Of a stretch of DNA of 64,000 nt, positions 1 to 64,000 are shown piece by piece. Each line of letters starts with the position of its first letter. Positions within the stretch are counted from its first letter, which is position 1. The notes below the pieces were generated by a model. That model saw only the letters and a list, made by a program, of their open reading frames with translations. It did no database searches and was not told the DNA's origin. Made by a program: the position numbers and the translations under genes. The stretch comes from Pedobacter rhodius (GTDB taxonomy: Bacteria; Bacteroidota; Bacteroidia; Sphingobacteriales; Sphingobacteriaceae): contig NZ_JAPWGL010000001.1 in NCBI RefSeq assembly GCF_027213645.1, positions 1,116,001-1,180,000 of the forward strand, given 5' to 3'.

Positions 1-428
1 ACGAGCTGGCCGATATAACTATAACAATGGTAACTAATCCTAACTGTACGCCTTGTAGTGTAGCTCATAAAGGCTTAACTAAGTTATTAGAATCGCGCAG
101 TGACATCAAGATAAAGCTGATTTTTTTTACGAGTGATAGTGAGGACGAAAGAGCAAAGGTTGCACGTCATTTAACCACTCTTGCTTTTTTTAGAAGTAAA
201 ACCATTGCTGAAGAAGCTCTAAATGACTGGTACAAGACATTTATGAAATATGAAAATTGGCAAATAAAGTATCCTATTGAGTATAAAATTGAAGTTGAAC
301 AGGCCGTTAATAAACAGAGAGAGTGGTGTGATTTGGCTGATATTGACTCAACACCAACATTTTTTATTAATGGGCAAAAATTACCAGATCCCTATAAACT
401 GGATGATGTCAAATATTTATTAAGTTAA
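1..428 (+). CDS. Thioredoxin-fold (DsbA/VKOR-associated) protein, C-terminal fragment
   Basis: The frame is open back to the window edge (codons from base 3), so the N-terminus lies outside and the ATG at 27 is internal: the residues before it complete the first beta strand of a thioredoxin fold. A CTPC redox motif follows, and near the C-terminus there is STPTFFINGQKLP, with the cis-proline loop and last strand of DsbA-like folds. The insertion between them is helical. In Bacteroidota this kind of domain is often the tail of a vitamin K epoxide reductase fusion that oxidises exported cysteines; that upstream part is inferred, not seen. It sits just before a six-cysteine secreted peptide, which fits a role in disulfide formation. 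Confidence 0.75.
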   Translation, partial: ELADITITMVTNPNCTPCSVAHKGLTKLLESRSDIKIKLIFFTSDSEDERAKVARHLTTLAFFRSKTIAEEALNDWYKTFMKYENWQIKYPIEYKIEVEQAVNKQREWCDLADIDSTPTFFINGQKLPDPYKLDDVKYLLS

Positions 429-597
429 AAATTATCTAATATAATCTAGCAGACATATCTTTAAATAAGAAAGACTTTGTACAAAATGAGGCAATGCGGT
501 TGCAAACAATTTGTCTCAAAACGAGTGTTGACGTACATCAATACAGCTAGGAAGCCCGGCTTGAAAGAAGGTTTCAATTAAACTTTAAATCGAAATT

Positions 598-900
598 ATG
601 GAAATGTTACTAAATGATAGTGCAACCACTATTAAAGGGGAAGTACTATCAAGAAATGAAATGAGAATGATAAAAGGAGGGGTTGTTGAGCCACCAAGCA
701 GTTATGGATGTAAGACATCAGCATGTACTTGGACGGATGGTAATGGATATACCACTACTGGAACTTGTGGCGGCAAGGGAGAAGCAACTGGCGGGCCTTA
801 TGGTACAATCACAATGGAGTGCTTTTGTAATACTTCAAATCATACTTCTCCTACTCCTGTAGGAAGTAATGGCGGAGTAAGTAGATGCTACAATGATTAG
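598..900 (+). CDS. Double-glycine leader peptide precursor, cysteine-rich (100 aa)
   Basis: This is a precursor peptide for the C39 exporter downstream. Residues 1-28 form a leader ending in LSRNEMRMIKGG, the Bacteroidota double-glycine consensus; cleavage after G28 would release a core of 72 residues. The core has six cysteines (38, 43, 57, 75, 77, 97), many Gly, Thr and Ser, and no hydrophobic stretch. No radical-SAM or lanthipeptide enzyme is visible in the window, so disulfides are the most likely modification. A nearby second ATG (604) would shorten the leader by two residues. Its biological activity (bacteriocin, signal or other) cannot be told from the sequence. Confidence 0.8.
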   Translation: MEMLLNDSATTIKGEVLSRNEMRMIKGGVVEPPSSYGCKTSACTWTDGNGYTTTGTCGGKGEATGGPYGTITMECFCNTSNHTSPTPVGSNGGVSRCYND

Positions 901-918
901 AACCAATAACTAAATCCG

Positions 919-1006
919 TAAAGTGATAGAAGATCAATATGATGTAATCTTGAAGAATTAAAAAGCCTTATTCACTATTTATCATGATTGAAAAGCTATC
1001 ACTTTA
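919..1006. repeat. 11-bp perfect inverted repeat between peptide gene and TlpA gene
   Basis: TAAAGTGATAG at 919-929 is the exact reverse complement of CTATCACTTTA at 996-1006. The 66-base spacer covers most of the gap between the precursor peptide and the next gene, and the right arm ends 13 bases before that gene's ATG. In RNA it would form a long-loop hairpin next to the start region of the TlpA-like gene. There is no U tract after the right arm, so it does not look like an intrinsic terminator. Confidence 0.5.
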
Positions 1007-1019
1007 TTAACTATACAAA

Positions 1020-2111
1020 ATGAAAAACATTACAATTATTTGCCTGATTTTATTGCAGCAATCCTGCAAATTAACGACTCATAATAATGCAGTTATCAAA
1101 GGGATTGGGCTAAATAAGAATATCCAAAAGGTTTACCTTACATCTGCAGTAGAATGGGATAAGTTCTTAGATTCGGCGAATTGTATAGATGGATCTTTCA
1201 CTTTGACTTACAAGCCAACTGAAAGATTTGAACCCTTTTTAGCCAGCCTATGTTATTTAGATTCAGCAAAAAAAATAACTCAATTTTACGTTAAAAATGA
1301 ATTTTTGATCAAAAAAACTGGAAAAAACTCAGCTAATTCAGCATTTATGTTAGATTATGGAATTTCAGTTATAAAGAACTTTGAAAATAAAGATGGACAT
1401 ACTAGTGCAATATTAAACAGTGGAATGGAAAATCAGCTTTTTCAAAATTTTGAATGGCAGAACTTTGGATATATTCGAGATAGTACTGATGTAAAAAGAT
1501 TCGCTAGAAATACAGCATTAATAAAAAAATATCCTGACTCATATTACTTTCTAAACAAAATTACGCAATTCAGAGAGCATTATTCTAAAAAACAGTTAAC
1601 TGAGATATTACAGAATTTTAGTATACCTATTAGAAACTCTAAAAGCTCCTTGAGTTTACGTAACTATACGAATAATATGCTTTTGCCTAATGATAAAACT
1701 CCGGAATTATCCTTAGTCTCAGACAAAGGAGTAGTAATAAAAGGTATCGACCGGAGAGCTAAACTCAATATGTTGGTATTTTGGGCAAGCTGGTGTGGAC
1801 CATGCAGATTAGAAATTCCTGACCTTAAAAAGATCAGATCAACAGTATTGAGTAAAGATTTTTATATGGCCAGCATCTCAATAGATGAAAATAAAGAATA
1901 TTGGCAGAACGCATTGAAGTATGAAAAAATGAGTTGGGATCAATTTATCGTTGATGAAAAAGATATGGATATAATCATGGCAAGATATAGATTTTCATCG
2001 ATACCTTTAGTTGTTTTTATTGATCAGAACGGTAATGAAATCAAAAGATTTAATGGTTATGCTCCAAATCGGACATCTGAATATTTGAGTTTTATTGCAG
2101 CTCACAATTAA
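1020..2111 (+). CDS. TlpA-like thiol-disulfide oxidoreductase lipoprotein
   Basis: The N-terminus is a short hydrophobic signal followed by LLQQSC, a plausible lipobox with Cys16, so the protein is probably anchored to a periplasm-facing membrane. Residues about 25-110 resemble the DUF4369-type beta domain that precedes many Bacteroidota TlpA proteins. The C-terminal thioredoxin domain (about 225-363) has FWASWCGPCRLEIP with the CGPC redox pair and a later SSIPLVVFID cis-proline loop. TlpA proteins reduce or isomerise disulfides in exported proteins. Placed between a cysteine-rich peptide and its exporter, it probably works on that peptide. The family is clear; the substrate is inferred. Confidence 0.85.
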   Translation: MKNITIICLILLQQSCKLTTHNNAVIKGIGLNKNIQKVYLTSAVEWDKFLDSANCIDGSFTLTYKPTERFEPFLASLCYLDSAKKITQFYVKNEFLIKKTGKNSANSAFMLDYGISVIKNFENKDGHTSAILNSGMENQLFQNFEWQNFGYIRDSTDVKRFARNTALIKKYPDSYYFLNKITQFREHYSKKQLTEILQNFSIPIRNSKSSLSLRNYTNNMLLPNDKTPELSLVSDKGVVIKGIDRRAKLNMLVFWASWCGPCRLEIPDLKKIRSTVLSKDFYMASISIDENKEYWQNALKYEKMSWDQFIVDEKDMDIIMARYRFSSIPLVVFIDQNGNEIKRFNGYAPNRTSEYLSFIAAHN

Positions 2112-2192
2112 TTTCTTTTCTGAGAACATAGGCATTATAATAAGCCCAATACTTATTTTATTTTAATTACATTTTGATTTAGTTACAAATAC

Positions 2193-4379
2193 TTGAAACA
2201 GTTCCCTTTTTATAAACAACCTGATCAGATGGATTGTGGTCCGACTTGTTTGCGAATGATTGCCAAATACTATGGCAAAAATTTTGGGCTACAAAAAATA
2301 CGAGACCTTTCTGGAATTAATAGAGAGGGTGTTTCGCTTTTAGGAATTAGTGATGCTGCTGAAAAAATTGGCATTAGAACAAGTGGAGCTAGAATTGATA
2401 TCAAAAAATTACAAGCTTGCGAGTTGCCAGTTATTGTTCATTGGGATCAAAATCATTTTGTTATTCTTTATAAAATCGACAAGGGAAATTTCTTTTTGGC
2501 TGATCCAGCAAAAGATTTAATTATTTACAGCAAATCTGAATTTCTTAAAAATTGGTTAAGCACAAATAAAAACGGCCATAACGAAGGCATTGTACTTACC
2601 TTATCGCCAACGCCTGAGTTTTACAGCCAGGAAGGTGATAGAGCCAATGGACTGGACTTCGGTTATTTATTAAAGTACCTTTACCGCTATAAGCAGCTTA
2701 TTATGCAGCTTTTTGCCGGACTTGCCGTAGGCAGTTTATTGCAATTGATATTGCCATTCCTTACCCAGAGCATCGTCGATATCGGTATCAATACCCGCAA
2801 CCTTAATTTTATCTACATCATCCTCATCGCCCAAACTATGCTCTTTATTGGACGGATGAGTGTCGATTTTATCCGCTCCTGGATATTACTGCACATCAGT
2901 ACAAGGATTAACATTTCGATACTAACCGATTTTTTAATCAAGCTGATGAACCTGCCCATCAGTTTTTTTGATACGAAGATGACAGGCGATATCATGCAGC
3001 GCATGAATGACCAGAAAAGAATAGAATCTTTTTTAACTGGTTCTACTTTGAGCGTGGTTTTTTCAATGTTTAACCTGGTTATTTTTGCCGTTGTACTGGC
3101 TTATTACAACATCAACATCTTTATCATATTCGCCGTCAGCACGGTTTTGTATAGCCTCTGGGTAGTTGCTTTCCTAAAGAAAAGACGTATGCTGGATTTT
3201 AAACGCTTTGATATTTCGTCTAAAAACCAGAGCGCTATTGTACAGCTTATTAGTGGTATGCAGGAAATCAAACTGAACAATTGTGAACAGCAAAAACGCT
3301 GGGAGTGGGAACGAATCCAGGCCGGGCTGTTCCGTTTTAATGTAAAAAGCCTGGCTTTGGGCCAGTACCAGCAGGCCGGCACATTTTTTATCAATGAGGG
3401 TAAAAATATCCTCATTACCTTTTTGGTTGCCAAATCGGTTATTGATGGGCAGCTTACTTTGGGTGCCATGATGGCGGTGCAATATATCATCGGTCAGTTA
3501 AACAGCCCGATAGAGCAGATGCTTGGTTTCGTTCAGCAATTGCAGGATGCAAAAATATCCTTAGAACGCTTAAATGAAATCAGGGAGATGGATGATGAAG
3601 AGCCACTGGATAAAACCTTTGTAAAAGAATTGCCTTCTGATAAAAGCATTAGCCTGCAAAATATATCTTTCACTTACCCCGGCGCAGGTAATGAGCCGGT
3701 TTTATCTCAAATTAACCTCCACATTCCGCAGGGTAAAACCACTGCTATTGTGGGCATGAGCGGAAGTGGCAAAACGACCATTTTAAAGTTATTGCTTCGC
3801 TTTTATGAGCCACAAAAAGGCGATATAAAGGTTGGCAATGGTTACCTGGACCAGATTAGTTTCAGGTACTGGCGTGGCCTCTGTGGCGTTGTGATGCAGG
3901 ATGGTTTTATCTTTTCTGACAGTATTGCAAAAAATATTGCCGTGGGCGATGAATACCCCGATATGGCGAAATTGAAAGATGCCATACGTGCGGCCAACAT
4001 TAGTGATTTTATAGAAAGCCTGCCGCTAGGCTTAAACACAAAAATTGGTGCTGAAGGTAATGGTATTAGTCAAGGTCAGCGACAACGGATTTTAATTGCC
4101 CGTGCCGTATATAAAAATCCTGAATATATCTTTTTTGATGAGGCAACCAATGCCCTGGATTCTAATAATGAAAAGGTAATCATGGAAAACCTTGAAAAGT
4201 TTTTCAAAGGGAAAACGGTTGTGGTTGTTGCCCATCGTTTAAGCACTGTGAAAAATGCGGACAATATTGTTGTGCTGGATAAAGGCGTTATTATAGAACA
4301 AGGCACGCATGCAGAACTGACACAGGCAAGGGGTGAATATTACCAGTTGGTTAAAAATCAGCTGGAATTGGGAAACTAG
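2193..4379 (+). CDS. Peptidase C39 domain ABC transporter (bacteriocin-type exporter)
   Basis: This is a full-length 728-residue exporter that cuts double-glycine leaders and pumps the core peptide out. The N-terminal C39 peptidase starts FPFYKQPDQMDCGPTC with catalytic Cys15, then His88 in NHFV and Asp104 in ADP. A membrane domain of about six helices spans about 165-445. The ATPase domain has Walker A GMSGSGKTT (about 521-529), signature ISQGQRQR (about 624-631), Walker B FFDEATNALD and the H-loop VVAHRLST. The start is TTG: no in-frame ATG lies just upstream, and the next one would remove the catalytic Cys region. The HlyD-like gene follows after 31 bases. Cognate substrate is most likely the peptide at 598-900. 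Confidence 0.95.
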   Translation: MKQFPFYKQPDQMDCGPTCLRMIAKYYGKNFGLQKIRDLSGINREGVSLLGISDAAEKIGIRTSGARIDIKKLQACELPVIVHWDQNHFVILYKIDKGNFFLADPAKDLIIYSKSEFLKNWLSTNKNGHNEGIVLTLSPTPEFYSQEGDRANGLDFGYLLKYLYRYKQLIMQLFAGLAVGSLLQLILPFLTQSIVDIGINTRNLNFIYIILIAQTMLFIGRMSVDFIRSWILLHISTRINISILTDFLIKLMNLPISFFDTKMTGDIMQRMNDQKRIESFLTGSTLSVVFSMFNLVIFAVVLAYYNINIFIIFAVSTVLYSLWVVAFLKKRRMLDFKRFDISSKNQSAIVQLISGMQEIKLNNCEQQKRWEWERIQAGLFRFNVKSLALGQYQQAGTFFINEGKNILITFLVAKSVIDGQLTLGAMMAVQYIIGQLNSPIEQMLGFVQQLQDAKISLERLNEIREMDDEEPLDKTFVKELPSDKSISLQNISFTYPGAGNEPVLSQINLHIPQGKTTAIVGMSGSGKTTILKLLLRFYEPQKGDIKVGNGYLDQISFRYWRGLCGVVMQDGFIFSDSIAKNIAVGDEYPDMAKLKDAIRAANISDFIESLPLGLNTKIGAEGNGISQGQRQRILIARAVYKNPEYIFFDEATNALDSNNEKVIMENLEKFFKGKTVVVVAHRLSTVKNADNIVVLDKGVIIEQGTHAELTQARGEYYQLVKNQLELGN

Positions 4380-4410
4380 GAGTTGAAGTAATATCAGGCT
4401 TTATAAAAAT

Positions 4411-5694
4411 ATGCCAACAGAAGAAATAACCTATCAGGAAACAAACAGCGAAGAGGTTCAGGAAATCATAACTGCTGTACCACCATGGATATTAAGGTTT
4501 GGAATTACCTTAATCTTAATCGTATTGGCCGGTATCGTACTTTTGTCGGCATTGATTGAATATCCCGATGTGGTTAAGGTTAACCTAAAAATAAATTCCC
4601 TGAACTCACCAAAAGCGGTGCTCGCTAAGCAAAGTGGTAAGTTAACGGCTTTATTGGTGCAAGATGGGCAGATGGTCAGTATAAACCAGCCTTTAGCTTA
4701 TTTTGAAAGCACCGCGAAACCTGAACATATTCTACAGCTGAATAAAACCCTAAAAGAAATTCAGTCGGCCGTACTTAACAATACGAAAACACCATTCAGC
4801 TTACCAGAAAATTTAAACCTTGGCGAATTACAAAGCAGTTATCAGAATTTCTATCAACAATATTTACAATACCAGTCCACTCAAAAAAATGGTTATTACA
4901 TAAACCGGATGGCGTTTCTGGAAAAGGATTTGAGGGACATTAGTACTCTAAAATCTCAAATATACCAGCAGCAAAAAGTACAGAAATTAGAATATGCTAA
5001 CCAGGAAGAGGAATATAAAGCTTATCAAAAATTATATAAAAACAAGGTCATTTCCAGGAGTGAGTTCGCGCAACAGGAAAACAAATATTTAAGTTCTAAA
5101 TACCCGTTACAGCAAACCGAAACCGCTTTGCTAAACAATGCTGGTAACCATAGCGCAAAGGAAAAGGAGCTATTAGATTTAAAACATACCATCTCTGAAG
5201 AACGGGCTAAATTTCTCCAGGCACTAAATCAATGCCTGACGGAAAGTGATGCCTGGATATTACAGCACATTCTCACTGCTCCGGTAGCTGGAAAATTAAG
5301 TTTCGCTGGTATTGTTCAACAAAACCAAAATGTTTTGAACAACCAGGAAGTATTTATTGTAAATCCCGGCAACAGCGATTTTTTTGGTGAAGTACAGATA
5401 CCACAGTACAATATGGGCAAGATTCGTAAAGGAGAGCGAACGCTGGTCAAACTCCGTAGTTATCCTTTTGAACAGTATGGAATGGTTCGGGGAAGGTTAT
5501 CCTACATTTCTGATGTTGCATATCGGGATAGCGTATTTATAGCCAAAGTAAGTTTTGAGCAATTCGAAAACAAAGACCCTAACCGTAAAATCGTGCTAAA
5601 AAACGGTATGCAGGCAGATGCGGAAATTATAACCGAAGAAAGTTCCTTGTTGCAACGTTTCTTCAGGAACATAACCAGGATGTTGCGTGGTTGA
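4411..5694 (+). CDS. HlyD-family membrane fusion protein
   Basis: This 427-residue periplasmic adaptor couples the ABC exporter to an outer membrane channel. It has a cytoplasmic N-terminal tail, one transmembrane helix (about 25-50), a first biotinyl-lipoyl half (about 65-90, KQSGKLTALLVQDGQMV), a long helical hairpin rich in Gln, Lys and Leu (about 100-285), the second lipoyl half (LTAPVAGKLSFAG) and a beta-barrel domain. It lies 31 bases after the exporter and is surely co-transcribed. No TolC-like gene is next to it; the outer membrane factor at 38545 belongs to another operon. Confidence 0.92.
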   Translation: MPTEEITYQETNSEEVQEIITAVPPWILRFGITLILIVLAGIVLLSALIEYPDVVKVNLKINSLNSPKAVLAKQSGKLTALLVQDGQMVSINQPLAYFESTAKPEHILQLNKTLKEIQSAVLNNTKTPFSLPENLNLGELQSSYQNFYQQYLQYQSTQKNGYYINRMAFLEKDLRDISTLKSQIYQQQKVQKLEYANQEEEYKAYQKLYKNKVISRSEFAQQENKYLSSKYPLQQTETALLNNAGNHSAKEKELLDLKHTISEERAKFLQALNQCLTESDAWILQHILTAPVAGKLSFAGIVQQNQNVLNNQEVFIVNPGNSDFFGEVQIPQYNMGKIRKGERTLVKLRSYPFEQYGMVRGRLSYISDVAYRDSVFIAKVSFEQFENKDPNRKIVLKNGMQADAEIITEESSLLQRFFRNITRMLRG

Positions 5695-5889
5695 TAGTAT
5701 TTTTTTAATATTCATTCTTTAAAAGAAAGAATTAAATTTTTGATGATAAGTCAGTTAAACACCTCTGCCATGACCCGGCTTATTTTCACTAAATAAACTA
5801 TTTCAAACTTTCCAAAAACCAACTTACCTTATATTCCGTAAGTGTTTATAGTTTGCAGATGCAAATAGACAGAAATAAACCTGAATCAC

Positions 5890-6081
5890 ATGACAACTAC
5901 AATTGCAGCCTTATTAGGAGGTCCTGAAATGATAATTTTGGCTTTAGCTATATTGCTTTTATTTGGCGGTAAAAAGATTCCTGAATTAATGAAAGGCCTT
6001 GGAAAAGGTATAAAAGAATTTAAAGATGGTCAGGATGGTCATAACGAACCAATACCGGCTAAAGAACCTGTAAAACCTTAA
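5890..6081 (+). CDS. tatA: Twin-arginine translocase subunit TatA
   Basis: This 63-residue protein has the standard TatA plan: a short periplasmic N-terminus, one membrane helix (about 13-25, ILALAILLLFGG), the FG hinge, and an amphipathic helix with KIPELMKGLGKGIKEFK, then a polar tail. TatA forms the pore-like assembly that moves folded twin-arginine signal proteins across the inner membrane. It stands alone here, without tatB/C, as is common in Bacteroidota, where tatA copies are scattered. A convergent gene remnant ends 118 bases downstream. Confidence 0.93.
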   Translation: MTTTIAALLGGPEMIILALAILLLFGGKKIPELMKGLGKGIKEFKDGQDGHNEPIPAKEPVKP

Positions 6082-6093
6082 TTTATGCTAAGT

Positions 6094-6168
6094 CCTTTCC
6101 GTAAATCTCCTAAAAAGCCTGAGTTGAAAAACATCATCGCAGGGGGCTTTCTGGTTTTTTCGGAAAGG
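6094..6168. terminator. Nested stem structure in convergent gap after tatA
   Basis: The outer arms CCTTTCCG (6094-6101) and CGGAAAGG (6161-6168) are perfect complements. Inside them AAAGCC (6114-6119) pairs with GGCTTT (6145-6150). A run of six T precedes the right outer arm. The position between tatA and the convergent remnant fits a bidirectional transcription end, but the stem is longer and more open than a normal intrinsic terminator. Confidence 0.4.
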
Positions 6169-6199
6169 CAAAATTTTATACATGCTGTTTTAGTTGCGT

Positions 6200-6772
6200 T
6201 TATATAGCTTTAGCATATAATGAAGCGTTTGCTACATCATACTGAAGTTGTTGGTAGGCGATACGATTAGCAACTGTTCTTTGAGCGATAGGCTTCCATT
6301 TTGCGCCGACATTCTTATAAATATGAATTTTAACCGGGAATACGATTAAATTATTGTTCTTATCAATTTGAATCGTCTTCTTATCGTTATTTTCCTGAAC
6401 AAATGCATATATCGCAAATTGCTTTTCTCCAAATGCATGGTTTAGGATGCCCTGAGCCAGTGTTTTTGTAATCGAAGTTTTTTGCGTTACACTTTTCCCT
6501 TTGAACCTGGCATTCCAATCCGCGGGTTGCGCAGGAATACAAATTATTTTCGCATAAGCCGATTGGGTATTATGGTAGATAAACATCGGCACATTGCTGA
6601 TGGATTTATTCGTTTTGACTGATTGCAGGTAACCAAGCCACGAAGCTTTGATGTATTCAGGGTTTTTAATAAATATTTGCCACTTCGTAGAGGCTACCTA
6701 TCGAACCATGTCGGGCCAAGGATGAGGTGTGCCTGATGGCATAAATATCTTGTCGAATAAAAAAATATTCAT
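6200..6772 (-). pseudogene. Unknown protein gene interrupted by in-frame TAG
   Basis: On the minus strand an ATG at 6772 opens a frame that reads 24 codons (ending HPWPDMVR) to a TAG at 6698-6700. The same frame then continues without a stop to 6200, reading ASTKWQIFIKNPEYIKASW onward with protein-like composition. The longest stop-free piece with a start codon begins at a GTG (6592) and gives 130 residues. The unbroken frame would give a protein of about 190 residues. That the two halves sit in one frame suggests a nonsense mutation in a once-intact gene, or a sequencing error. I do not recognise the family. No signal peptide is evident. Confidence 0.5.
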
Positions 6773-7422
6773 GGTTAATACAGACATTTAGATACAGGTT
6801 TAACTAGGAAATAATACATTACCTATCTTTTATTCAATATGATAATCAGTATTTTTTTAACCTTTTTGTCTAATTTTTAGTATATTTAATAATACAATAT
6901 TTTAAGTTATAATTTGTATTTTTCACATCGGATTCCGATAGATTAATTAATAAATCACCCAATAAAATATTTTTTTTAACACCTCTTTTAAGATTAAACT
7001 GACCATATTTTACCTCTGAAACAGATTTTTTACATTAAAAAATCATAAAATAGTATTCTTATAAGGGGTAAATCATTAGGCTATTTAGTTAGGTACAGGG
7101 TGTTTTTACCCTGGTCAAAACCTGCATATTTGTCTGCTGAACGATAAAAATCGCTATTTATTATAAGTATATGTATTAATACCTGCCAGGTTCGTAGTTT
7201 ATATAATTTATAATGGTAGTATAAATTATAGTATTGCTGTGATAAAAACGATGGCTTGTAATCGATATGAAGCAAAAATATTTCTTGAATTGCCCTATCT
7301 TTGACCAACGAAAAAAAAATATTTTTTAAAAACCGAGTGGTTTTAAACTTCGTAATTAGTGAAAAACCAAATAATAAACTGTAGCCCAATCCCATTGAGC
7401 TGTTTCCTGTTATCCTGCGCTT
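6773..7422. other. AT-rich intergenic region upstream of giant adhesin
   Basis: These 650 bases are very AT-rich and carry no convincing gene. A minus-strand open frame at 7081-7395 has composition expected of translated AT-rich noise. The region probably holds the 5' leader and control sequences of the adhesin; a possible -7 element lies at 7296-7303. Confidence 0.5.
7296..7303 (+). promoter_or_regulatory. Possible Bacteroidota -7 element for adhesin operon
   Basis: TATCTTTG matches the TAnnTTTG -7 consensus exactly. No TTG stands at the expected -33 distance, so support is partial. Transcription from here would give a leader of about 115 bases before the ATG at 7423. Confidence 0.3.
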
Positions 7423-10400
7423 ATGAATAGAATTCTACCATTCTTGTATTTCAAAAGGAGTTATTCCCGTTTTTTTAATTTTTTTTACAGGTATAGGGCA
7501 GTTGCTTGCTTTGTGTTTGTATTATTCTTGAGTATAAATCATGCATTAGCCGATGGAAGTAAAGACCTGTACCAAGGTTCAACAGTTGGAAGAAGGGCAT
7601 ACATGTATAGTAATGATTATACGGCTGGCGGCACAACAATCAACTCCTGGCCATTCAAAACACTTGGTACACATTATGTATATGCAGTTGCAAATGAAAG
7701 TCTTGCACTGGCGTTTAGTTCTGCGGGGGTAGGTAATGCAGCAATTCGGATTACCACTCCGTCTGGCGCAGTTTCAATTGTTACAACTAATGCGCTCATA
7801 GGTAAGATTACAAACCAGGCCAATGAAGTTGCCGGACCGAAACTTAACGCATTAGATCCTGGCACAAACCGCTATACCCCGGCCTATTACAATGTTCAAA
7901 CAACGGGTATTTACAAGGTTGAATTTCTGCCTGTGGGCGATAAATCTGCTACGGCACTTAATGGTAACGAAACAAGTACGACAAATTTTAACTCAAATCA
8001 AAACTGGGATGCACCTACAGTAGATAACAGTACCAGTTTAATCGCCGCATGGGATATTTCGGTAATAAACTCCGCAGGTACTGCGTTTATACCGGGTAGG
8101 GTATATGTTAATCTGTTAAACCTTTTTGTTTATAATCAAAATTTCAATAACGGCTTTTACGGCACCGCTTTTGTGTTAACTAAAAACGGCAGGGCTTACC
8201 GCGTAAAAACAAATGGTATCCATGGTGCTGGTTTTACTTTCTTTGCCAATAATAAGGGAGTAGTAGACGGCTCAGGTGTGCCGACCTTTAAAAGTTTAAA
8301 CGCTTCTGATCGGGCCGCAGTAGTTGTTGCTGTTAAAGATCCTACCGCGCAGGACGTTACCAGTCCATCTTTGCAGGTAACCCATAAAATATTTTATAGG
8401 GAACCTGCGAATGATTTACCCACAACCGACCAGAATGTAACCATTGGTACTACTCCAACCACCACCTGGCTGAAAAAGCCATCAAACAACCCGGTTATTA
8501 CGAATGTAATGCTCACGGGTAAGGAGGGAACACCCAACAAAGCAGGACAAAAGGGGGGAACCATTTCATTCAACTCCACCGAAAACGGGACCTATTCCAT
8601 TACCATTCCGGCGCCAACACCACGGGTTTTAACAGGTGATGCTGTTGCAGGCGCCAATGCTGTTGCCTGGGATGGTAAAGATGGTAATGGAAATGTATTA
8701 CCTGCGGGAACTGTAATCAGCAGTGTTAGTGTTAAATTATTTGCCGCAGAAGTGCACTTTCCGTTTATTGATATGGAAATTAATCCGAATGGCATAAATG
8801 TGGAGTTGACCGAGAACACGACATATGCTGTTCAAACCGGCAACACAGACCCCACTGTTTATAACAATACCGTTTATTGGGATGATTCTCCTATCTCGAA
8901 TGCGGGTAGTACAAGAAGTTCTAATCCGGTTACTCAAAATACCGGTGTATCTTCCCTAAGTAACGGACATAAATGGGGAGTTTATACCAATGGAGGTGGT
9001 AACGGAAGTACCAATACAGGAACAGGACTATTTGATTTCGGGAATGAGAAAACTTTAGATACCTACGCCTATATTGCCGCAAGCCCCGTAACACAACCTG
9101 TAAGCGTTAACATTGCGGTATCCGATTTAAAAACAACAAGCATTACGCCGTCTTTTTCAAATCCTGTTGCGATCGGAAGTACAGTTACTTACACCGTTAT
9201 TGTTGAAAATTTAAACAATAACAGTAACGGAAGTACCAGCGCCGTTACCGGGGCAGGTTTTAAATTTACGGCGCCAGCAGGTTTTACCATAAACTCGGCC
9301 ACGATTACTTCTTCTACAGGAACAGTTAGCCAGCAAAATGGCGCTACAAATTCCGGAACGGTTTTTAGTTCTAAGCTGGATATGAGCAGCGGTTCTACAG
9401 CAACCTATACCATTGTGGGTACAGTTGGTACGGCATTGGCCGGAAAAAACATTGCGGTCGAAGCCAGTATGCTCAGACCGGCTGATACCACTGACCCGGA
9501 TGCCACTGATCCGGCAACTTCAGGTACACCAACTGATCCACACCAGGAATGTAAAAACGGAACTGCTAATGAAAATTGTAATAACATTGCTTATAATTCC
9601 GGCGTAGCCGTAAATAATTATGCTTCCGTTACGGCTTCAACTGCAACTGCAAATGAACCATCTACAAACGGCGCTTTCACCATCAGCATTCAAAATGCAA
9701 GTTCAAATTCAACTGTGGTAAGTTATACGATTACCGGCACGGCAACATCAGGTACTGATTATACGGCATTAACCGGCACGGCGACAATTCCTGCGGGCAG
9801 CACTTCTGTGGTGGTTCCGGTTACAATTACCGATGATAACCTGGTAGAAACCGCTGAAAGCGTAATTATGACCTTAAATTCTTCTACAAACGGCGTAACC
9901 ATCACACCTGCAGCAGCAAACGCAACGGCTACTGTAAACATTGCCGATGATGATGTGTCCACAGTAAGCGTTGCAGCAACCACAAATGCTGCTGAGCCGT
10001 CGACAAACGGCTTATTTACCTTTACCCTAAGTAAACCTAGTTCTACCGCAACAACTATAAATTACACTATTAGCGGCACGGCAACCAGCGGAACAGATTA
10101 TACGGCAATTGGTACTTCGATTGTTATACCGGCAGGTGCTACAACAGCTACTTTATCTATTCCCATAACCGATGATAACCTGGTTGAAGGCACAGAAACG
10201 GTAATTTTAACCATGGCTGCAGCTACCAGTAATAGCTCAATCACGGCGAATACATCTGCCGTAACCTTAAATATAGCGGATAACGATTCTGCAACCATTA
10301 CGCTTGCAGCTACAACAAACGGATCTGAACCATCTACAAATGGTGTCTTCACCTTTACACTAAGTAAAGCAAGCGCTACGCCTACAACTGTAAATTATAC

Positions 10401-13400
10401 CGTTGGCGGTACCGCTACAAGCGGAACAGATTACACCGCTATCGGAACATCCTTCGTTATCCCCGCAGGGGCCACCTCAGCAACACTTTCCGTTCCGGTA
10501 ACCAATGATCAGCTGGTAGAAGGTACAGAGACGGTAATTTTAACAATGGCTGCCTCCACCAGCAACAGCCTGATTACAGCCAGCACCAGTTCGGTAACTT
10601 TAAACATCGCCGATGATGATGTTTCCGCAATTACTGTAGCAACAAACAATGCCGCCGAACCGACAACAAATGGTTCATTTGTATTTACCATGAGTAAGGC
10701 AAGTGCGACACCAACAACGGTAAGCTACACCATCGGCGGTTCGGGAACGAACGGCACAGATTATTCTAATATAGCTACCTCGATAGTTATACCGGCCAAC
10801 ACAACATCTTTTACACTTCCTGTTACAGTTACAAATGACCAGATTGTTGAAGGAACAGAGAATATTATTTTAACCTTTAATTCGGCTACAGATAATGCCA
10901 ACGTTACCGTAACACCGGCTTCGGCTACGGTGAGTATTGCGGATGATGATGCAGCAACCGTAACTGTAACGGCCACCACCAATGCGGCGGAGCCATCCAC
11001 AAACGGGCTGTTTACTTTTACATTAAGTAAAGCCAGTTCAACGGCAACTACTGTGAGCTATACAATCAGTGGCACAGCAACCAGTGGCACAGATTATACG
11101 GCAATAGGCACATCGGTTGTTATCCCGGCGGGTGCAACTTCAGCTACGGTAGCGGTACCTGTAAGTGATGATAATATCGTAGAAGGCACTGAAACGGTAG
11201 TTTTAACGATGACAGCTTCCACCAGCAACGCTTTAATTACCGCAAGCACCACCGCTTCTACACTGAATATTGCCGATGATGACACGGCAACTATAACGAT
11301 TGCCGCTACGGCGAATGGCGCTGAACCATCTACCAACGGACAGTTTACCTTTACCATGAGCAAAGCCAGTTCTACGGCAACGGTTATTTCCTATACCGTA
11401 AGTGGTACAGCAACCAGCGGAACGGACTATACCGCTATCGGTACTTCAGTAACAATTCCGGCAGGAGCCACTTCCGCTACTGTATCTGTAGCCGTTGCAG
11501 ATGATAACATTACAGAAGGTACAGAAACGGTTATTTTAACGATGACTGCTTCAACCAGTAATCCATCAATCACGGCGAGTACAACCGCTGCAACTGTAAA
11601 TATTACGGATAATGATGCTTCTGTTGCTTCTGTTACAGCCGGTACCAACGGTAATGAAAACGGGCCAACCAACGGAACGTTTACAGTTACGTTAAGCAAT
11701 CCGACTACCGCAGATACGCAGATCACTTACACGCTGGCAGGAACGGCTACGGAAGGAAGTGATTATACCACCATTACCACCAAAACGGTTACGATTTTGG
11801 CCGGCCAGGTAAGTGCTACGATATCCATTCCCGTAAGGACAGATAATTTTGTAGAAGGCACAGAAACGGTTGTTGCGACCCTGTCCAACTCAAACAATGG
11901 TCTGGTTTCGTTCAGCAACGCTCCGGCTACCATTAACATTGCAGATAATACGACCGCTACAGTAAGCGTAACCGCAACAACCAATGCCGCAGAACCATCT
12001 ACAAATGGTTTGTTTACTTTTACCTTAAGTAATGCATCAACAACAAATACAGTAATCAACTATTCAGTTGGCGGTACGGCAAGCAGCGGAACAGATTATA
12101 CCTCAATTGGCACTTCAGTTACCATCCCTGCAGGTTCAACTACGGCAACAGTTTCTGTTCCGGTTAAAGATGACAACCTGGTTGAAGGTACCGAAACAGT
12201 TGTTTTAACCATGGCTGCTGCAACCAGTAACACATCGATTACAGCAAGTACAGCTTCCGTAACTTTAAACATTGCCGATAACGATACTGCCATAGCCACC
12301 ATTGCGGCGGCGCAAAACGGAAATGAAACCGGGCCGACTAACGGAACCTTTACCGTTACCCTAAGCAATGCTTCTGCAACGGATACACAGATAAGCTACA
12401 CATTAGGCGGCACCGCGACAGAAGGAAGCGATTACAGTACAATCAACACTAAAACGATTACCATTCCTGCCGGACAAACTACAGGTACCATCACTATTCC
12501 CGTGCTTACAGATGCACTTACTGAAAGTACAGAAACAGTTGTAGCCACTTTAAGCAGTACCGATAATGGATTGATTTCGGTAAGTTCTACACCGGCAAGC
12601 ATCAATATTGTAGACGCAAATACCGCAAGTGTGAGTATTTCAGCAGCATCAACCATCAACGAAGGTGCCGGAACAATTACCTTCACGGTAACACTAGATA
12701 ATGCCGTACAAAATTCATTTACCGTTGATTATGCAACGGTGAACGGAACTGCGGTTGCCGGTTCTGATTATACAGCAACCTCAGGAACATTAACTTTCGC
12801 CGCAGGTTCAGCTGCCGGAACATCAAAAACATTTACCGTTCCGATTGTTAATGATAACATTGCCGAACCTAACGAAACATTCAGCGCCAACTTAAGTAAT
12901 ATAACAGGTTCAGTTGTAGTTATCTCAAATGCAAGTGCAACAACAACAATTGCAGATAATGATGCGGCGACGGCAACCATTACCGCAGGAACTACCGGTA
13001 ACGAAAACGGGCCTGTTAACGGAACATTTACTGTAACACTCAGCAACCCTTCATCAGCAGATACCCAAATTACCTATACCTTATCAGGAACGGCTACAGA
13101 AGGCAGCGATTACAGTACAATCGCTACCAAAACCATAACCATCCCGGCAGGCCAAACCACCGGAACGATAACCATCCCGGTTTTAAGCGATGCGATTGTG
13201 GAAGGAAACGAAACTATCGTGGCTACATTATCGGCTTCAAACAATGCAACTGTAGTGATTGGTAACACACCTGCAACCATTAACATTCAGGACAATACAA
13301 CTGCTGTTGTTACCGTAGCTGCAAGCCAGAATGGCACTGAACCCGCAACATCGGGCGTATTTACGTTTACCTTGATTAATGCATCGGCAACGAATACCAC

Positions 13401-16400
13401 TATTAATTTTACAGTCAGCGGTACCGCAGGCAGTGGAACGGATTATTCATCAATCGGAAATTCGGTTACCATTCCGGCCGGGCAAACCAGTGTAACTTTA
13501 CCGGTTCCGGTTTTGGATGATAATTTAGCGGAACCAACAGAAACTGTTGTTTTAACGATAACAGGCACAAATAACACGGCTATTACAGCAAGTACCACAC
13601 CGGCAACCGTCAATATTACGGATAATGATGCCGCAACGGTGGCCATTAACAATATTTCGGTAAATGAAGCTGCAGGCAATGCAACATTTACGATCACCCT
13701 TACCGGAAATGTACAAAATGCATTTACCGTAAATTATACGACTGCGAACGGAAGTGCAAGCTCCGAAAATGATTTTACCGCTACAACAAATTCGGTAACA
13801 TTTCCTGCCGGTTCAGTAAGCGGTGCTACACAGACATTTGATATTCCTTTGGTAAATGATAACGTTGCCGAACCGTCAGAAACTTTCACAGTTAACCTCA
13901 CTTCAGTAAGTGCAGGTTCGGCTGTAACCATTGCGGCGGCCGGAGCAAGCGGTACAGCAACGATAGCCGATAATGATGCGGCAAGTGTAGCAATAAATAG
14001 TGTTACGGCTGCAGAGAATGCAGGGAATATGGTATTCACCGTTACATTGACAGGAAATATCCAAAATGCTCTAACCTTAAATTATGCAACAGCTGATAAC
14101 AGCGCAATTGCGGGTTCAGATTATACGGCTAAAACCGGAACCATCACATTCCCGGCAGGTTCAGCAAATGGTGCAACACAGACCATATCTATCGGCGTAA
14201 CAGATGATAATGTAAGAGAATCTTCCGAAAACTTTAAGGTTACTTTAAGCGGAACAACTGCACCTGTAACCATCGCCCAGGCAGAAGGTATTGGTACGAT
14301 AACGGATAATGATGTTGCAACCGTAAGCATTTCAGCTACACCGGCGAGTGTAAACGAAGGCGCGGGCACAGCTACCTTTACAGTTACCCTGAACGGAGCG
14401 GTGCAGGATGCCTTCGATGTTGATTATGCAACAGTTAATGGCACAGCTTCAGATGGTAATGATTTTACAGCAAAAACAGGCACATTAACATTCCCCGCAG
14501 GTTCAGTAAACGGTGCCACGCAAACCTTCACCATTTCAATTATTAATGATAACCTGGTTGAACCTTCAGAAAACTTCTCCGGAACGATAAGCAATGTAAC
14601 CGGCGGATTGGTTACCATAGCAACGGCTACGGCGGCAGTTACGATTACAGATAATGATACTTCGGTAGCGAGCATCGCTGCAGGCATAAATGGTAATGAA
14701 AACGGTCCTGTTAATGGAACATTTACCGTAACATTAACTAATCCATCGGCCACCGATACCCAAATTACCTATTCATTGGGCGGTACTTCAACAGAAGGAA
14801 GCGATTACAGTACCATCACAACAAAAACAATTACCATTCCTGCCGGACAAACAACTGGAACAATCTCTATACCAGTATCTACCGATGCTGTGGTGGAGGG
14901 TACTGAAACCATTATTGCTACATTAACGAGTACCAATAACGGTTCGGTTACCTTCAGCAATAGTCCGGCTACTATTAACCTTTCAGACAACACAACCGCT
15001 ACCGTTACGGTCGCATCCACAGCAAACGGAGCAGAACCAAATACCGCAGGCCAGTTTAAATTTACTTTAAATAATGTATCGACCACGAATACGGTTATTA
15101 CTTATTCTGTAAGCGGAACCGCAAGCAGCGGAAATGATTATACAGCCATCGGTACAACTGTAACTATACCTGCCGGACAAACAACGGCAACCGTAAGTGT
15201 TCCTGTACTGAATGATAACATTGCAGAAGGGACAGAAACAGTTGTTTTGACCATGACCGCGGCTACCAGCAACGGGGCAATAACGGCAAGCACCAACCCC
15301 GCAACATTAAATATTGCAGATAATGATAGCTCAACAGCAAGTATTTCACCGGGTACAAATGGCGACGAAAACGGACCTGCTAACGGAACTTTCGTGGTTA
15401 GCCTGAGCAATCCGTCATCAAACCCGACAACTATAACCTATACCCTGAGCGGTACAGCTATTGAAGGAACCGATTATGGTACCATCGTAACCAAATCCGT
15501 AACCATTCCTGCAGGTCAAACTTCGGCTACGATTTCCATCCCTGTCAGCAGTGATAACCTGGTTGAAGGTAATGAAACCATTGTTGCAACCCTTGGTAAT
15601 TCAAACAACCCGTTAGTCGGCGTAAATACAACAGCAGCTACCATCAATATCATTGATAACAATGCAGCAACGGTAAGTATTTCATCGGGTGCAACCATTA
15701 ATGAGGGCGACGGAACAGCAACCTTTACGGTAACATTAAGCACCGCCGTTCAGAATGCATTTACCGTAAATTATGCCACCTCTAACGGTACCGCCGTTGC
15801 CGGTTCGGATTATACTGCAACCAGCGGAACGTTAACCTTTCCGGCCGGTTCAGCAGCAGGAGCAACGCTCACTTTTGCCGTTCCGGTTACAGATGATAAT
15901 TTGGTAGAATCTAATGAAAACTTTACCGCTACGCTGAGTAACGTAAGCGGCGGTTTGGTTACCATCGCAACGGCATCAGCTACTGTTTCTATTCTCGATA
16001 ACGACACTTCTGTGGCAACACTGGCTGCGGGCGTAAACGGAAATGAAACCGGTCCTGTTAACGGAACATTTATCGTAACCCTGAGCAATCCGTCATCTTC
16101 AGATACAGAAATCAGTTTTACCTTAAACGGAACAGCAATAGAAGGCACTGATTATGCGGCCATTTCGCCTAAAACGGTGACCATACCGGCCGGACAAACA
16201 ACAGCAACCATTACCATCCCGGTTTTAACAGATGCTTTAACAGAGAATAACGAAACAGTAATTGTCAGGATAAATACATCTAATAATCCCCAGGTAACCA
16301 TAAATAACACTGCGGCAACCATAAATATTCTGGATGCCAACTCCGCGAGTGTAAGCATATCAACCGCCACTACAATCAATGAAGGCATAGGTACAACCAC

Positions 16401-19400
16401 CTTCACGGTTACTTTAAACAATGCGGTTCAAAATGCATTTGATGTAGATTATACAACGGTTAACGGAACTGCAACTGCAGGTTCGGATTATGTGGCGAAG
16501 AGCGGAACATTAAGTTTCCCGGCCAATTCAGCAGCCGGAACAGCGCTATCGTTTACGGTAACCGTAACCGATGATATTATTGCCGAGCCTTCTGAAGCAT
16601 TTTCTGCTACTTTAAGCAATATAACAGGTGGTATTGTTCTGATTAGTAATGCTACGGCCACCACAAACATTACCGACAATGATGCGTCAGAAGCGAGCAT
16701 TGCGGCAGGGATTACCGGTGATGAAAATGGTCCGGTTAACGGCACATTTACAGTAACGTTAACCAAAGCATCATCAGATGATACACAAATTACCTACGCT
16801 TTAAGCGGAACAGCAACTGAAGGAAGCGATTACAGTACAATAGTAACTAAAACCATTACCATTCCGGCCGGACAACTGAGCGGAACGATTACCATTCCGG
16901 TATCAGCAGATGCCATTGTTGAAGGTAATGAAACGGTTATTGCAACCATTACGGCATCAGGAAATCCTTTAGTAACCATAAATAACGCCCCTGCAACGAT
17001 TAACATAACCGATCGTACAACAGCCACGGTAAGTGTTGCTTCAACAAGAACAGGAGCGGAACCAAATACATCCGGACAGTTTACGTTTACATTAAGTAAT
17101 GCATCATCAACGGATACGCAAATTACCTATGCCGTTAGCGGAACCGCGATAAGCGGATTGGATTATACTTCAATAGGCACTACGGTAATTATTCCTGCCG
17201 GCCAAACTACCGCATCAGTAACTGTACCTGTAGTGGATGATAACATTGCAGAAATTACTGAAACAGTTGTATTAACAATGGCTGCTTCAACCAACAATCC
17301 TTCGATTACAGCAAGTACAACACCTGCAACGGTTAACATAACCGACAATGATACTTCCGTAGCCAGTATAGCGGCAGGAAACCAGGGCGATGAAAATGGT
17401 CCGGTTAACGGAACTTTCACGGTAACATTAACGAATCCTTCATCGGCAGATACACAAATTACCTATACATTAGGTGGTAATGCGACAGAGGGAAGTGATT
17501 ACAATACCATTAATTCAAAAACAATTATTATCCCTGCAGGGCAAACCACGGGTACCATTACCATACCGGTAAAAGCAGATGCAATAGTTGAACCAACAGA
17601 AACAGTTACCGCAACGATTTCTGCTTCTAACAATCCGCTCGTTTCCATAACTAACGGTACGGCAAGTATTAATATATCTGATAACACGGCGGCAACTGTA
17701 ACCGTAACTGCAACAGCTGGCGGAGCAGAGCCAAATACGCCGGGTCAGTTTACGTTTGCCTTAAGCAATGTTTCTGCCAGCAATACCGTAATTACCTATT
17801 CGGTTGGCGGAACTGCTGTGAGCGGAAATGATTACACCTCGGTTGGTACTACAGTGACCATTCCGGCAAACCAGACAAGTGTAACCGTATCTGTTCCGGT
17901 GCTTGATGATGATTTGGCCGAAGGCACAGAAACGGTTGTCTTGACCATGGCACCGTCAACAAATAACCCGGCAATTTCGGCGAGTATTACACCTGCAACT
18001 GTAAGCATTACAGATAATGATACGTCAGTTGCCAGTATTGCCAAAGGAGTGGATGGTACGGAAAACGGACCTGCAAACGGAACATTTGTTGTAACATTAA
18101 GCAGAGCATCGTCTGCAGATACTCAGTTGACTTTTACGTTGGGCGGAACTGCAACAGAAGGCACGGATTACAGCTCAATTGTAACTAAAAATATCACCAT
18201 ACCGGCCGGCCAGACAACGGCTACGATAAGTATTCCGGTATTAACAGATGTAATTATTGAAGGTGGCGAAACGGTTATTGCAACCATAACGGCTTCAAAC
18301 AATCCTTTAGTTACAGTAAGCAATACACCGGCAACTTTAACCATTGCTGATAATACAACAGCAACCGTTACGGTGGCCGAAACCGCTAATGGTGCCGAAC
18401 CAAACATAGCCGGGCAGTTTACATTCACATTGAGCAATGTATCAACAACAGATACACAGGTAAGTTTCAGCGTAAGCGGAACCGCCACCAGCGGAACGGA
18501 TTACAATGCAATTGGTACTTCAATAACCATACCTGCCGGACAAAAAACCGTAACCCTGGCCATTCCCGTTTTAAACGATAACGTTGTTGAAGGTACGGAG
18601 ACCGTTGTTTTAACGATGAATCCGGCTACCAACAATACGGCTGTAACTGCGAATACAAATCCGGCAACAGTAAGTATCAGCGACAATGACAGTGCTATTG
18701 CAACAATCGCACCCGGGGTAAATGGAAATGAAAACGGACAGGTAGCCGGCACCTTTATCGTAACTTTAAGTAATCCCTCATCAACACCGACACTGATTAC
18801 ATACACATTAGGTGGAACGGCAACTGAAGGAAGCGATTATTCTGCAATTACGAATAAAACGATAACCATTCCGGCAGGCCAGACAACCGGTACAATTACT
18901 GTCCCAGTTGTATCAGATGCCGTAGTAGAAGGAACGGAAACCATTATCGCTACGCTCGCGGGTACCGGCAATACCGGTATTACGGTTGATAATTCGCCGG
19001 TAAGCATTAATATTTCAGATAACAATTCGGCATCGGTAAGCTTAAGTGCGGCATCAACCGTGAATGAGAATACAGGTAATGTTACCTTTACGTTAACCTT
19101 AAATGCAGCAGTACAAAATGCCTTTACTATAGATTATACCACCGCAAACGGAACAGCTGTGGCAGGTTCAGATTTCACGGCAAAAACCGGAACTTTAATT
19201 TTTCCTGCAAATTCCGCCTCAGGCGCAACTTTAACCTTTACCGTTCCGGTTATTGATGACAATTTAGTTGAACCATCGGAGGCATTTTCAGCAACGCTGA
19301 GTAACATACAGGGTGGATTGGTTACCATCGGTACTGCAACAGCAACAGTTACAATTACGGATAATGATGCCGCTGTGGCCAGCATCGCTGCTGGTTCTAA

Positions 19401-22400
19401 CGGTAATGAAACCGGTCCTGCCGATGGAATGTTTACCGTTACGTTAAGCAATCCTTCGTCAACAGATACCCAGATAAACTATACACTGAGCGGAACGGCA
19501 ACTGAAGGAAGCGATTACACCGCCATTACGAATAAAACGATTACCATCCCGGCCGGACAAACAACAGGCACGATAAGTATTCCTGTGGTTGCAGATGCAC
19601 TGGCAGAAAGTACAGAAACGGTAATTGCAACATTAACGTCAACAAGTAATACATCGGTAGGCGTAAATAATGCACCGGCCGGTATTAATGTTATTGATGC
19701 AAATACGGCCAACGTGAGCATATCAATCAGTGCACCGAGCGTTAGCGAAGGCGTAGGTTTAGTAACCCTGTCGGTATTTTTAAATGTTGCGGTACAAAAC
19801 AGTTTTACGGTGGATTATGCTACCGCTAATGGAACCGCATTGGCAGGTTTAGACTACACCGCTACAAACGGTACCCTAACTTTCCCGGCAAACTCTCCGG
19901 CAGGTACCGTATTAACTGTGAATATCCCAATCCTGGAAGATTTACTGGTTGAACCATCTGAAGCATTTACAGTAGGTTTAAATAATGTGGTTGGTGCTGA
20001 TGTTGCCATCGGAACAAGCCCTGCCACGGTCACCCTAGCCGATAATGATACTTCAGTGGCTACAATCACGGCAGGAAGTAATGCAAATGAAAGTGGTATG
20101 GCAAATGGCGTCTTTAATGTGACATTAACCAACCCGTCATCTACACCAACAACGTTAACCTTTACTTTAAGCGGTACTGCCGGCGAGAGTTCTGATTATG
20201 GTTCAATTAATAAAACCGTTATTATTCCTGCGGGCACAACTGCTGCTATAATAGTAATCCCTGTGATGACAGATGCCGTTGCAGAAGGAACAGAAACCGT
20301 TATTGCTACATTAACCAATTCAAGTAATCCCGCAATTACCGTAAGTTCATCGCCGGCAACAATCAGTATTCTTGATGAAGATTTTGCAACGGTTAGCATT
20401 TCATCAAGCCCATCAGTTAATGAAAGTGCCGGAACAGCAACGTTCACCGTTACCCTTAACCAGGCTGTTCAAAATGGATTTAGCGTAGATTATGAAACAG
20501 CAAACGGTACGGCTGCTGCCGGTTTGGATTATACAGCAGGCAGCGGAACCTTAACTTTCCCGGCCAACGCTCCTGCGGGTACTAAGTTAACCTTCACCGT
20601 GTCAATTAACGATGATAATCTTATAGAGCCTTCGGAAACCTTAACTGCCGCTCTCAGCGGTATTACGGGTGGTGTGGTTACTATTGGTACCTCACCCGCC
20701 ACGCTTACGATAGTTGACAATGACATGGCTGAAGCGACCATACTCGCAGCGAATAATGGTGATGAAGACGGGCCGGTAGATGGTAAGTTTACGGTTAACT
20801 TGAGTAAACCTTCATCTACTGATACACAGCTTACATTTACATTAACGGGTACTGCTACCGAAGGAAGTGATTATACAACCATTACTAAAACGGTTACTGT
20901 TTTGGCAGGTTCAACTACAGCAACAATAATAATCCCGGTACTTACTGATGTTATTGTAGAAGGAACAGAAACGGTAGTGGCTACTTTATTGAATACAAAT
21001 AATTCTGCCATTACTGTTAATAGTACTCCTGCAAGCCTGAATATCCTTGATGATAATTCCGTGTCGGTAACCATTTCAGTTTCGACAGTTAGTGTGGATG
21101 AAGCTGCGGGTACCGCAACTTTCAGGGTAACCTTGAGCGGTGCTGTACAAAACGCATTCAGTGTGGATTATACGACTACCGACGGAACTGCAAAAGAAGG
21201 TTTAGATTACATCAGAACCAGCGGAACACTGAATTTTCCTGCAGGCTCAGCAGCAGGTGCAAACTTAACATTTACAGTTCCGATTGTTGATGATAACCTG
21301 GCCGAGCCAACAGAAGCATTTAATTCCGTTATTACCAATGTTACAGGCGGTTTAGTAAAAATCGGAAATGGTACGGCAACACTTTCTATTATAGATAACG
21401 ATGCGTCGGTAGCAAGACTTGTTGCCGGTACCTCGGCAAATGAAAGCGGTCCTGTAGCCGGAACATTTATCGTTAACTTAAGTCATCCTGCATCAACAGA
21501 TACGCAACTCACCTATAGCCTGAGTGGAAGTGCGGCGGAAGGCAGCGATTACAGCACCATTGTTTCCAAAACAATTGTAATCCCTGCAGGGGCAACAACC
21601 GGTACCATTACCATACCGGTACTGGCTGATAACCTGGTGGAAGTAACAGAAACAGTGATTGCCATATTAACCGGCACTAACAATGCAACCATTACAGCCG
21701 ATAACACGCCGGCAACCATCAATGTACTGGATAATACAAATTCTGTTGTTACTGTAGCCGTAACGGCAGATGGTGCCGAACCAGCTACCCCGGGCCAGTT
21801 AACATTCTCGTTGAGTAATCTATCCACAACAGATGTTCAGGTTACCTATACCGTAACCGGAACTGCAACCAGCGGCGTAGATTATACAGCAATCCCGACA
21901 ACAGTGACCATACCGGCCGGACAAAGTTCCGTAACAGTATCTGTTCCGGTATTAAATGATAACGTTATTGAAGGCACAGAAACGGTGGTTGTTAAGATGA
22001 ACCCGGCAACAAACAACCCGTCAGTTATCGCAAGTACAATTGCTGCCACGGTAAACATTACAGATAGCGGTTCATCGGTTGCAACTGTTGCCGCAGTAAA
22101 CGATGGCGCTGAAGCCGGTCAGGTTGCCGGTAAATTCCGTGTAAGCATCAGCACACCATCTGCAACTGATACAGAGTTTACTTACACATTGAGCGGAACA
22201 GCAGTTGAAGGAACTGACTATGCCGCAATTACAACTAAAAAAGTGACCATTCCTGCCGGTCAGATATCTGTAACTTTTGATATCCCGGTACTGGCAGATG
22301 CGGTTGTTGAAGGCACTGAAACGGTTATCGCACAATTGATATCGGCTAACAACGCTTTAATTACAGTAAGTAGCGTTGCTGCTAAAATTAACATCACCGA

Positions 22401-25400
22401 TAACAATGCTGCAATGGTTAGTATTTCAGCTGCACCAAACGTTAATGAAAGTGCCGGAACAATAACCTATATGGTAACATTAAATACCGCGGTTCAGAAC
22501 GCGTTCAATGTTGATTACAATACTTCGAACGGTACAGCTACAGCCGGTTTGGATTACACGGCCGGCAGTGGAACTTTAACCTTTCCTGCGGGCGCTGCTG
22601 CGGGCTCAATCATGACATTCATTGTGGCGATAACCAATGATAACCTGGCTGAACCAAATGAAACTTTCACAGCTACGTTAAGTAATGTAACAGGTGGTAT
22701 TGTTACCATCGGTACCGCCAGTGTAACAACAACCATTACAGATAACGATACATCAGTTGCTACAATAGCTGCGGGTATCGATGCGAAGGAAAATGGTCCG
22801 GTGGCCGGAACATTTACGGTAATACTAACCAATCCATCATCAACAGATACGCAGCTTAGCTTTACTTTAACCGGAACAGCCACTGAAGGAACTGACTATG
22901 CTACAATAGTGAAAACCATTGTCATTCCTGCCGGACAAACTTCTGCTACGATTACTGTTCCTACATTAACAGATGGGATGGTTGAAGGCAATGAAACCCT
23001 AATTGCAACGTTAAGCGGTTCAAACAGCGCCCTGGTTACCTTTAGCGGCACACCTGCAGTTGTTAATATCTTTGATAATACGGCTGCTACAGTTGCCGTA
23101 ACAGCGGTAACTGATGGTGCGGAGCCTGCCGCTCCGGGTCAGTTCAGGTTTACTTTGAGTAACGTTTCTACAAGTGATACCCAGATCAGTTTTACGGTTT
23201 CCGGTACAGCAACTTCAGGAAGTGATTACACGAGTATCGGTACTACGATTACCATACCGGCAGGTCAAACATCTGCAATCCTGAACGTTCCGGTGCTGGA
23301 TGATAACTTACAGGAAGGAACCGAAACCGTTGTGTTAACCATGAACGCAATGACTAATAACCCATCGATTACGGCAAGTACAATACCTGCGGTTGTGAAT
23401 ATATCAGATAACCGTTCGCCGGTTGCCAGTGCAGCAGCGCTTACTACCGCAGAAGATACACCTGCAAATGGTACCATAACGGCAAGTGACCCTGATGGAA
23501 ATACTTTAAGTTATGTTTTAGGAAACGGTCCTGGTCATGGAACAGTTATATTGAATACAAATGGAACTTATACGTATAGTCCTGCTGCGAACTACAATGG
23601 TGCTGATGTATTTACTGTAGTGGTTAGTGATGGTAAAGGTGGTGCAACAACCATAACCATTAACGTTACAATTAACGCAGTTAACGATATACCGATTGCG
23701 AGTTCACCTGCAGTTACAACTGCAGAAGATACACCTGTTAGCGGAATGATAACAGCAAGCGATGCAGATGGTGACACATTAACCGCTTCCGTTACCACGG
23801 CGCCGTTGCGTGGTATAGTTACGTTAAATCCGGATTTAACTTACATTTATACACCTACAGCCAATTATAATGGTACAGATGTATTTACTATAGCTATAGG
23901 CGATGGTAAAGGCGGTACAATTACGATAACAATCAATGTAACAATAACGCCTGTAAATGATGCTCCTGTGGCAAATGCACCTGCAGCTGCAACAGTAGAA
24001 GATACCCCGGTTAATGGAACCATTACGGCCAGTGATGTTGATGGAGATGCCTTGGCCTATGTGGTAAGCAAACCACCAGCTTACGGTACTGTTGTTGTGA
24101 ACACAAACGGAACCTATACTTATACACCTAATGCCAATTATAATGGCACAGATGTATTTAACGTCAACATTAGTGATGGTCATGGCGGAAACGTTACGAT
24201 AAGCATAAGTGTAAATATAACTCAGGTTAATGATGCGCCTGTTGCCAGTTCACCTGCAATTACCGCGACAGAAGACACACCTGTTAACGGAACTGTTACA
24301 GCGAGTGACATAGATGGCGATACATTGAACTTTGCGGTAAGTACAGCGCCTTTACATGGATCGGTAGTCGTAAACGCCGATGGAACCTATACATATACAC
24401 CAGCTTCAAATTATAATGGTACAGATGTATTTACCATAACCGTAAGCGATGGAAAAGGTGGTACAACTGCTGTAACTATAAGTGTAGCGCTTACACCTGT
24501 TAATGATGCGCCGACAGCCAGTACGCCTGCAGTTACAACGCCACAAGGTACACCGGTAAACGGAACAATTACGGCAAACGATGTAGATGGCGATCCATTA
24601 ACGTTTACCATTACTACTGCTCCGGCACACGGAACCTTAACTGTAAATCCTAACGGAACATATACATTCACTCCGACACCTGGTTATGTAGGTAGTGATA
24701 CCTTTACAATAACAGTTAGCGATGGAAATGGTGGAATAACTACCCTTACAATTCCGGTTACGGTAACACTTATCAGCGCACCATCTTATGTGTTTACCAA
24801 AGTTGTTAGCGGTCAGGTTCCGACAGTGGCCGGTGCGGTACTGAATTACAATCTTATTGTAACCAACAATGGAAATGTAGCCTTAAACAATATTGTCATA
24901 ACTGATGCAAATGCAACGGTAACAGGTTCTCCGGTTGCAACGCTTTCACCAGGTGCAACTATGATGGTAACTGCAACACATATTTTAACACAAACAGATA
25001 TCAACAATGGAAGCGTAAGTAACCAGGCGTCCGCAAATGCAAAAGACCCTCAGGGAAATAGCATTGTCAAATTATCTGATGATCCGAATACGCAGACTGC
25101 TAATGATGCAACGGTTACACCAATCGGTTCAAACGGTTCTATTTCACTGGTTAAAACCGGAACCCTGAGTGGTGATCGCAATAGCATTACCTATAATTTC
25201 ACTGTTAAAAACACGGGTAATGTTACTTTAAGAATCATTACTTTAACAGATAGCAAACTGGGCTTAAGTCGTATAATTCCTGGTATTTTAGCACCAGGTG
25301 GTATTTTAACAGACAGTTACCAATACGTGTTAACCCAGGCAGATAAAGACGCGGGTAGTGTTACCAATACAGCTAATGTAACAGGTCAGACACCAACTAA

Positions 25401-26370
25401 TGTTACCGTTTCAGATGTATCCGGAACGGCTGAAAATAATAATGCACCAACAATAACTTCAACTGCATCAATAGGTTCAGTTGCATTGGTTAAAACGGCT
25501 GTGTTTAACGGTAATCAGATTACCTATACCTTTATCATTAAAAATACAGGTTCAACTACCTTAAATACGGTTGCATTAACGGATACGAAACTTAATATCA
25601 TTAATAAATTGATTCCGGTAGCAGGCGGATTGGCTTCAGGCGCAACTGTAACCAATACAGAACTTTATACTTTAACACAGGCTGATAAGGATTTAGGTTC
25701 CGCAACCAATACGGCAACGGTGAATGCTAAAACGGTTACAGGAGCTGATGTAAGCGATATATCTGGAACTGCAGATAACAATAATACAGCAACAGTAGTT
25801 ACTTATCCTAAATCTCCTGTAGCAGTAGATGATGTTGTACAAAGCCCTGCAAATGCACCGGTAATAATTAAGGTATTAAATAACGATAATTCAGGTAACT
25901 CATCTTTCAATACTTTAACGGTAGAAATTGTTACTCAGCCTAAAAACGGTACAGTAAAGGTAAATAGTGATGGAACGGTAACATTCACACCAGCACAGGG
26001 TTTCATCGGTCAGGATTCCTTTACTTACCGCGTAAGGGATGCTTATGGCTATTATACCAATGTGGCCTCCGTTGCACTTACTGCAAATTTATATGGCTTA
26101 ACCATCCCGACATTATTTACACCGAATGGCGATGGAACCAATGATACTTTTGAAATAAGAGGATTGAATCAGTATCCGGGTAATACCTTACAGATTATTA
26201 ATCGTTGGGGTAATGAAGTATTTCATGCTAATGATTATCAAAATAACTGGACAGGTGAAGGTTTAAACGAAGGAACATATTATTATCTGCTCCGTATTAC
26301 AAATCCTCAAACTAAACAGGTTGAAGTTTTAAAGGGGTATATAACATTAATAAGAGCATTTAAGAAATAA
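7423..26370 (+). CDS. Giant T9SS-secreted adhesin with 41 Calx-beta repeats (6315 aa)
   Basis: This is a surface adhesin by architecture. An unusually long signal peptide (basic n-region to about residue 26, hydrophobic core, cleavage near HALA-DG at about 43) leads a unique N-terminal region (about 45-560) and a DUF11-like segment (about 565-690). Then come 41 Calx-beta-like repeats (about 733-5331), five cadherin-like repeats (5332-5786), three DUF11-type repeats (5787-6128), one more Ig-like domain and a C-terminal gliding-motility-type sorting domain (about 6226-6315). Secretion through the T9SS as a type B substrate is expected. The next genes encode a PorP/SprF-like and a PorE-like protein, the usual companions, in the order seen around SprB-type adhesins. 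Calx-beta and cadherin-like folds usually bind calcium at domain junctions. The ligand is unknown. Confidence 0.95.
9619..23415 (+). repeat. Array of 41 Calx-beta-like repeats (about 112 codons each)
   Basis: I counted repeats by their closing linker, typically NITDND or NISDNT. Three subtypes are visible. Type a opens NEGAGTxTFTVTL with [10 protein letters not shown] and is the canonical Calx-beta form (11 copies). Type b opens [20 protein letters not shown], with GTATEGSDY and a TDA turn (16 copies). Type c opens [18 protein letters not shown], with [14 protein letters not shown] and a DDN turn (14 copies). The order is c c c c c c b c b a b c a a a, then strict alternation from repeat 16: b c b a b a b c b c b c b a b a b a b a b c b a b c. 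Type b always lies between non-b repeats. Confidence 0.9.
23416..24780 (+). repeat. Five cadherin-like (VCBS/Big_9-type) repeats
   Basis: Five repeats of about 90 residues each contain [17 protein letters not shown], a HGTV turn, [17 protein letters not shown] and SDGKGGxTTITINV, joined by TPVNDAP linkers. The fifth is the most diverged: PQGTP replaces EDTP and [12 protein letters not shown] replaces the usual segment. Acidic DxDGD motifs suggest calcium binding. They follow the Calx-beta array directly. Confidence 0.88.
24781..25809 (+). repeat. Three DUF11-type (conserved repeat) domains
   Basis: Three domains of about 115 residues show the pattern of the DUF11/DUF7507 group: [25 protein letters not shown], then a TDSKL segment, and [17 protein letters not shown] near the end. 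They form the membrane-proximal stalk between the cadherin-like repeats and the sorting domain. Copies two and three are closest to each other. Confidence 0.85.
26098..26370 (+). other. T9SS type B C-terminal sorting domain of the adhesin
   Basis: The last 90 residues contain [14 protein letters not shown], then [21 protein letters not shown] and [10 protein letters not shown], ending in a strand with [12 protein letters not shown]. This is the gliding-motility-type C-terminal domain (CHU_C, type B). Established knowledge is that such domains direct export by the T9SS and depend on a cognate PorP/SprF-like protein, which is encoded next. Confidence 0.93.
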
Positions 26371-26423
26371 ACAGATAAGAGGCTAAAGAAACCAGGTTCC
26401 AATCCGGTTTCCTAAGATATACG

Positions 26424-27401
26424 ATGATGATGAAAAAATTAGTATTGTTACTAGCGGGTTCTTTTTTACTGATGGTTAGACCGGCATCCGCCCAGCAGGA
26501 TGCACAGTACAGTCAGTATATGTTCAATGGAATCTACATTAATCCTGCATACGCGGGTTACAAGGAAGTATTGAATTTGCATAGTTTTTACCGCAGTCAG
26601 TGGACCGGTATTCAAGGCGCACCAAAAAGTATGTCGCTGGCAGTAGATGCGATAGCAAACAATGGAAACGTTGGCCTGGCGTTACAGGTTGCGAGTGACA
26701 AGCTCGGTGCGCAGAATAACCTGAGCGTGTATGGAAATTATGCTTATCGAATCAGGATGAATGATGAAGGAACTTCCCGCCTGGCCTTAGGTTTAGGTGT
26801 TGGTATGGTAAACCTTGCGATAGATGGTTCATTGCTAAACCCTAATGATCCGGAACTTACACAACCGGTTGGAACGCAAAGTACAATTGTTCCTGATGCA
26901 AGGGCAGGCGTGTACTTTTCCAACGATAAGTTTTATGCAGGATTATCTGCCGATAATTTAATTGCCCAATATGTAAATATCGATAAATATGCTTTTATTC
27001 CTCAGCCAAAACCACATTATTATTTAACTGCCGGTGCACTTTTTCCTTTGAATGATGAGTTTCAGATAAAACCGTCTTTTTTGTTGAAAGACGATCGTGG
27101 CGGACCTACAAGTTTAGATTTAAATGCATTTTTAATGATTAAAGATATTATCTGGATTGGTGGTTCATATCGTACGGGTATTAAACTTTATGATAAGCGT
27201 TACTTACAAAAAGACCTTACCCCGAGAAATTCGGTTGTGGCAGCAGTTCAGATTTTTCCATCGGATAAAATTCGTATTGGTTATGGTTATGATTTTTCTG
27301 TTGGTCCTTTACAAGGCTACAGCGGCGGAACGCATGAGATATCTATCGCATTTTCTTTCCTAAAATCAAACATCAGAATGGCAACCCCAAGGGTTTTTTA
27401 A
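26424..27401 (+). CDS. PorP/SprF family type IX secretion outer membrane protein
   Basis: This 325-residue protein has a signal peptide ending ASAQ and then QDAQYSQYMFNGIYINPAYAG, the hallmark opening of the PorP/SprF family, followed by alternating strands of a beta-barrel and a C-terminal ISIAFSF strand. SprF is needed for secretion of the adhesin SprB in Flavobacterium; paralogues are usually encoded right after their type B substrate. Here it starts 54 bases after the giant adhesin, so it is most likely that adhesin's dedicated outer membrane partner. ATG triplets repeat at the start (26424, 26427, 26430); any could be used. Confidence 0.94.
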   Translation: MMMKKLVLLLAGSFLLMVRPASAQQDAQYSQYMFNGIYINPAYAGYKEVLNLHSFYRSQWTGIQGAPKSMSLAVDAIANNGNVGLALQVASDKLGAQNNLSVYGNYAYRIRMNDEGTSRLALGLGVGMVNLAIDGSLLNPNDPELTQPVGTQSTIVPDARAGVYFSNDKFYAGLSADNLIAQYVNIDKYAFIPQPKPHYYLTAGALFPLNDEFQIKPSFLLKDDRGGPTSLDLNAFLMIKDIIWIGGSYRTGIKLYDKRYLQKDLTPRNSVVAAVQIFPSDKIRIGYGYDFSVGPLQGYSGGTHEISIAFSFLKSNIRMATPRVF

Positions 27402-27439
27402 ATTATTAATTTATAGTTCATCCGCATTCGAATAGTATA

Positions 27440-29401
27440 ATGAAAAAAAAATCGTTAAGCATCCCGGTTATCGTTTGTTGTGCACTCGCCTTGAGTCTAG
27501 GTGCAAAAGCACAATCTGTTTTAAAAGATGCCGACAAACAATATGAGCTTTATAATTACATAAAAGCTATTGAACTTTATGAGCAAGCTTATAAGACTAA
27601 GGAAAGCTTGCATGCAGCTGAACGCCTGGGCAGTTCATATAGCTTAAACAATAATTACCAACAAGCAGAACATTGGTATGCTATCGCCTCAGCAATGCCG
27701 GGTAGTAAGCCCGAAAACATATTCGGTTATGCTAAAGCATTACAAAGTAATTCCAAATATGCACAGGCAAAAGCGCAATATCTGAATTATGCCGACAAAA
27801 ACAAGTCAGTTTCACCAGAGCAGCTCAACGTTTGGACCGCTTCCTGCGATTCGGCCATAAGCTGGATAAAGAAACCAAAACAACAATTTGAAATAAAAAA
27901 TGAACGTGCATTAAACAGTATTCAAGCTGATTGGGGTGCTGTAAAGTACAAAGGTTCAGTGGTATTTACATCAGATAGAAACAAGGCAAAATCTGATTCT
28001 ATCGGCAGGAAGCCATTTTTAAAGTTTGACGGTTCAAAAATAATCGATCAAAACAGGTATGGATGGACAGGCCATAACTATTTAAAGCTATATCATACCA
28101 CAGAATCTGATAATATTCAGCTATTGATGATTAACGGAGTAGGCCCATACCATATCGGTTCAGCAAGCTTCACGGCGAACGGGCAAACCATGTACTTCAC
28201 GATGACCAAAATCCCTGATGAACCGGAAAAAATGAAAAATAAGCCAAGTTTGGTTAACGTTGAAATTTACAGCAGTATTAAAAATACAAATGGAACCTGG
28301 GCTGAACCAGTGCCTTTTGAATATAATAAAGTTAACGATTACTCGGTGGGCGACCCTTTTATTTCTGCGGATGGGCAGCGCTTATATTTTGCTTCAAATA
28401 TGCCTGGCGGTAAGGGTGGCACTGATATTTATTTCTGCGCTAAAACGGTTGATGGTAAATGGGGAAAGCCCAGTAACCTGGAACAGATTAATACATTTGG
28501 AAATGAACGCAGTCCTGTTTTAGATTTGAATGATAACCTTTTTTTTGCGACCGACGGCAGGGTAGGAATGGGTGGATTGGACATATTTTCTGCGTTAAAA
28601 GACACGAATGGCTTTAGCCATATCAGCAACCTTGGTTTTCCGCTAAATTCACCGCAGGATGATTTTGCTTTCAGTCTTAATGAGCAGGGCTTTATTCAGT
28701 ATATTTCTTCAAATCGCAATGGCGGCTTAGGTAGCGATGATATTTATTCTGTTAAGCAAAAACCTGTTGTGGTATTAACACTGGAAGGCAGGGTTTATGA
28801 TAAAAAACTAAATAAACCTATTGATGCTGCTATTGTTACAATTACCACAGAAACCGGTAATCCGATAAAACTGAATACAGATGATAACGGTACTTATAGA
28901 TTCAAATTAGATACAGCCGCCGACTACCGTATATATGTAAAAAAGCCCGGTTATCTGGCTAACACTCAGCATTTAAATACCAAAGGTATAAGATTATCAA
29001 CCATATTGGTTAAAGATGTATACCTGGAGCAAATAGAAGTAAACAAAGCTGTCAGGTTAAATAATATTTATTACGATTTCGATAGTGCTGTCATTCTGGA
29101 GGCTGCAGCACGAGAGCTTGATAACCTGGCTAAAATTATGCAGGATAATCCGGAAATCTATGTAGAACTGGGCTCGCACACAGATAGCAGGGGTAAGGCG
29201 GCATACAATTTGAAATTATCGCAAAAAAGGGCTGAATCTGCGCGGCTGTATATCATAGGAAAAGGTATTGATCCGAGTAGAATTATGGCCAAAGGATATG
29301 GCGATGTACAGTTACTCAATCGTTGTGTAAAAACCGCAAAATGCTCCGATGTTGAACATCAGGTTAACAGGCGAACGGAATTTAAAATCGTAAAACAATA
29401 A
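27440..29401 (+). CDS. PorE-like OmpA family protein with TPR and PD40 propeller
   Basis: The domain order matches PorE-type T9SS proteins: signal peptide (about 1-25), TPR-like helices (about 27-150), PD40/WD40-like propeller blades (about 170-440, for example DPFISADGQRLYFASNMPGG), a carboxypeptidase-regulatory-like beta domain (about 450-530, LEGRVYDKKLNKPIDAAIVT), and an OmpA C-terminal domain (about 540-653, NNIYYDFDSA, ELGSHTDSRG, LSQKRAES). The OmpA domain binds peptidoglycan and PorE links the T9SS to the cell wall in Porphyromonas. Lying 38 bases after the PorP/SprF-like gene, it completes a three-gene adhesin cassette. It may be a paralogue rather than the core secretion component. 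Confidence 0.9.
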   Translation: MKKKSLSIPVIVCCALALSLGAKAQSVLKDADKQYELYNYIKAIELYEQAYKTKESLHAAERLGSSYSLNNNYQQAEHWYAIASAMPGSKPENIFGYAKALQSNSKYAQAKAQYLNYADKNKSVSPEQLNVWTASCDSAISWIKKPKQQFEIKNERALNSIQADWGAVKYKGSVVFTSDRNKAKSDSIGRKPFLKFDGSKIIDQNRYGWTGHNYLKLYHTTESDNIQLLMINGVGPYHIGSASFTANGQTMYFTMTKIPDEPEKMKNKPSLVNVEIYSSIKNTNGTWAEPVPFEYNKVNDYSVGDPFISADGQRLYFASNMPGGKGGTDIYFCAKTVDGKWGKPSNLEQINTFGNERSPVLDLNDNLFFATDGRVGMGGLDIFSALKDTNGFSHISNLGFPLNSPQDDFAFSLNEQGFIQYISSNRNGGLGSDDIYSVKQKPVVVLTLEGRVYDKKLNKPIDAAIVTITTETGNPIKLNTDDNGTYRFKLDTAADYRIYVKKPGYLANTQHLNTKGIRLSTILVKDVYLEQIEVNKAVRLNNIYYDFDSAVILEAAARELDNLAKIMQDNPEIYVELGSHTDSRGKAAYNLKLSQKRAESARLYIIGKGIDPSRIMAKGYGDVQLLNRCVKTAKCSDVEHQVNRRTEFKIVKQ

Positions 29402-29813
29402 AAGCATTTAAAAGATGATTAGTCTGACTTCTTTTTGCATTCAGGCTATGTACTTAGTAAATATATTATCGTAATGACGATTACCCGGGAGCGGTTAAAT
29501 GTGTACATCAGGCATTTTTTTTAAATGAATACAATGAACACCATATTCCGGAAAAATGTGAACAAAATTAAAAACCTTAATATTACCTGCTATTTTGGGG
29601 TAATTATTTAATTATCAGTAATCTTATTAAAAAAATGTTTACTGTCTAAATTTCATTAATAAAAATAGCATTTAACTTTGATGTAATATATTGCTATATA
29701 TGTATGTAATTTATTTGTAATATACCGAAAATATAAATATTTTCAGCACTAACCTAATTTGTTTTCAATTTATATCCAAAAAATCAGGATCATATTAATT
29801 TTTTTTAAACAGC
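29402..29813. other. Intergenic region between adhesin cassette and PAS sensor
   Basis: No open frame or RNA gene is apparent in these 412 AT-rich bases. I see no clear terminator behind the OmpA gene. A promoter-like pair lies at 29651-29680, oriented towards the PAS gene. Confidence 0.5.
29651..29680 (+). promoter_or_regulatory. Possible promoter for PAS sensor gene
   Basis: TAACTTTG at 29673-29680 fits TAnnTTTG exactly. Nineteen bases upstream is TTT (29651-29653) in place of the usual TTG. It would give a leader of about 125 bases to the ATG at 29814. Confidence 0.35.
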
Positions 29814-32800
29814 ATGCTTAAAGATATCTTCCGGCAATTTTTTTGTAAGTCCTCTTTAGCGGCAATGTTGATTAAAATTGTTAACAGCGACCATCAGGTG
29901 GTGGAAGTCACAGATGTATACCTGGAGCAGGCAGGCATTGATAGAACTGTGTTTTTTACAGAAACTTCAAAATATTTACTCCCGGGCTTTACCACTGATA
30001 AAAAAAACAATAAAGCTATTTTTGATGCACTGATACAAACGGTCTTAACCGATAAAGTCACAGCGTTAACTTTCTTCAGCGAAAACTTAAAAAAAAACTA
30101 CAGCTTAGCCATTGAACCATTAAGCAATGAAAATGGTGGCCATCAGTATTTCATTTTAACCTTAAATCCCATAGCTGCAACTGAAAATTTAGTTTCAGAA
30201 GACAAGGACCTGAATTATAAAGAACTTACGCTTGGTATGGAACGTTTCAACTATCTGGTCAGAGATGGGTTAGACATGATTGCCATACTGGATGATGCCG
30301 GTAATTATCGCTATGTAAGTAATACATCGTTTGATTTATTAGGCTTTAGTTCTGACTATTATATTGGCAGGAATGCTTTCGAGTTTATACATCCGGAAGA
30401 TCTAGAAGAAGCACAGCATGCATTCAAGGGAATTCAGGGCAGAAGCCGTGTGGCTTTAAAGCCATTCCGTTTCCTGCATCAGAATGGCACCTGGAGATGG
30501 GTACAAACCGTATTAAGTGACTTGAGAAATGAACCTTCTGTAAAAGGTATAGTCGCAAATTCGAGGGACGTAACGGAACAAATCAATATCCGAAATGATG
30601 TACTCATATCAAATGAGAGATACAAGTATGTTACGAGAGCAACGTCTGAAGCAATATGGGATTGGGATATCGCTTCAGGTAAATTGATATGGGGAGAAGG
30701 TTTTTTGAAGCTCTTCGGCTATAGTGCAGAAGAAATTGAAACGGCTGTAGACACTTTTCGCGCTAAAATACATCCTGAGGATTTAGATGCGATTAAAGAT
30801 GGTATACAGCGGCTGTTAGAAAATAAAGAAACGCATTGGTTTGGCGAATACCGACTAAAAAAAGCAGATGGTGAATATGCCTTTGTTGCAGATAAAGGTT
30901 TAGTCATATTTGATAAAAAGGGCACTCCGATACGTATGGTTGGTGCAATGCAGGATGTAACCAGTAAAAAGCAGGAAGAACAACGGCTAAAAATGCTTGA
31001 ATCTGTTGTAATTAACACAGCGGATTCTGTGGCGATAATGTCGGTCGATTTAACAAAATTTCCGATAAGCCAGTTCATTTACGTAAATGAGGCTTTTTTG
31101 AAAATGACAGGCTATAGCTTCGATGAACTTATCGGCAAATCTCCCCGAATACTGGAAGGACCCAGAACCGATCAGAAACAAGTAAATAAAATCATCAAAT
31201 CGCTCTTAAAAGGAATACCCGGCGAGGTTACACTTATCAATTATAAAAAAAACCGCGAAGAATTCTGGTTGAATTTATCTGTAACACCAATAGCCGATAG
31301 TCATGGCAATATTAACCGGTGGATTTCTATTCAACGGGATATAACAGAAGAAAAAACGGAAGCCATAAGGCAGAAACTAATTTCAGGAATAAGTGTATTA
31401 TTTAACCGTTTTACCGATATAAAAAAAGCTTCAGCCCTGGTTTTGAACGAGATTGCCAAGTGCGGTAATTTTTGCAATGCAGAATTATGGTTGCCCGATG
31501 CAAATGAAAATCATCTGAAACTTTTTGCGAGAAGCAAAGCAGATAAGCAAATTGAAGATTTTTATAAGGAAACAGCGGATTTTACAATAGCCAAAAAAGG
31601 ACAGGGGCTTGTAGGAAAAGTTTGGGAAGAAATGAAACGGCTGGATATAGCTTTATCAGATCAATCAGTAGGCGGAAGAATTCCTGCAGCAATAAAGATT
31701 GGTATAAAACATATTTACGGATTGCCCTTAACTTACAATGGAAAGTTAGTCGGCATACTTGCGCTTGCAGGGCGAAACTATCATAACCTGGAAGGTACAG
31801 CAGTGTTATCAGATGTTTTTTCGGAATTCCTGGCAGGTAAAATTAAAAGAAAGCATCTTGAACAGGAACTGGGTGAAGTTTTTGAATTTGCACCCGATAT
31901 TCTGGCAACAATAGATTACCATGGTTATTTTAAACGGATAAATCCTGCAGCGGCAGAGCTTTTGGGCTATTCAGAGTCAGAATTACTTCAGAAACCGGTT
32001 AAGTTTTTTGTTCATCCTTTAGATAGATTAGCCACTGCACGAAAAATAAAGAATATTACCGATAGCCGTAAAGCGATGAGTTTTGAAAACCGGTACGTTA
32101 CCAAATCAGGACAGTTGAAATGGCTTTCGTGGACGGCAAATGCCGTTTCTGCGGATGGTGTTATATTCGCTGTAGCTAAAGACATTACAGAAAAAAAAAT
32201 GCTGGCCGATTTGCTTCAAAAAACAACGAGTTTAGCCCGTATCGGCAGTTGGGAAATTAATGTAGTTGACAGGACCGTTTATTGGTCTGATGTAACAAAA
32301 GAGATAAGGGAAGTAGAACCTGATTTTGTACCTGATTTAGATACCGGAATGGACAATTTCAAAGAAGGTTTCAGCAAAGATACCATTAAAAAAAAAGTGC
32401 AGGAATGTATGGATAATGGAACGCCTTGGGATGAGGAACTTGAAATCGTTACCTTCAAAGGCAATTTAAAATGGGTTAGAACAATCGGGCAGGCAGAGAT
32501 GCTGGAAGGGAAATGTATTCGTATTTTCGGAAGTTTTCAGGATATTGACGCACGAAAACGGACGGAGATTTTAAACAAAGAGATTCTAAGAGAGGTTGCT
32601 GAATCTGAAAAAAAATATAGTGAACTGTTTCATTTCAGCCCTCTGCCAATGTGGGTATATGACGCGGAAACCTTTCATTTTCTTGATGTGAATTTATCCG
32701 CAATAAAGCATTATGGCTATAGCAGGGAAGAATTTTTGGCGATTACAGTTCATGATATCCTTGCAAACGAAGAATTTATGCCATCTAAATCTATACCCGA

Positions 32801-33194
32801 AAATACCGGAGAAGATGATATATCTTCCAACCGGGGCATTTACAAGCATATTACTAAAAACGGAACAACCATTCAGGTTGATATGAGGAGTAATCCGATG
32901 TTTTTCAAAGGGAAAGATGCTAGGCTTGTTGTTGCTTCAGACATTACGAAGGAATTGCTTTACGTTAAAGAAATTGAAGAAAAGAATTTAAAACTGCGGG
33001 AGATTGCCTGGATACAATCGCATACCGTAAGGGCACCTTTAGCAAGAATTATGGGGCTTGTAGACATACTTGGAAATAATAAGAAACAGAAAATAATGTC
33101 GCAATCAGATATTCTTAAACAGATAGAAAGTTCTGCTGAAGAGCTTGATAAGATTATTAAAGAAATTGCGGTTAAGTCAGATAAGACAAATTAA
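29814..33194 (+). CDS. Multi-PAS/GAF sensor with DHp-like tail but no ATPase domain
   Basis: This 1126-residue cytoplasmic-looking protein has no signal or membrane helix. A poorly conserved N-terminal region (1-140) precedes PAS (about 142-260), PAS/PAC (about 265-390), PAS (about 395-515), GAF (about 520-675), PAS (about 680-795), PAS (about 805-920) and PAS (about 930-1045). It ends with an HisKA-like helix pair: WIQSHTVRAPLARIMGL with candidate His1070, then a second helix to the stop. There is no HATPase_c domain after it, so it cannot phosphorylate itself in the usual way. The third PAS has LOV-like GKSPRILEGPRTD but lacks the flavin-binding Cys. A single-domain response regulator starts 4 bases after its stop. 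Confidence 0.88.
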   Translation: MLKDIFRQFFCKSSLAAMLIKIVNSDHQVVEVTDVYLEQAGIDRTVFFTETSKYLLPGFTTDKKNNKAIFDALIQTVLTDKVTALTFFSENLKKNYSLAIEPLSNENGGHQYFILTLNPIAATENLVSEDKDLNYKELTLGMERFNYLVRDGLDMIAILDDAGNYRYVSNTSFDLLGFSSDYYIGRNAFEFIHPEDLEEAQHAFKGIQGRSRVALKPFRFLHQNGTWRWVQTVLSDLRNEPSVKGIVANSRDVTEQINIRNDVLISNERYKYVTRATSEAIWDWDIASGKLIWGEGFLKLFGYSAEEIETAVDTFRAKIHPEDLDAIKDGIQRLLENKETHWFGEYRLKKADGEYAFVADKGLVIFDKKGTPIRMVGAMQDVTSKKQEEQRLKMLESVVINTADSVAIMSVDLTKFPISQFIYVNEAFLKMTGYSFDELIGKSPRILEGPRTDQKQVNKIIKSLLKGIPGEVTLINYKKNREEFWLNLSVTPIADSHGNINRWISIQRDITEEKTEAIRQKLISGISVLFNRFTDIKKASALVLNEIAKCGNFCNAELWLPDANENHLKLFARSKADKQIEDFYKETADFTIAKKGQGLVGKVWEEMKRLDIALSDQSVGGRIPAAIKIGIKHIYGLPLTYNGKLVGILALAGRNYHNLEGTAVLSDVFSEFLAGKIKRKHLEQELGEVFEFAPDILATIDYHGYFKRINPAAAELLGYSESELLQKPVKFFVHPLDRLATARKIKNITDSRKAMSFENRYVTKSGQLKWLSWTANAVSADGVIFAVAKDITEKKMLADLLQKTTSLARIGSWEINVVDRTVYWSDVTKEIREVEPDFVPDLDTGMDNFKEGFSKDTIKKKVQECMDNGTPWDEELEIVTFKGNLKWVRTIGQAEMLEGKCIRIFGSFQDIDARKRTEILNKEILREVAESEKKYSELFHFSPLPMWVYDAETFHFLDVNLSAIKHYGYSREEFLAITVHDILANEEFMPSKSIPENTGEDDISSNRGIYKHITKNGTTIQVDMRSNPMFFKGKDARLVVASDITKELLYVKEIEEKNLKLREIAWIQSHTVRAPLARIMGLVDILGNNKKQKIMSQSDILKQIESSAEELDKIIKEIAVKSDKTN

Positions 33195-33198
33195 TTTA

Positions 33199-33603
33199 AT
33201 GGCAGCAAAAGAAATTTTAGTTATTGATGATGACCCCATAATCCTTCTGATTCATCAGGTGGTGCTCGAATCTGCATTGCCTGCAGTTTCCTGCCAGTAT
33301 TTTGAAGATGCCAGGAAGGCATTATTATATATGGAGCAATGTGCAGGAAGTGATAAAGAATTTCTGCTGTTTTTAGATATTAACATGCCTGTAGTAAGTG
33401 GCTGGGACTTACTTGAGGAAATCAGGAATAGTGTATTCAAAGAAAACGTTTTTGTAGTCATGGTAACATCTTCGGTAAACGAAGGCGATAAGATAAAAGC
33501 CGGTCATTATCAAAATATATATGATTTTATCAGTAAACCCTTAAAAGAAGAACACCTTATTAAGCTGCGGGAAATTGAAGAGATTAAAGCATTTATAATT
33601 TAA
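33199..33603 (+). CDS. Single-domain response regulator (CheY-like)
   Basis: This is a 134-residue receiver domain with no output domain. It has VIDDDP for metal binding, phospho-acceptor Asp60 in LFLDINMPVVSG, the VTSS switch residue strand and SKPL with the conserved Lys. I place the start at ATG 33199, four bases after the stop of the PAS gene; an earlier in-frame start at 33145 would overlap that gene and add 18 basic residues foreign to the family. The context points to phospho-transfer with the neighbouring His-containing protein, acting through protein contacts rather than DNA. Confidence 0.9.
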   Translation: MAAKEILVIDDDPIILLIHQVVLESALPAVSCQYFEDARKALLYMEQCAGSDKEFLLFLDINMPVVSGWDLLEEIRNSVFKENVFVVMVTSSVNEGDKIKAGHYQNIYDFISKPLKEEHLIKLREIEEIKAFII

Positions 33604-33629
33604 TCATTTTAAAAAACAGAAATATAATT

Positions 33630-34025
33630 ATGAAACCATCAGCAAAAAAAAAATATAGCTGCGTCATTCTGGATGATAATCCCTTAAGCGTTTCCCTGTT
33701 GGAAAATATTATTTCGGATATTGCTAAATTAAAATTAACAAGCAGTTTTACCGATCCGATAAAGGCAATGGCAGCCTTTCAGGAATATGAAATGATAGAT
33801 TTTTTGTTCATTGATATCGGAATGGAAGTATCGGGACTGGATATAGCCAGGATGCTTAAAAGAAAAGTGAACTACATCATTTTTGTAACCGGGCACGAAA
33901 AATTTGCCGTAAAAGCTTTTGAAACCGGCGATGCCTATTTAATTAAACCAATTGATTTCGATGTTGTTCTCAAAACAATTAATAAGCTGATTTCAAAAAA
34001 AATGCATGGAGGTGATTTAAGTTAA
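33630..34025 (+). CDS. Receiver-domain protein of LytT type lacking LytTR domain
   Basis: This 131-residue protein is a receiver domain: VILDDNP acidic pair, Asp62 in FLFIDIGMEVSGLDIA, Thr in FVTGHEKFAVKAF and Lys in YLIKPID. The wording HEKFAVKAFETGDAYLIKPI is typical of LytT/AlgR-type regulators, where a LytTR DNA-binding domain would follow, but the protein ends after a short tail with a stop. It begins 26 bases after the previous receiver gene and is probably in one transcript with the PAS protein. Function is inferred to be phosphate relay or sink. Confidence 0.88.
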   Translation: MKPSAKKKYSCVILDDNPLSVSLLENIISDIAKLKLTSSFTDPIKAMAAFQEYEMIDFLFIDIGMEVSGLDIARMLKRKVNYIIFVTGHEKFAVKAFETGDAYLIKPIDFDVVLKTINKLISKKMHGGDLS

Positions 34026-34276
34026 CCGCCAATTCTGCTGTCTTCCATCTTAACACAATACTTATTGGTTTTTAACCTGGTTTAATCCTATTTAAACAGC
34101 CGCTTTCAACTTCATTATAACTTCATAATTCTATAGTTATTTCGTATCAGAATTAATCAACGGATAGCCCGGATTTACATGAAGTCTCTCGTCTGCTTTG
34201 CAGTAGTTTGTCTTTAAAAATTTAGCGGTCTGAATGATTAATAAAAAATTAAATCAGATAAACTATCAGTAAAAAG

Positions 34277-35359
34277 ATGAAGAGAAATGTCATGTTCCTT
34301 GGCCTGTGTGCTTTACTTTACGTAACAGGTTGTACCGAGAAAAAAGAAGAAAAAGAAGAAGAAGTTACTTATGCGGTTACCTCACCGATAAAAATCGATA
34401 CTTCTTTCACTAAAGAGTATGTTTCACAGATAAAATCTGTCAGAAATATCGAAATCCGAGCTCAGGAAAAAGGTTTTTTACAAAATATTTATGTAGATGA
34501 AGGTCAGCGTGTTCACGCCGGTCAGGTTTTGTTTCGCATCATGCCTAAAATGCTTCAGGCAGAATTGCTGAAGGCACAGGCCGAAACCAAATCTGCTGAA
34601 ATTGAATTGGAAAATACAAAATTACTTTCTGATAAAAATGTCGTCTCTAAAAATGAACTTGCTATGGCAAAAGCTAAACTACAAGCTGCAAATGCCGAAA
34701 CTGCCCTAGCAAAATTACATCTTGGCTTCACCGAAATAAGAGCACCCTTTGACGGTACAATAGACCGTATTCCGTTGAAATTGGGAAGCCTGGTTGATGA
34801 AGGTGCATTGCTCACCAGCCTGTCTGATAATAGCCAGGTTTTCGCGTATTTTAATGTTTCAGAACCGGAATATCTAAGCTATCAATCTGCTGCAAAAGCG
34901 AAAGGCCAGCAAGAAGTTGGTTTGATGCTTGCAAATAACGAACTGCTGAAATCAAAAGGTAAAGTAGAAGTTATTGAAAGCGAATTCAATAATGAAACCG
35001 GCAACATTGCGTTTCGTGCAAGATTTAACAATGCCGATAACCTGCTCAGAAATGGAGAAACCGGTAAAATACAGATGGTTGTGCCGTTAAAAAATGCATT
35101 GGTTATTCCTCAAAAGTCTACCTACGAAATTCAGGATAAAACTTTCGTTTTTGTTGTTGGAAACGATGATAAAGTTCATTCAAGGGAAATTACCATCGCA
35201 ACAGAAATACCGGATTTATATGTGGTTGGTGCAGGCTTAAAAGAAGGCGACAAAATTTTACTGGAAGGCGTTCAGAAAGTTAAAGATGATGACAAGATCA
35301 AATTCAAATTTCAGGAGCCGAAAAGCGTAATCAACAAATTAAGAATTGCAGCAGAATAA
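34277..35359 (+). CDS. RND efflux periplasmic adaptor lipoprotein (AcrA/MexA-like)
   Basis: This 360-residue adaptor begins with a lipoprotein signal (YVTGC lipobox, Cys19) and an acidic-lysine linker. It then has the lipoyl half-motif IEIRAQEKGFLQNIYVDEGQRVHAGQVLF, here read as a pattern around residues 60-90. A helical hairpin follows (about 92-150), then the second lipoyl half GFTEIRAPFDGTIDR, a beta-barrel and a membrane-proximal domain. It links the inner membrane pump encoded 22 bases later to the outer membrane factor. No TetR or AraC regulator lies upstream; the nearest regulators are the two receiver proteins. Confidence 0.93.
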   Translation: MKRNVMFLGLCALLYVTGCTEKKEEKEEEVTYAVTSPIKIDTSFTKEYVSQIKSVRNIEIRAQEKGFLQNIYVDEGQRVHAGQVLFRIMPKMLQAELLKAQAETKSAEIELENTKLLSDKNVVSKNELAMAKAKLQAANAETALAKLHLGFTEIRAPFDGTIDRIPLKLGSLVDEGALLTSLSDNSQVFAYFNVSEPEYLSYQSAAKAKGQQEVGLMLANNELLKSKGKVEVIESEFNNETGNIAFRARFNNADNLLRNGETGKIQMVVPLKNALVIPQKSTYEIQDKTFVFVVGNDDKVHSREITIATEIPDLYVVGAGLKEGDKILLEGVQKVKDDDKIKFKFQEPKSVINKLRIAAE

Positions 35360-35381
35360 TCAATCCATTTAACTTAATTTT

Positions 35382-38300
35382 ATGTTCGGTAAATTCATAC
35401 AAAGGCCAGTCCTTTCTATCGTAATATCACTCATAATTGTGTTTTTAGGGGTACTGTCTATTACAGGCCTGCCGGTAACACAATTTCCATCCATATCACC
35501 GCCCAAGGTTAACATCACAGCCGAATACCCGGGCGCGAATAACGAATTGCTAATCAAATCGGTTGTTATTCCGTTGGAACGCGCATTAAATGGTGTGCCG
35601 GGAATGAAATACATTGCTTCCGATGCCGGTAATGACGGCGAAGCGAGCATTCAGGTCGTATTTAACTTGGGTACTGATCCCAATCAGGCGTCCTTAAACG
35701 TTCAGAATCGTGTGGCGGCGGTAACCAATAAACTGCCACCTTTAGTTATTCGCGAAGGCGTAAAAATAAGCAGGGAAGAGCCTAATATGTTGATGTACAT
35801 CAACCTCTACAGCAAAGACCCTAAAATGAACCAGAACTTCCTGTACAATTTCGCAGATATTAATATTCTGGCTGAATTGAAAAGGGTAGATGGCGTAGGT
35901 TTTGCCGACATTCTGGGCGATCGGGATTATGCCATGCGTATCTGGCTAAAACCCGACCGGATGCAGGCTTACAAAATTTCTCCCGATGAAGTTATGGATG
36001 CTTTAGGCAAGCAGAGTCTGGAAGCTTCACCCGGCAAAACGGGCGAAAGTTCGGGTTTACGCTCACAGGCATTTGAATATGTGTTAAAATATTCAGGTCG
36101 TTTTACCACAACCCAACAATATGGCGACATCGTTTTACGTGCCAATCCAAACGGGGAAATGCTTCGTTTAAAAGATGTAGCTGATATCAGTTTCAGTTCG
36201 TCATTTTATAACCTGTATTCTACTTTAAACGCGCGCTCTTCTGCGGCAATCGTGTTAAAGCAATCTTATGGAAGCAATGCTACCCAGGTAATTAAAGATG
36301 TAAAGGCCAAGATGGAAGAAATTAAAGCCTCGTCTTTTCCAAAAGGTATTGATTACGAAATCAGTTACGACGTGTCCAAATTTCTGGATGCATCTATAGA
36401 AAAAGTAATTCATACGCTGGTTGAAGCTTTTATTCTGGTTGGCTTGGTGGTATTTCTCTTCCTGGGCGACTGGCGTTCTACGCTTATACCTGCTATTGCC
36501 GTTCCGGTTTCGCTTATCGGAACCTTTGTTTTTATGCAGTTCTTCGGCATCACGCTGAATCTCATTACACTATTTGCTTTGGTTATGGCCATTGGGGTTG
36601 TGGTTGATGATGCCATTGTGGTTATAGAGGCGGTGCATGCCAAGATGGAACACGATGCCAGTTTGAGCGTCTTAAAAGCTACGCAACTGGCTATGAAAGA
36701 GATCAGCGGTGCCATTATTGCCATTACTTTCCTGATGGCGGCGGTATTTATTCCGGTAACCTTTATGTCCGGACCAGTAGGTATTTTCTACCGGCAGTTT
36801 TCGATTACCATGGCAACCGCAATTATCTTATCCGGTGTGGTTGCATTAACCTTAACGCCGGCACTTTGCGCCATCATGCTAAAAAACAATCATGGTAAGC
36901 CTAAAAAGAAAACGGTAATTGATAAATTTTTAGATGCCTTTAACCGTGGTTTTTACAAATTAACCGGCCGTTATGAACGTATTTTAAGTAAAGTGGTTAG
37001 TCGTCGTATTTTCACATTCGGGGTATTGGGCCTGTTCTGCGTAGGTATCTATTTCATCAGCAACAGTGTGCCATCGGGTTTTATCCCAAATGAAGATCAG
37101 GGTATGGTTTATGCAATTATACAAACGCCGCCCGGATCTACCTTGGAACGAACCAACCAGGCTGCAGAGAAACTGCAAAAAATGTCTGAAGATATTGAAG
37201 GTGTAAAATCTGTTTCTTCTCTGGCAGGTTACGAGGTATTGTCTGAAGGTACAGGTTCTAATACCGGTACCTGTTTGATTAACCTGAAAGATTGGAGCGA
37301 GCGTAAAAATTCGGCAAGTGATGTAATTCACGAACTGGAAGAAAAAGCAAAGGATATTCCTGGTGCATCTGTAGAGTTTTTTCAGCCACCGGCCGTGCCG
37401 GGGTACGGTGCAGCAGGTGGTTTCGAATGCCGTATGCTGGATATCGCCGGAACAGGTGACTACAAAAAGATGGAAACCGTAGCCAAAGATTTTGTACGCG
37501 AGTTGAATAAACGTAAAGAACTTTCATCGGTATTTACATTTTACAGTGCCAGTTTCCCGCAATACATGCTGCATATCGATAACGACCTTGCCCAGCAAAA
37601 AGGGGTGAGCATTGATAATGCGATGAATACATTATCCACTTATGTAGGAAGTGATTACGAAACAAGTTTTATTAAATATGATCGTCCGTATAAGGTAATT
37701 GTTCAGGCTTTACCGCAATACAGAGCGCTGCCCGAAGATATTTTAAAGCTTTACGTGAAAAATGATAAAGAAGAGATGGTTCCTTTCTCTGCTTTTATGA
37801 CCATGCAAAAAGTTTATGGCCCATCTGAAATTACACGGCACAACATGCACAATGCGGCTGAAGTTAGCGGTCAGGCAGCACCTGGTTACAGTTCAGGGCA
37901 AGCAATTGATGCGATTAAGGAGGTGGCTCAAAAAACATTGCCACGTGGTTATGGCATTGATTGGGCGGGTATCTCTAAAGATGAGGTGTCGCGTGGTAAT
38001 GAAGCCGTTTACATCTTCCTGATTTGTTTAGGCTTTGTTTACCTGATTTTAGCCGCTCAGTATGAGAGTTTCATCCTGCCGCTGTCGGTAATCTTATCCC
38101 TGCCTACAGGTATTTTCGGCGCATTTTTATTTGTAAAACTATTTGGTTTGGAAAATAATATTTACGCCCAGGTAGCGATGGTTATGCTCATCGGATTACT
38201 CGGTAAAAATGCGGTATTGATTGTAGAGTTTGCCGCCCAGCGCCAAAGTCAGGGTGTAAGCATTTTAAAAGCCGCTATGGAAGGTGCTGCAATAAGATTC

Positions 38301-38552
38301 AGACCGATTTTAATGACTTCATTTGCTTTTGTTGCCGGTTTAATTCCGTTAATGATTGCCACTGGTCCTGGTAAAATCGGGAACAGAACGATTGGTACTG
38401 CTGCGGCCGGCGGTATGCTTTTAGGTACCGTGTTCGGCGTACTGATTATACCTGGTTTATACTATATTTTTGGTTCAATTGCCGCCCGAAGAAAGCTCAT
38501 TAAAATTGAAGAAGAACATCCCTTAACTGAAGAAATCGAAGATAATGTTTAG
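35382..38552 (+). CDS. RND efflux pump permease, HAE1 family (AcrB/MexB-like)
   Basis: This is a 1056-residue inner membrane proton-driven pump of normal family length. It begins MFGKFIQRPVLSIVISL, the usual first helix, and has the large periplasmic loops after TM1 and TM7. In TM4 the pair of aspartates in GVVVDDAIVVIEAV (about 408-409) is the conserved proton relay. The C-terminal region contains GLLGKNAVLIVEFA and RPILMTSFAF. Its stop overlaps the next gene's start by 8 bases. Substrates are probably drugs, dyes or bile-like compounds; the sequence does not say which. Confidence 0.95.
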   Translation: MFGKFIQRPVLSIVISLIIVFLGVLSITGLPVTQFPSISPPKVNITAEYPGANNELLIKSVVIPLERALNGVPGMKYIASDAGNDGEASIQVVFNLGTDPNQASLNVQNRVAAVTNKLPPLVIREGVKISREEPNMLMYINLYSKDPKMNQNFLYNFADINILAELKRVDGVGFADILGDRDYAMRIWLKPDRMQAYKISPDEVMDALGKQSLEASPGKTGESSGLRSQAFEYVLKYSGRFTTTQQYGDIVLRANPNGEMLRLKDVADISFSSSFYNLYSTLNARSSAAIVLKQSYGSNATQVIKDVKAKMEEIKASSFPKGIDYEISYDVSKFLDASIEKVIHTLVEAFILVGLVVFLFLGDWRSTLIPAIAVPVSLIGTFVFMQFFGITLNLITLFALVMAIGVVVDDAIVVIEAVHAKMEHDASLSVLKATQLAMKEISGAIIAITFLMAAVFIPVTFMSGPVGIFYRQFSITMATAIILSGVVALTLTPALCAIMLKNNHGKPKKKTVIDKFLDAFNRGFYKLTGRYERILSKVVSRRIFTFGVLGLFCVGIYFISNSVPSGFIPNEDQGMVYAIIQTPPGSTLERTNQAAEKLQKMSEDIEGVKSVSSLAGYEVLSEGTGSNTGTCLINLKDWSERKNSASDVIHELEEKAKDIPGASVEFFQPPAVPGYGAAGGFECRMLDIAGTGDYKKMETVAKDFVRELNKRKELSSVFTFYSASFPQYMLHIDNDLAQQKGVSIDNAMNTLSTYVGSDYETSFIKYDRPYKVIVQALPQYRALPEDILKLYVKNDKEEMVPFSAFMTMQKVYGPSEITRHNMHNAAEVSGQAAPGYSSGQAIDAIKEVAQKTLPRGYGIDWAGISKDEVSRGNEAVYIFLICLGFVYLILAAQYESFILPLSVILSLPTGIFGAFLFVKLFGLENNIYAQVAMVMLIGLLGKNAVLIVEFAAQRQSQGVSILKAAMEGAAIRFRPILMTSFAFVAGLIPLMIATGPGKIGNRTIGTAAAGGMLLGTVFGVLIIPGLYYIFGSIAARRKLIKIEEEHPLTEEIEDNV

Positions 38553-39978
38553 AAAAAATATTTATATATACATTGGTTCAGCGTTGATGTGCATGGCATA
38601 TTCAGCCTGTAAAGTACCTGAATTTGCCCAACGTGATGAAAATAAAAACGTACCGGTGCGCTTTAACAATTCGCAGGACAGCACAAATACGGCAAACATA
38701 AAATGGCGTAGTTTTTTTACGGATCCAAATCTGGTAAGCCTGATTGATACCGCCTTGAAAAACAATCAGGAATTGAATATTACCTTACAAGAGATAGAGA
38801 TTGCAAAAAACGAAATCAGAGCCAGGAAAGGCGAGCTATTGCCAAGTGTTGGTTACAGGGTTGGTGCGGGATTAGAAAAGGTTGGCCGTTATACGAGTTC
38901 AGGCGCGGGCGATGCTTCAACTGATATTACACCAGGTAAAGAGGTACCTGAGGTATTGCCCGATTATGCATTTGGTTTGCAAGCCAACTGGGAAGCAGAT
39001 ATCTGGCACAAACTACGGAATTCGAAAAAGGCAGCTGTGAGCCGTTATCTTTCAACTGTTGAAGGCAGGAATTTCGTAATTACCAATCTGGTTGCCGAAG
39101 TTGCGAATGCTTACTACGAATTACTTGCCTACGATAATCAGCTGGCCATTGTAAAGCAGAATATCGCTTTGCAAAGTAACGCACTGGAATTAATGAAAAT
39201 TCAAAAACAGGCTACGCGTGTAACAGAACTTGCCGTCAGAAAATTTGAGGCGGAAGTATTGAGTTCTAAAAGCCTGGAATTTGATATCCAACAGAACATC
39301 ACGGAAACTGAAAACAAAATTAACTTTTTGCTGGGTCGTTATCCGCAAACGATTCAAAGAGATAAAGAAAATTTTACAGATTTGGTTCCGCCAACCGTTC
39401 AGGCAGGTTTACCCGCTCAATTGCTGGCAAATCGCCCGGACATTAAACAGGCAGAATTTGATTTGGCAGCTGCGAAATTAGATGTTAAAGTAGCCAAGGC
39501 ACAGTTTTACCCTTCATTAGGTATCTCTGCGACTATCGGTTATCAGGCATTTAATCCATCGTACCTGTTAAGAACACCTGAGTCTTTAGCGTATTCTTTA
39601 GCCGGAGATTTGGCTGGTCCGCTGATTAACCGTAACGCTATTAAAGCAGAATATTTAACCGCCAATGCCAAACAATTGCAAGCCGTATTTAATTATGAGA
39701 AAACGATTTTGAATGGTTATATCGAAGTTGCCAACCAATTGGCAAACATCAGTAATTTGCAAAAAAGCTATGATTTAAAATCAAAGCAGGTTTTGGCCCT
39801 TACACAGTCTATCGATATTTCAAACGATTTGTTTAAGTCTGCAAGAGCTGATTATTTTGAAGTGTTAATGACGCAAAGAGATGCATTACAGTCGAAACTA
39901 GAATTAATTGAAACCAAAAAACAACAGCTGAATGCGGTGGTCAACATTTACCATGCATTGGGTGGTGGCTGGAATTGA
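38545..39978 (+). CDS. TolC/NodT-family outer membrane efflux lipoprotein
   Basis: This 477-residue outer membrane factor starts with a lipoprotein signal (AYSAC, Cys22) and has two repeats of long helical coils with barrel strands. Family phrases include NNQELNITLQEIEIAKNEI, LANRPDIKQAEFDLAAAKLD and AKAQFYPSLGI. It completes the RND tripartite system encoded by the two genes before it; the ATG lies inside the last codons of the pump gene (8-base overlap), a sign of translational coupling. Confidence 0.94.
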   Translation: MFRKNIYIYIGSALMCMAYSACKVPEFAQRDENKNVPVRFNNSQDSTNTANIKWRSFFTDPNLVSLIDTALKNNQELNITLQEIEIAKNEIRARKGELLPSVGYRVGAGLEKVGRYTSSGAGDASTDITPGKEVPEVLPDYAFGLQANWEADIWHKLRNSKKAAVSRYLSTVEGRNFVITNLVAEVANAYYELLAYDNQLAIVKQNIALQSNALELMKIQKQATRVTELAVRKFEAEVLSSKSLEFDIQQNITETENKINFLLGRYPQTIQRDKENFTDLVPPTVQAGLPAQLLANRPDIKQAEFDLAAAKLDVKVAKAQFYPSLGISATIGYQAFNPSYLLRTPESLAYSLAGDLAGPLINRNAIKAEYLTANAKQLQAVFNYEKTILNGYIEVANQLANISNLQKSYDLKSKQVLALTQSIDISNDLFKSARADYFEVLMTQRDALQSKLELIETKKQQLNAVVNIYHALGGGWN

Positions 39979-39993
39979 TTTAGATAATGGGGT

Positions 39994-40049
39994 AGTAAGT
40001 ATCAAGTAGTAAGTATCAAGTAGTAAGTATCAAGTAGTAAGTATCAAGT
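39994..40049. repeat. Four perfect 14-bp tandem repeats
   Basis: The unit AGTAAGTATCAAGT occurs four times in a row without a change, followed by a 7-base partial copy (40050-40056) and a degraded one. The unit itself is nearly two 7-base halves. It sits between the stop of the efflux operon and its terminator. Copy number of such short repeats often varies between strains. Confidence 0.9.
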
Positions 40050-40067
40050 ATCAAGTATTGAGTATGA

Positions 40068-40096
40068 GGGATGGCTAAAAAGGCTGTCCCTTTTTT
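40068..40096 (+). terminator. Intrinsic terminator of the RND efflux operon
   Basis: GGGATGGCT (40068-40076) pairs with GGCTGTCCC (40082-40090) over nine positions, allowing G-T pairs, around an A5 loop, and six T follow immediately. It is 90 bases past the stop of the outer membrane factor gene. Confidence 0.7.
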
Positions 40097-40470
40097 GTGT
40101 TAAATAATTAAAATTTATTACCCTGGTGGTGCCCGAAGATACGAATCACGATTAAGCTAATCCTCTTCAATCTCTAATTTCCGGGGCAAAAAAAATGAGC
40201 ATACAACCGAAGTCGTACGCCCATTTATCTAAATTAACGCTCTCGGGGACTAAGGTATCATTAGTCCGTTTAATCTGCAAGTTTTTTTGTAGAAAACTTT
40301 TTCGTTATAAAAAAAAATCCAGTTTTTAACTTATCAAATGGTTATTTCATTTTATATGCAAACAATTAAAGTAAAATAGATGTAACATAAAAGAAGAATT
40401 TAAATGAGCGCATAACAAAGAAATTCAGTGGTAATGCTGCTTATGAAGCATTCGTTTATTTACAATACTG

Positions 40471-40503
40471 TTGCCGTTAAAATAAATTAGCATAGTAACT
40501 TTA
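40471..40503 (+). promoter_or_regulatory. Possible promoter for msrA
   Basis: TTG at 40471-40473 and TAACTTTA at 40496-40503 (seven of eight matches to TAnnTTTG) are separated by 22 bases. A start about 15 bases before the ATG at 40524 would result. The spacing is at the long end, so this is tentative. Confidence 0.3.
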
Positions 40504-40523
40504 GTCCATCAAAATAAAAAAAT

Positions 40524-41015
40524 ATGAATACAGAAAAAGCCATTCTTGCAGGCGGTTGTTTTTGGGGGGTTGAAGAACTTTTCCGTCATCAGCCAGGTGT
40601 AATTTCGACGGTTGTTGGTTATACCGGTGGAGATGTACCAAATGCAACTTACAGAAATCACGGAACGCACGCTGAAGGAATTGAAATAACGTTTGATCCA
40701 TCAATATTATCGTACAGAAAATTACTTGAATATTTTTTCCAGATCCACAACCCGACAACCCGAAACAGACAGGGTAATGATGTTGGCGCTTCTTATCGTT
40801 CGGCGATTTTTTATTTAAATGATGCGCAGAGAGATACCGCAAAGGCATTAATTTCAGAAATGGAAGCTTCCGGCAAATGGCCGGGTCAGATTGTAACCGA
40901 GGTTATTCCTGCCGGCGATTTCTGGAATGCGGAGGAAGAACATCAGGATTATCTGCAGAAAAATCCTTACGGATATACCTGTCATTATGAGCGTCCGGAA
41001 TGGACATTGAAGTAA
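40524..41015 (+). CDS. msrA: Peptide-methionine (S)-S-oxide reductase MsrA
   Basis: This 163-residue enzyme reduces the S-epimer of methionine sulfoxide in proteins and free methionine. The catalytic motif GGCFWG carries Cys12; other family marks are [36 protein letters not shown] and [17 protein letters not shown]. No signal peptide is present, so it acts in the cytoplasm. A possible resolving cysteine lies in the YTCHY segment near the end. It is not fused to MsrB and appears to be a single-gene unit. Confidence 0.96.
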
Positions 41016-41157
41016 AAGGGCTCAGAAATCAGTTTTACGCCGCTTATTTGGATGACCAACTAAGTTTTGGTAAGCTTTAAACTTTTCACAATTACAACTG
41101 TCAAAACAGTACACACAGCATAAAGCTTGATTTATTGTTTCACTAAACAGTTTGGTT

Positions 41158-41316
41158 ATGAAAAGGATAATAAATGTATTACTCTTATTAATTATGGTCG
41201 TTAATTTGAGCGCCTGCGTCGTAAGAACCAGGGCGCCAAGAGCCTATTGGATTCCAGGGCATTACAATGTTGGCCCACATGGTATTCGTCATTGGGTGCC
41301 GGGACATTACCGCTAA
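41158..41316 (+). CDS. Tiny lipoprotein with two PGHY motifs (52 aa)
   Basis: ATG at 41158 opens a 52-residue frame. Residues 1-19 are a classic lipoprotein signal (MKRI, a run of Leu/Ile/Val, then LSAC with Cys20). The mature part of 33 residues has YWIPGHY and HWVPGHYR, two copies of the W-x-PGH-[YW] motif of the YXWXPGH/WXXGXW repeat lipoproteins. It is basic and histidine-rich for its size. The signal peptide plus the repeat make a real gene likely despite the length. Role unknown; related proteins are linked to the cell envelope. Confidence 0.7.
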   Translation: MKRIINVLLLLIMVVNLSACVVRTRAPRAYWIPGHYNVGPHGIRHWVPGHYR

Positions 41317-41770
41317 AATAATTTTCCGGATAGCGTAAAAAAAGCAATGTTGACGATGAATTTTTTAGTTAAAAATTAGATTTGCTTTTATCCGATTAAT
41401 CAGATAAATTTGATATAGAAAAGCGTAATAGGGGGTAGCATCGTCTATCGTATTAACCGACTTTTTTCTTAACCTTTTTTATAATGTGTTAGGGAGAATC
41501 AAAAGCGAAACTAATACAATTCTTATTCGTTAATCTTATTTAAAATTGTGGATTACCGGAATTTAATTAACATCAAAGGCTTTTGGCTAATGATTTTTTT
41601 TATAACCTTAACCCACGCCATTTAGCCCATTGCAAAAAAGCAAGGGGCTTTTTTTCTTTTAATGGACACCTAAGATTGATTTTCGTCAAAAATTTTTATT
41701 AACATTCGTATTTAGGGTATTTTTTTTAAAAATGTTTGTGTTTATTTTTAGGTAATCTAATGCCTCAACC
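41317..41770. other. Intergenic region ending in a terminator-like hairpin
   Basis: No protein gene is visible in these 454 bases. A hairpin with a T tract lies at 41625-41657, about 300 bases after the small lipoprotein gene, which leaves room for an unannotated transcript between 41320 and 41660. Confidence 0.45.
41625..41657 (+). terminator. Terminator-like hairpin with T tract
   Basis: GCCCATTGC (41625-41633) and GCAAGGGGC (41640-41648) pair with one internal mismatch around a run of A, and the right arm is followed by seven or more T. It would end a plus-strand transcript; the nearest upstream gene is the PGHY lipoprotein. Confidence 0.55.
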
Positions 41771-42028
41771 ATGAATACTATAATCGAAAATCAAAAAATT
41801 AAGTCTTTTTTTAAGAAAATGGATTTGGAATGGCCTGATAAAATCGAAAGGATTAGTTTCAAAACAGAAGATTTAATATTTGTCCACTTGCAGGATAACA
41901 TCTCCCCGGTTGAATTTGCGGAAAGTTTGATGCCTAAAGTTAAAGTCTTTGTCGATTTTTCTACACCGATAAAAATTTGCTTTTTAAATACCGAGGGTGA
42001 AGGAAATAGTAGCCTGGTTTTTAACTAG
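41771..42028 (+). CDS. Hypothetical protein (85 aa)
   Basis: I do not recognise this small cytoplasmic protein. It has no signal peptide and no cysteine cluster. It reads as an alpha/beta fold: an N-terminal charged helix (KIKSFFKKMDLEWPDKIER), two strands with ISFKTEDLIFVHL, an acidic helix and a C-terminal strand pair KVKVFVDF and IKICFLN. Codon use resembles its neighbours. It ends 120 bases before tRNA-Ser. Confidence 0.6.
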   Translation: MNTIIENQKIKSFFKKMDLEWPDKIERISFKTEDLIFVHLQDNISPVEFAESLMPKVKVFVDFSTPIKICFLNTEGEGNSSLVFN

Positions 42029-42114
42029 GTTGCCAGATACCCTCTAGTTAGTATTTATTTGCACTGACTATCTAACGGTTAGCTTAAAATCGCTTTAAAA
42101 CCATAATTTTAATT

Positions 42115-42143
42115 TGCTATTGATTGCAGAGTTTATACTTTTG
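42115..42143 (+). promoter_or_regulatory. Promoter of tRNA-Ser
   Basis: TTG at 42115-42117 and TACTTTTG at 42136-42143 (full match to TAnnTTTG) are 18 bases apart. The -7 element ends six bases before the 5' end of the tRNA, right where transcription should begin. Confidence 0.6.
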
Positions 42144-42148
42144 CCGAT

Positions 42149-42233
42149 GGAAAGCTGGCAGAGTGGTCGAATGCGGCAGTCTTGAAAACTGTTGACTGTA
42201 ATAGGTCCGGGGGTTCGAATCCCTCGCTTTCCG
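42149..42233 (+). tRNA. tRNA-Ser (anticodon TGA)
   Basis: An 85-base class II tRNA: the acceptor arms GGAAAGC (42149-42155) and GCTTTCC (42226-42232) pair fully, followed by discriminator G. The anticodon stem GCAGT/ACTGT encloses the loop CTTGAAA with anticodon TGA at 42183-42185. A long variable arm and the T loop GTTCGAATC are present. The 3' CCA is not encoded. Confidence 0.96.
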
Positions 42234-42597
42234 CAGTTTTTTAAAAAAGAATAAGAAGCCATTTTAGCTAAGCTTACTAATTTTAGAGAAAAATATACGA
42301 ACTGTCTTTATTCCTAACCAAATAACTGTCGTTGGTAATAACCTGCTTATGTGAATTCATGGTTTTTGTCTCTAAGACCTAACTTAGTAAGCTTAGTACT
42401 GTTAGGATACGATAAGTGTTCGTAAGAATAAAAATCATTAAAGCATTAATAAAATTAAACGATTTCCATTCACATATATATCTTAATAACCTTAAATCTA
42501 AATGGTTTTTAATAATTTAAGCTTAATAAATTGCTTTTGATTAAGGCGTTAGAAGATATTCCAACGCTTACCGAAACATACTGATGAATCAGTACGA
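42234..42597. other. Intergenic region with long inverted repeat after tRNA-Ser
   Basis: No gene is visible in these 364 AT-rich bases. The main structure is a 13-bp perfect inverted repeat with arms at 42268-42280 and 42384-42396. Confidence 0.5.
42268..42396. repeat. 13-bp perfect inverted repeat enclosing 103 bases
   Basis: CTAAGCTTACTAA at 42268-42280 is the exact reverse complement of TTAGTAAGCTTAG at 42384-42396. After a short offset the complementarity resumes inside the arms (TTAGAG on the left against CTCTAA on the right). It could be a structured RNA or the remains of a small mobile element. Confidence 0.6.
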
Positions 42598-42798
42598 TCA
42601 GGCTTTCTTTTTTGCTTTTTTCTGGTCGGTATTTTCACCAAGCAGCAAGGTAGCCATCAATTCAAATTTCTCCGGATGAAGATTATATTCCGACTCTATC
42701 GTTTGCCATTTCTGTAATTCAACCTTTGCATTTTCTACTTCTGCTGTCAGAAATTCAATTTTATTTTGCAATAATTTGCTGATGTTTTGATTTGCCAT
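42598..42798 (-). CDS. Small coiled-coil protein (66 aa)
   Basis: Unknown family. The protein opens MANQNISKLLQNKIEFLTAE and is mostly one charged helix with heptad-like hydrophobics through about residue 38 (VENAKVELQKWQTIE). A short segment with ELMATLLLGE follows, then a very basic tail ending KKAKKKA. The regular start, stop and coding-like composition argue that it is real. The lysine tail could bind nucleic acid or membrane; that is inference. Confidence 0.55.
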   Translation of the reverse strand: MANQNISKLLQNKIEFLTAEVENAKVELQKWQTIESEYNLHPEKFELMATLLLGENTDQKKAKKKA

Positions 42799-42974
42799 AT
42801 TGCAAAATTAACCGCTTCCCGCCGCATTAATTACGCGCTTCTTCAAAAAAAATGTAAGTGCTTCGTTTCCAGTCTGAAAAAATAAACCCGGATTATGTAA
42901 CGGATATTTTAACAGATTTAACCAAAACAAAATTGAATAATACTTGTCTTTTTTTAGAACGAAAACTAAAATAC

Positions 42975-43145
42975 ATGATAAACACATTCGATTTTTCAAG
43001 TTATTTCCAGCCATCAGAATGTTTTAAAGAAAACTCAAATTCGCAGGTTATTCAGGAACACATACCAGATTTAAAAGAAAAAAGGGAGCATTTGTTAAAA
43101 GGCCTTTTAGAAGATTTAAATAAAGAGACTGAATTATATGAATAA
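42975..43145 (+). CDS. Possible small protein (56 aa)
   Basis: From the ATG at 42975 the frame gives 56 residues with a phenylalanine-rich start (INTFDFSSYFQP) and a charged helical end (LKEKREHLLKGLLEDLNKE). An upstream in-frame GTG at 42858 would add 39 residues of less protein-like sequence. No family is recognised. It converges on the aminopeptidase gene, which ends 10 bases further on. Confidence 0.4.
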   Translation: MINTFDFSSYFQPSECFKENSNSQVIQEHIPDLKEKREHLLKGLLEDLNKETELYE

Positions 43146-43155
43146 TTTGTTTAGC

Positions 43156-45720
43156 TTAATTGTTGAGCATTTTGTTTGCCCTGAATAAATTATCTGTCGA
43201 TTGCAGGATTTTAGCTTTCAATTTAGGATTATAGTTCCGGTGTGTGTTTAAAAAATCCGTAACAACTTTTTTGGCCGCCGTTGTTTGGTAACTTCCAAAA
43301 ATTGCGGAGAGCCAGGATTGAGGGAAAAAAATATCGCCCGTTTTCTGGATCTCTTCCAAAAGCTCAAGACTTTCAGGTAAATATTTTACAGCTGTTTTTT
43401 GTCTTAAAGGATGGTTTAAATAAGAAAGCGCCACGGTAACCCAGGCTTCTTTCTGACGGTTTTTTCGTTCTCGTAAACTGTAAAAAAAGCTATCCCTCTC
43501 GGCCTGAACAGCAGAAAGTGCCGGCATTAAAAAGATTAAACGATTCTTCCTGTCGATGTTTGTAATTCGCTTCAATTGCTGGTTTAACACGTTGCCAGCC
43601 GTATCAGATTTTACAGCAATAGACAAAGCAAGCCCCGTATAATCTTCATCAATGAGTGTTACACCGTTTGGTGCCTTTTGAGTTTGCCAGATGGTATAGA
43701 TGTTTTTTGAAGCCTCAGCACTTAAATAAATATTCTGATAGGTATTAAATAAAACTTTCTTGTTATTCGCCGTCGTTTGTAATTCCATTGATTGCCACAG
43801 CGTTTTTTCGAGCGCTGCACTCCTGTCCAAACGATTTTTGGCGCTTATAAATGTCCAGTACAAATTGCTGATGTACCCGGTAATTAAGCGCAGATTCATT
43901 TCATTTTTCTCAATTGTTAAGCCTTTGGTGAGTAATTCTAAAAGTTCTTCGGGATTTAAAGATTTTCCGGCAAGTGTATTTTCATAGGCATTAATGTATG
44001 CTGATGCCCGTTCTAAAGGATTATCTAACTTATAAATGTTTTCCATAGCCGTTTTCTCTATGGGGAACAATCCATATCCGGCGCCATCTGCATTAAATAG
44101 AATGAAAGATGGTTTTGCTAAATCTTTAGCTTCAGCTAAAACGATTGCAGCATTTTTTATGTTGACCTGGATGGTCTTGCTGTGGTCTGCATAAAATAGC
44201 TTAATGGTGAACGCCTGCGGCCAAACGCCTGGCTTTCCGCTTTCTGGTTTTTGCGATATGGTGAAGTTGCTGATTTTATTTCCGCTATAGCGAAGCCGGT
44301 AATTAAACACCGGGCGACCGGGCTGATTAACCCAAACTTGATTCCATTTGTATAAATCTATTTTGCTGTATTTATTCAAAATTACGATCAGCTCATTCCA
44401 GTCTGCATTACTGTAGCCATACTTTTTTAAATATTCACGAATGCCTTTCTGAAAATTTTCCTTGCCCATTAATTGCTCCAGTTGGCGCATCATAATCGGG
44501 GCTTTATGATATATTATATTGCCATACATGGAGCCGGCATCCTGTAAATTATCCAATTGCTGGCGGATGGGATTTGCACCTGCGGTTCTGTCAACACCGT
44601 AGGCCGCAGGGTAATGGTCTTGCAGGAACTTCAGGTCGAAGGTATTTTTTCCCATCAATTGCTCGGTTACTTTATCGGCCATAAAATTTGCAAATACCTC
44701 TTTCATCCATACATCATTAAACCACCTCATGGTCACCAAATCGCCGAACCACATGTGTGCCGTTTCGTGGGAGATTAAATTTGAGCGGGAAATAAACTGG
44801 TCGCGGGTTGCACCTTCATCTAAAAACAAAGCAGACGACTTGTACTGAACTTCACCCGGGTGTTCCATCCCGCCGAATTGAAAATCGGGGATGGCAACAA
44901 AGCCTACCTTTTGAAAAGGGAAGGGAATACCGGTCCATTTTTCTAAGAATTCAATGGCATCGCGATGTGCAATAAAAACTGAATCGACACTTAATTTAAT
45001 CTTTTTGGCATCGGTTTCCCTGTGAAGAAATTCCATGGGGCGGTTTGCCAGTGTCTGTTTTAACGTGCTGAATTTTCCTGCAGCGAAAGAAATAAGATAG
45101 GTTGGTAATTTATCTGAATTGGCAAAATTATAGGTCGTTGCCGATGCATTCGAAACGGAATCTTTTTTTACGCCGTTGGCCAGAACTTTCCAGTCGTTGG
45201 GAACGGTTAAGCTAAGCGCAAATTGCGCTTTAAGATCAGGTTGGTCAAAACATGGAAAAACCGTTCTTGCGTGGTCCGGTACAAAAAGTGCGTAAAGGTA
45301 ATCGGCATTCCGGTTGAGCGATTCATTGCCGGCAATAAATTGTATGTCAATTTTATTTAATCCTTTTAAAAGGTATTTTTTATCGATGATTAAATGTTCC
45401 TTCTGAAGGTTTGAAGCAATATTTTTCCCGTTTACGGATATACTCTTAAGGTGCTTTGCATCCTGCTTAAAATCGATTTGAAGTATTGCAGGTATGGTTT
45501 TTAAACTGAAGTTAATTTCCTCAGCGGCTGCGATCGCTGCATTTTTATCAGCAGGAATATTAAAATACAGTTTGTATTGTATATTATCGATTATCGCTTT
45601 GCGTGATTTTGCCAATGTAAGCGAAACACCGGTTTCTAGTGCTGGATTTATAGCCGTCTGCGCCATTAGTTTTGCACTAAGAAACAGCAATAAAAAGACG
45701 ATTTTAACAGGTAATTTCAT
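43156..45720 (-). CDS. Secreted M1 family metallo-aminopeptidase
   Basis: This 854-residue zinc aminopeptidase has a signal peptide ending KLMAQ (about 1-21). The M1 exopeptidase motif appears as GGMEHPGEV instead of GAMEN, and the zinc site is H318-E319-x-x-H322 with Glu341 18 residues on (HETAHMWFGD...KEVF). An N-terminal beta domain precedes the catalytic domain and a helical C-terminal half follows. It trims N-terminal residues from peptides in the periplasm or outside. It is the last gene of a minus-strand operon, 16 bases after the NRAMP-like transporter, together with 5-oxoprolinase genes, which suggests a joint role in peptide use. Confidence 0.93.
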   Translation of the reverse strand: MKLPVKIVFLLLFLSAKLMAQTAINPALETGVSLTLAKSRKAIIDNIQYKLYFNIPADKNAAIAAAEEINFSLKTIPAILQIDFKQDAKHLKSISVNGKNIASNLQKEHLIIDKKYLLKGLNKIDIQFIAGNESLNRNADYLYALFVPDHARTVFPCFDQPDLKAQFALSLTVPNDWKVLANGVKKDSVSNASATTYNFANSDKLPTYLISFAAGKFSTLKQTLANRPMEFLHRETDAKKIKLSVDSVFIAHRDAIEFLEKWTGIPFPFQKVGFVAIPDFQFGGMEHPGEVQYKSSALFLDEGATRDQFISRSNLISHETAHMWFGDLVTMRWFNDVWMKEVFANFMADKVTEQLMGKNTFDLKFLQDHYPAAYGVDRTAGANPIRQQLDNLQDAGSMYGNIIYHKAPIMMRQLEQLMGKENFQKGIREYLKKYGYSNADWNELIVILNKYSKIDLYKWNQVWVNQPGRPVFNYRLRYSGNKISNFTISQKPESGKPGVWPQAFTIKLFYADHSKTIQVNIKNAAIVLAEAKDLAKPSFILFNADGAGYGLFPIEKTAMENIYKLDNPLERASAYINAYENTLAGKSLNPEELLELLTKGLTIEKNEMNLRLITGYISNLYWTFISAKNRLDRSAALEKTLWQSMELQTTANNKKVLFNTYQNIYLSAEASKNIYTIWQTQKAPNGVTLIDEDYTGLALSIAVKSDTAGNVLNQQLKRITNIDRKNRLIFLMPALSAVQAERDSFFYSLRERKNRQKEAWVTVALSYLNHPLRQKTAVKYLPESLELLEEIQKTGDIFFPQSWLSAIFGSYQTTAAKKVVTDFLNTHRNYNPKLKAKILQSTDNLFRANKMLNN

Positions 45721-45736
45721 TGTGAATTATAATCTT

Positions 45737-46918
45737 TTAAGGTGTTAACATTTGCATTATTGTTCCGTATCCCATCCAAATCATGGTGATGACAACGGCA
45801 CTGCCGGCTATAGTTAGCCATAAGGGTTGCCTGTATTTCGAAATGATTTTAGTTTGGTAAGCTGCTATCAGCATTACGCCTAATGCAATGGGTAAAATTA
45901 AGCCATTTATGGCACCAACGGCTAATAAAACCTTAACCGGTTTACCAATGAGCACAAAAATAAAACACGAAACGAGTATAAAAATGATGATTATCACCCT
46001 GTTGTGTTTTAAAATAAAAGGATGAAAACTTTTAATAAAGGAAATAGAGGTATAGGCCGAGCCAACAACCGATGAAATCCCGGCAGCCCAGATAACCACG
46101 CCGAATACTTTATAACCAAATTCACCACTGGCTAACTTAAATACCGAAGCAGCCGGATTAGCGGGGTCTAAATGCGCACCGGTGCTCACTACGCCTAATG
46201 CGGCAATAAATAAAAGCAGTCGCATTACGGATGCCAGACCTATTGCGCTTAATGCACCCTTATTTACGGCCGGAAGATTATCAATGCCGGTTTGCCTGGC
46301 ATCGAGCAGCCGGTGTGCGCCAGAAAAAGTAATGTAACCGCCTACCGTACCGCCAACAATGGTTAATACAGCCGTGAAACTAAACTGCGTGGGATTTACC
46401 GAACGAATGGCTGCTTCGGCCAGTGGCGGATTGCTAATCCATGCGATAAATAATGCAAGGCATATTTTGAGGATACCCATTGTTTTTGCAAAAGCATCCA
46501 TTGCCTTGCCTGCTTCTTTGTAAATAAAAATTCCGATAGCGATAATTGCACTTATTACGGCGCCTTGTGCTACACTTATCCCAAAGAGAACGTTTAGCCC
46601 TAAACCTGCACCTGCAATATTGCCGATGTTAAAAGCCAGGCCACCTAAGAAAACTAAAAATGAAAGAAAGTAACCCAAACCCGGAAATACCTTGTTTGCA
46701 ATATCCTGGGCAGGCTTATCGGCTACGGCAATTATTCGCCAGATGTTTAATTGTGCAATGGCATCAAGCACTATAGAAAGTAAAATTACAAAGGCAAAGC
46801 TGGCACCAAGCTGCTCGGTAAAAACCGCTGTTTGTGTTAAAAAACCTGGTCCGATGGCTGAAGAAGCCATTAAGAAAGCCGCTCCAATTAATACACTCCA
46901 ATTATATTTTTTCTTCAT
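45737..46918 (-). CDS. NRAMP-like transporter of the ycsG type
   Basis: This 393-residue protein is almost entirely hydrophobic, with about 10-11 membrane helices, and opens [20 protein letters not shown], close to the DPGN-containing first helix of NRAMP metal transporters. The metal-binding aspartate and asparagine of DPGN are replaced (AIGPGF), so a different substrate is likely. In Bacillus subtilis a similar gene, ycsG, lies with the 5-oxoprolinase genes. Here its start overlaps the stop of pxpA by 4 bases. Import of 5-oxoproline or a counter-ion is a reasonable guess. Confidence 0.8.
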
Positions 46919-47676
46919 ATAACTGGTGCTTTAATTGAGATACCTTCGGCTTTTAAATTTTCAGCAATTGTTTTTGCGAAATTTACGGCATGTAAACCAT
47001 CGCCATGCAGGCAAAGTGTTTCTGCTTTTAAAACTACTTTTTGATTATTCGCAGCGATAACGTACTGGTTTTTTACCATCGATAAAACTTGTTCGATAGC
47101 TGATGCTTCATCGGCAATCAACGCATTTTCTTCGCTTCTTGGTATGAGCTGACCATTGGATTGATAAGTTCTGTCTGCAAAAACTTCTGAAGCTGTTTTT
47201 ATTCCCTTAAATTCTGCCGCATTTATCATTTCACTTCCGGCTAATGCATAAAGTATTAACGCCGGGTCGAAATCGTACATTGCCTGAACAATAGCTTTTG
47301 CTAATGCTGCATCGGCTGCCGCCATATTATATAAAGCACCATGAGGCTTTACGTGATGGAGTTTTCCACCAGCGGCCTTTACAAAACCGGATAAAGCCCC
47401 GATTTGATAAAGTGTAATTTGATACGCTTCTGCGGGCGTTATTTTTATCATCCGTCGCCCGAACCCCTGCAAATCCGGCAAACCCGGGTGCGCTCCGATT
47501 GCAACCCCCTTTTTTAGCGCCATACTTACAGTTCGTTGCATGACTTCGGGGTCTCCGGCGTGAAAACCACAGGCAATATTTGCCGACGAGATATAATCCA
47601 TTAAAATTTCATCATTTGGCATGTCATAATTGCCAAATGCTTCACCCATATCGCAGTTCAGGTCGATGCTTTGCAT
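46915..47676 (-). CDS. pxpA: 5-oxoprolinase subunit PxpA (LamB/YcsF family)
   Basis: This 253-residue protein carries the family signature from its start: [14 protein letters not shown], then [38 protein letters not shown] and a late CLHGDG. PxpA with PxpB and PxpC forms the ATP-dependent 5-oxoprolinase that turns 5-oxo-L-proline (pyroglutamate) into glutamate. It starts 18 bases after pxpC and overlaps the transporter gene by 4 bases. All three subunits are present and intact. Confidence 0.96.
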
Positions 47677-47694
47677 GAAAAAATATTTTTTGTG

Positions 47695-48684
47695 TTAAAA
47701 TCTGCTTGCAACAGCAAGTTTCAAATCAGATAGTTGCTTTTCACGCTCAATATACAGGATTTCTGCCGTATCTCTGCTTATTTCAGTGAATCGGATGCTA
47801 TCGTTCGGCTTTAGTTGTGCACATAAGGGCAAATCCACAGCTGCTACCTGTCCGATTCTGGGATAGCCGCCCGTGGTTTGGCAATCGGCCATTAATAAAA
47901 TCACATCACCATTGCCGGTAACCTGAATTGTTCCGGGGCATACTGCAGTGCTTAATAATTCTTCGTTTTTTCTCCGGCTGATTTTATTTCCATATAGCTG
48001 GTAGCCCATGCGATTGCTGTTTAAGCCAACTGAAAACTCTTTAGACAGGAAATTAATTATCGATTCACTGTCAAACCAGTTAAACTCACCGGCTGGGAAA
48101 ATCCGGATTGTTTTTCTATCTGCCGGTAGTAGCCGCGAGCGATTGACGTACCATGATGGCCAGGAAATTTGATTTCCTTTTAAGCTATGCAAAATATGTT
48201 GTGAGCGCATAGTTAAATCTTTCCGGCTGCTTAAAAAATCGCCGGATTGAAGATTTCTTCCCTTATAGCCGCCGAAATGACCTGTTAAATAGGTACTCTT
48301 ACTTCCTAAAATTTCCGGTACATCAAAGCCTCCTGCAATTGCAAGATAAGTTATTGCACCTTCCGGATTGTTTGTCAGCTTTATGGTTGAACCCGATGGA
48401 ACAAATATTGGCCGCTCCGGAGGGAGTTTTTTACCCTCAGAGATTAAAAATGCACCATCGCCGGCATAGGCAATTAAACTATCAGCTTCAGCTTTGAATT
48501 CAGCAGCGGCATAAGTAAATTCTAACGTTGCACTATTGTCATCATTACCGATTGCAATATTTGCTATTCGTGCCGATAAATCGTCCAATACACCGGAGCG
48601 TGGAACGGCCTGGGCCTGGTAGTTTTTCCTTCCATTGTCCTGAATGGTTGTTAAAATGCCGGGTTTGGTTATGCTGATTTTCAT
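47695..48684 (-). CDS. pxpC: 5-oxoprolinase subunit PxpC (KipA family)
   Basis: This 329-residue subunit starts ISITKPGILTTIQDNGR, the usual opening of the KipA/biotin-dependent carboxyltransferase-like family, and continues GVPRSG-type VPRSGVLDD, FGGYKGRNLQSGD and a C-terminal TTGGYPRIGQVAAVDLP. Together with PxpB it forms the catalytic part for 5-oxoproline opening. Its ATG overlaps the pxpB stop by 4 bases, so translation is coupled. Confidence 0.95.
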   Translation of the reverse strand: MKISITKPGILTTIQDNGRKNYQAQAVPRSGVLDDLSARIANIAIGNDDNSATLEFTYAAAEFKAEADSLIAYAGDGAFLISEGKKLPPERPIFVPSGSTIKLTNNPEGAITYLAIAGGFDVPEILGSKSTYLTGHFGGYKGRNLQSGDFLSSRKDLTMRSQHILHSLKGNQISWPSWYVNRSRLLPADRKTIRIFPAGEFNWFDSESIINFLSKEFSVGLNSNRMGYQLYGNKISRRKNEELLSTAVCPGTIQVTGNGDVILLMADCQTTGGYPRIGQVAAVDLPLCAQLKPNDSIRFTEISRDTAEILYIEREKQLSDLKLAVASRF

Positions 48685-49412
48685 GGCTTTCCCGCTAACT
48701 TATAAAATTCATCCAGACTTATCGATTCGAATTTTACCTCATCGCCGGCTTTTAGCAGTGAAGGTTGTAATCGGCCAGCATCAAATAATTTCGAAGGTGT
48801 TTGCCCGATAATTTGCCATCCGCCCGGTGTTTCCAGCGGGTAAATACCGGTCTGTTTACCTGCTATGCCCACAGCTCCGGCTGGTACTACTAATCTTGGT
48901 GTCGATTTTCTGGGCGTGGCCAGTTGTTCATCCATTCCGCCCAAATAGGCAAAGCCGGGTACGAAACCGATCATGTAAACTTTATAAACCGCGGTACTGT
49001 GTAAAGCAATTATTTCCTGTACACCGAGCTTGGTGAAATTGGATACATTATCTATATCCGGTCCAAAATCTCCGCCATAATACACAGGCAGGATAATTCT
49101 GTTTATTGCGGAACTAAAAGCATTTTCTGCAGCGTTTTTTAAGTTGTTTAAATAATTGCTGACTTTTTCAAAACTGCTTGCACCGCGTAGTTCACTGTAA
49201 AGAACTGTTAGCAAATCATAATAAACAGTTAAAGTAGAATAGGCCGGCACTGTTGTAATAAATCCCTGAAAAGGCTGATTGTTTAACAATTTGTTAAAGT
49301 TGCTGATTTTAGTGGCAATTGACTCGCTAATTTCATTTCCAAAACTGAGCGTTACAGCTTGTTCACTTAAAGCATGGATTTTAAATTCTGGATTTGGAAT
49401 TGAATTTGACAA
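48681..49412 (-). CDS. pxpB: 5-oxoprolinase subunit PxpB (KipI family)
   Basis: The conserved part begins FKIHALSEQAVTLSFG and includes VYMIGFVPGFAYLGGMDEQL, TPRLVVPAGAVGIAGKQTG and TPGGWQIIGQTP, all typical of KipI/PxpB. No in-frame ATG precedes this. A TTG at 49412 gives 243 residues, close to family length; a TTG at 49481 would add 23 residues without family features, so I chose the former. It is the first gene of the operon pxpB-pxpC-pxpA-transporter-aminopeptidase. Confidence 0.92.
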   Translation of the reverse strand: MSNSIPNPEFKIHALSEQAVTLSFGNEISESIATKISNFNKLLNNQPFQGFITTVPAYSTLTVYYDLLTVLYSELRGASSFEKVSNYLNNLKNAAENAFSSAINRIILPVYYGGDFGPDIDNVSNFTKLGVQEIIALHSTAVYKVYMIGFVPGFAYLGGMDEQLATPRKSTPRLVVPAGAVGIAGKQTGIYPLETPGGWQIIGQTPSKLFDAGRLQPSLLKAGDEVKFESISLDEFYKLAGKP

Positions 49413-49598
49413 TGCAGTTAAGTTAGGGTTTCCGGGTTTGAATATATAAAATAGAATTCTTTTTGAAGGGTTAATTATCAACTATTATCTTTAGTCAGTT
49501 TTAAAATACGGTAAGCCTCATTAATTTTAAATTTTATTATCAGCTAACTAAAAATTTTATAAATAAACTAAATTATAAATAATTTAAAAACGTTTCTC

Positions 49599-50021
49599 AT
49601 GTTTAAAGATCCATTCTCATTTTATGGCCGAATCCGGCGGACAGAATTTGGTTTAACTTATGTTTTCTATTTGATTTGCTATTTCTTCGTAATAATTTTT
49701 AGTGAAAAAGGCGTCGAATGGATTGGCGTAATACTGCTCTTACCATTTTATTTAATGGTTTCTCAAGGTGCAAAACGCTGTCATGATTTAGGTAAATCCG
49801 GTTGGTGGCAACTGATTCCGTTTTATGGATTAGTTATGTTATTCGGTTCTGGGGATTATGGTCAGAACGAATATGGCGATAATCCTAAAGGGGAGGGTAA
49901 TGTTTATGAAAATCCGTTTGGTTACGATGTAAAAACCGGTAAAATGATAGAACCTGAATTGCAGGTTTTACCGGTGGAATCGAAAGATATGGAAAATAGC
50001 AGTAATCCGCCGGTATCGTAG
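49599..50021 (+). CDS. DUF805 family membrane protein
   Basis: This 140-residue protein opens FKDPFSFYGRIRRTEFGLT, the RxxRxEF start of DUF805, then three or four hydrophobic helices with the AKRCHDLGKSGWWQLIP motif between the second and third. The tail (about 90-140) is polar and probably cytoplasmic. Family function is not known; members are small inner membrane proteins. It is divergent from the pxp operon, with a 117- to 186-base shared upstream region. Confidence 0.9.
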   Translation: MFKDPFSFYGRIRRTEFGLTYVFYLICYFFVIIFSEKGVEWIGVILLLPFYLMVSQGAKRCHDLGKSGWWQLIPFYGLVMLFGSGDYGQNEYGDNPKGEGNVYENPFGYDVKTGKMIEPELQVLPVESKDMENSSNPPVS

Positions 50022-50131
50022 TGCCAACTACTTATAGCATATTCTGATTACTATACCATTTTGCTGTCGAAAATTATTCCGCTAATGAACAGGAAGTTAA
50101 CTAAACCTATGTAAAATTCTTATCTGTTTAT

Positions 50132-50161
50132 TTGCTTGCTAAAAATATTAGTATATTTTTG
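50132..50161 (+). promoter_or_regulatory. Promoter upstream of CoiA-like nuclease pair
   Basis: TTG at 50132-50134 and TATTTTTG at 50154-50161 (full match to TAnnTTTG) are separated by 19 bases, the ideal spacing. Transcription would start about 55 bases before the ATG at 50223. Confidence 0.55.
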
Positions 50162-50222
50162 CCGTTGTAATAATAGCGCAGGGATAATTTAATGTTTCCA
50201 CGCAGTTAATTGAAGATAATTT

Positions 50223-50537
50223 ATGACGGTTACGGTACTAGCAATTACAGAAACTGATTTTGTTCCGGATATTTCACTTGCAAAGATAATGAATGAGCGC
50301 CTGAAACAGGCGGCGGCTGAATTACAGGACATTCATTTACAGGCCATGTTATCTGTAGGGCAACCTAAAGATGACCTGGTGATTTACATCAGCTATAATC
50401 CAAAATACACCATCAGGTTTCGTGTGGTTAACGATGTGCCCGAAGAGGTTGAAAATTTTGTTGCCTATACCTGTGGCAATCTTGGTTACATTAAATGGAA
50501 AACCAATGTTGTAAACGTTTTTAAGGGTAATGAATAG
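50223..50537 (+). CDS. Hypothetical protein coupled to CoiA-like nuclease (104 aa)
   Basis: I do not recognise the family. There is no signal peptide or membrane helix. The fold looks alpha/beta: an N-terminal strand (TVTVLAITE), a helix with MNERLKQAAAELQ, and two strand pairs including DDLVIYISYNPKYTIRFRVV. The C-terminus has YTCGNLGYIKWKTNVVNVF. The last 8 bases overlap the start of the nuclease-like gene, so the two are translated together and may work as a pair. Confidence 0.7.
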   Translation: MTVTVLAITETDFVPDISLAKIMNERLKQAAAELQDIHLQAMLSVGQPKDDLVIYISYNPKYTIRFRVVNDVPEEVENFVAYTCGNLGYIKWKTNVVNVFKGNE

Positions 50538-51204
50538 TGATGATACAAATATCAACATTGTTGGAGAGCCGGCACTAAATTTACCGCCACTCTGGCTTCC
50601 GGAGAAATATTATAAAGAAAGTGTGTGGCATAGAAACTGGAAAAAAGCTTTTCCGGAAAGTTACAGGGAGCAAAGTTTTTGTTGTCAAACAACAGGTGAA
50701 TTACATCGTGCGGATGTATTTACACCTTGTGGAACTGCAATAGAGTTTCAGAATTCGCCGATTACGCTTACAGAAATGAAAAGCAGGGAAGCTTTTTATC
50801 CGAAAATGATTTGGGTGCTGAATGGTAAGAAATTTAAAGGTTTCCGAATTTTAAAAAACCTGCCTCATCCTGATGACCCAAGACTAAAAGATTATGAATT
50901 CCGTAACAGCGACCATTTATCCATGGTGCGGAAAGCCGATGTTTTAAATGGTACAATTATACCACGGGTTCTGAATTTTTATCATCCGGAAATAAAAGGC
51001 GTAAGCATCACATCAAATTTTTATCATTTCTGCTGGAAACAACCCCACACCGTTTGGTTTTCTGCGGCAGCCCCAATTGTAGTGGATTTGGGTGGTCATT
51101 TTTTGTATAGAATGAAAGTGCGAAAGCAGCTGTCAGGAGATTATCCTTACCTGGAAATGATTAGCCGTAAAACCTTTATTGAAGGTTATTTATGTTTTGG
51201 CTGA
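50530..51204 (+). CDS. CoiA-like competence nuclease-domain protein
   Basis: This 224-residue protein shows the core of the CoiA nuclease family: WHRNWKKAFP, then HRADVFTPCGTAIEFQNSPI, where Asp of HRAD and Glu-x-Gln of EFQ form a PD-(D/E)xK-type site, and a following EMKSREAFYPKMIWVL. CoiA helps process incoming DNA during natural transformation in Gram-positives. Here the protein is shorter and lacks the C-terminal zinc-like part. Its overlap with an unknown 104-residue gene is the only context clue. Assignment to the fold is fairly firm; a role in competence is inference. Confidence 0.75.
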   Translation: MNSDDTNINIVGEPALNLPPLWLPEKYYKESVWHRNWKKAFPESYREQSFCCQTTGELHRADVFTPCGTAIEFQNSPITLTEMKSREAFYPKMIWVLNGKKFKGFRILKNLPHPDDPRLKDYEFRNSDHLSMVRKADVLNGTIIPRVLNFYHPEIKGVSITSNFYHFCWKQPHTVWFSAAAPIVVDLGGHFLYRMKVRKQLSGDYPYLEMISRKTFIEGYLCFG

Positions 51205-51293
51205 TTATAATGCCAGCTCCATTTCTGCATAGATTTAAAGTATTCAAAACATTTCGGTAATATTTAGTCTTTATTCTTTAAATTTTCAATTTT

Positions 51294-52064
51294 ATGGATA
51301 GGTTTAAAGATAAAGTCGCTTTAATAACAGGCAGCAGTCAGGGAATAGGGGCGGCATGTGCGCTGCGTTTGGCAAAAGAAGGTGCAAATATTATTCTTAA
51401 CGGACACAAATTTGATGAGCGGGGAGAGAAACTTATCTCCGAAATTGAGGCAATGGGCAGAAAGGCAAAATTTATAACGGCCGATATCAGTGATGTTAAT
51501 GCGGTTATTAAACTCATAAAAGAAGCTGCTCTTACCTTTGGAAGCCTTGATATTTTAGTTAATAATGCCGGATTGGAAATTAAGTCTGATTTTTTAAAAG
51601 TAACTGAAAAGGACTACGATACGGTTATGGACACGAACTTAAAAGGTGTTTTTTTTGGTATTCAGGAATTTGCGAAATATTGCAAAAGAAAAAAGCGTAA
51701 CGGAGTAGTCGTGAACATGAGTTCGGTACATGAAGAGATAATATTTCCACATTTTGCGGCTTATTGTATTAGCAAGGGCGGGTTAAAAATGCTGACCAGA
51801 AACTTAGCTACCGAACTGGCACCACTAAATATTCGAATAAACAATGTAGCTCCGGGCGCCATAGCTACACCGATAAACCAGGCGCTTTTAGCTGACAAGA
51901 AACAATTGCAAAAAGTCGTCAGAAATATTCCAATGGGGCGGATGGGGAAGGTTGAAGATGTTGCAGGTGTAGTTGCTTTTTTAGCTTCTGATGATGCGGC
52001 ATATGTTACCGGCTCTACCTATTTTGTTGATGGTGGCTTAACCTACCATTATGAAGAACAGTAA
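51294..52064 (+). CDS. SDR family NAD(P)-dependent oxidoreductase (glucose dehydrogenase-like)
   Basis: This 256-residue classical short-chain dehydrogenase has the cofactor motif TGSSQGIGAACAL (about 12-24), NNAG (about 90), catalytic Ser in NMSSVH, and Tyr157 with Lys161 in YCISKGG. The C-terminal GSTYFVDGGLTYHYEEQ is close to glucose 1-dehydrogenase-like SDRs, and the VDGGLT ending fits. Cofactor choice and substrate cannot be fixed. It stands 90 bases from the preceding gene and appears to be independent. Confidence 0.93.
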   Translation: MDRFKDKVALITGSSQGIGAACALRLAKEGANIILNGHKFDERGEKLISEIEAMGRKAKFITADISDVNAVIKLIKEAALTFGSLDILVNNAGLEIKSDFLKVTEKDYDTVMDTNLKGVFFGIQEFAKYCKRKKRNGVVVNMSSVHEEIIFPHFAAYCISKGGLKMLTRNLATELAPLNIRINNVAPGAIATPINQALLADKKQLQKVVRNIPMGRMGKVEDVAGVVAFLASDDAAYVTGSTYFVDGGLTYHYEEQ

Positions 52065-52150
52065 TGCGCTAATTTAATAAGCAGTTTGTTTTGATTTTGG
52101 CAAACGATCCATATCATAAAAAGAACAAAGGTTAAACATGCCTTCCAACC

Positions 52151-52870
52151 TTAAAAATACTTATCAATGCTTAACCCGTAAGTTAAATTCAGGTTTTCAC
52201 GCTGTGTAATGTTAAGCTTGTTATAATTTAATGCCGTGGTTAAGCTAATCCATTTTCTGATTTTTAACCCGACTGTAGTTGCTGAGCGAATAATATAATC
52301 GCCTTTTCGGGAATAGGAATTTTGTAAAAAGTGTGTGCCGTCGATAGTAATAATGTCTTTAATCAAGACATGGTACTGTAACCTTAACGAATTTCTCAAC
52401 GTATTGTAGTTGTTTAATTCAACCAAACTGCTGTTATCAAACAAAACACCATTACTTACATTAACGTAGGCATCTGGTTTATCGATAAAGTTATAAGCAA
52501 TACCACCACCGGCAAGCAACTGGTTTCTGATTTGAAGCGAGTAGCTGGTATTGTAATTTACCAGTCCCCAGTAATAAAAATGAGGAAAGGTTTTATACAG
52601 GTTAAAATTCATGGTGGTGGAAAAATCGTTATTACTCAATGAGTTGTTTTGCTTACCATAAAGCCATGAGGTGTTGCTGTTAAATACCATGCTTTTCTTT
52701 TTAACGCCAAAATTTAAGCTATTGTTTAAAAGATAGGCCCGTTCATTGTTTGTCAGGTTAACAGAACCGGATGAAAGTAAAGCAATATGGTAATTTGTGG
52801 TATCGTTAAACTGAGCAAAAACATTTAGATAATAAATCATTGTCAAACTCAGGCATATAAATAGCTTCAT
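52151..52870 (-). CDS. Outer membrane beta-barrel-like protein (DUF481-like)
   Basis: This 239-residue protein has a signal peptide (about 1-19, ending VFAQ) and then alternating short strands rich in Asn, Tyr, Ser and aromatic ends, with little helix. The phrases SSGSVNLTNNERAYLLNNSLNFGVK and LQYHVLIKDIITIDGTHFLQNS resemble DUF481-type barrels. The final residues LSIDKYF end on an aromatic, as barrel proteins do. Function unknown. Confidence 0.7.
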   Translation of the reverse strand: MKLFICLSLTMIYYLNVFAQFNDTTNYHIALLSSGSVNLTNNERAYLLNNSLNFGVKKKSMVFNSNTSWLYGKQNNSLSNNDFSTTMNFNLYKTFPHFYYWGLVNYNTSYSLQIRNQLLAGGGIAYNFIDKPDAYVNVSNGVLFDNSSLVELNNYNTLRNSLRLQYHVLIKDIITIDGTHFLQNSYSRKGDYIIRSATTVGLKIRKWISLTTALNYNKLNITQRENLNLTYGLSIDKYF

Positions 52871-53011
52871 ATTTCATTTAACAGCTATTGTACAGATGAT
52901 GTTTGAAATTGAATGGCGTTATTTTGAATGTTTCCAAACCGTCATTTGTTTAAAGATAAAATTGAAATGGTTTTTAAAGGGATATTTTTGTGCAGTATAA
53001 TAATTCTCATC

Positions 53012-54016
53012 ATGGCCGAAAGCATATTAAAAAACATACCTTATTCTGTTCTGGATCTTGCAACTGTTCTGGATGGTTACACAGCTTCAGATACGTTTAA
53101 AGCCAGTTTGAAAATTGCGCAACAATCAGACGCTTTGGGTTACACGCGTTATTGGTTTGCCGAACACCATAATATGGCGGGGGTTGCCAGTTCTGCACCA
53201 CCTGTGCTTATCGGTTATATAGCAGGCGCTACTAAAACAATCAGAGTGGGCTCCGGGGGGATTATGCTGCCAAATCATGCACCTTTAATTGTTGCGGAAC
53301 AGTTTGGCACATTAGCTTCACTGTATCCGAATCGGATTGATTTGGGCTTGGGCAGGGCACCAGGAACCGATCAGGTTACCGCAATGGCGATTAGGGGTGA
53401 AAATTTTAATGCAGTACATAATTTTCCGAGAGATATAGACAGACTTCAGCAACTATTTTCGGCTGATAACCATACATCTAACGTTCGGGCTATCCCGGGC
53501 GAAGGATTAGAAATTCCAATATGGATTTTAGGTTCGAGTACCGATAGCGCAAGGCTTGCCGCCGAAAAAGGCTTACCTTATGCTTTCGCCAGTCATTTTG
53601 CCCCTGCTTATTTTGAACAGGCCATTTTAATATACCGCAACAACTTTAAACCTTCCCGATTTTTGAGTGAGCCATATGTTATGGCTTGCGTAAATGTAGT
53701 TGCAGCAGATACCGATGAACAAGCTGAAATATTGGCAAGCTCAGTTAAAAAAATGTTTTTAGGTGTGATAACCGGACGAAGAGAAAAATTAAAACCACCT
53801 GTAGAAAATATCAATGCACACTGGAATCAAATGGAGCAAGAAGCTGTAGCGCAAATGTTATATTATTCCTTTATTGGCAGCGCAGAAACGATAAAAACAA
53901 ATTTAGCTGATTTTGTTTCAAAATATGGGGTTAATGAGGTTATGAGCACCTCACATATTTACGACCAAACCGCTAAACTTTATTCCAACAGGCTTTTTGC
54001 TGAGATTTTTAAATAA
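53012..54016 (+). CDS. LLM class flavin-dependent oxidoreductase
   Basis: The protein is a luciferase-like monooxygenase of the MsnO8/YhbW type. After an opening IPYSVLDLATVLDG it has YTRYWFAEHHNM, RVGSGGIMLPNHAPL, EQFGTLASLYPNRIDLGLGRAPGTD and IWILGSSTDSARLAAEKGLPYAFASHF. I chose ATG 53012 (334 residues); an earlier start at 52928 would add a 28-residue hydrophobic stretch that the family lacks and that reads from noncoding-like sequence. It uses FMNH2 or F420; the substrate is unknown. It converges with the next gene, with a gap of only 3 bases between the stops. Confidence 0.93.
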   Translation: MAESILKNIPYSVLDLATVLDGYTASDTFKASLKIAQQSDALGYTRYWFAEHHNMAGVASSAPPVLIGYIAGATKTIRVGSGGIMLPNHAPLIVAEQFGTLASLYPNRIDLGLGRAPGTDQVTAMAIRGENFNAVHNFPRDIDRLQQLFSADNHTSNVRAIPGEGLEIPIWILGSSTDSARLAAEKGLPYAFASHFAPAYFEQAILIYRNNFKPSRFLSEPYVMACVNVVAADTDEQAEILASSVKKMFLGVITGRREKLKPPVENINAHWNQMEQEAVAQMLYYSFIGSAETIKTNLADFVSKYGVNEVMSTSHIYDQTAKLYSNRLFAEIFK

Positions 54017-54019
54017 ATA

Positions 54020-54664
54020 TTATTTTAATTGGGCAGTAAAATTGTTTAATTGACTTAACTGATTTTGTGCAAAAGCCTTTAAAGCGGTATCAGTTGACTG
54101 CGCTAATTTCCCGTAAAGCGAAATCAATTGGTTAATGTCGTTCCCCAGATAATTCAGGTAAGCTTTGTTAAAATCAGATCCTTTGAGTTTTGAAAGGCTT
54201 AAAATTGATTGCATAACTTCAGGTTTCACTGAAGATTTCCCACTTATTCCAGTGTTACCTGCTTCGCCTGTGCCAGGTTCATTTCTGCTGGTATCCCTCA
54301 TGTTTTCCGGCGCTGAATCTATACGTCCATCCGGGCGCATACCGCCCTGAGGTTTGGTCATCGGCATGGCGATGTCTTTTTGCTTAGCAAAAGTCCTAAG
54401 TTTTGCGTTACTTTTAATAAAATAATCGCTAAGATTTTTGGCTAAGCCTTTCGTTTTTGCATTTGCATTTTTTACAGCTAAGCCTGATAACTCCAGTTGT
54501 TTAGTATTGATGACATAAGCTGACGATATCAACACAGCCGTAGAATCGGTATTTTGCTTCAAGTTTGATTTTTCAAACATAAAATTTGAAGGACTTTTCG
54601 CATCAACTTTAACTGTAAAACTTAGTATCCCAACACCTAAAACGTATAAAATTTGATTTTTCAT
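54020..54664 (-). CDS. DUF4142-like exported protein with polar insert
   Basis: This 214-residue protein has a signal peptide (about 1-22, ending VDAK) and two helical halves like DUF4142 (ferritin-like fold): AYVINTKQLELSGLAVKNA at the start and FNKAYLNYLGNDINQLISLY later. Between them, about residues 103-148, is a Gly/Pro/Arg-rich insert (PQGGMRPDGRIDSAPENMR) that probably forms a loop. DUF4142 proteins are periplasmic; their function is not known. Confidence 0.75.
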   Translation of the reverse strand: MKNQILYVLGVGILSFTVKVDAKSPSNFMFEKSNLKQNTDSTAVLISSAYVINTKQLELSGLAVKNANAKTKGLAKNLSDYFIKSNAKLRTFAKQKDIAMPMTKPQGGMRPDGRIDSAPENMRDTSRNEPGTGEAGNTGISGKSSVKPEVMQSILSLSKLKGSDFNKAYLNYLGNDINQLISLYGKLAQSTDTALKAFAQNQLSQLNNFTAQLK

Positions 54665-54813
54665 TTTGTTTATTTTACCTGTTAGATAAACCCGCTTTAC
54701 AATGTAAAAGTTTTGGAATGTTGAATCCGGATACCTTTTATACTAAATTAGATAAGATAAAAACATATCGTTAATGAAATTATGAGTAACTGATCTATAT
54801 ATGAACTGAATGC

Positions 54814-54835
54814 AAATTTGTATTTATACAAATTT
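54814..54835. promoter_or_regulatory. 22-bp palindrome with half-site AATTTGTAT
   Basis: AAATTTGTAT at 54814-54823 and its exact reverse complement at 54826-54835 are separated by two T. The same half-site recurs in the palindrome at 55142-55179. It looks like a dimeric regulator operator, but AT-rich sequence makes chance palindromes more common. Confidence 0.4.
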
Positions 54836-55142
54836 TTTGTCTGTACTTTTGAATGAAATTCAATCAAATTATTGTATATTATGTACTATAATCATTACAT
54901 TGACTTATCTTAATATATTTGAAAAGTGATTTAAAAGAAAAATATTTTTTTATTAAGCGAGATTATCCTTTTTTAACATAAATTATAATTTTTTAGTCAA
55001 TTTTAGACTATTTCCTGGCCCTTTTGTTGTTTCCGATGTGCTTTTCTTTTTTCAATCACAATTTTGCTAATGTTAATTAGTTAGCTAAGAAACAATTAGC
55101 AGTAAATTTCGTTTACATATGGAAAGTCATATTTTCAAAAAA

Positions 55143-55178
55143 AACTTAATTTGTATTATGTATAATACAAATTAAGTT
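55143..55178. promoter_or_regulatory. 36-bp near-perfect palindrome upstream of cold-shock-like gene
   Basis: Left arm AACTTAATTTGTATTA (55143-55158) and right arm TAATACAAATTAAGTT (55163-55178) are exact reverse complements; the central TGTA adds one more pair, leaving only two unpaired bases. It lies 45 bases before the ATG at 55224. It could be an operator or a hairpin in the 5' leader. No T tract follows, so it is not a standard terminator. Confidence 0.6.
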
Positions 55179-55223
55179 GGCAATAATTATTATTATTACG
55201 ACATATTATGGACAAATATTTTT

Positions 55224-55427
55224 ATGCTTAGAAAAGGTACCATCACATCATTAGAGGAAGACGGTTCGGGAATAATTACAGATGAAAATGAACAGGAAAT
55301 CTGTTTTAAATTAGAAAAAAGCATGTTAGAAAACTTAACGGGGACCCCTGTAAGTTTTGAAATAGAATTAACTGATGAGGGTTTAATTGCCGTAGATGTG
55401 CAATTAAATATCAAATGTATTCTTTGA
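55224..55427 (+). CDS. Small cold-shock-fold-like protein (67 aa)
   Basis: The pattern KGTITSLEEDGSGIITDENEQ and then ICFKLEKS, TPVSFEIELTDEGLIAVDV matches the strand order of a CspA-type OB fold: first-strand K-G-x-I, a G-x-G-x-I second strand, and a late V-x-F-E segment. The aromatic RNA-binding motifs (KGFGFI, VFVH) of true cold-shock proteins are replaced, so RNA binding by the usual surface is unlikely. The palindrome 45 bases upstream may control it. The stop lies 10 bases from the end of the STAND gene on the other strand. Confidence 0.65.
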   Translation: MLRKGTITSLEEDGSGIITDENEQEICFKLEKSMLENLTGTPVSFEIELTDEGLIAVDVQLNIKCIL

Positions 55428-55437
55428 TATTACGACT

Positions 55438-58014
55438 TTACTTATAACATTTTAGAATATTAAACATATGATCAAAATCCGGATTATTGACATTTACAAA
55501 GTCAGGCATATTTAATTTATTTAATTGCAGAAAAGCAAGTAAATCTTTAATGGTTTGGTTCATATGTTCAATGTTGCCTGTATGTTTTAAGGTGTTTATT
55601 TTTAATAACCTGAGTGATATTTCCACCATTTGTAATTCATGCTTCTTTGAGATGATTAAACCTTTTTCCAGCTCTTTTAAAGCATTTTCATAATTTTTAG
55701 TATGGTTAAGGAAATTTCCTTTAACCAAAATATAAGATGCTTTAATAAAAGGGGTACAATAGGTATTATCTTCGCCGATTAATTTATCCATATATCGAAT
55801 AAGCCTTTGCGCTTTTTTGTGCTGATTAAGTTTAATGTTTGTTTGTGCAGCAATAACTAGTAAGAAAGAAGAGAATATCGATGAGCGTAAATAAAATATT
55901 TTAGGATATTTTTTTAAAATGGCAAAGAGAAAACGATTGCATGCTTCGTAGTTTTTACTTGAAAACAATACGATAAGTACCATGCGGTAAATGATAACCT
56001 CCACACTTGTAAGGCTTTCATTTTTTTGCGGGGCGGATTCGGCAATTTGCTGGCAAAGTTTTAAAATATTATCATTAAGTATTTTGCTGTTATTATTCTT
56101 ATCGTTAAGTACATTAGAAAGAAATAAAATTAAATCATAAGGATTTAAGAGGAACAGATCTTGTAATCTTTTGTGGTTTCTCTTTAAAAGATTCATGTTT
56201 TCTGTTAAACCACTTTTATCAAGCGACATTACACAAATACTGCATTCCATCACATTTAATATGATTTGTATATCTTCATTAAATACCTTTTCAGAAATTT
56301 TCTTTATCGTCTCTTTATAGTTTTTACTGATCATTCGCCCCATAATCATAATGTCTATAAAGTGCATATTGATGGTTTGTGCGTTAAAAAGAGCATCTTT
56401 TTTCTCAAGTTCTAATAAAGCGGCATCACATATAAAATCAAATGCATCGTTCTTTTCTTCATTATTGAAAGGCAGTTTGAAAATTTCTTTTAATGCTTGT
56501 ATTTCATTTCTGTTAATACAGAAACGGATGCTCCACTTCAGCATTAAAGTTCTCAAATCAGCCCAGTCGGCATAAACTGTTAAAATCTCTCTGAAGAAAG
56601 CCGTGTCGGGTTTAAAATTAAATTTTTCAGTAAGCTGAAAGAAAAGGAAATAAGTATAAATATCATCGCTAAGAAAACGAACAATTTCGGTTGGCGTTGA
56701 TGTAGTTAACCTTTTTTCCTCTATCAGAATTCCAGAGTATACAAGTTCCCGGTAGGCTTCAGGATAGTTTATGATGTAGTCTAAAATTTTTTCTTTAGAT
56801 ACCCTGTAATGTAGATTTCCTTTGGAAATGGTATTGCTTATTTTTTTTAGGATAAAGATTTTTTCTGTACTGTTCTTAGACAGGAAAATTTTACTTTCTA
56901 AAAAATAAATAGTTAACTCCAGGCAAAGAATATAATCATTCAGCCTGATTTTATTGTTTTCTTGTTTAAGCCTATAGTAAACCTGTAGCCAAAAAGGGGT
57001 TTGAAATTGTTTAATCAAACCATCATGTAGATCATCATCTTTAATAACACTATTTTCAATCTGGGAAAGTGTATAAAAAATTTCTTCTTTATTTAGTGGC
57101 GGAACATTCGTATTATGGTCATAATCGAAAAATAAACCTTTATACCAGGCGTTTGTTAAAAATGCTGAACCTGAAATCGATGGCTGGATATTTACCCAAT
57201 TATTCACTCTTAAGCCCAATACAATTTTAACAAAATCATTTTCTTCAATACTGTAGAGAAAATCTGTCAAAATTTTTAAATTATAACTTCCGGATAAAAA
57301 CTGGTCAATCCCATCAACAATCAGTACGAAACGGCCTTTACATTCCCTCGGATTTTTCTTAAAATAATTTATCAGTTCGCTAACACCATAAAACTTAAAT
57401 TCTTTATGAAACCAGTCTTTTAAGGATAAATCATTCTGAATGATATCATAAATTGTCCCCGAATTAATTAATAAAACGATGTCTTTTTTATAAAGTGCGT
57501 TTTCGCTGTAGAAAAAATGCTCTACAAAATGGGCGAGTAGAATAGACTTTCCTTGTCCGGGTTGTGCGCTTATCGTTGTGAATTGATAATTATTTTTTAG
57601 AAAATAATCAAAATCTGAATACAAAAAACTTCTGTTTGCCGTCGCCTCAAATGGGATACCTGAACTGTTCTTACTTGCAATTAAAGAGGCATCTGTTATC
57701 ACCTGGCATCTGATTTTAAGATCCGACCAGATGTCATTTACATGTTCGGTCTGGCTTGTTTTATCCTTACAGAAAGATTCCCAGTCTGGATAGCCGATGT
57801 ATTGCGACAGGCTGTTGAGTGTAAATAAGGAAAATTTATGGTGTGTTTGAGCAAATCCAAAAAATCGTTTAACTGTGGTTTCGCTGATATAATTTTTGGT
57901 TTCCTTAAATATAGATTCAGAAATCGTCTTACAATTTGCCGGATCGATGTTTCGCAAGCCGGATTTTATAAGAACGAATTTCCTTAGCTGAGAGATTAAT
58001 TCGTTTGTGTTCAT
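55438..58014 (-). CDS. STAND-type NTPase with N-terminal HTH-like domain
   Basis: This 858-residue protein starts with a domain of about 85 residues, with SETTVKRFFGFAQTHHKFS and LNSLSQYIGYPDWESF, a helical N-terminal unit I associate with Bacteroidota regulators. The NTPase has Walker A SAQPGQGKSILL (about 146-157) and Walker B RFVLIVDGIDQF (about 225-235), with first Gly of the P-loop replaced by Ala. The C-terminal half (about 450-858) is helical, TPR-like. The ATG at 58014 is preferred over a TTG at 58053. STAND proteins are signal-driven switches in regulation or defence. It is divergent from a giant adhesin gene and might control it. Confidence 0.78.
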   Translation of the reverse strand: MNTNELISQLRKFVLIKSGLRNIDPANCKTISESIFKETKNYISETTVKRFFGFAQTHHKFSLFTLNSLSQYIGYPDWESFCKDKTSQTEHVNDIWSDLKIRCQVITDASLIASKNSSGIPFEATANRSFLYSDFDYFLKNNYQFTTISAQPGQGKSILLAHFVEHFFYSENALYKKDIVLLINSGTIYDIIQNDLSLKDWFHKEFKFYGVSELINYFKKNPRECKGRFVLIVDGIDQFLSGSYNLKILTDFLYSIEENDFVKIVLGLRVNNWVNIQPSISGSAFLTNAWYKGLFFDYDHNTNVPPLNKEEIFYTLSQIENSVIKDDDLHDGLIKQFQTPFWLQVYYRLKQENNKIRLNDYILCLELTIYFLESKIFLSKNSTEKIFILKKISNTISKGNLHYRVSKEKILDYIINYPEAYRELVYSGILIEEKRLTTSTPTEIVRFLSDDIYTYFLFFQLTEKFNFKPDTAFFREILTVYADWADLRTLMLKWSIRFCINRNEIQALKEIFKLPFNNEEKNDAFDFICDAALLELEKKDALFNAQTINMHFIDIMIMGRMISKNYKETIKKISEKVFNEDIQIILNVMECSICVMSLDKSGLTENMNLLKRNHKRLQDLFLLNPYDLILFLSNVLNDKNNNSKILNDNILKLCQQIAESAPQKNESLTSVEVIIYRMVLIVLFSSKNYEACNRFLFAILKKYPKIFYLRSSIFSSFLLVIAAQTNIKLNQHKKAQRLIRYMDKLIGEDNTYCTPFIKASYILVKGNFLNHTKNYENALKELEKGLIISKKHELQMVEISLRLLKINTLKHTGNIEHMNQTIKDLLAFLQLNKLNMPDFVNVNNPDFDHMFNILKCYK

Positions 58015-58237
58015 ATTGGAGGATGATATGCTAATGTCATCAAAATTTCGCAATAGCAGAAATCATTTCGGTAACAATATTTCTATGAACAAAATGAACG
58101 GGCTGAATCACAAAATAATGAACGGCAATGGATAAATCCTATTAGATATGGGCGACGTAGATTTGAAAATGAACTGACAAATTCCTCCAATGGGATACCA
58201 ATTCCAATTTTAAAAATTAACCCTGATAACGCCAGAC

Positions 58238-61200
58238 ATGATGAAAAACTCTACCCCTCAATCCTTTTTAAGGAAAATTTTTCTTATCCCACTAATCACA
58301 ATTGTCTCATTATTAACGCTTCTAAAATCAGAATCGTATAGCCAAACAAAAATTTATGCTAACGCTTTAGGCGTCACGTCTAATGTAGATAATGCTTCTA
58401 ACGCTTTAACACCAAGCGAAACAACGTTTGCAACGGTGAGATCGTCAGGCGGTACTGCACTTAGCTTAGGTGCTTATACAGGTGAGCTGGAACTCAAATT
58501 TCCGGCTACCCTTCCGGCTGGAACAACATCATTTATCAGGATTGATGCCGATCCAACCTTGTTAAATCAATTACTTGGCGGAAATTTGGGTGGATTGCTT
58601 TCCGGGGTAGTTGGGGGAGTTGCTTTAGGTAACCATTCAATAGAGGCCGGAGCAAGAAATTCCAGTGGAACAACCGTTTTAAGTGGTTCGAGTACGGGTG
58701 CCTTCACCACACCAAATTTAAGACTTGTAACAGATGCCAACGGCTATTTCTACATGGCATTAAGGCCAAGCCAAGATTATGACAGGGTTTACATCCGTGA
58801 TGTAACGAGCGCTTTATTATTAGGAACCTTAAATAATACCAAAGTTTACCACGCTTTTTATACCAATGGAATTGATGTTTGTGCACCCGCTTTTGCTACC
58901 GATTTTGAAGGCAATGGCTTAACCGTTGATGTTTTGGGTTTAGGTAAAGCAGGTGTAACTAATCCGAATTTCGCAATCGATGCAAGCACAACGAATTATT
59001 CCGAACTAAGTTTGGGGGCTTTAGGTGTAGCAGGGTCCATCAGTCAGAATTTTTACTTCAATACACCATCAAATGCAGGAGATGATTTTAATTTAAGGTT
59101 TAGCGTCTCTTCAGCGTTATTAACCGCGGGTGTTTTAAATAGCCTTACAGTTACAGCTTACAATGGTAATAACCAGGTATACACCCAATCTGCAGCAAAT
59201 GTGCTCAGCTTAGATTTGCTAACCTTATTGGGTGGCGGACAACCGGTAACCGCTGCATTTTCTCCCGGCGTTCCTTTTGATAGGGTTAAGGTTACGCTTT
59301 CATCCCTGTTAAATGCCAATTTAACACAAACGGTTTTAATTTATGGATTAACAAAATCGGCAGGACGGCCAACGTTTACGCTACCTGCTACAAATAACGT
59401 GACCACTTGTTATAATACTACTGCAGGCTTAACGGCCACCACATCAAATACAAACGAATTGCGCTGGTATGATGTAATTCAGGGTGGAACTGTATTGGCC
59501 ACAACAGCATATAACGGAACATTTACAACGCCTGCGTTAACTGCGAATAAGGTATATTATGTAGCGGCCAGAAGAATTGGATGTACGGAAGAATCTGTTA
59601 GAGTACCGGTTTCAATTACAGTAAATCCTGCCATTGTATTTAATTCAACCACATTAATTAACGCTTCAAACGGATTTGCTTATGCAAAACAAATTGATGC
59701 AGCTACAGGTGGCACACCGGCTTTTACCTATGCGTTAACGAATGGAAGCAGCCTGCCGGCCGGTTTAAGTTTATCGTCGTCGGGGTTAATTTCAGGAACC
59801 CCTACAGTAACGGGTAGTTTTACTTTTTCTATTACAGCTACGGATAGCAAGGGCTGTTCTTCAACTGCGGGTTATACGTTGGTTGTTACACCTGGATTAG
59901 CTTTAGCACCAGGCACCTTACCAAACGGCACAACCGGGGTTCTATATCCAACTCAGGTTATTCCACCGGCAACCGGTGGTACAGGTCCTTATGTATATTC
60001 AGCTGTAAATCTGCCTCCGGGATTAACCTTCAATGCAAATACAAGAGAAATAACCGGAACACCAATGCAGACCGGAATTTACGCGATTCCGGTTACGGTT
60101 ACAGATGCAACAGGAAATAGTGTGACGGCCAGTTATACCATTAAAATTACTGACCCTTTAACCTTACCTTCAGCTACTTTGGCTAATGGTACCACCGGCC
60201 AGGCTTACCCGACTCAGGTAATTCCTTCGGCTGCAGGCGGCAGTACACCCTATGTGTATGTAGCAACAAATCTTCCTCCGGGCTTAAGTTTTAATCCGTC
60301 GACGAGGGAAATTACCGGCACACCAACTACAGCAGGAACGTATACAATTCCGGTTACCGCTACAGATGCTGACGGAAGGACCGTAAGCACTAATTATACT
60401 ATTATTGTAACCGATCCGCTATTGCTTCCATCTGCAACACTTGCCGGTGGAACAGCCGGTACAGTTTACCCAACCCAGGTTATTCCATCAGCAACTGGTG
60501 GTGTTGGGCCTTATACATATGTTGCAACAAGTATTCCTGCAGGCTTAACATTTAATGCCACAACCCGGGAGATTACCGGAACACCAACGCAGGCAGGTAA
60601 TTATACAATTTCTGTTACGGTTACGGATAGCCAGGGCAGAACGGCTTCTAATACTTACGCTTTAAGTGTTACAGGTGTACTATCTTTGCCAAGCGCAAGT
60701 TTGCCTAATGGAACTGTGGGCGTTGCTTATCCTACACAAACCTTGCCCGGCGTTTCAGGTGGTACCCCACCTTATACTTATTTAGCCACTAATTTACCTC
60801 CCGGACTTAGTTTTAATACAGCAACAAGAGAAATAACAGGCACTCCAACATCAGGAGGAACCTTTGTGGTTTCCGTTACCGGAACAGATGCTGATAACAA
60901 TAAAGTTAGCACCGATTATACAATAGTAGTAAATGTTAATCAACCGGTGGTTGCAAATGCATCTGTTTGCGCAGGAAGTTCAGCGACTTTAAGTGTAAGT
61001 AATTTACAAGCCGGAGTTACCTATAACTGGTATGGTCCTACAGGTAATACAGCACTTGCGACAAACAATTCAGGCGTTTTTACCACACCTGCTATAAATT
61101 CATCAACTACTTTTTATGTTGAAGCCGTTTCGGGTACTGCAGTTAGTGCAAAAACAGCTGTAAATATTTCCGTAAATCCTGCTGCAAATCCGGCAGTGGT

Positions 61201-64000
61201 AACCACCAATAATCAGGTTGTTAATTCAGGTCAAAGCACGACCTTAACAGCTACTGCCGACGCAGGCAATACGATAAAATGGTATGCTGCAGCTACTGGA
61301 GGTACAGAATTGGCTACAGGTTCAAACTTCACAACGCCGGCATTATCAACAACAACGACCTATTATGTAGAAACTACAAATGCAAATGGCTGTACAAGTA
61401 ACGGCAGGGTTGCTGTAACGGTTACGGTTATAAACGGAGGTGGTGGTACAGCTTGTAATGCGGCAAACGCGCAAAATACAGGTATAACAGGTATATGTTT
61501 GTTATGTAACGTTAACGGACCTGGAAATTCTACCGATGCAAATCCAAATAATTATACACGAATCAGCCTGGCAGTAGGGGCAACAGCTACAGGTTTTCAA
61601 CAACTTATATTTAATTCTGCAGGAACAGCAACAGACAGTGTTCGTTTAGACCTTGGTTTACCTACAGGATTATTGGACCTATCGGTTTTAAACAATATTA
61701 CCGTTAATCTGATGAATGGTGCCGCTATAGTTGGCAGTTATCAATTAAGTTCTTCAGTATTAAAACTTGCTGTTTTAGGTGGCAGCCGGTTTACAGCGAC
61801 GTTTCCGGCAGGTGCCGTTTACGACAGGGTAGAACTTCGTTTCGGAGGTTTAGTATCAGCAGTAAGCAGTTTAGATATTTATGGCGCAACTATAGTTTAT
61901 CCTAACCCTACACTTACAAGTGGTTCACAAACAATTTGTTCAGGGAACACGGCAACACTTTCTGCAACTGCAAATGGTGGAACGAATTTAAAGTGGTTTG
62001 ATGCTGCTACAGGAGGTAACCTGCTTGCAAGCGGTGCAACATTTACAACACCGGCATTAACCGCAACAACAACTTACTACATAGAAGTTGCTAACGGAAC
62101 CTGCGCGAACACAAACAGGGTACCGGTTACCGTAACCGTTACACCAGTTGTAACACTACCTGTTTTAGCACCTGTTGCCAATGTCTGTTCAGGTTCAACT
62201 GCGACCTTATCTGTAAGTAATCCTGATCCGGCACTCACTTACAACTGGTATACCGCATCTACCGGTGGTACTGCAGTATTTACAGGAAGTACTTTTGTAA
62301 CACCAGCTTTAACTGCTAATACAACTTATTATTTAGAAGCTGCAAATGGAAATTGTGTAAGCAGCAGTAGAGTTGCAGCATCAATAACGGTAAATCCAAG
62401 ACCATTGATTCCGACTGTAGCCCCTTCTTCTTTAACTGTTAATTCAGGACAAACTGTTACCTTAACTGCGAGTTCATCAGAAACCGGCGTTACATTTAAA
62501 TGGTACGATTCGGCCGCATCAACAACACCTATATATACAGGTGCAACGTTTGTAACGCCTCCTATAACGACAACGACCAGTTATTATGTTGAATCCGTTT
62601 CCGCTTCAGGATGTGCATCAGCAAACAGGGTACAAATTACCATAACCGTAAATGGTACCGGTACACCGGTTACAGTGCCTTGTGAAGCTGCAGCGACACA
62701 AATAAATGGCGTAACCGGGGTTGCTTTACTTGCCGGTGTGTTTAATCCGGGTTTGGCTATAGATAATGATGCACAAACAGCGTCTTCATTGGTTATGCCG
62801 GTTGGCGCCTTAAACGCATCCGTATACCAACGATTATATTTTGGAAGTTTATCAAATGTTGGTGATACCCTAAAGGTTTTAATTTCATTTCCTCAAAGTC
62901 TGGCTTCTGTCGGCGTTTTAAATAATATTGCTGTTACATCTTATAACGGCGCAAATTCGAATAACGATGCGGTCTTTTTGAATAACAATTTACTTAACAT
63001 AACACTTTTAAACGGCAATACTCAGGCCCTGATAACTTTAATTCCGACTGTTCCTTTTGATGGGGCGCAATTAACATTAAATTCCGGGGTATTAGGTGCC
63101 TTAACCTCCGTTAATTTAAACTACATGCAACGTGCGTTGCTTGCACCTCAGGTTGTATCCTCAAATGTTTCGGGTTGTGCCGGCTTAACAGCGGTTTTAC
63201 AAGTTCAGAATCCTGTTACAGGCGTTACATACAGATGGTTTGATGCATCGCAAAATGCACTAACCGACGGACCGACTTTCACAACACCGGCATTAACAAC
63301 TGATACAAAATTCTATGTTGCAGTGGTTTCGGCATCAGGATGTGTAAGCGCGAAAACGGTTGTTAACGTAACCGTTCAACCTGTACCTGGTTTGCCGGAA
63401 TTATTATCGCCAACAGTAAGTGCATGTGCCGGAAGTGCCATTGTTTTACAGGTGAAAAATCCGGTAAATGGTATAACCTATAAATGGTACGATGCAAATG
63501 GAATTAGTGCCGGTCCGGATGGAACGACTTTAACAGTAACACCGATAGCGAGCACGACTTACACCGTAGAAGCCGTAAACAGTTGTGGAACAGCCTCTGC
63601 AAGAGCTACTGCAACGGTAAATATCGGCGCTACACCTCAGGCACCGGTGATAACACCATCTTCAGCAACTATTGTATCTGGTACAAGTGCTAGATTAATT
63701 GCAACAACATCAAATGTTGGTGCGACAATTAACTGGTACAGCGATGCTGGTACGACAAATCTTGTATACACCGGTACATCATTTACCACACCTGTATTAA
63801 CCGCAACCACAACATACTATGTAAACACGACGGTTACCGGTTGTGGTGTAAGTGCCCCTGTACCTGTTACGGTTACGGTAATACCTCCAACTCCGGGTAC
63901 TGCGCCTTGTGGTATTGCAACAACTACACTTACAGTCGGAGTTAACGGTATAAATATTGGTGCCGGCGTATTTAATCAAGTCGCTGCTGTTGATAATGAT
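58238..64000 (+). CDS. Giant T9SS-type surface protein, N-terminal 1921 codons
   Basis: The frame is open from ATG 58238 (or 58241) to the window end. A signal peptide (cleavage near SYSQ, about 36) leads a region made of several module types: a recurrent unit of about 150 residues (near 58355, 58872, 61450, 62680 and 63900), five putative-Ig (He_PIG) repeats at 59640-60932, and many Ig-like units with KWYDAATGGTxLATGxTF and TTPALTATTTYYVEA. The C-terminus, where a sorting domain is expected, lies beyond the window. Such proteins are surface-exposed adhesins or matrix components; the ligand is unknown. Checks of the reading phase at several points show one uninterrupted frame. Confidence 0.9.
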   Translation, partial: MMKNSTPQSFLRKIFLIPLITIVSLLTLLKSESYSQTKIYANALGVTSNVDNASNALTPSETTFATVRSSGGTALSLGAYTGELELKFPATLPAGTTSFIRIDADPTLLNQLLGGNLGGLLSGVVGGVALGNHSIEAGARNSSGTTVLSGSSTGAFTTPNLRLVTDANGYFYMALRPSQDYDRVYIRDVTSALLLGTLNNTKVYHAFYTNGIDVCAPAFATDFEGNGLTVDVLGLGKAGVTNPNFAIDASTTNYSELSLGALGVAGSISQNFYFNTPSNAGDDFNLRFSVSSALLTAGVLNSLTVTAYNGNNQVYTQSAANVLSLDLLTLLGGGQPVTAAFSPGVPFDRVKVTLSSLLNANLTQTVLIYGLTKSAGRPTFTLPATNNVTTCYNTTAGLTATTSNTNELRWYDVIQGGTVLATTAYNGTFTTPALTANKVYYVAARRIGCTEESVRVPVSITVNPAIVFNSTTLINASNGFAYAKQIDAATGGTPAFTYALTNGSSLPAGLSLSSSGLISGTPTVTGSFTFSITATDSKGCSSTAGYTLVVTPGLALAPGTLPNGTTGVLYPTQVIPPATGGTGPYVYSAVNLPPGLTFNANTREITGTPMQTGIYAIPVTVTDATGNSVTASYTIKITDPLTLPSATLANGTTGQAYPTQVIPSAAGGSTPYVYVATNLPPGLSFNPSTREITGTPTTAGTYTIPVTATDADGRTVSTNYTIIVTDPLLLPSATLAGGTAGTVYPTQVIPSATGGVGPYTYVATSIPAGLTFNATTREITGTPTQAGNYTISVTVTDSQGRTASNTYALSVTGVLSLPSASLPNGTVGVAYPTQTLPGVSGGTPPYTYLATNLPPGLSFNTATREITGTPTSGGTFVVSVTGTDADNNKVSTDYTIVVNVNQPVVANASVCAGSSATLSVSNLQAGVTYNWYGPTGNTALATNNSGVFTTPAINSSTTFYVEAVSGTAVSAKTAVNISVNPAANPAVVTTNNQVVNSGQSTTLTATADAGNTIKWYAAATGGTELATGSNFTTPALSTTTTYYVETTNANGCTSNGRVAVTVTVINGGGGTACNAANAQNTGITGICLLCNVNGPGNSTDANPNNYTRISLAVGATATGFQQLIFNSAGTATDSVRLDLGLPTGLLDLSVLNNITVNLMNGAAIVGSYQLSSSVLKLAVLGGSRFTATFPAGAVYDRVELRFGGLVSAVSSLDIYGATIVYPNPTLTSGSQTICSGNTATLSATANGGTNLKWFDAATGGNLLASGATFTTPALTATTTYYIEVANGTCANTNRVPVTVTVTPVVTLPVLAPVANVCSGSTATLSVSNPDPALTYNWYTASTGGTAVFTGSTFVTPALTANTTYYLEAANGNCVSSSRVAASITVNPRPLIPTVAPSSLTVNSGQTVTLTASSSETGVTFKWYDSAASTTPIYTGATFVTPPITTTTSYYVESVSASGCASANRVQITITVNGTGTPVTVPCEAAATQINGVTGVALLAGVFNPGLAIDNDAQTASSLVMPVGALNASVYQRLYFGSLSNVGDTLKVLISFPQSLASVGVLNNIAVTSYNGANSNNDAVFLNNNLLNITLLNGNTQALITLIPTVPFDGAQLTLNSGVLGALTSVNLNYMQRALLAPQVVSSNVSGCAGLTAVLQVQNPVTGVTYRWFDASQNALTDGPTFTTPALTTDTKFYVAVVSASGCVSAKTVVNVTVQPVPGLPELLSPTVSACAGSAIVLQVKNPVNGITYKWYDANGISAGPDGTTLTVTPIASTTYTVEAVNSCGTASARATATVNIGATPQAPVITPSSATIVSGTSARLIATTSNVGATINWYSDAGTTNLVYTGTSFTTPVLTATTTYYVNTTVTGCGVSAPVPVTVTVIPPTPGTAPCGIATTTLTVGVNGINIGAGVFNQVAAVDND
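59640..60932 (+). repeat. Five putative-Ig (He_PIG) repeats in second giant protein
   Basis: Each unit of about 86 residues has NGTTGxxYPTQVIPxATGG, then PYxYxATNLPPGLxFN, TREITGTPTxAGTYTI and VTDxxGRTxSxxYTIxV. The first copy is diverged (it reads SSSGLISGTPTVTGSF); copies two to five are close to each other. He_PIG units are structural Ig-like folds of surface proteins. Confidence 0.88.

Follow-up and report, generated by a model that had tools for sequence, protein, structure and literature searches.

Alternating Calx-beta subtypes in a giant Pedobacter adhesin: a conserved domain order and its probable upkeep by like-with-like copying

It is already known that repeat proteins expand by two-domain units, and in a survey of domain repeats this unit was the commonest in repeat expansion (Bjorklund et al. 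2006, PMC1553488). The array described here, in an adhesin gene of Pedobacter rhodius, resembles those repeats in its lag-2 autocorrelation peak and in the copying of several domains together, but differs from them in that its unit reaches near-100% DNA identity in relatives, alongside single-domain growth in one gene family, and in that the partners of the pair differ in their calcium ligands. The CBD1-CBD2 tandem of NCX1/CALX (PDB 3US9, 3RB5, 3RB7) has the same fold and also joins a calcium-rich to a calcium-poorer Calx-beta domain, with ligands at the joint; however, it is an intracellular regulatory pair, whereas the Pedobacter adhesin is a long extracellular array of 41 domains in three subtypes. 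In CBD1 the Ca2+ ligands are E385, D446, D447, E451, D498 and D500 (PMC3386913); D446 takes part in coordinating Ca4 and D500 in coordinating both Ca3 and Ca4, and D499/D500 additionally tether the following domain through R532 (PMC3386913; PMC4746289). The extender arrays of T1SS adhesins (MpIBP RII, MhLap, AhLap, SiiE) are likewise long tandem beta-sandwich rods, several of which are stiffened by Ca2+ at the joints (PMC7493085, PMC5466336), although they consist of other domain families and use another secretion system, and joint Ca2+ is only predicted in Pedobacter. By domain and neighbouring gene the adhesin is like the SprB-type T9SS adhesins, i.e. giant cargo with a CHU_C/TIGR04131 domain beside a PorP/SprF gene. 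In a limited open-access literature we found no description of Ca2+ sites that alternate between complete and depleted in such arrays, and no open-access paper linking Pedobacter with Calx-beta.

The window, i.e. the whole stretch of 64,000 nucleotides that was analysed, contains the adhesin gene and the neighbours listed in Table 1. The 41 Calx-beta repeats (R1-R41) occupy positions 9610-23409, corresponding to aa 730-5329. The Pfam Calx-beta profile PF03160 matched the adhesin in 38 plus 3 stretches, and the whole genome gave 40 PF03160 matches, each above the curated cut-off. The Pfam domain order is Calx-beta in mid-protein, then Big_9/cadherin-like and DUF7507 repeats, then CHU_C; the C-terminus scored 90.4 bits against CHU_C PF13585 (cut-off 27) and 52.1 bits against TIGR04131 of NCBIfam (cut-off 35), and the adjoining PorP/SprF family protein scored 259 bits against TIGR03519 (cut-off 90.55). 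The adhesin is therefore predicted to be a T9SS type B cargo by its C-terminal domain and the adjoining PorP/SprF-like gene, and surface association of type B cargo with PorP-like proteins is reported (PMC9143113). Upstream of the adhesin (2193-5694) lie genes for a C39-peptidase ABC transporter and then an HlyD-family protein, likely a peptide-export pair. Elsewhere in the window, a tandem array of a 14-bp unit, GTAGTAAGTATCAA, with 4.8 copies and a 96% match, is found at 39992-40058, directly after an ORF end at 39978.

Table 1. Coordinates of the adhesin gene, its parts and its downstream neighbours, in positions of the window.
Feature	Positions	Strand	Basis
Giant adhesin ORF, 6315 aa	7423-26370	+	ORF call and domain searches
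N-terminal region, 729 aa, precedes the repeats	7423-9609	+	Matches in 12/59 relatives searched
R1-R6, run of type c, single-domain growth zone	9610-11610	+	Repeat cutting and blind typing
R7-R12 (b c b a b c), first alternating stretch	11611-13623	+	Repeat cutting and blind typing
R13-R15, 'aaa' breaker, kept in orthologues	13624-14652	+	Typing and relatives
R16-R41, strict b / non-b alternation, 13 pairs	14653-23409	+	Typing, ML tree, relatives
R16, example of b and first b of the long alternating stretch; lacks D446 and D500 equivalents	14653-14988	+	
R17, example of c; D446 equivalent is N, D500 equivalent present	14989-15321	+	
R19, example of a; sequence match to NCX1 CBD1	15658-15999	+	
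Big_9 / cadherin-like repeats 3' of the array	23410-24780 (approximate limits)	+	Profile matches
CHU_C / TIGR04131 type B T9SS sorting domain	26101-26349	+	Profile matches
PorP/SprF family outer-membrane protein, likely anchor partner	26424-27401	+	Profile match
OmpA/PD40 protein of the CHU_0125/PorE kind, scoring below those families' cut-offs	27440-29401	+	Profile matches

An original prediction, made from the sequence, had sorted the repeats by hand into subtypes a, b and c. We cut the array into 41 repeats before typing and then used average-linkage clustering on identity, in which position was not used. At k=3 the result was ccccccbcbabcaaabcbababcbcbcbababababcbabc (R1-R41), i.e. the hand-read string letter for letter. 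Mean identity was.57 (aa),.62 (bb) and.61 (cc) within types and.34 (ab),.34 (ac) and.45 (bc) across types. In a maximum likelihood (ML) tree of the repeats the groups did not mix; b and a each formed one clade (both 100/100), and c was paraphyletic, with b arising out of late c. From R16 to R41 every even-numbered repeat was b and every odd one a or c with zero exceptions, as had been claimed, although the limits given for this stretch (14660-23415) are more exactly those in Table 1. Within it mean identity at lags 1, 2, 3 and 4 was.38,.55,.38 and.53, i.e. similarity peaks at lag 2. The alternation was, as predicted, far from chance: perfect alternation of 13 b in 26 positions has a probability of 2/C(26,13)=1.9e-7, zero b-b pairs across the whole array one of 5.2e-5, and the longest alternating run, of 27, was reached in 0/200,000 shuffles. 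The further claim that repeats 1-15 depart from the rule held for R1-R6 (cccccc) and R13-R15 (aaa), which are the only non-alternating parts of the array, but not for R6-R12 (c b c b a b c), which alternates too; the conserved 'aaa' alone parts the two alternating stretches.

Tandem Repeats Finder detected just one 15-bp pair in the adhesin gene, because the repeats are too diverged in DNA. DNA identity between like repeats in the window averages 63% and does not exceed 72% (unlike repeats, 56% and 63%); recent exchange is therefore not visible and the array looks frozen. The alternating part of the window's array is thus ancient and not recently grown. The sequence of b repeats did not differ significantly with the type of the neighbour (p.13 and.88). 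Co-divergence of neighbouring positions was modest (rho.57-.68, p.04 and.013), occurred in both pair frames (b-x and x-b), and could be caused by regional rate variation.

The same code was found in relatives. In a search of the 145 genomes of the genus, 24 matched the b-repeat profile at E <= 1e-30, and the repeats in the fetched genes were typed with a, b and c profiles. There were 17 Pedobacter arrays spanning 'aaa', the window and two second gene copies (paralogues) being counted in, and in all 17 the repeats after 'aaa' run from an opening b to a closing c and are even in number (18, 22, 24, 26, 28 or 36; odd never). The orthologues, whose comparison had been set beforehand as a possible refutation, therefore alternate as well. 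The stretch before 'aaa' is variable: it holds six c in both the window's array and that of P. rhizosphaerae, eleven a in relative G027, and eight a in each of P. kyungheensis and P. soli. The 41-letter string of P. rhizosphaerae is identical to that of the window. The collinear repeat was the best match in relatives 3-9 times above chance (7-21 repeats per array vs 1.8-2.8 expected; 21/31 vs 2.3 expected in P. rhizosphaerae), and the repeat order is therefore older than the species splits. Across 24 array pieces with 728 neighbours and 307 b repeats there were no b-b and no a-c neighbours, alongside 83 aa and 13 cc; since the arrays share ancestry, the zero for b-b stands for one inherited state and not for 307 independent draws. 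P. kyungheensis and P. soli each have a pair of adhesin genes with a common code, close together on one contig (L111-L114, L119-L122), the distal lengths being 36 vs 22 and 36 vs 18 repeats. In further orthologues, outside the typed set (L101-L103, L105-L108, L129-L131), the open frames are 10,000-12,300 aa long and the Calx-beta array is preceded by ~4,600 aa of other sequence.

Recent copies in the relatives revealed how such arrays grow. The array of relative G009 is (bc)n, and from one pair to the next b and c alike are nearly unchanged (up to 100% DNA identity); within G392 and within G001 the b+c pairs likewise match one another, at up to 100% and up to 97%, respectively. The comparison was between like types only, and an alternating run necessarily places these an even number of repeats apart; what speaks for pair copying is that b and c have been amplified together though mutually dissimilar, b and c repeats of G001 sharing at most 63% DNA identity. 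The G009 and G392 arrays are each on a single large contig, which makes assembly error less likely in them. In G027, P. kyungheensis and P. soli the near-identical repeats (up to 98% DNA identity) are instead adjacent single domains in a-runs. Both growth modes of the original prediction, i.e. distal growth by two-domain units, to which the even-numbered differences in distal length also point, and single-domain growth elsewhere, are thus found, each in the proposed kind of place. Its statement that such a history is not expected of a plain tandem array was too strong, the two-domain unit being the commonest in the survey cited above. The homogenised (bc)n array of G009 (L132-L133, G009:C1:1630000-1664999) is split over two frames of 5127 and 2781 aa; the break inside the array is either real or a sequencing error.

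We mapped the NCX1 CBD1 residues onto the repeats by sequence alignment and by matching the domain end, with the second residue past the domain's last Asp as the D500 equivalent. The equivalents of E385, D421, D447, E451 and D498 are 98-100% kept in a, b and c. At the D446 equivalent, D, N or E is present in 275/278 a and 148/156 c repeats but in only 8/303 b repeats, and D occupies the D500 equivalent following 276/278 a and 119/135 internal c repeats but following only 15/301 b repeats (window alone, Fisher p = 1e-11 and 3e-8 for the D446 and D500 contrasts). The junction residue therefore tracks the type of the preceding domain, whatever domain comes next. Types a and c retain nearly all CBD1 ligands (446 = D or N), and type b has its own near-invariant Glu48 and Lys/Arg58. 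An idea that Glu48 of b reaches the site of the preceding domain was dropped; it aligns three residues before the D421 equivalent, in b's own site. By predicted ligand residues, the array alternates Ca2+-complete (a, c) and Ca2+-depleted (b) domains. We infer that b would bind fewer Ca2+ ions and make a looser joint; it may still bind some Ca2+, with five ligand equivalents kept, and its ligand loss could be drift and not function.

Structure prediction placed the repeats in the Calx-beta fold: the model of R21 (type a) matched CBD1 (3gin) with Z 17.0 and rmsd 1.6 over 113 aligned residues, and that of a single b domain (pLDDT 87) matched CALX CBD1 with Z 11.2 and rmsd 2.5 over 104. For R19-R24 (mean pLDDT 89, pTM 0.50) the AlphaFold domains were confident but their mutual arrangement was not; the joint types were not clearly different in this model, and one b-a joint alone scored low. 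By analogy with NCX1, a tentative reading is that the a/c ligand set would clamp the joint to the next domain, with b joints looser and the rod held on the cell by its type B T9SS signal and the PorP/SprF protein. With b lacking the two clamp ligands, the rod is proposed to alternate calcium-clamped and looser joints. It is somewhat more doubtful that the adhesin is a jointed rod with two-domain units as segments, of clamped a/c-to-b joints and calcium-poor b-to-a/c hinges, in which extracellular Ca2+ would tune flexibility and selection on the joints would act together with copying bias to keep the alternation.

Calx-beta arrays of period 2 (L063, L064) and period 3 (L054, L062) also occur in other phyla, but their ligand patterns differ, and Pedobacter-like calcium alternation was rejected for them. 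The arrays of Salipiger and Citreicella (L063, L064) have eight repeats with lag-2 identity.65-.67 vs.37 at lag 1, and their details are unlike the Pedobacter pair. Those of a Dehalococcoidia MAG (L054, L062) have 35-36 repeats with lag-3 identity.82-.87 and other lags at ~.3, and one domain in three is without terminal aspartates. In a MAG labelled Novosphingobium there is a relative of 15 repeats (L046), 59% identical to the Pedobacter pair, through either a mis-binned contig or transfer.

We consider it very likely that the alternation arose through two-mode growth with like-with-like copying, in an order fixed before the sampled Pedobacter species split. In an ancestral Calx-beta array a distinct subtype b would have arisen from type c, and one b with its neighbour (c or a) would have become the copied unit. 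Recombination would be confined to like repeats, which, judging by DNA identity, are the sole ones sharing enough DNA. Each later exchange in the b stretch would then gain or lose whole b-x pairs, and one-type runs (c in the window, a in relatives) would grow domain by domain. Once the order was set, before those species split, the window's copies would have diverged, and the array now looks frozen. Under like-with-like exchange the left-hand neighbour of a hybrid repeat comes from one parent and its right-hand neighbour from the other, and therefore no new neighbour type is made; the alternation is thus self-perpetuating and b-b cannot arise. Of such exchanges within R16-R41, 0/228 were odd-sized, whereas one step of random single-domain gain or loss left 35% of arrays with b-b, and 20 steps left 99%.

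The original prediction had also offered the alternative that structure demands pairing, i.e. that selection purges b-b because b needs a or c on each side, either for a calcium clamp that the preceding domain supplies or because identical neighbours would misfold by domain swapping. The zero b-b among 307 b repeats agrees with this, as does the lack of D446 and D500 equivalents in b next to neighbours that retain both, and in other tandem proteins misfolding is limited by divergence between neighbours (PMC4660218). However, like-type neighbours (aa and cc) are tolerated, reaching 98% DNA identity in G027, and identical neighbours are therefore not forbidden in general, which weakens misfolding avoidance as the main cause. 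The a-c neighbour is also absent, with no structural reason apparent, and copying bias alone predicts both absences; copying is therefore favoured over a special ban on b-b. A demand for pairing is not needed and we regard it as unlikely. A functional code, in which each position has its own role and selection holds the exact string whatever the copying mechanism, would fit the identical string of P. rhizosphaerae, the core common to all orthologues and the greater likeness of collinear repeats; but whole pairs have been gained and lost among species and paralogues (18 to 36 repeats), and in some relatives much of the array has been replaced by identical pairs, which leaves such a code quite improbable. 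Chance or an artefact of hand typing was ruled out by blind clustering and permutation, the code moreover recurring in other species, and has practically no probability left.

What is new here is an alternating array of predicted calcium-complete and calcium-depleted Calx-beta domains that is conserved within the genus and still growing by pairs in some members, which we did not find described in the open-access literature. The results offer a simple rule, that exchange between like repeats makes no new neighbour types, and domain order can therefore persist without selection on order. Should the calcium alternation prove functional, it would amount to a design principle by which stiffness is tuned along the length of very long bacterial adhesins.
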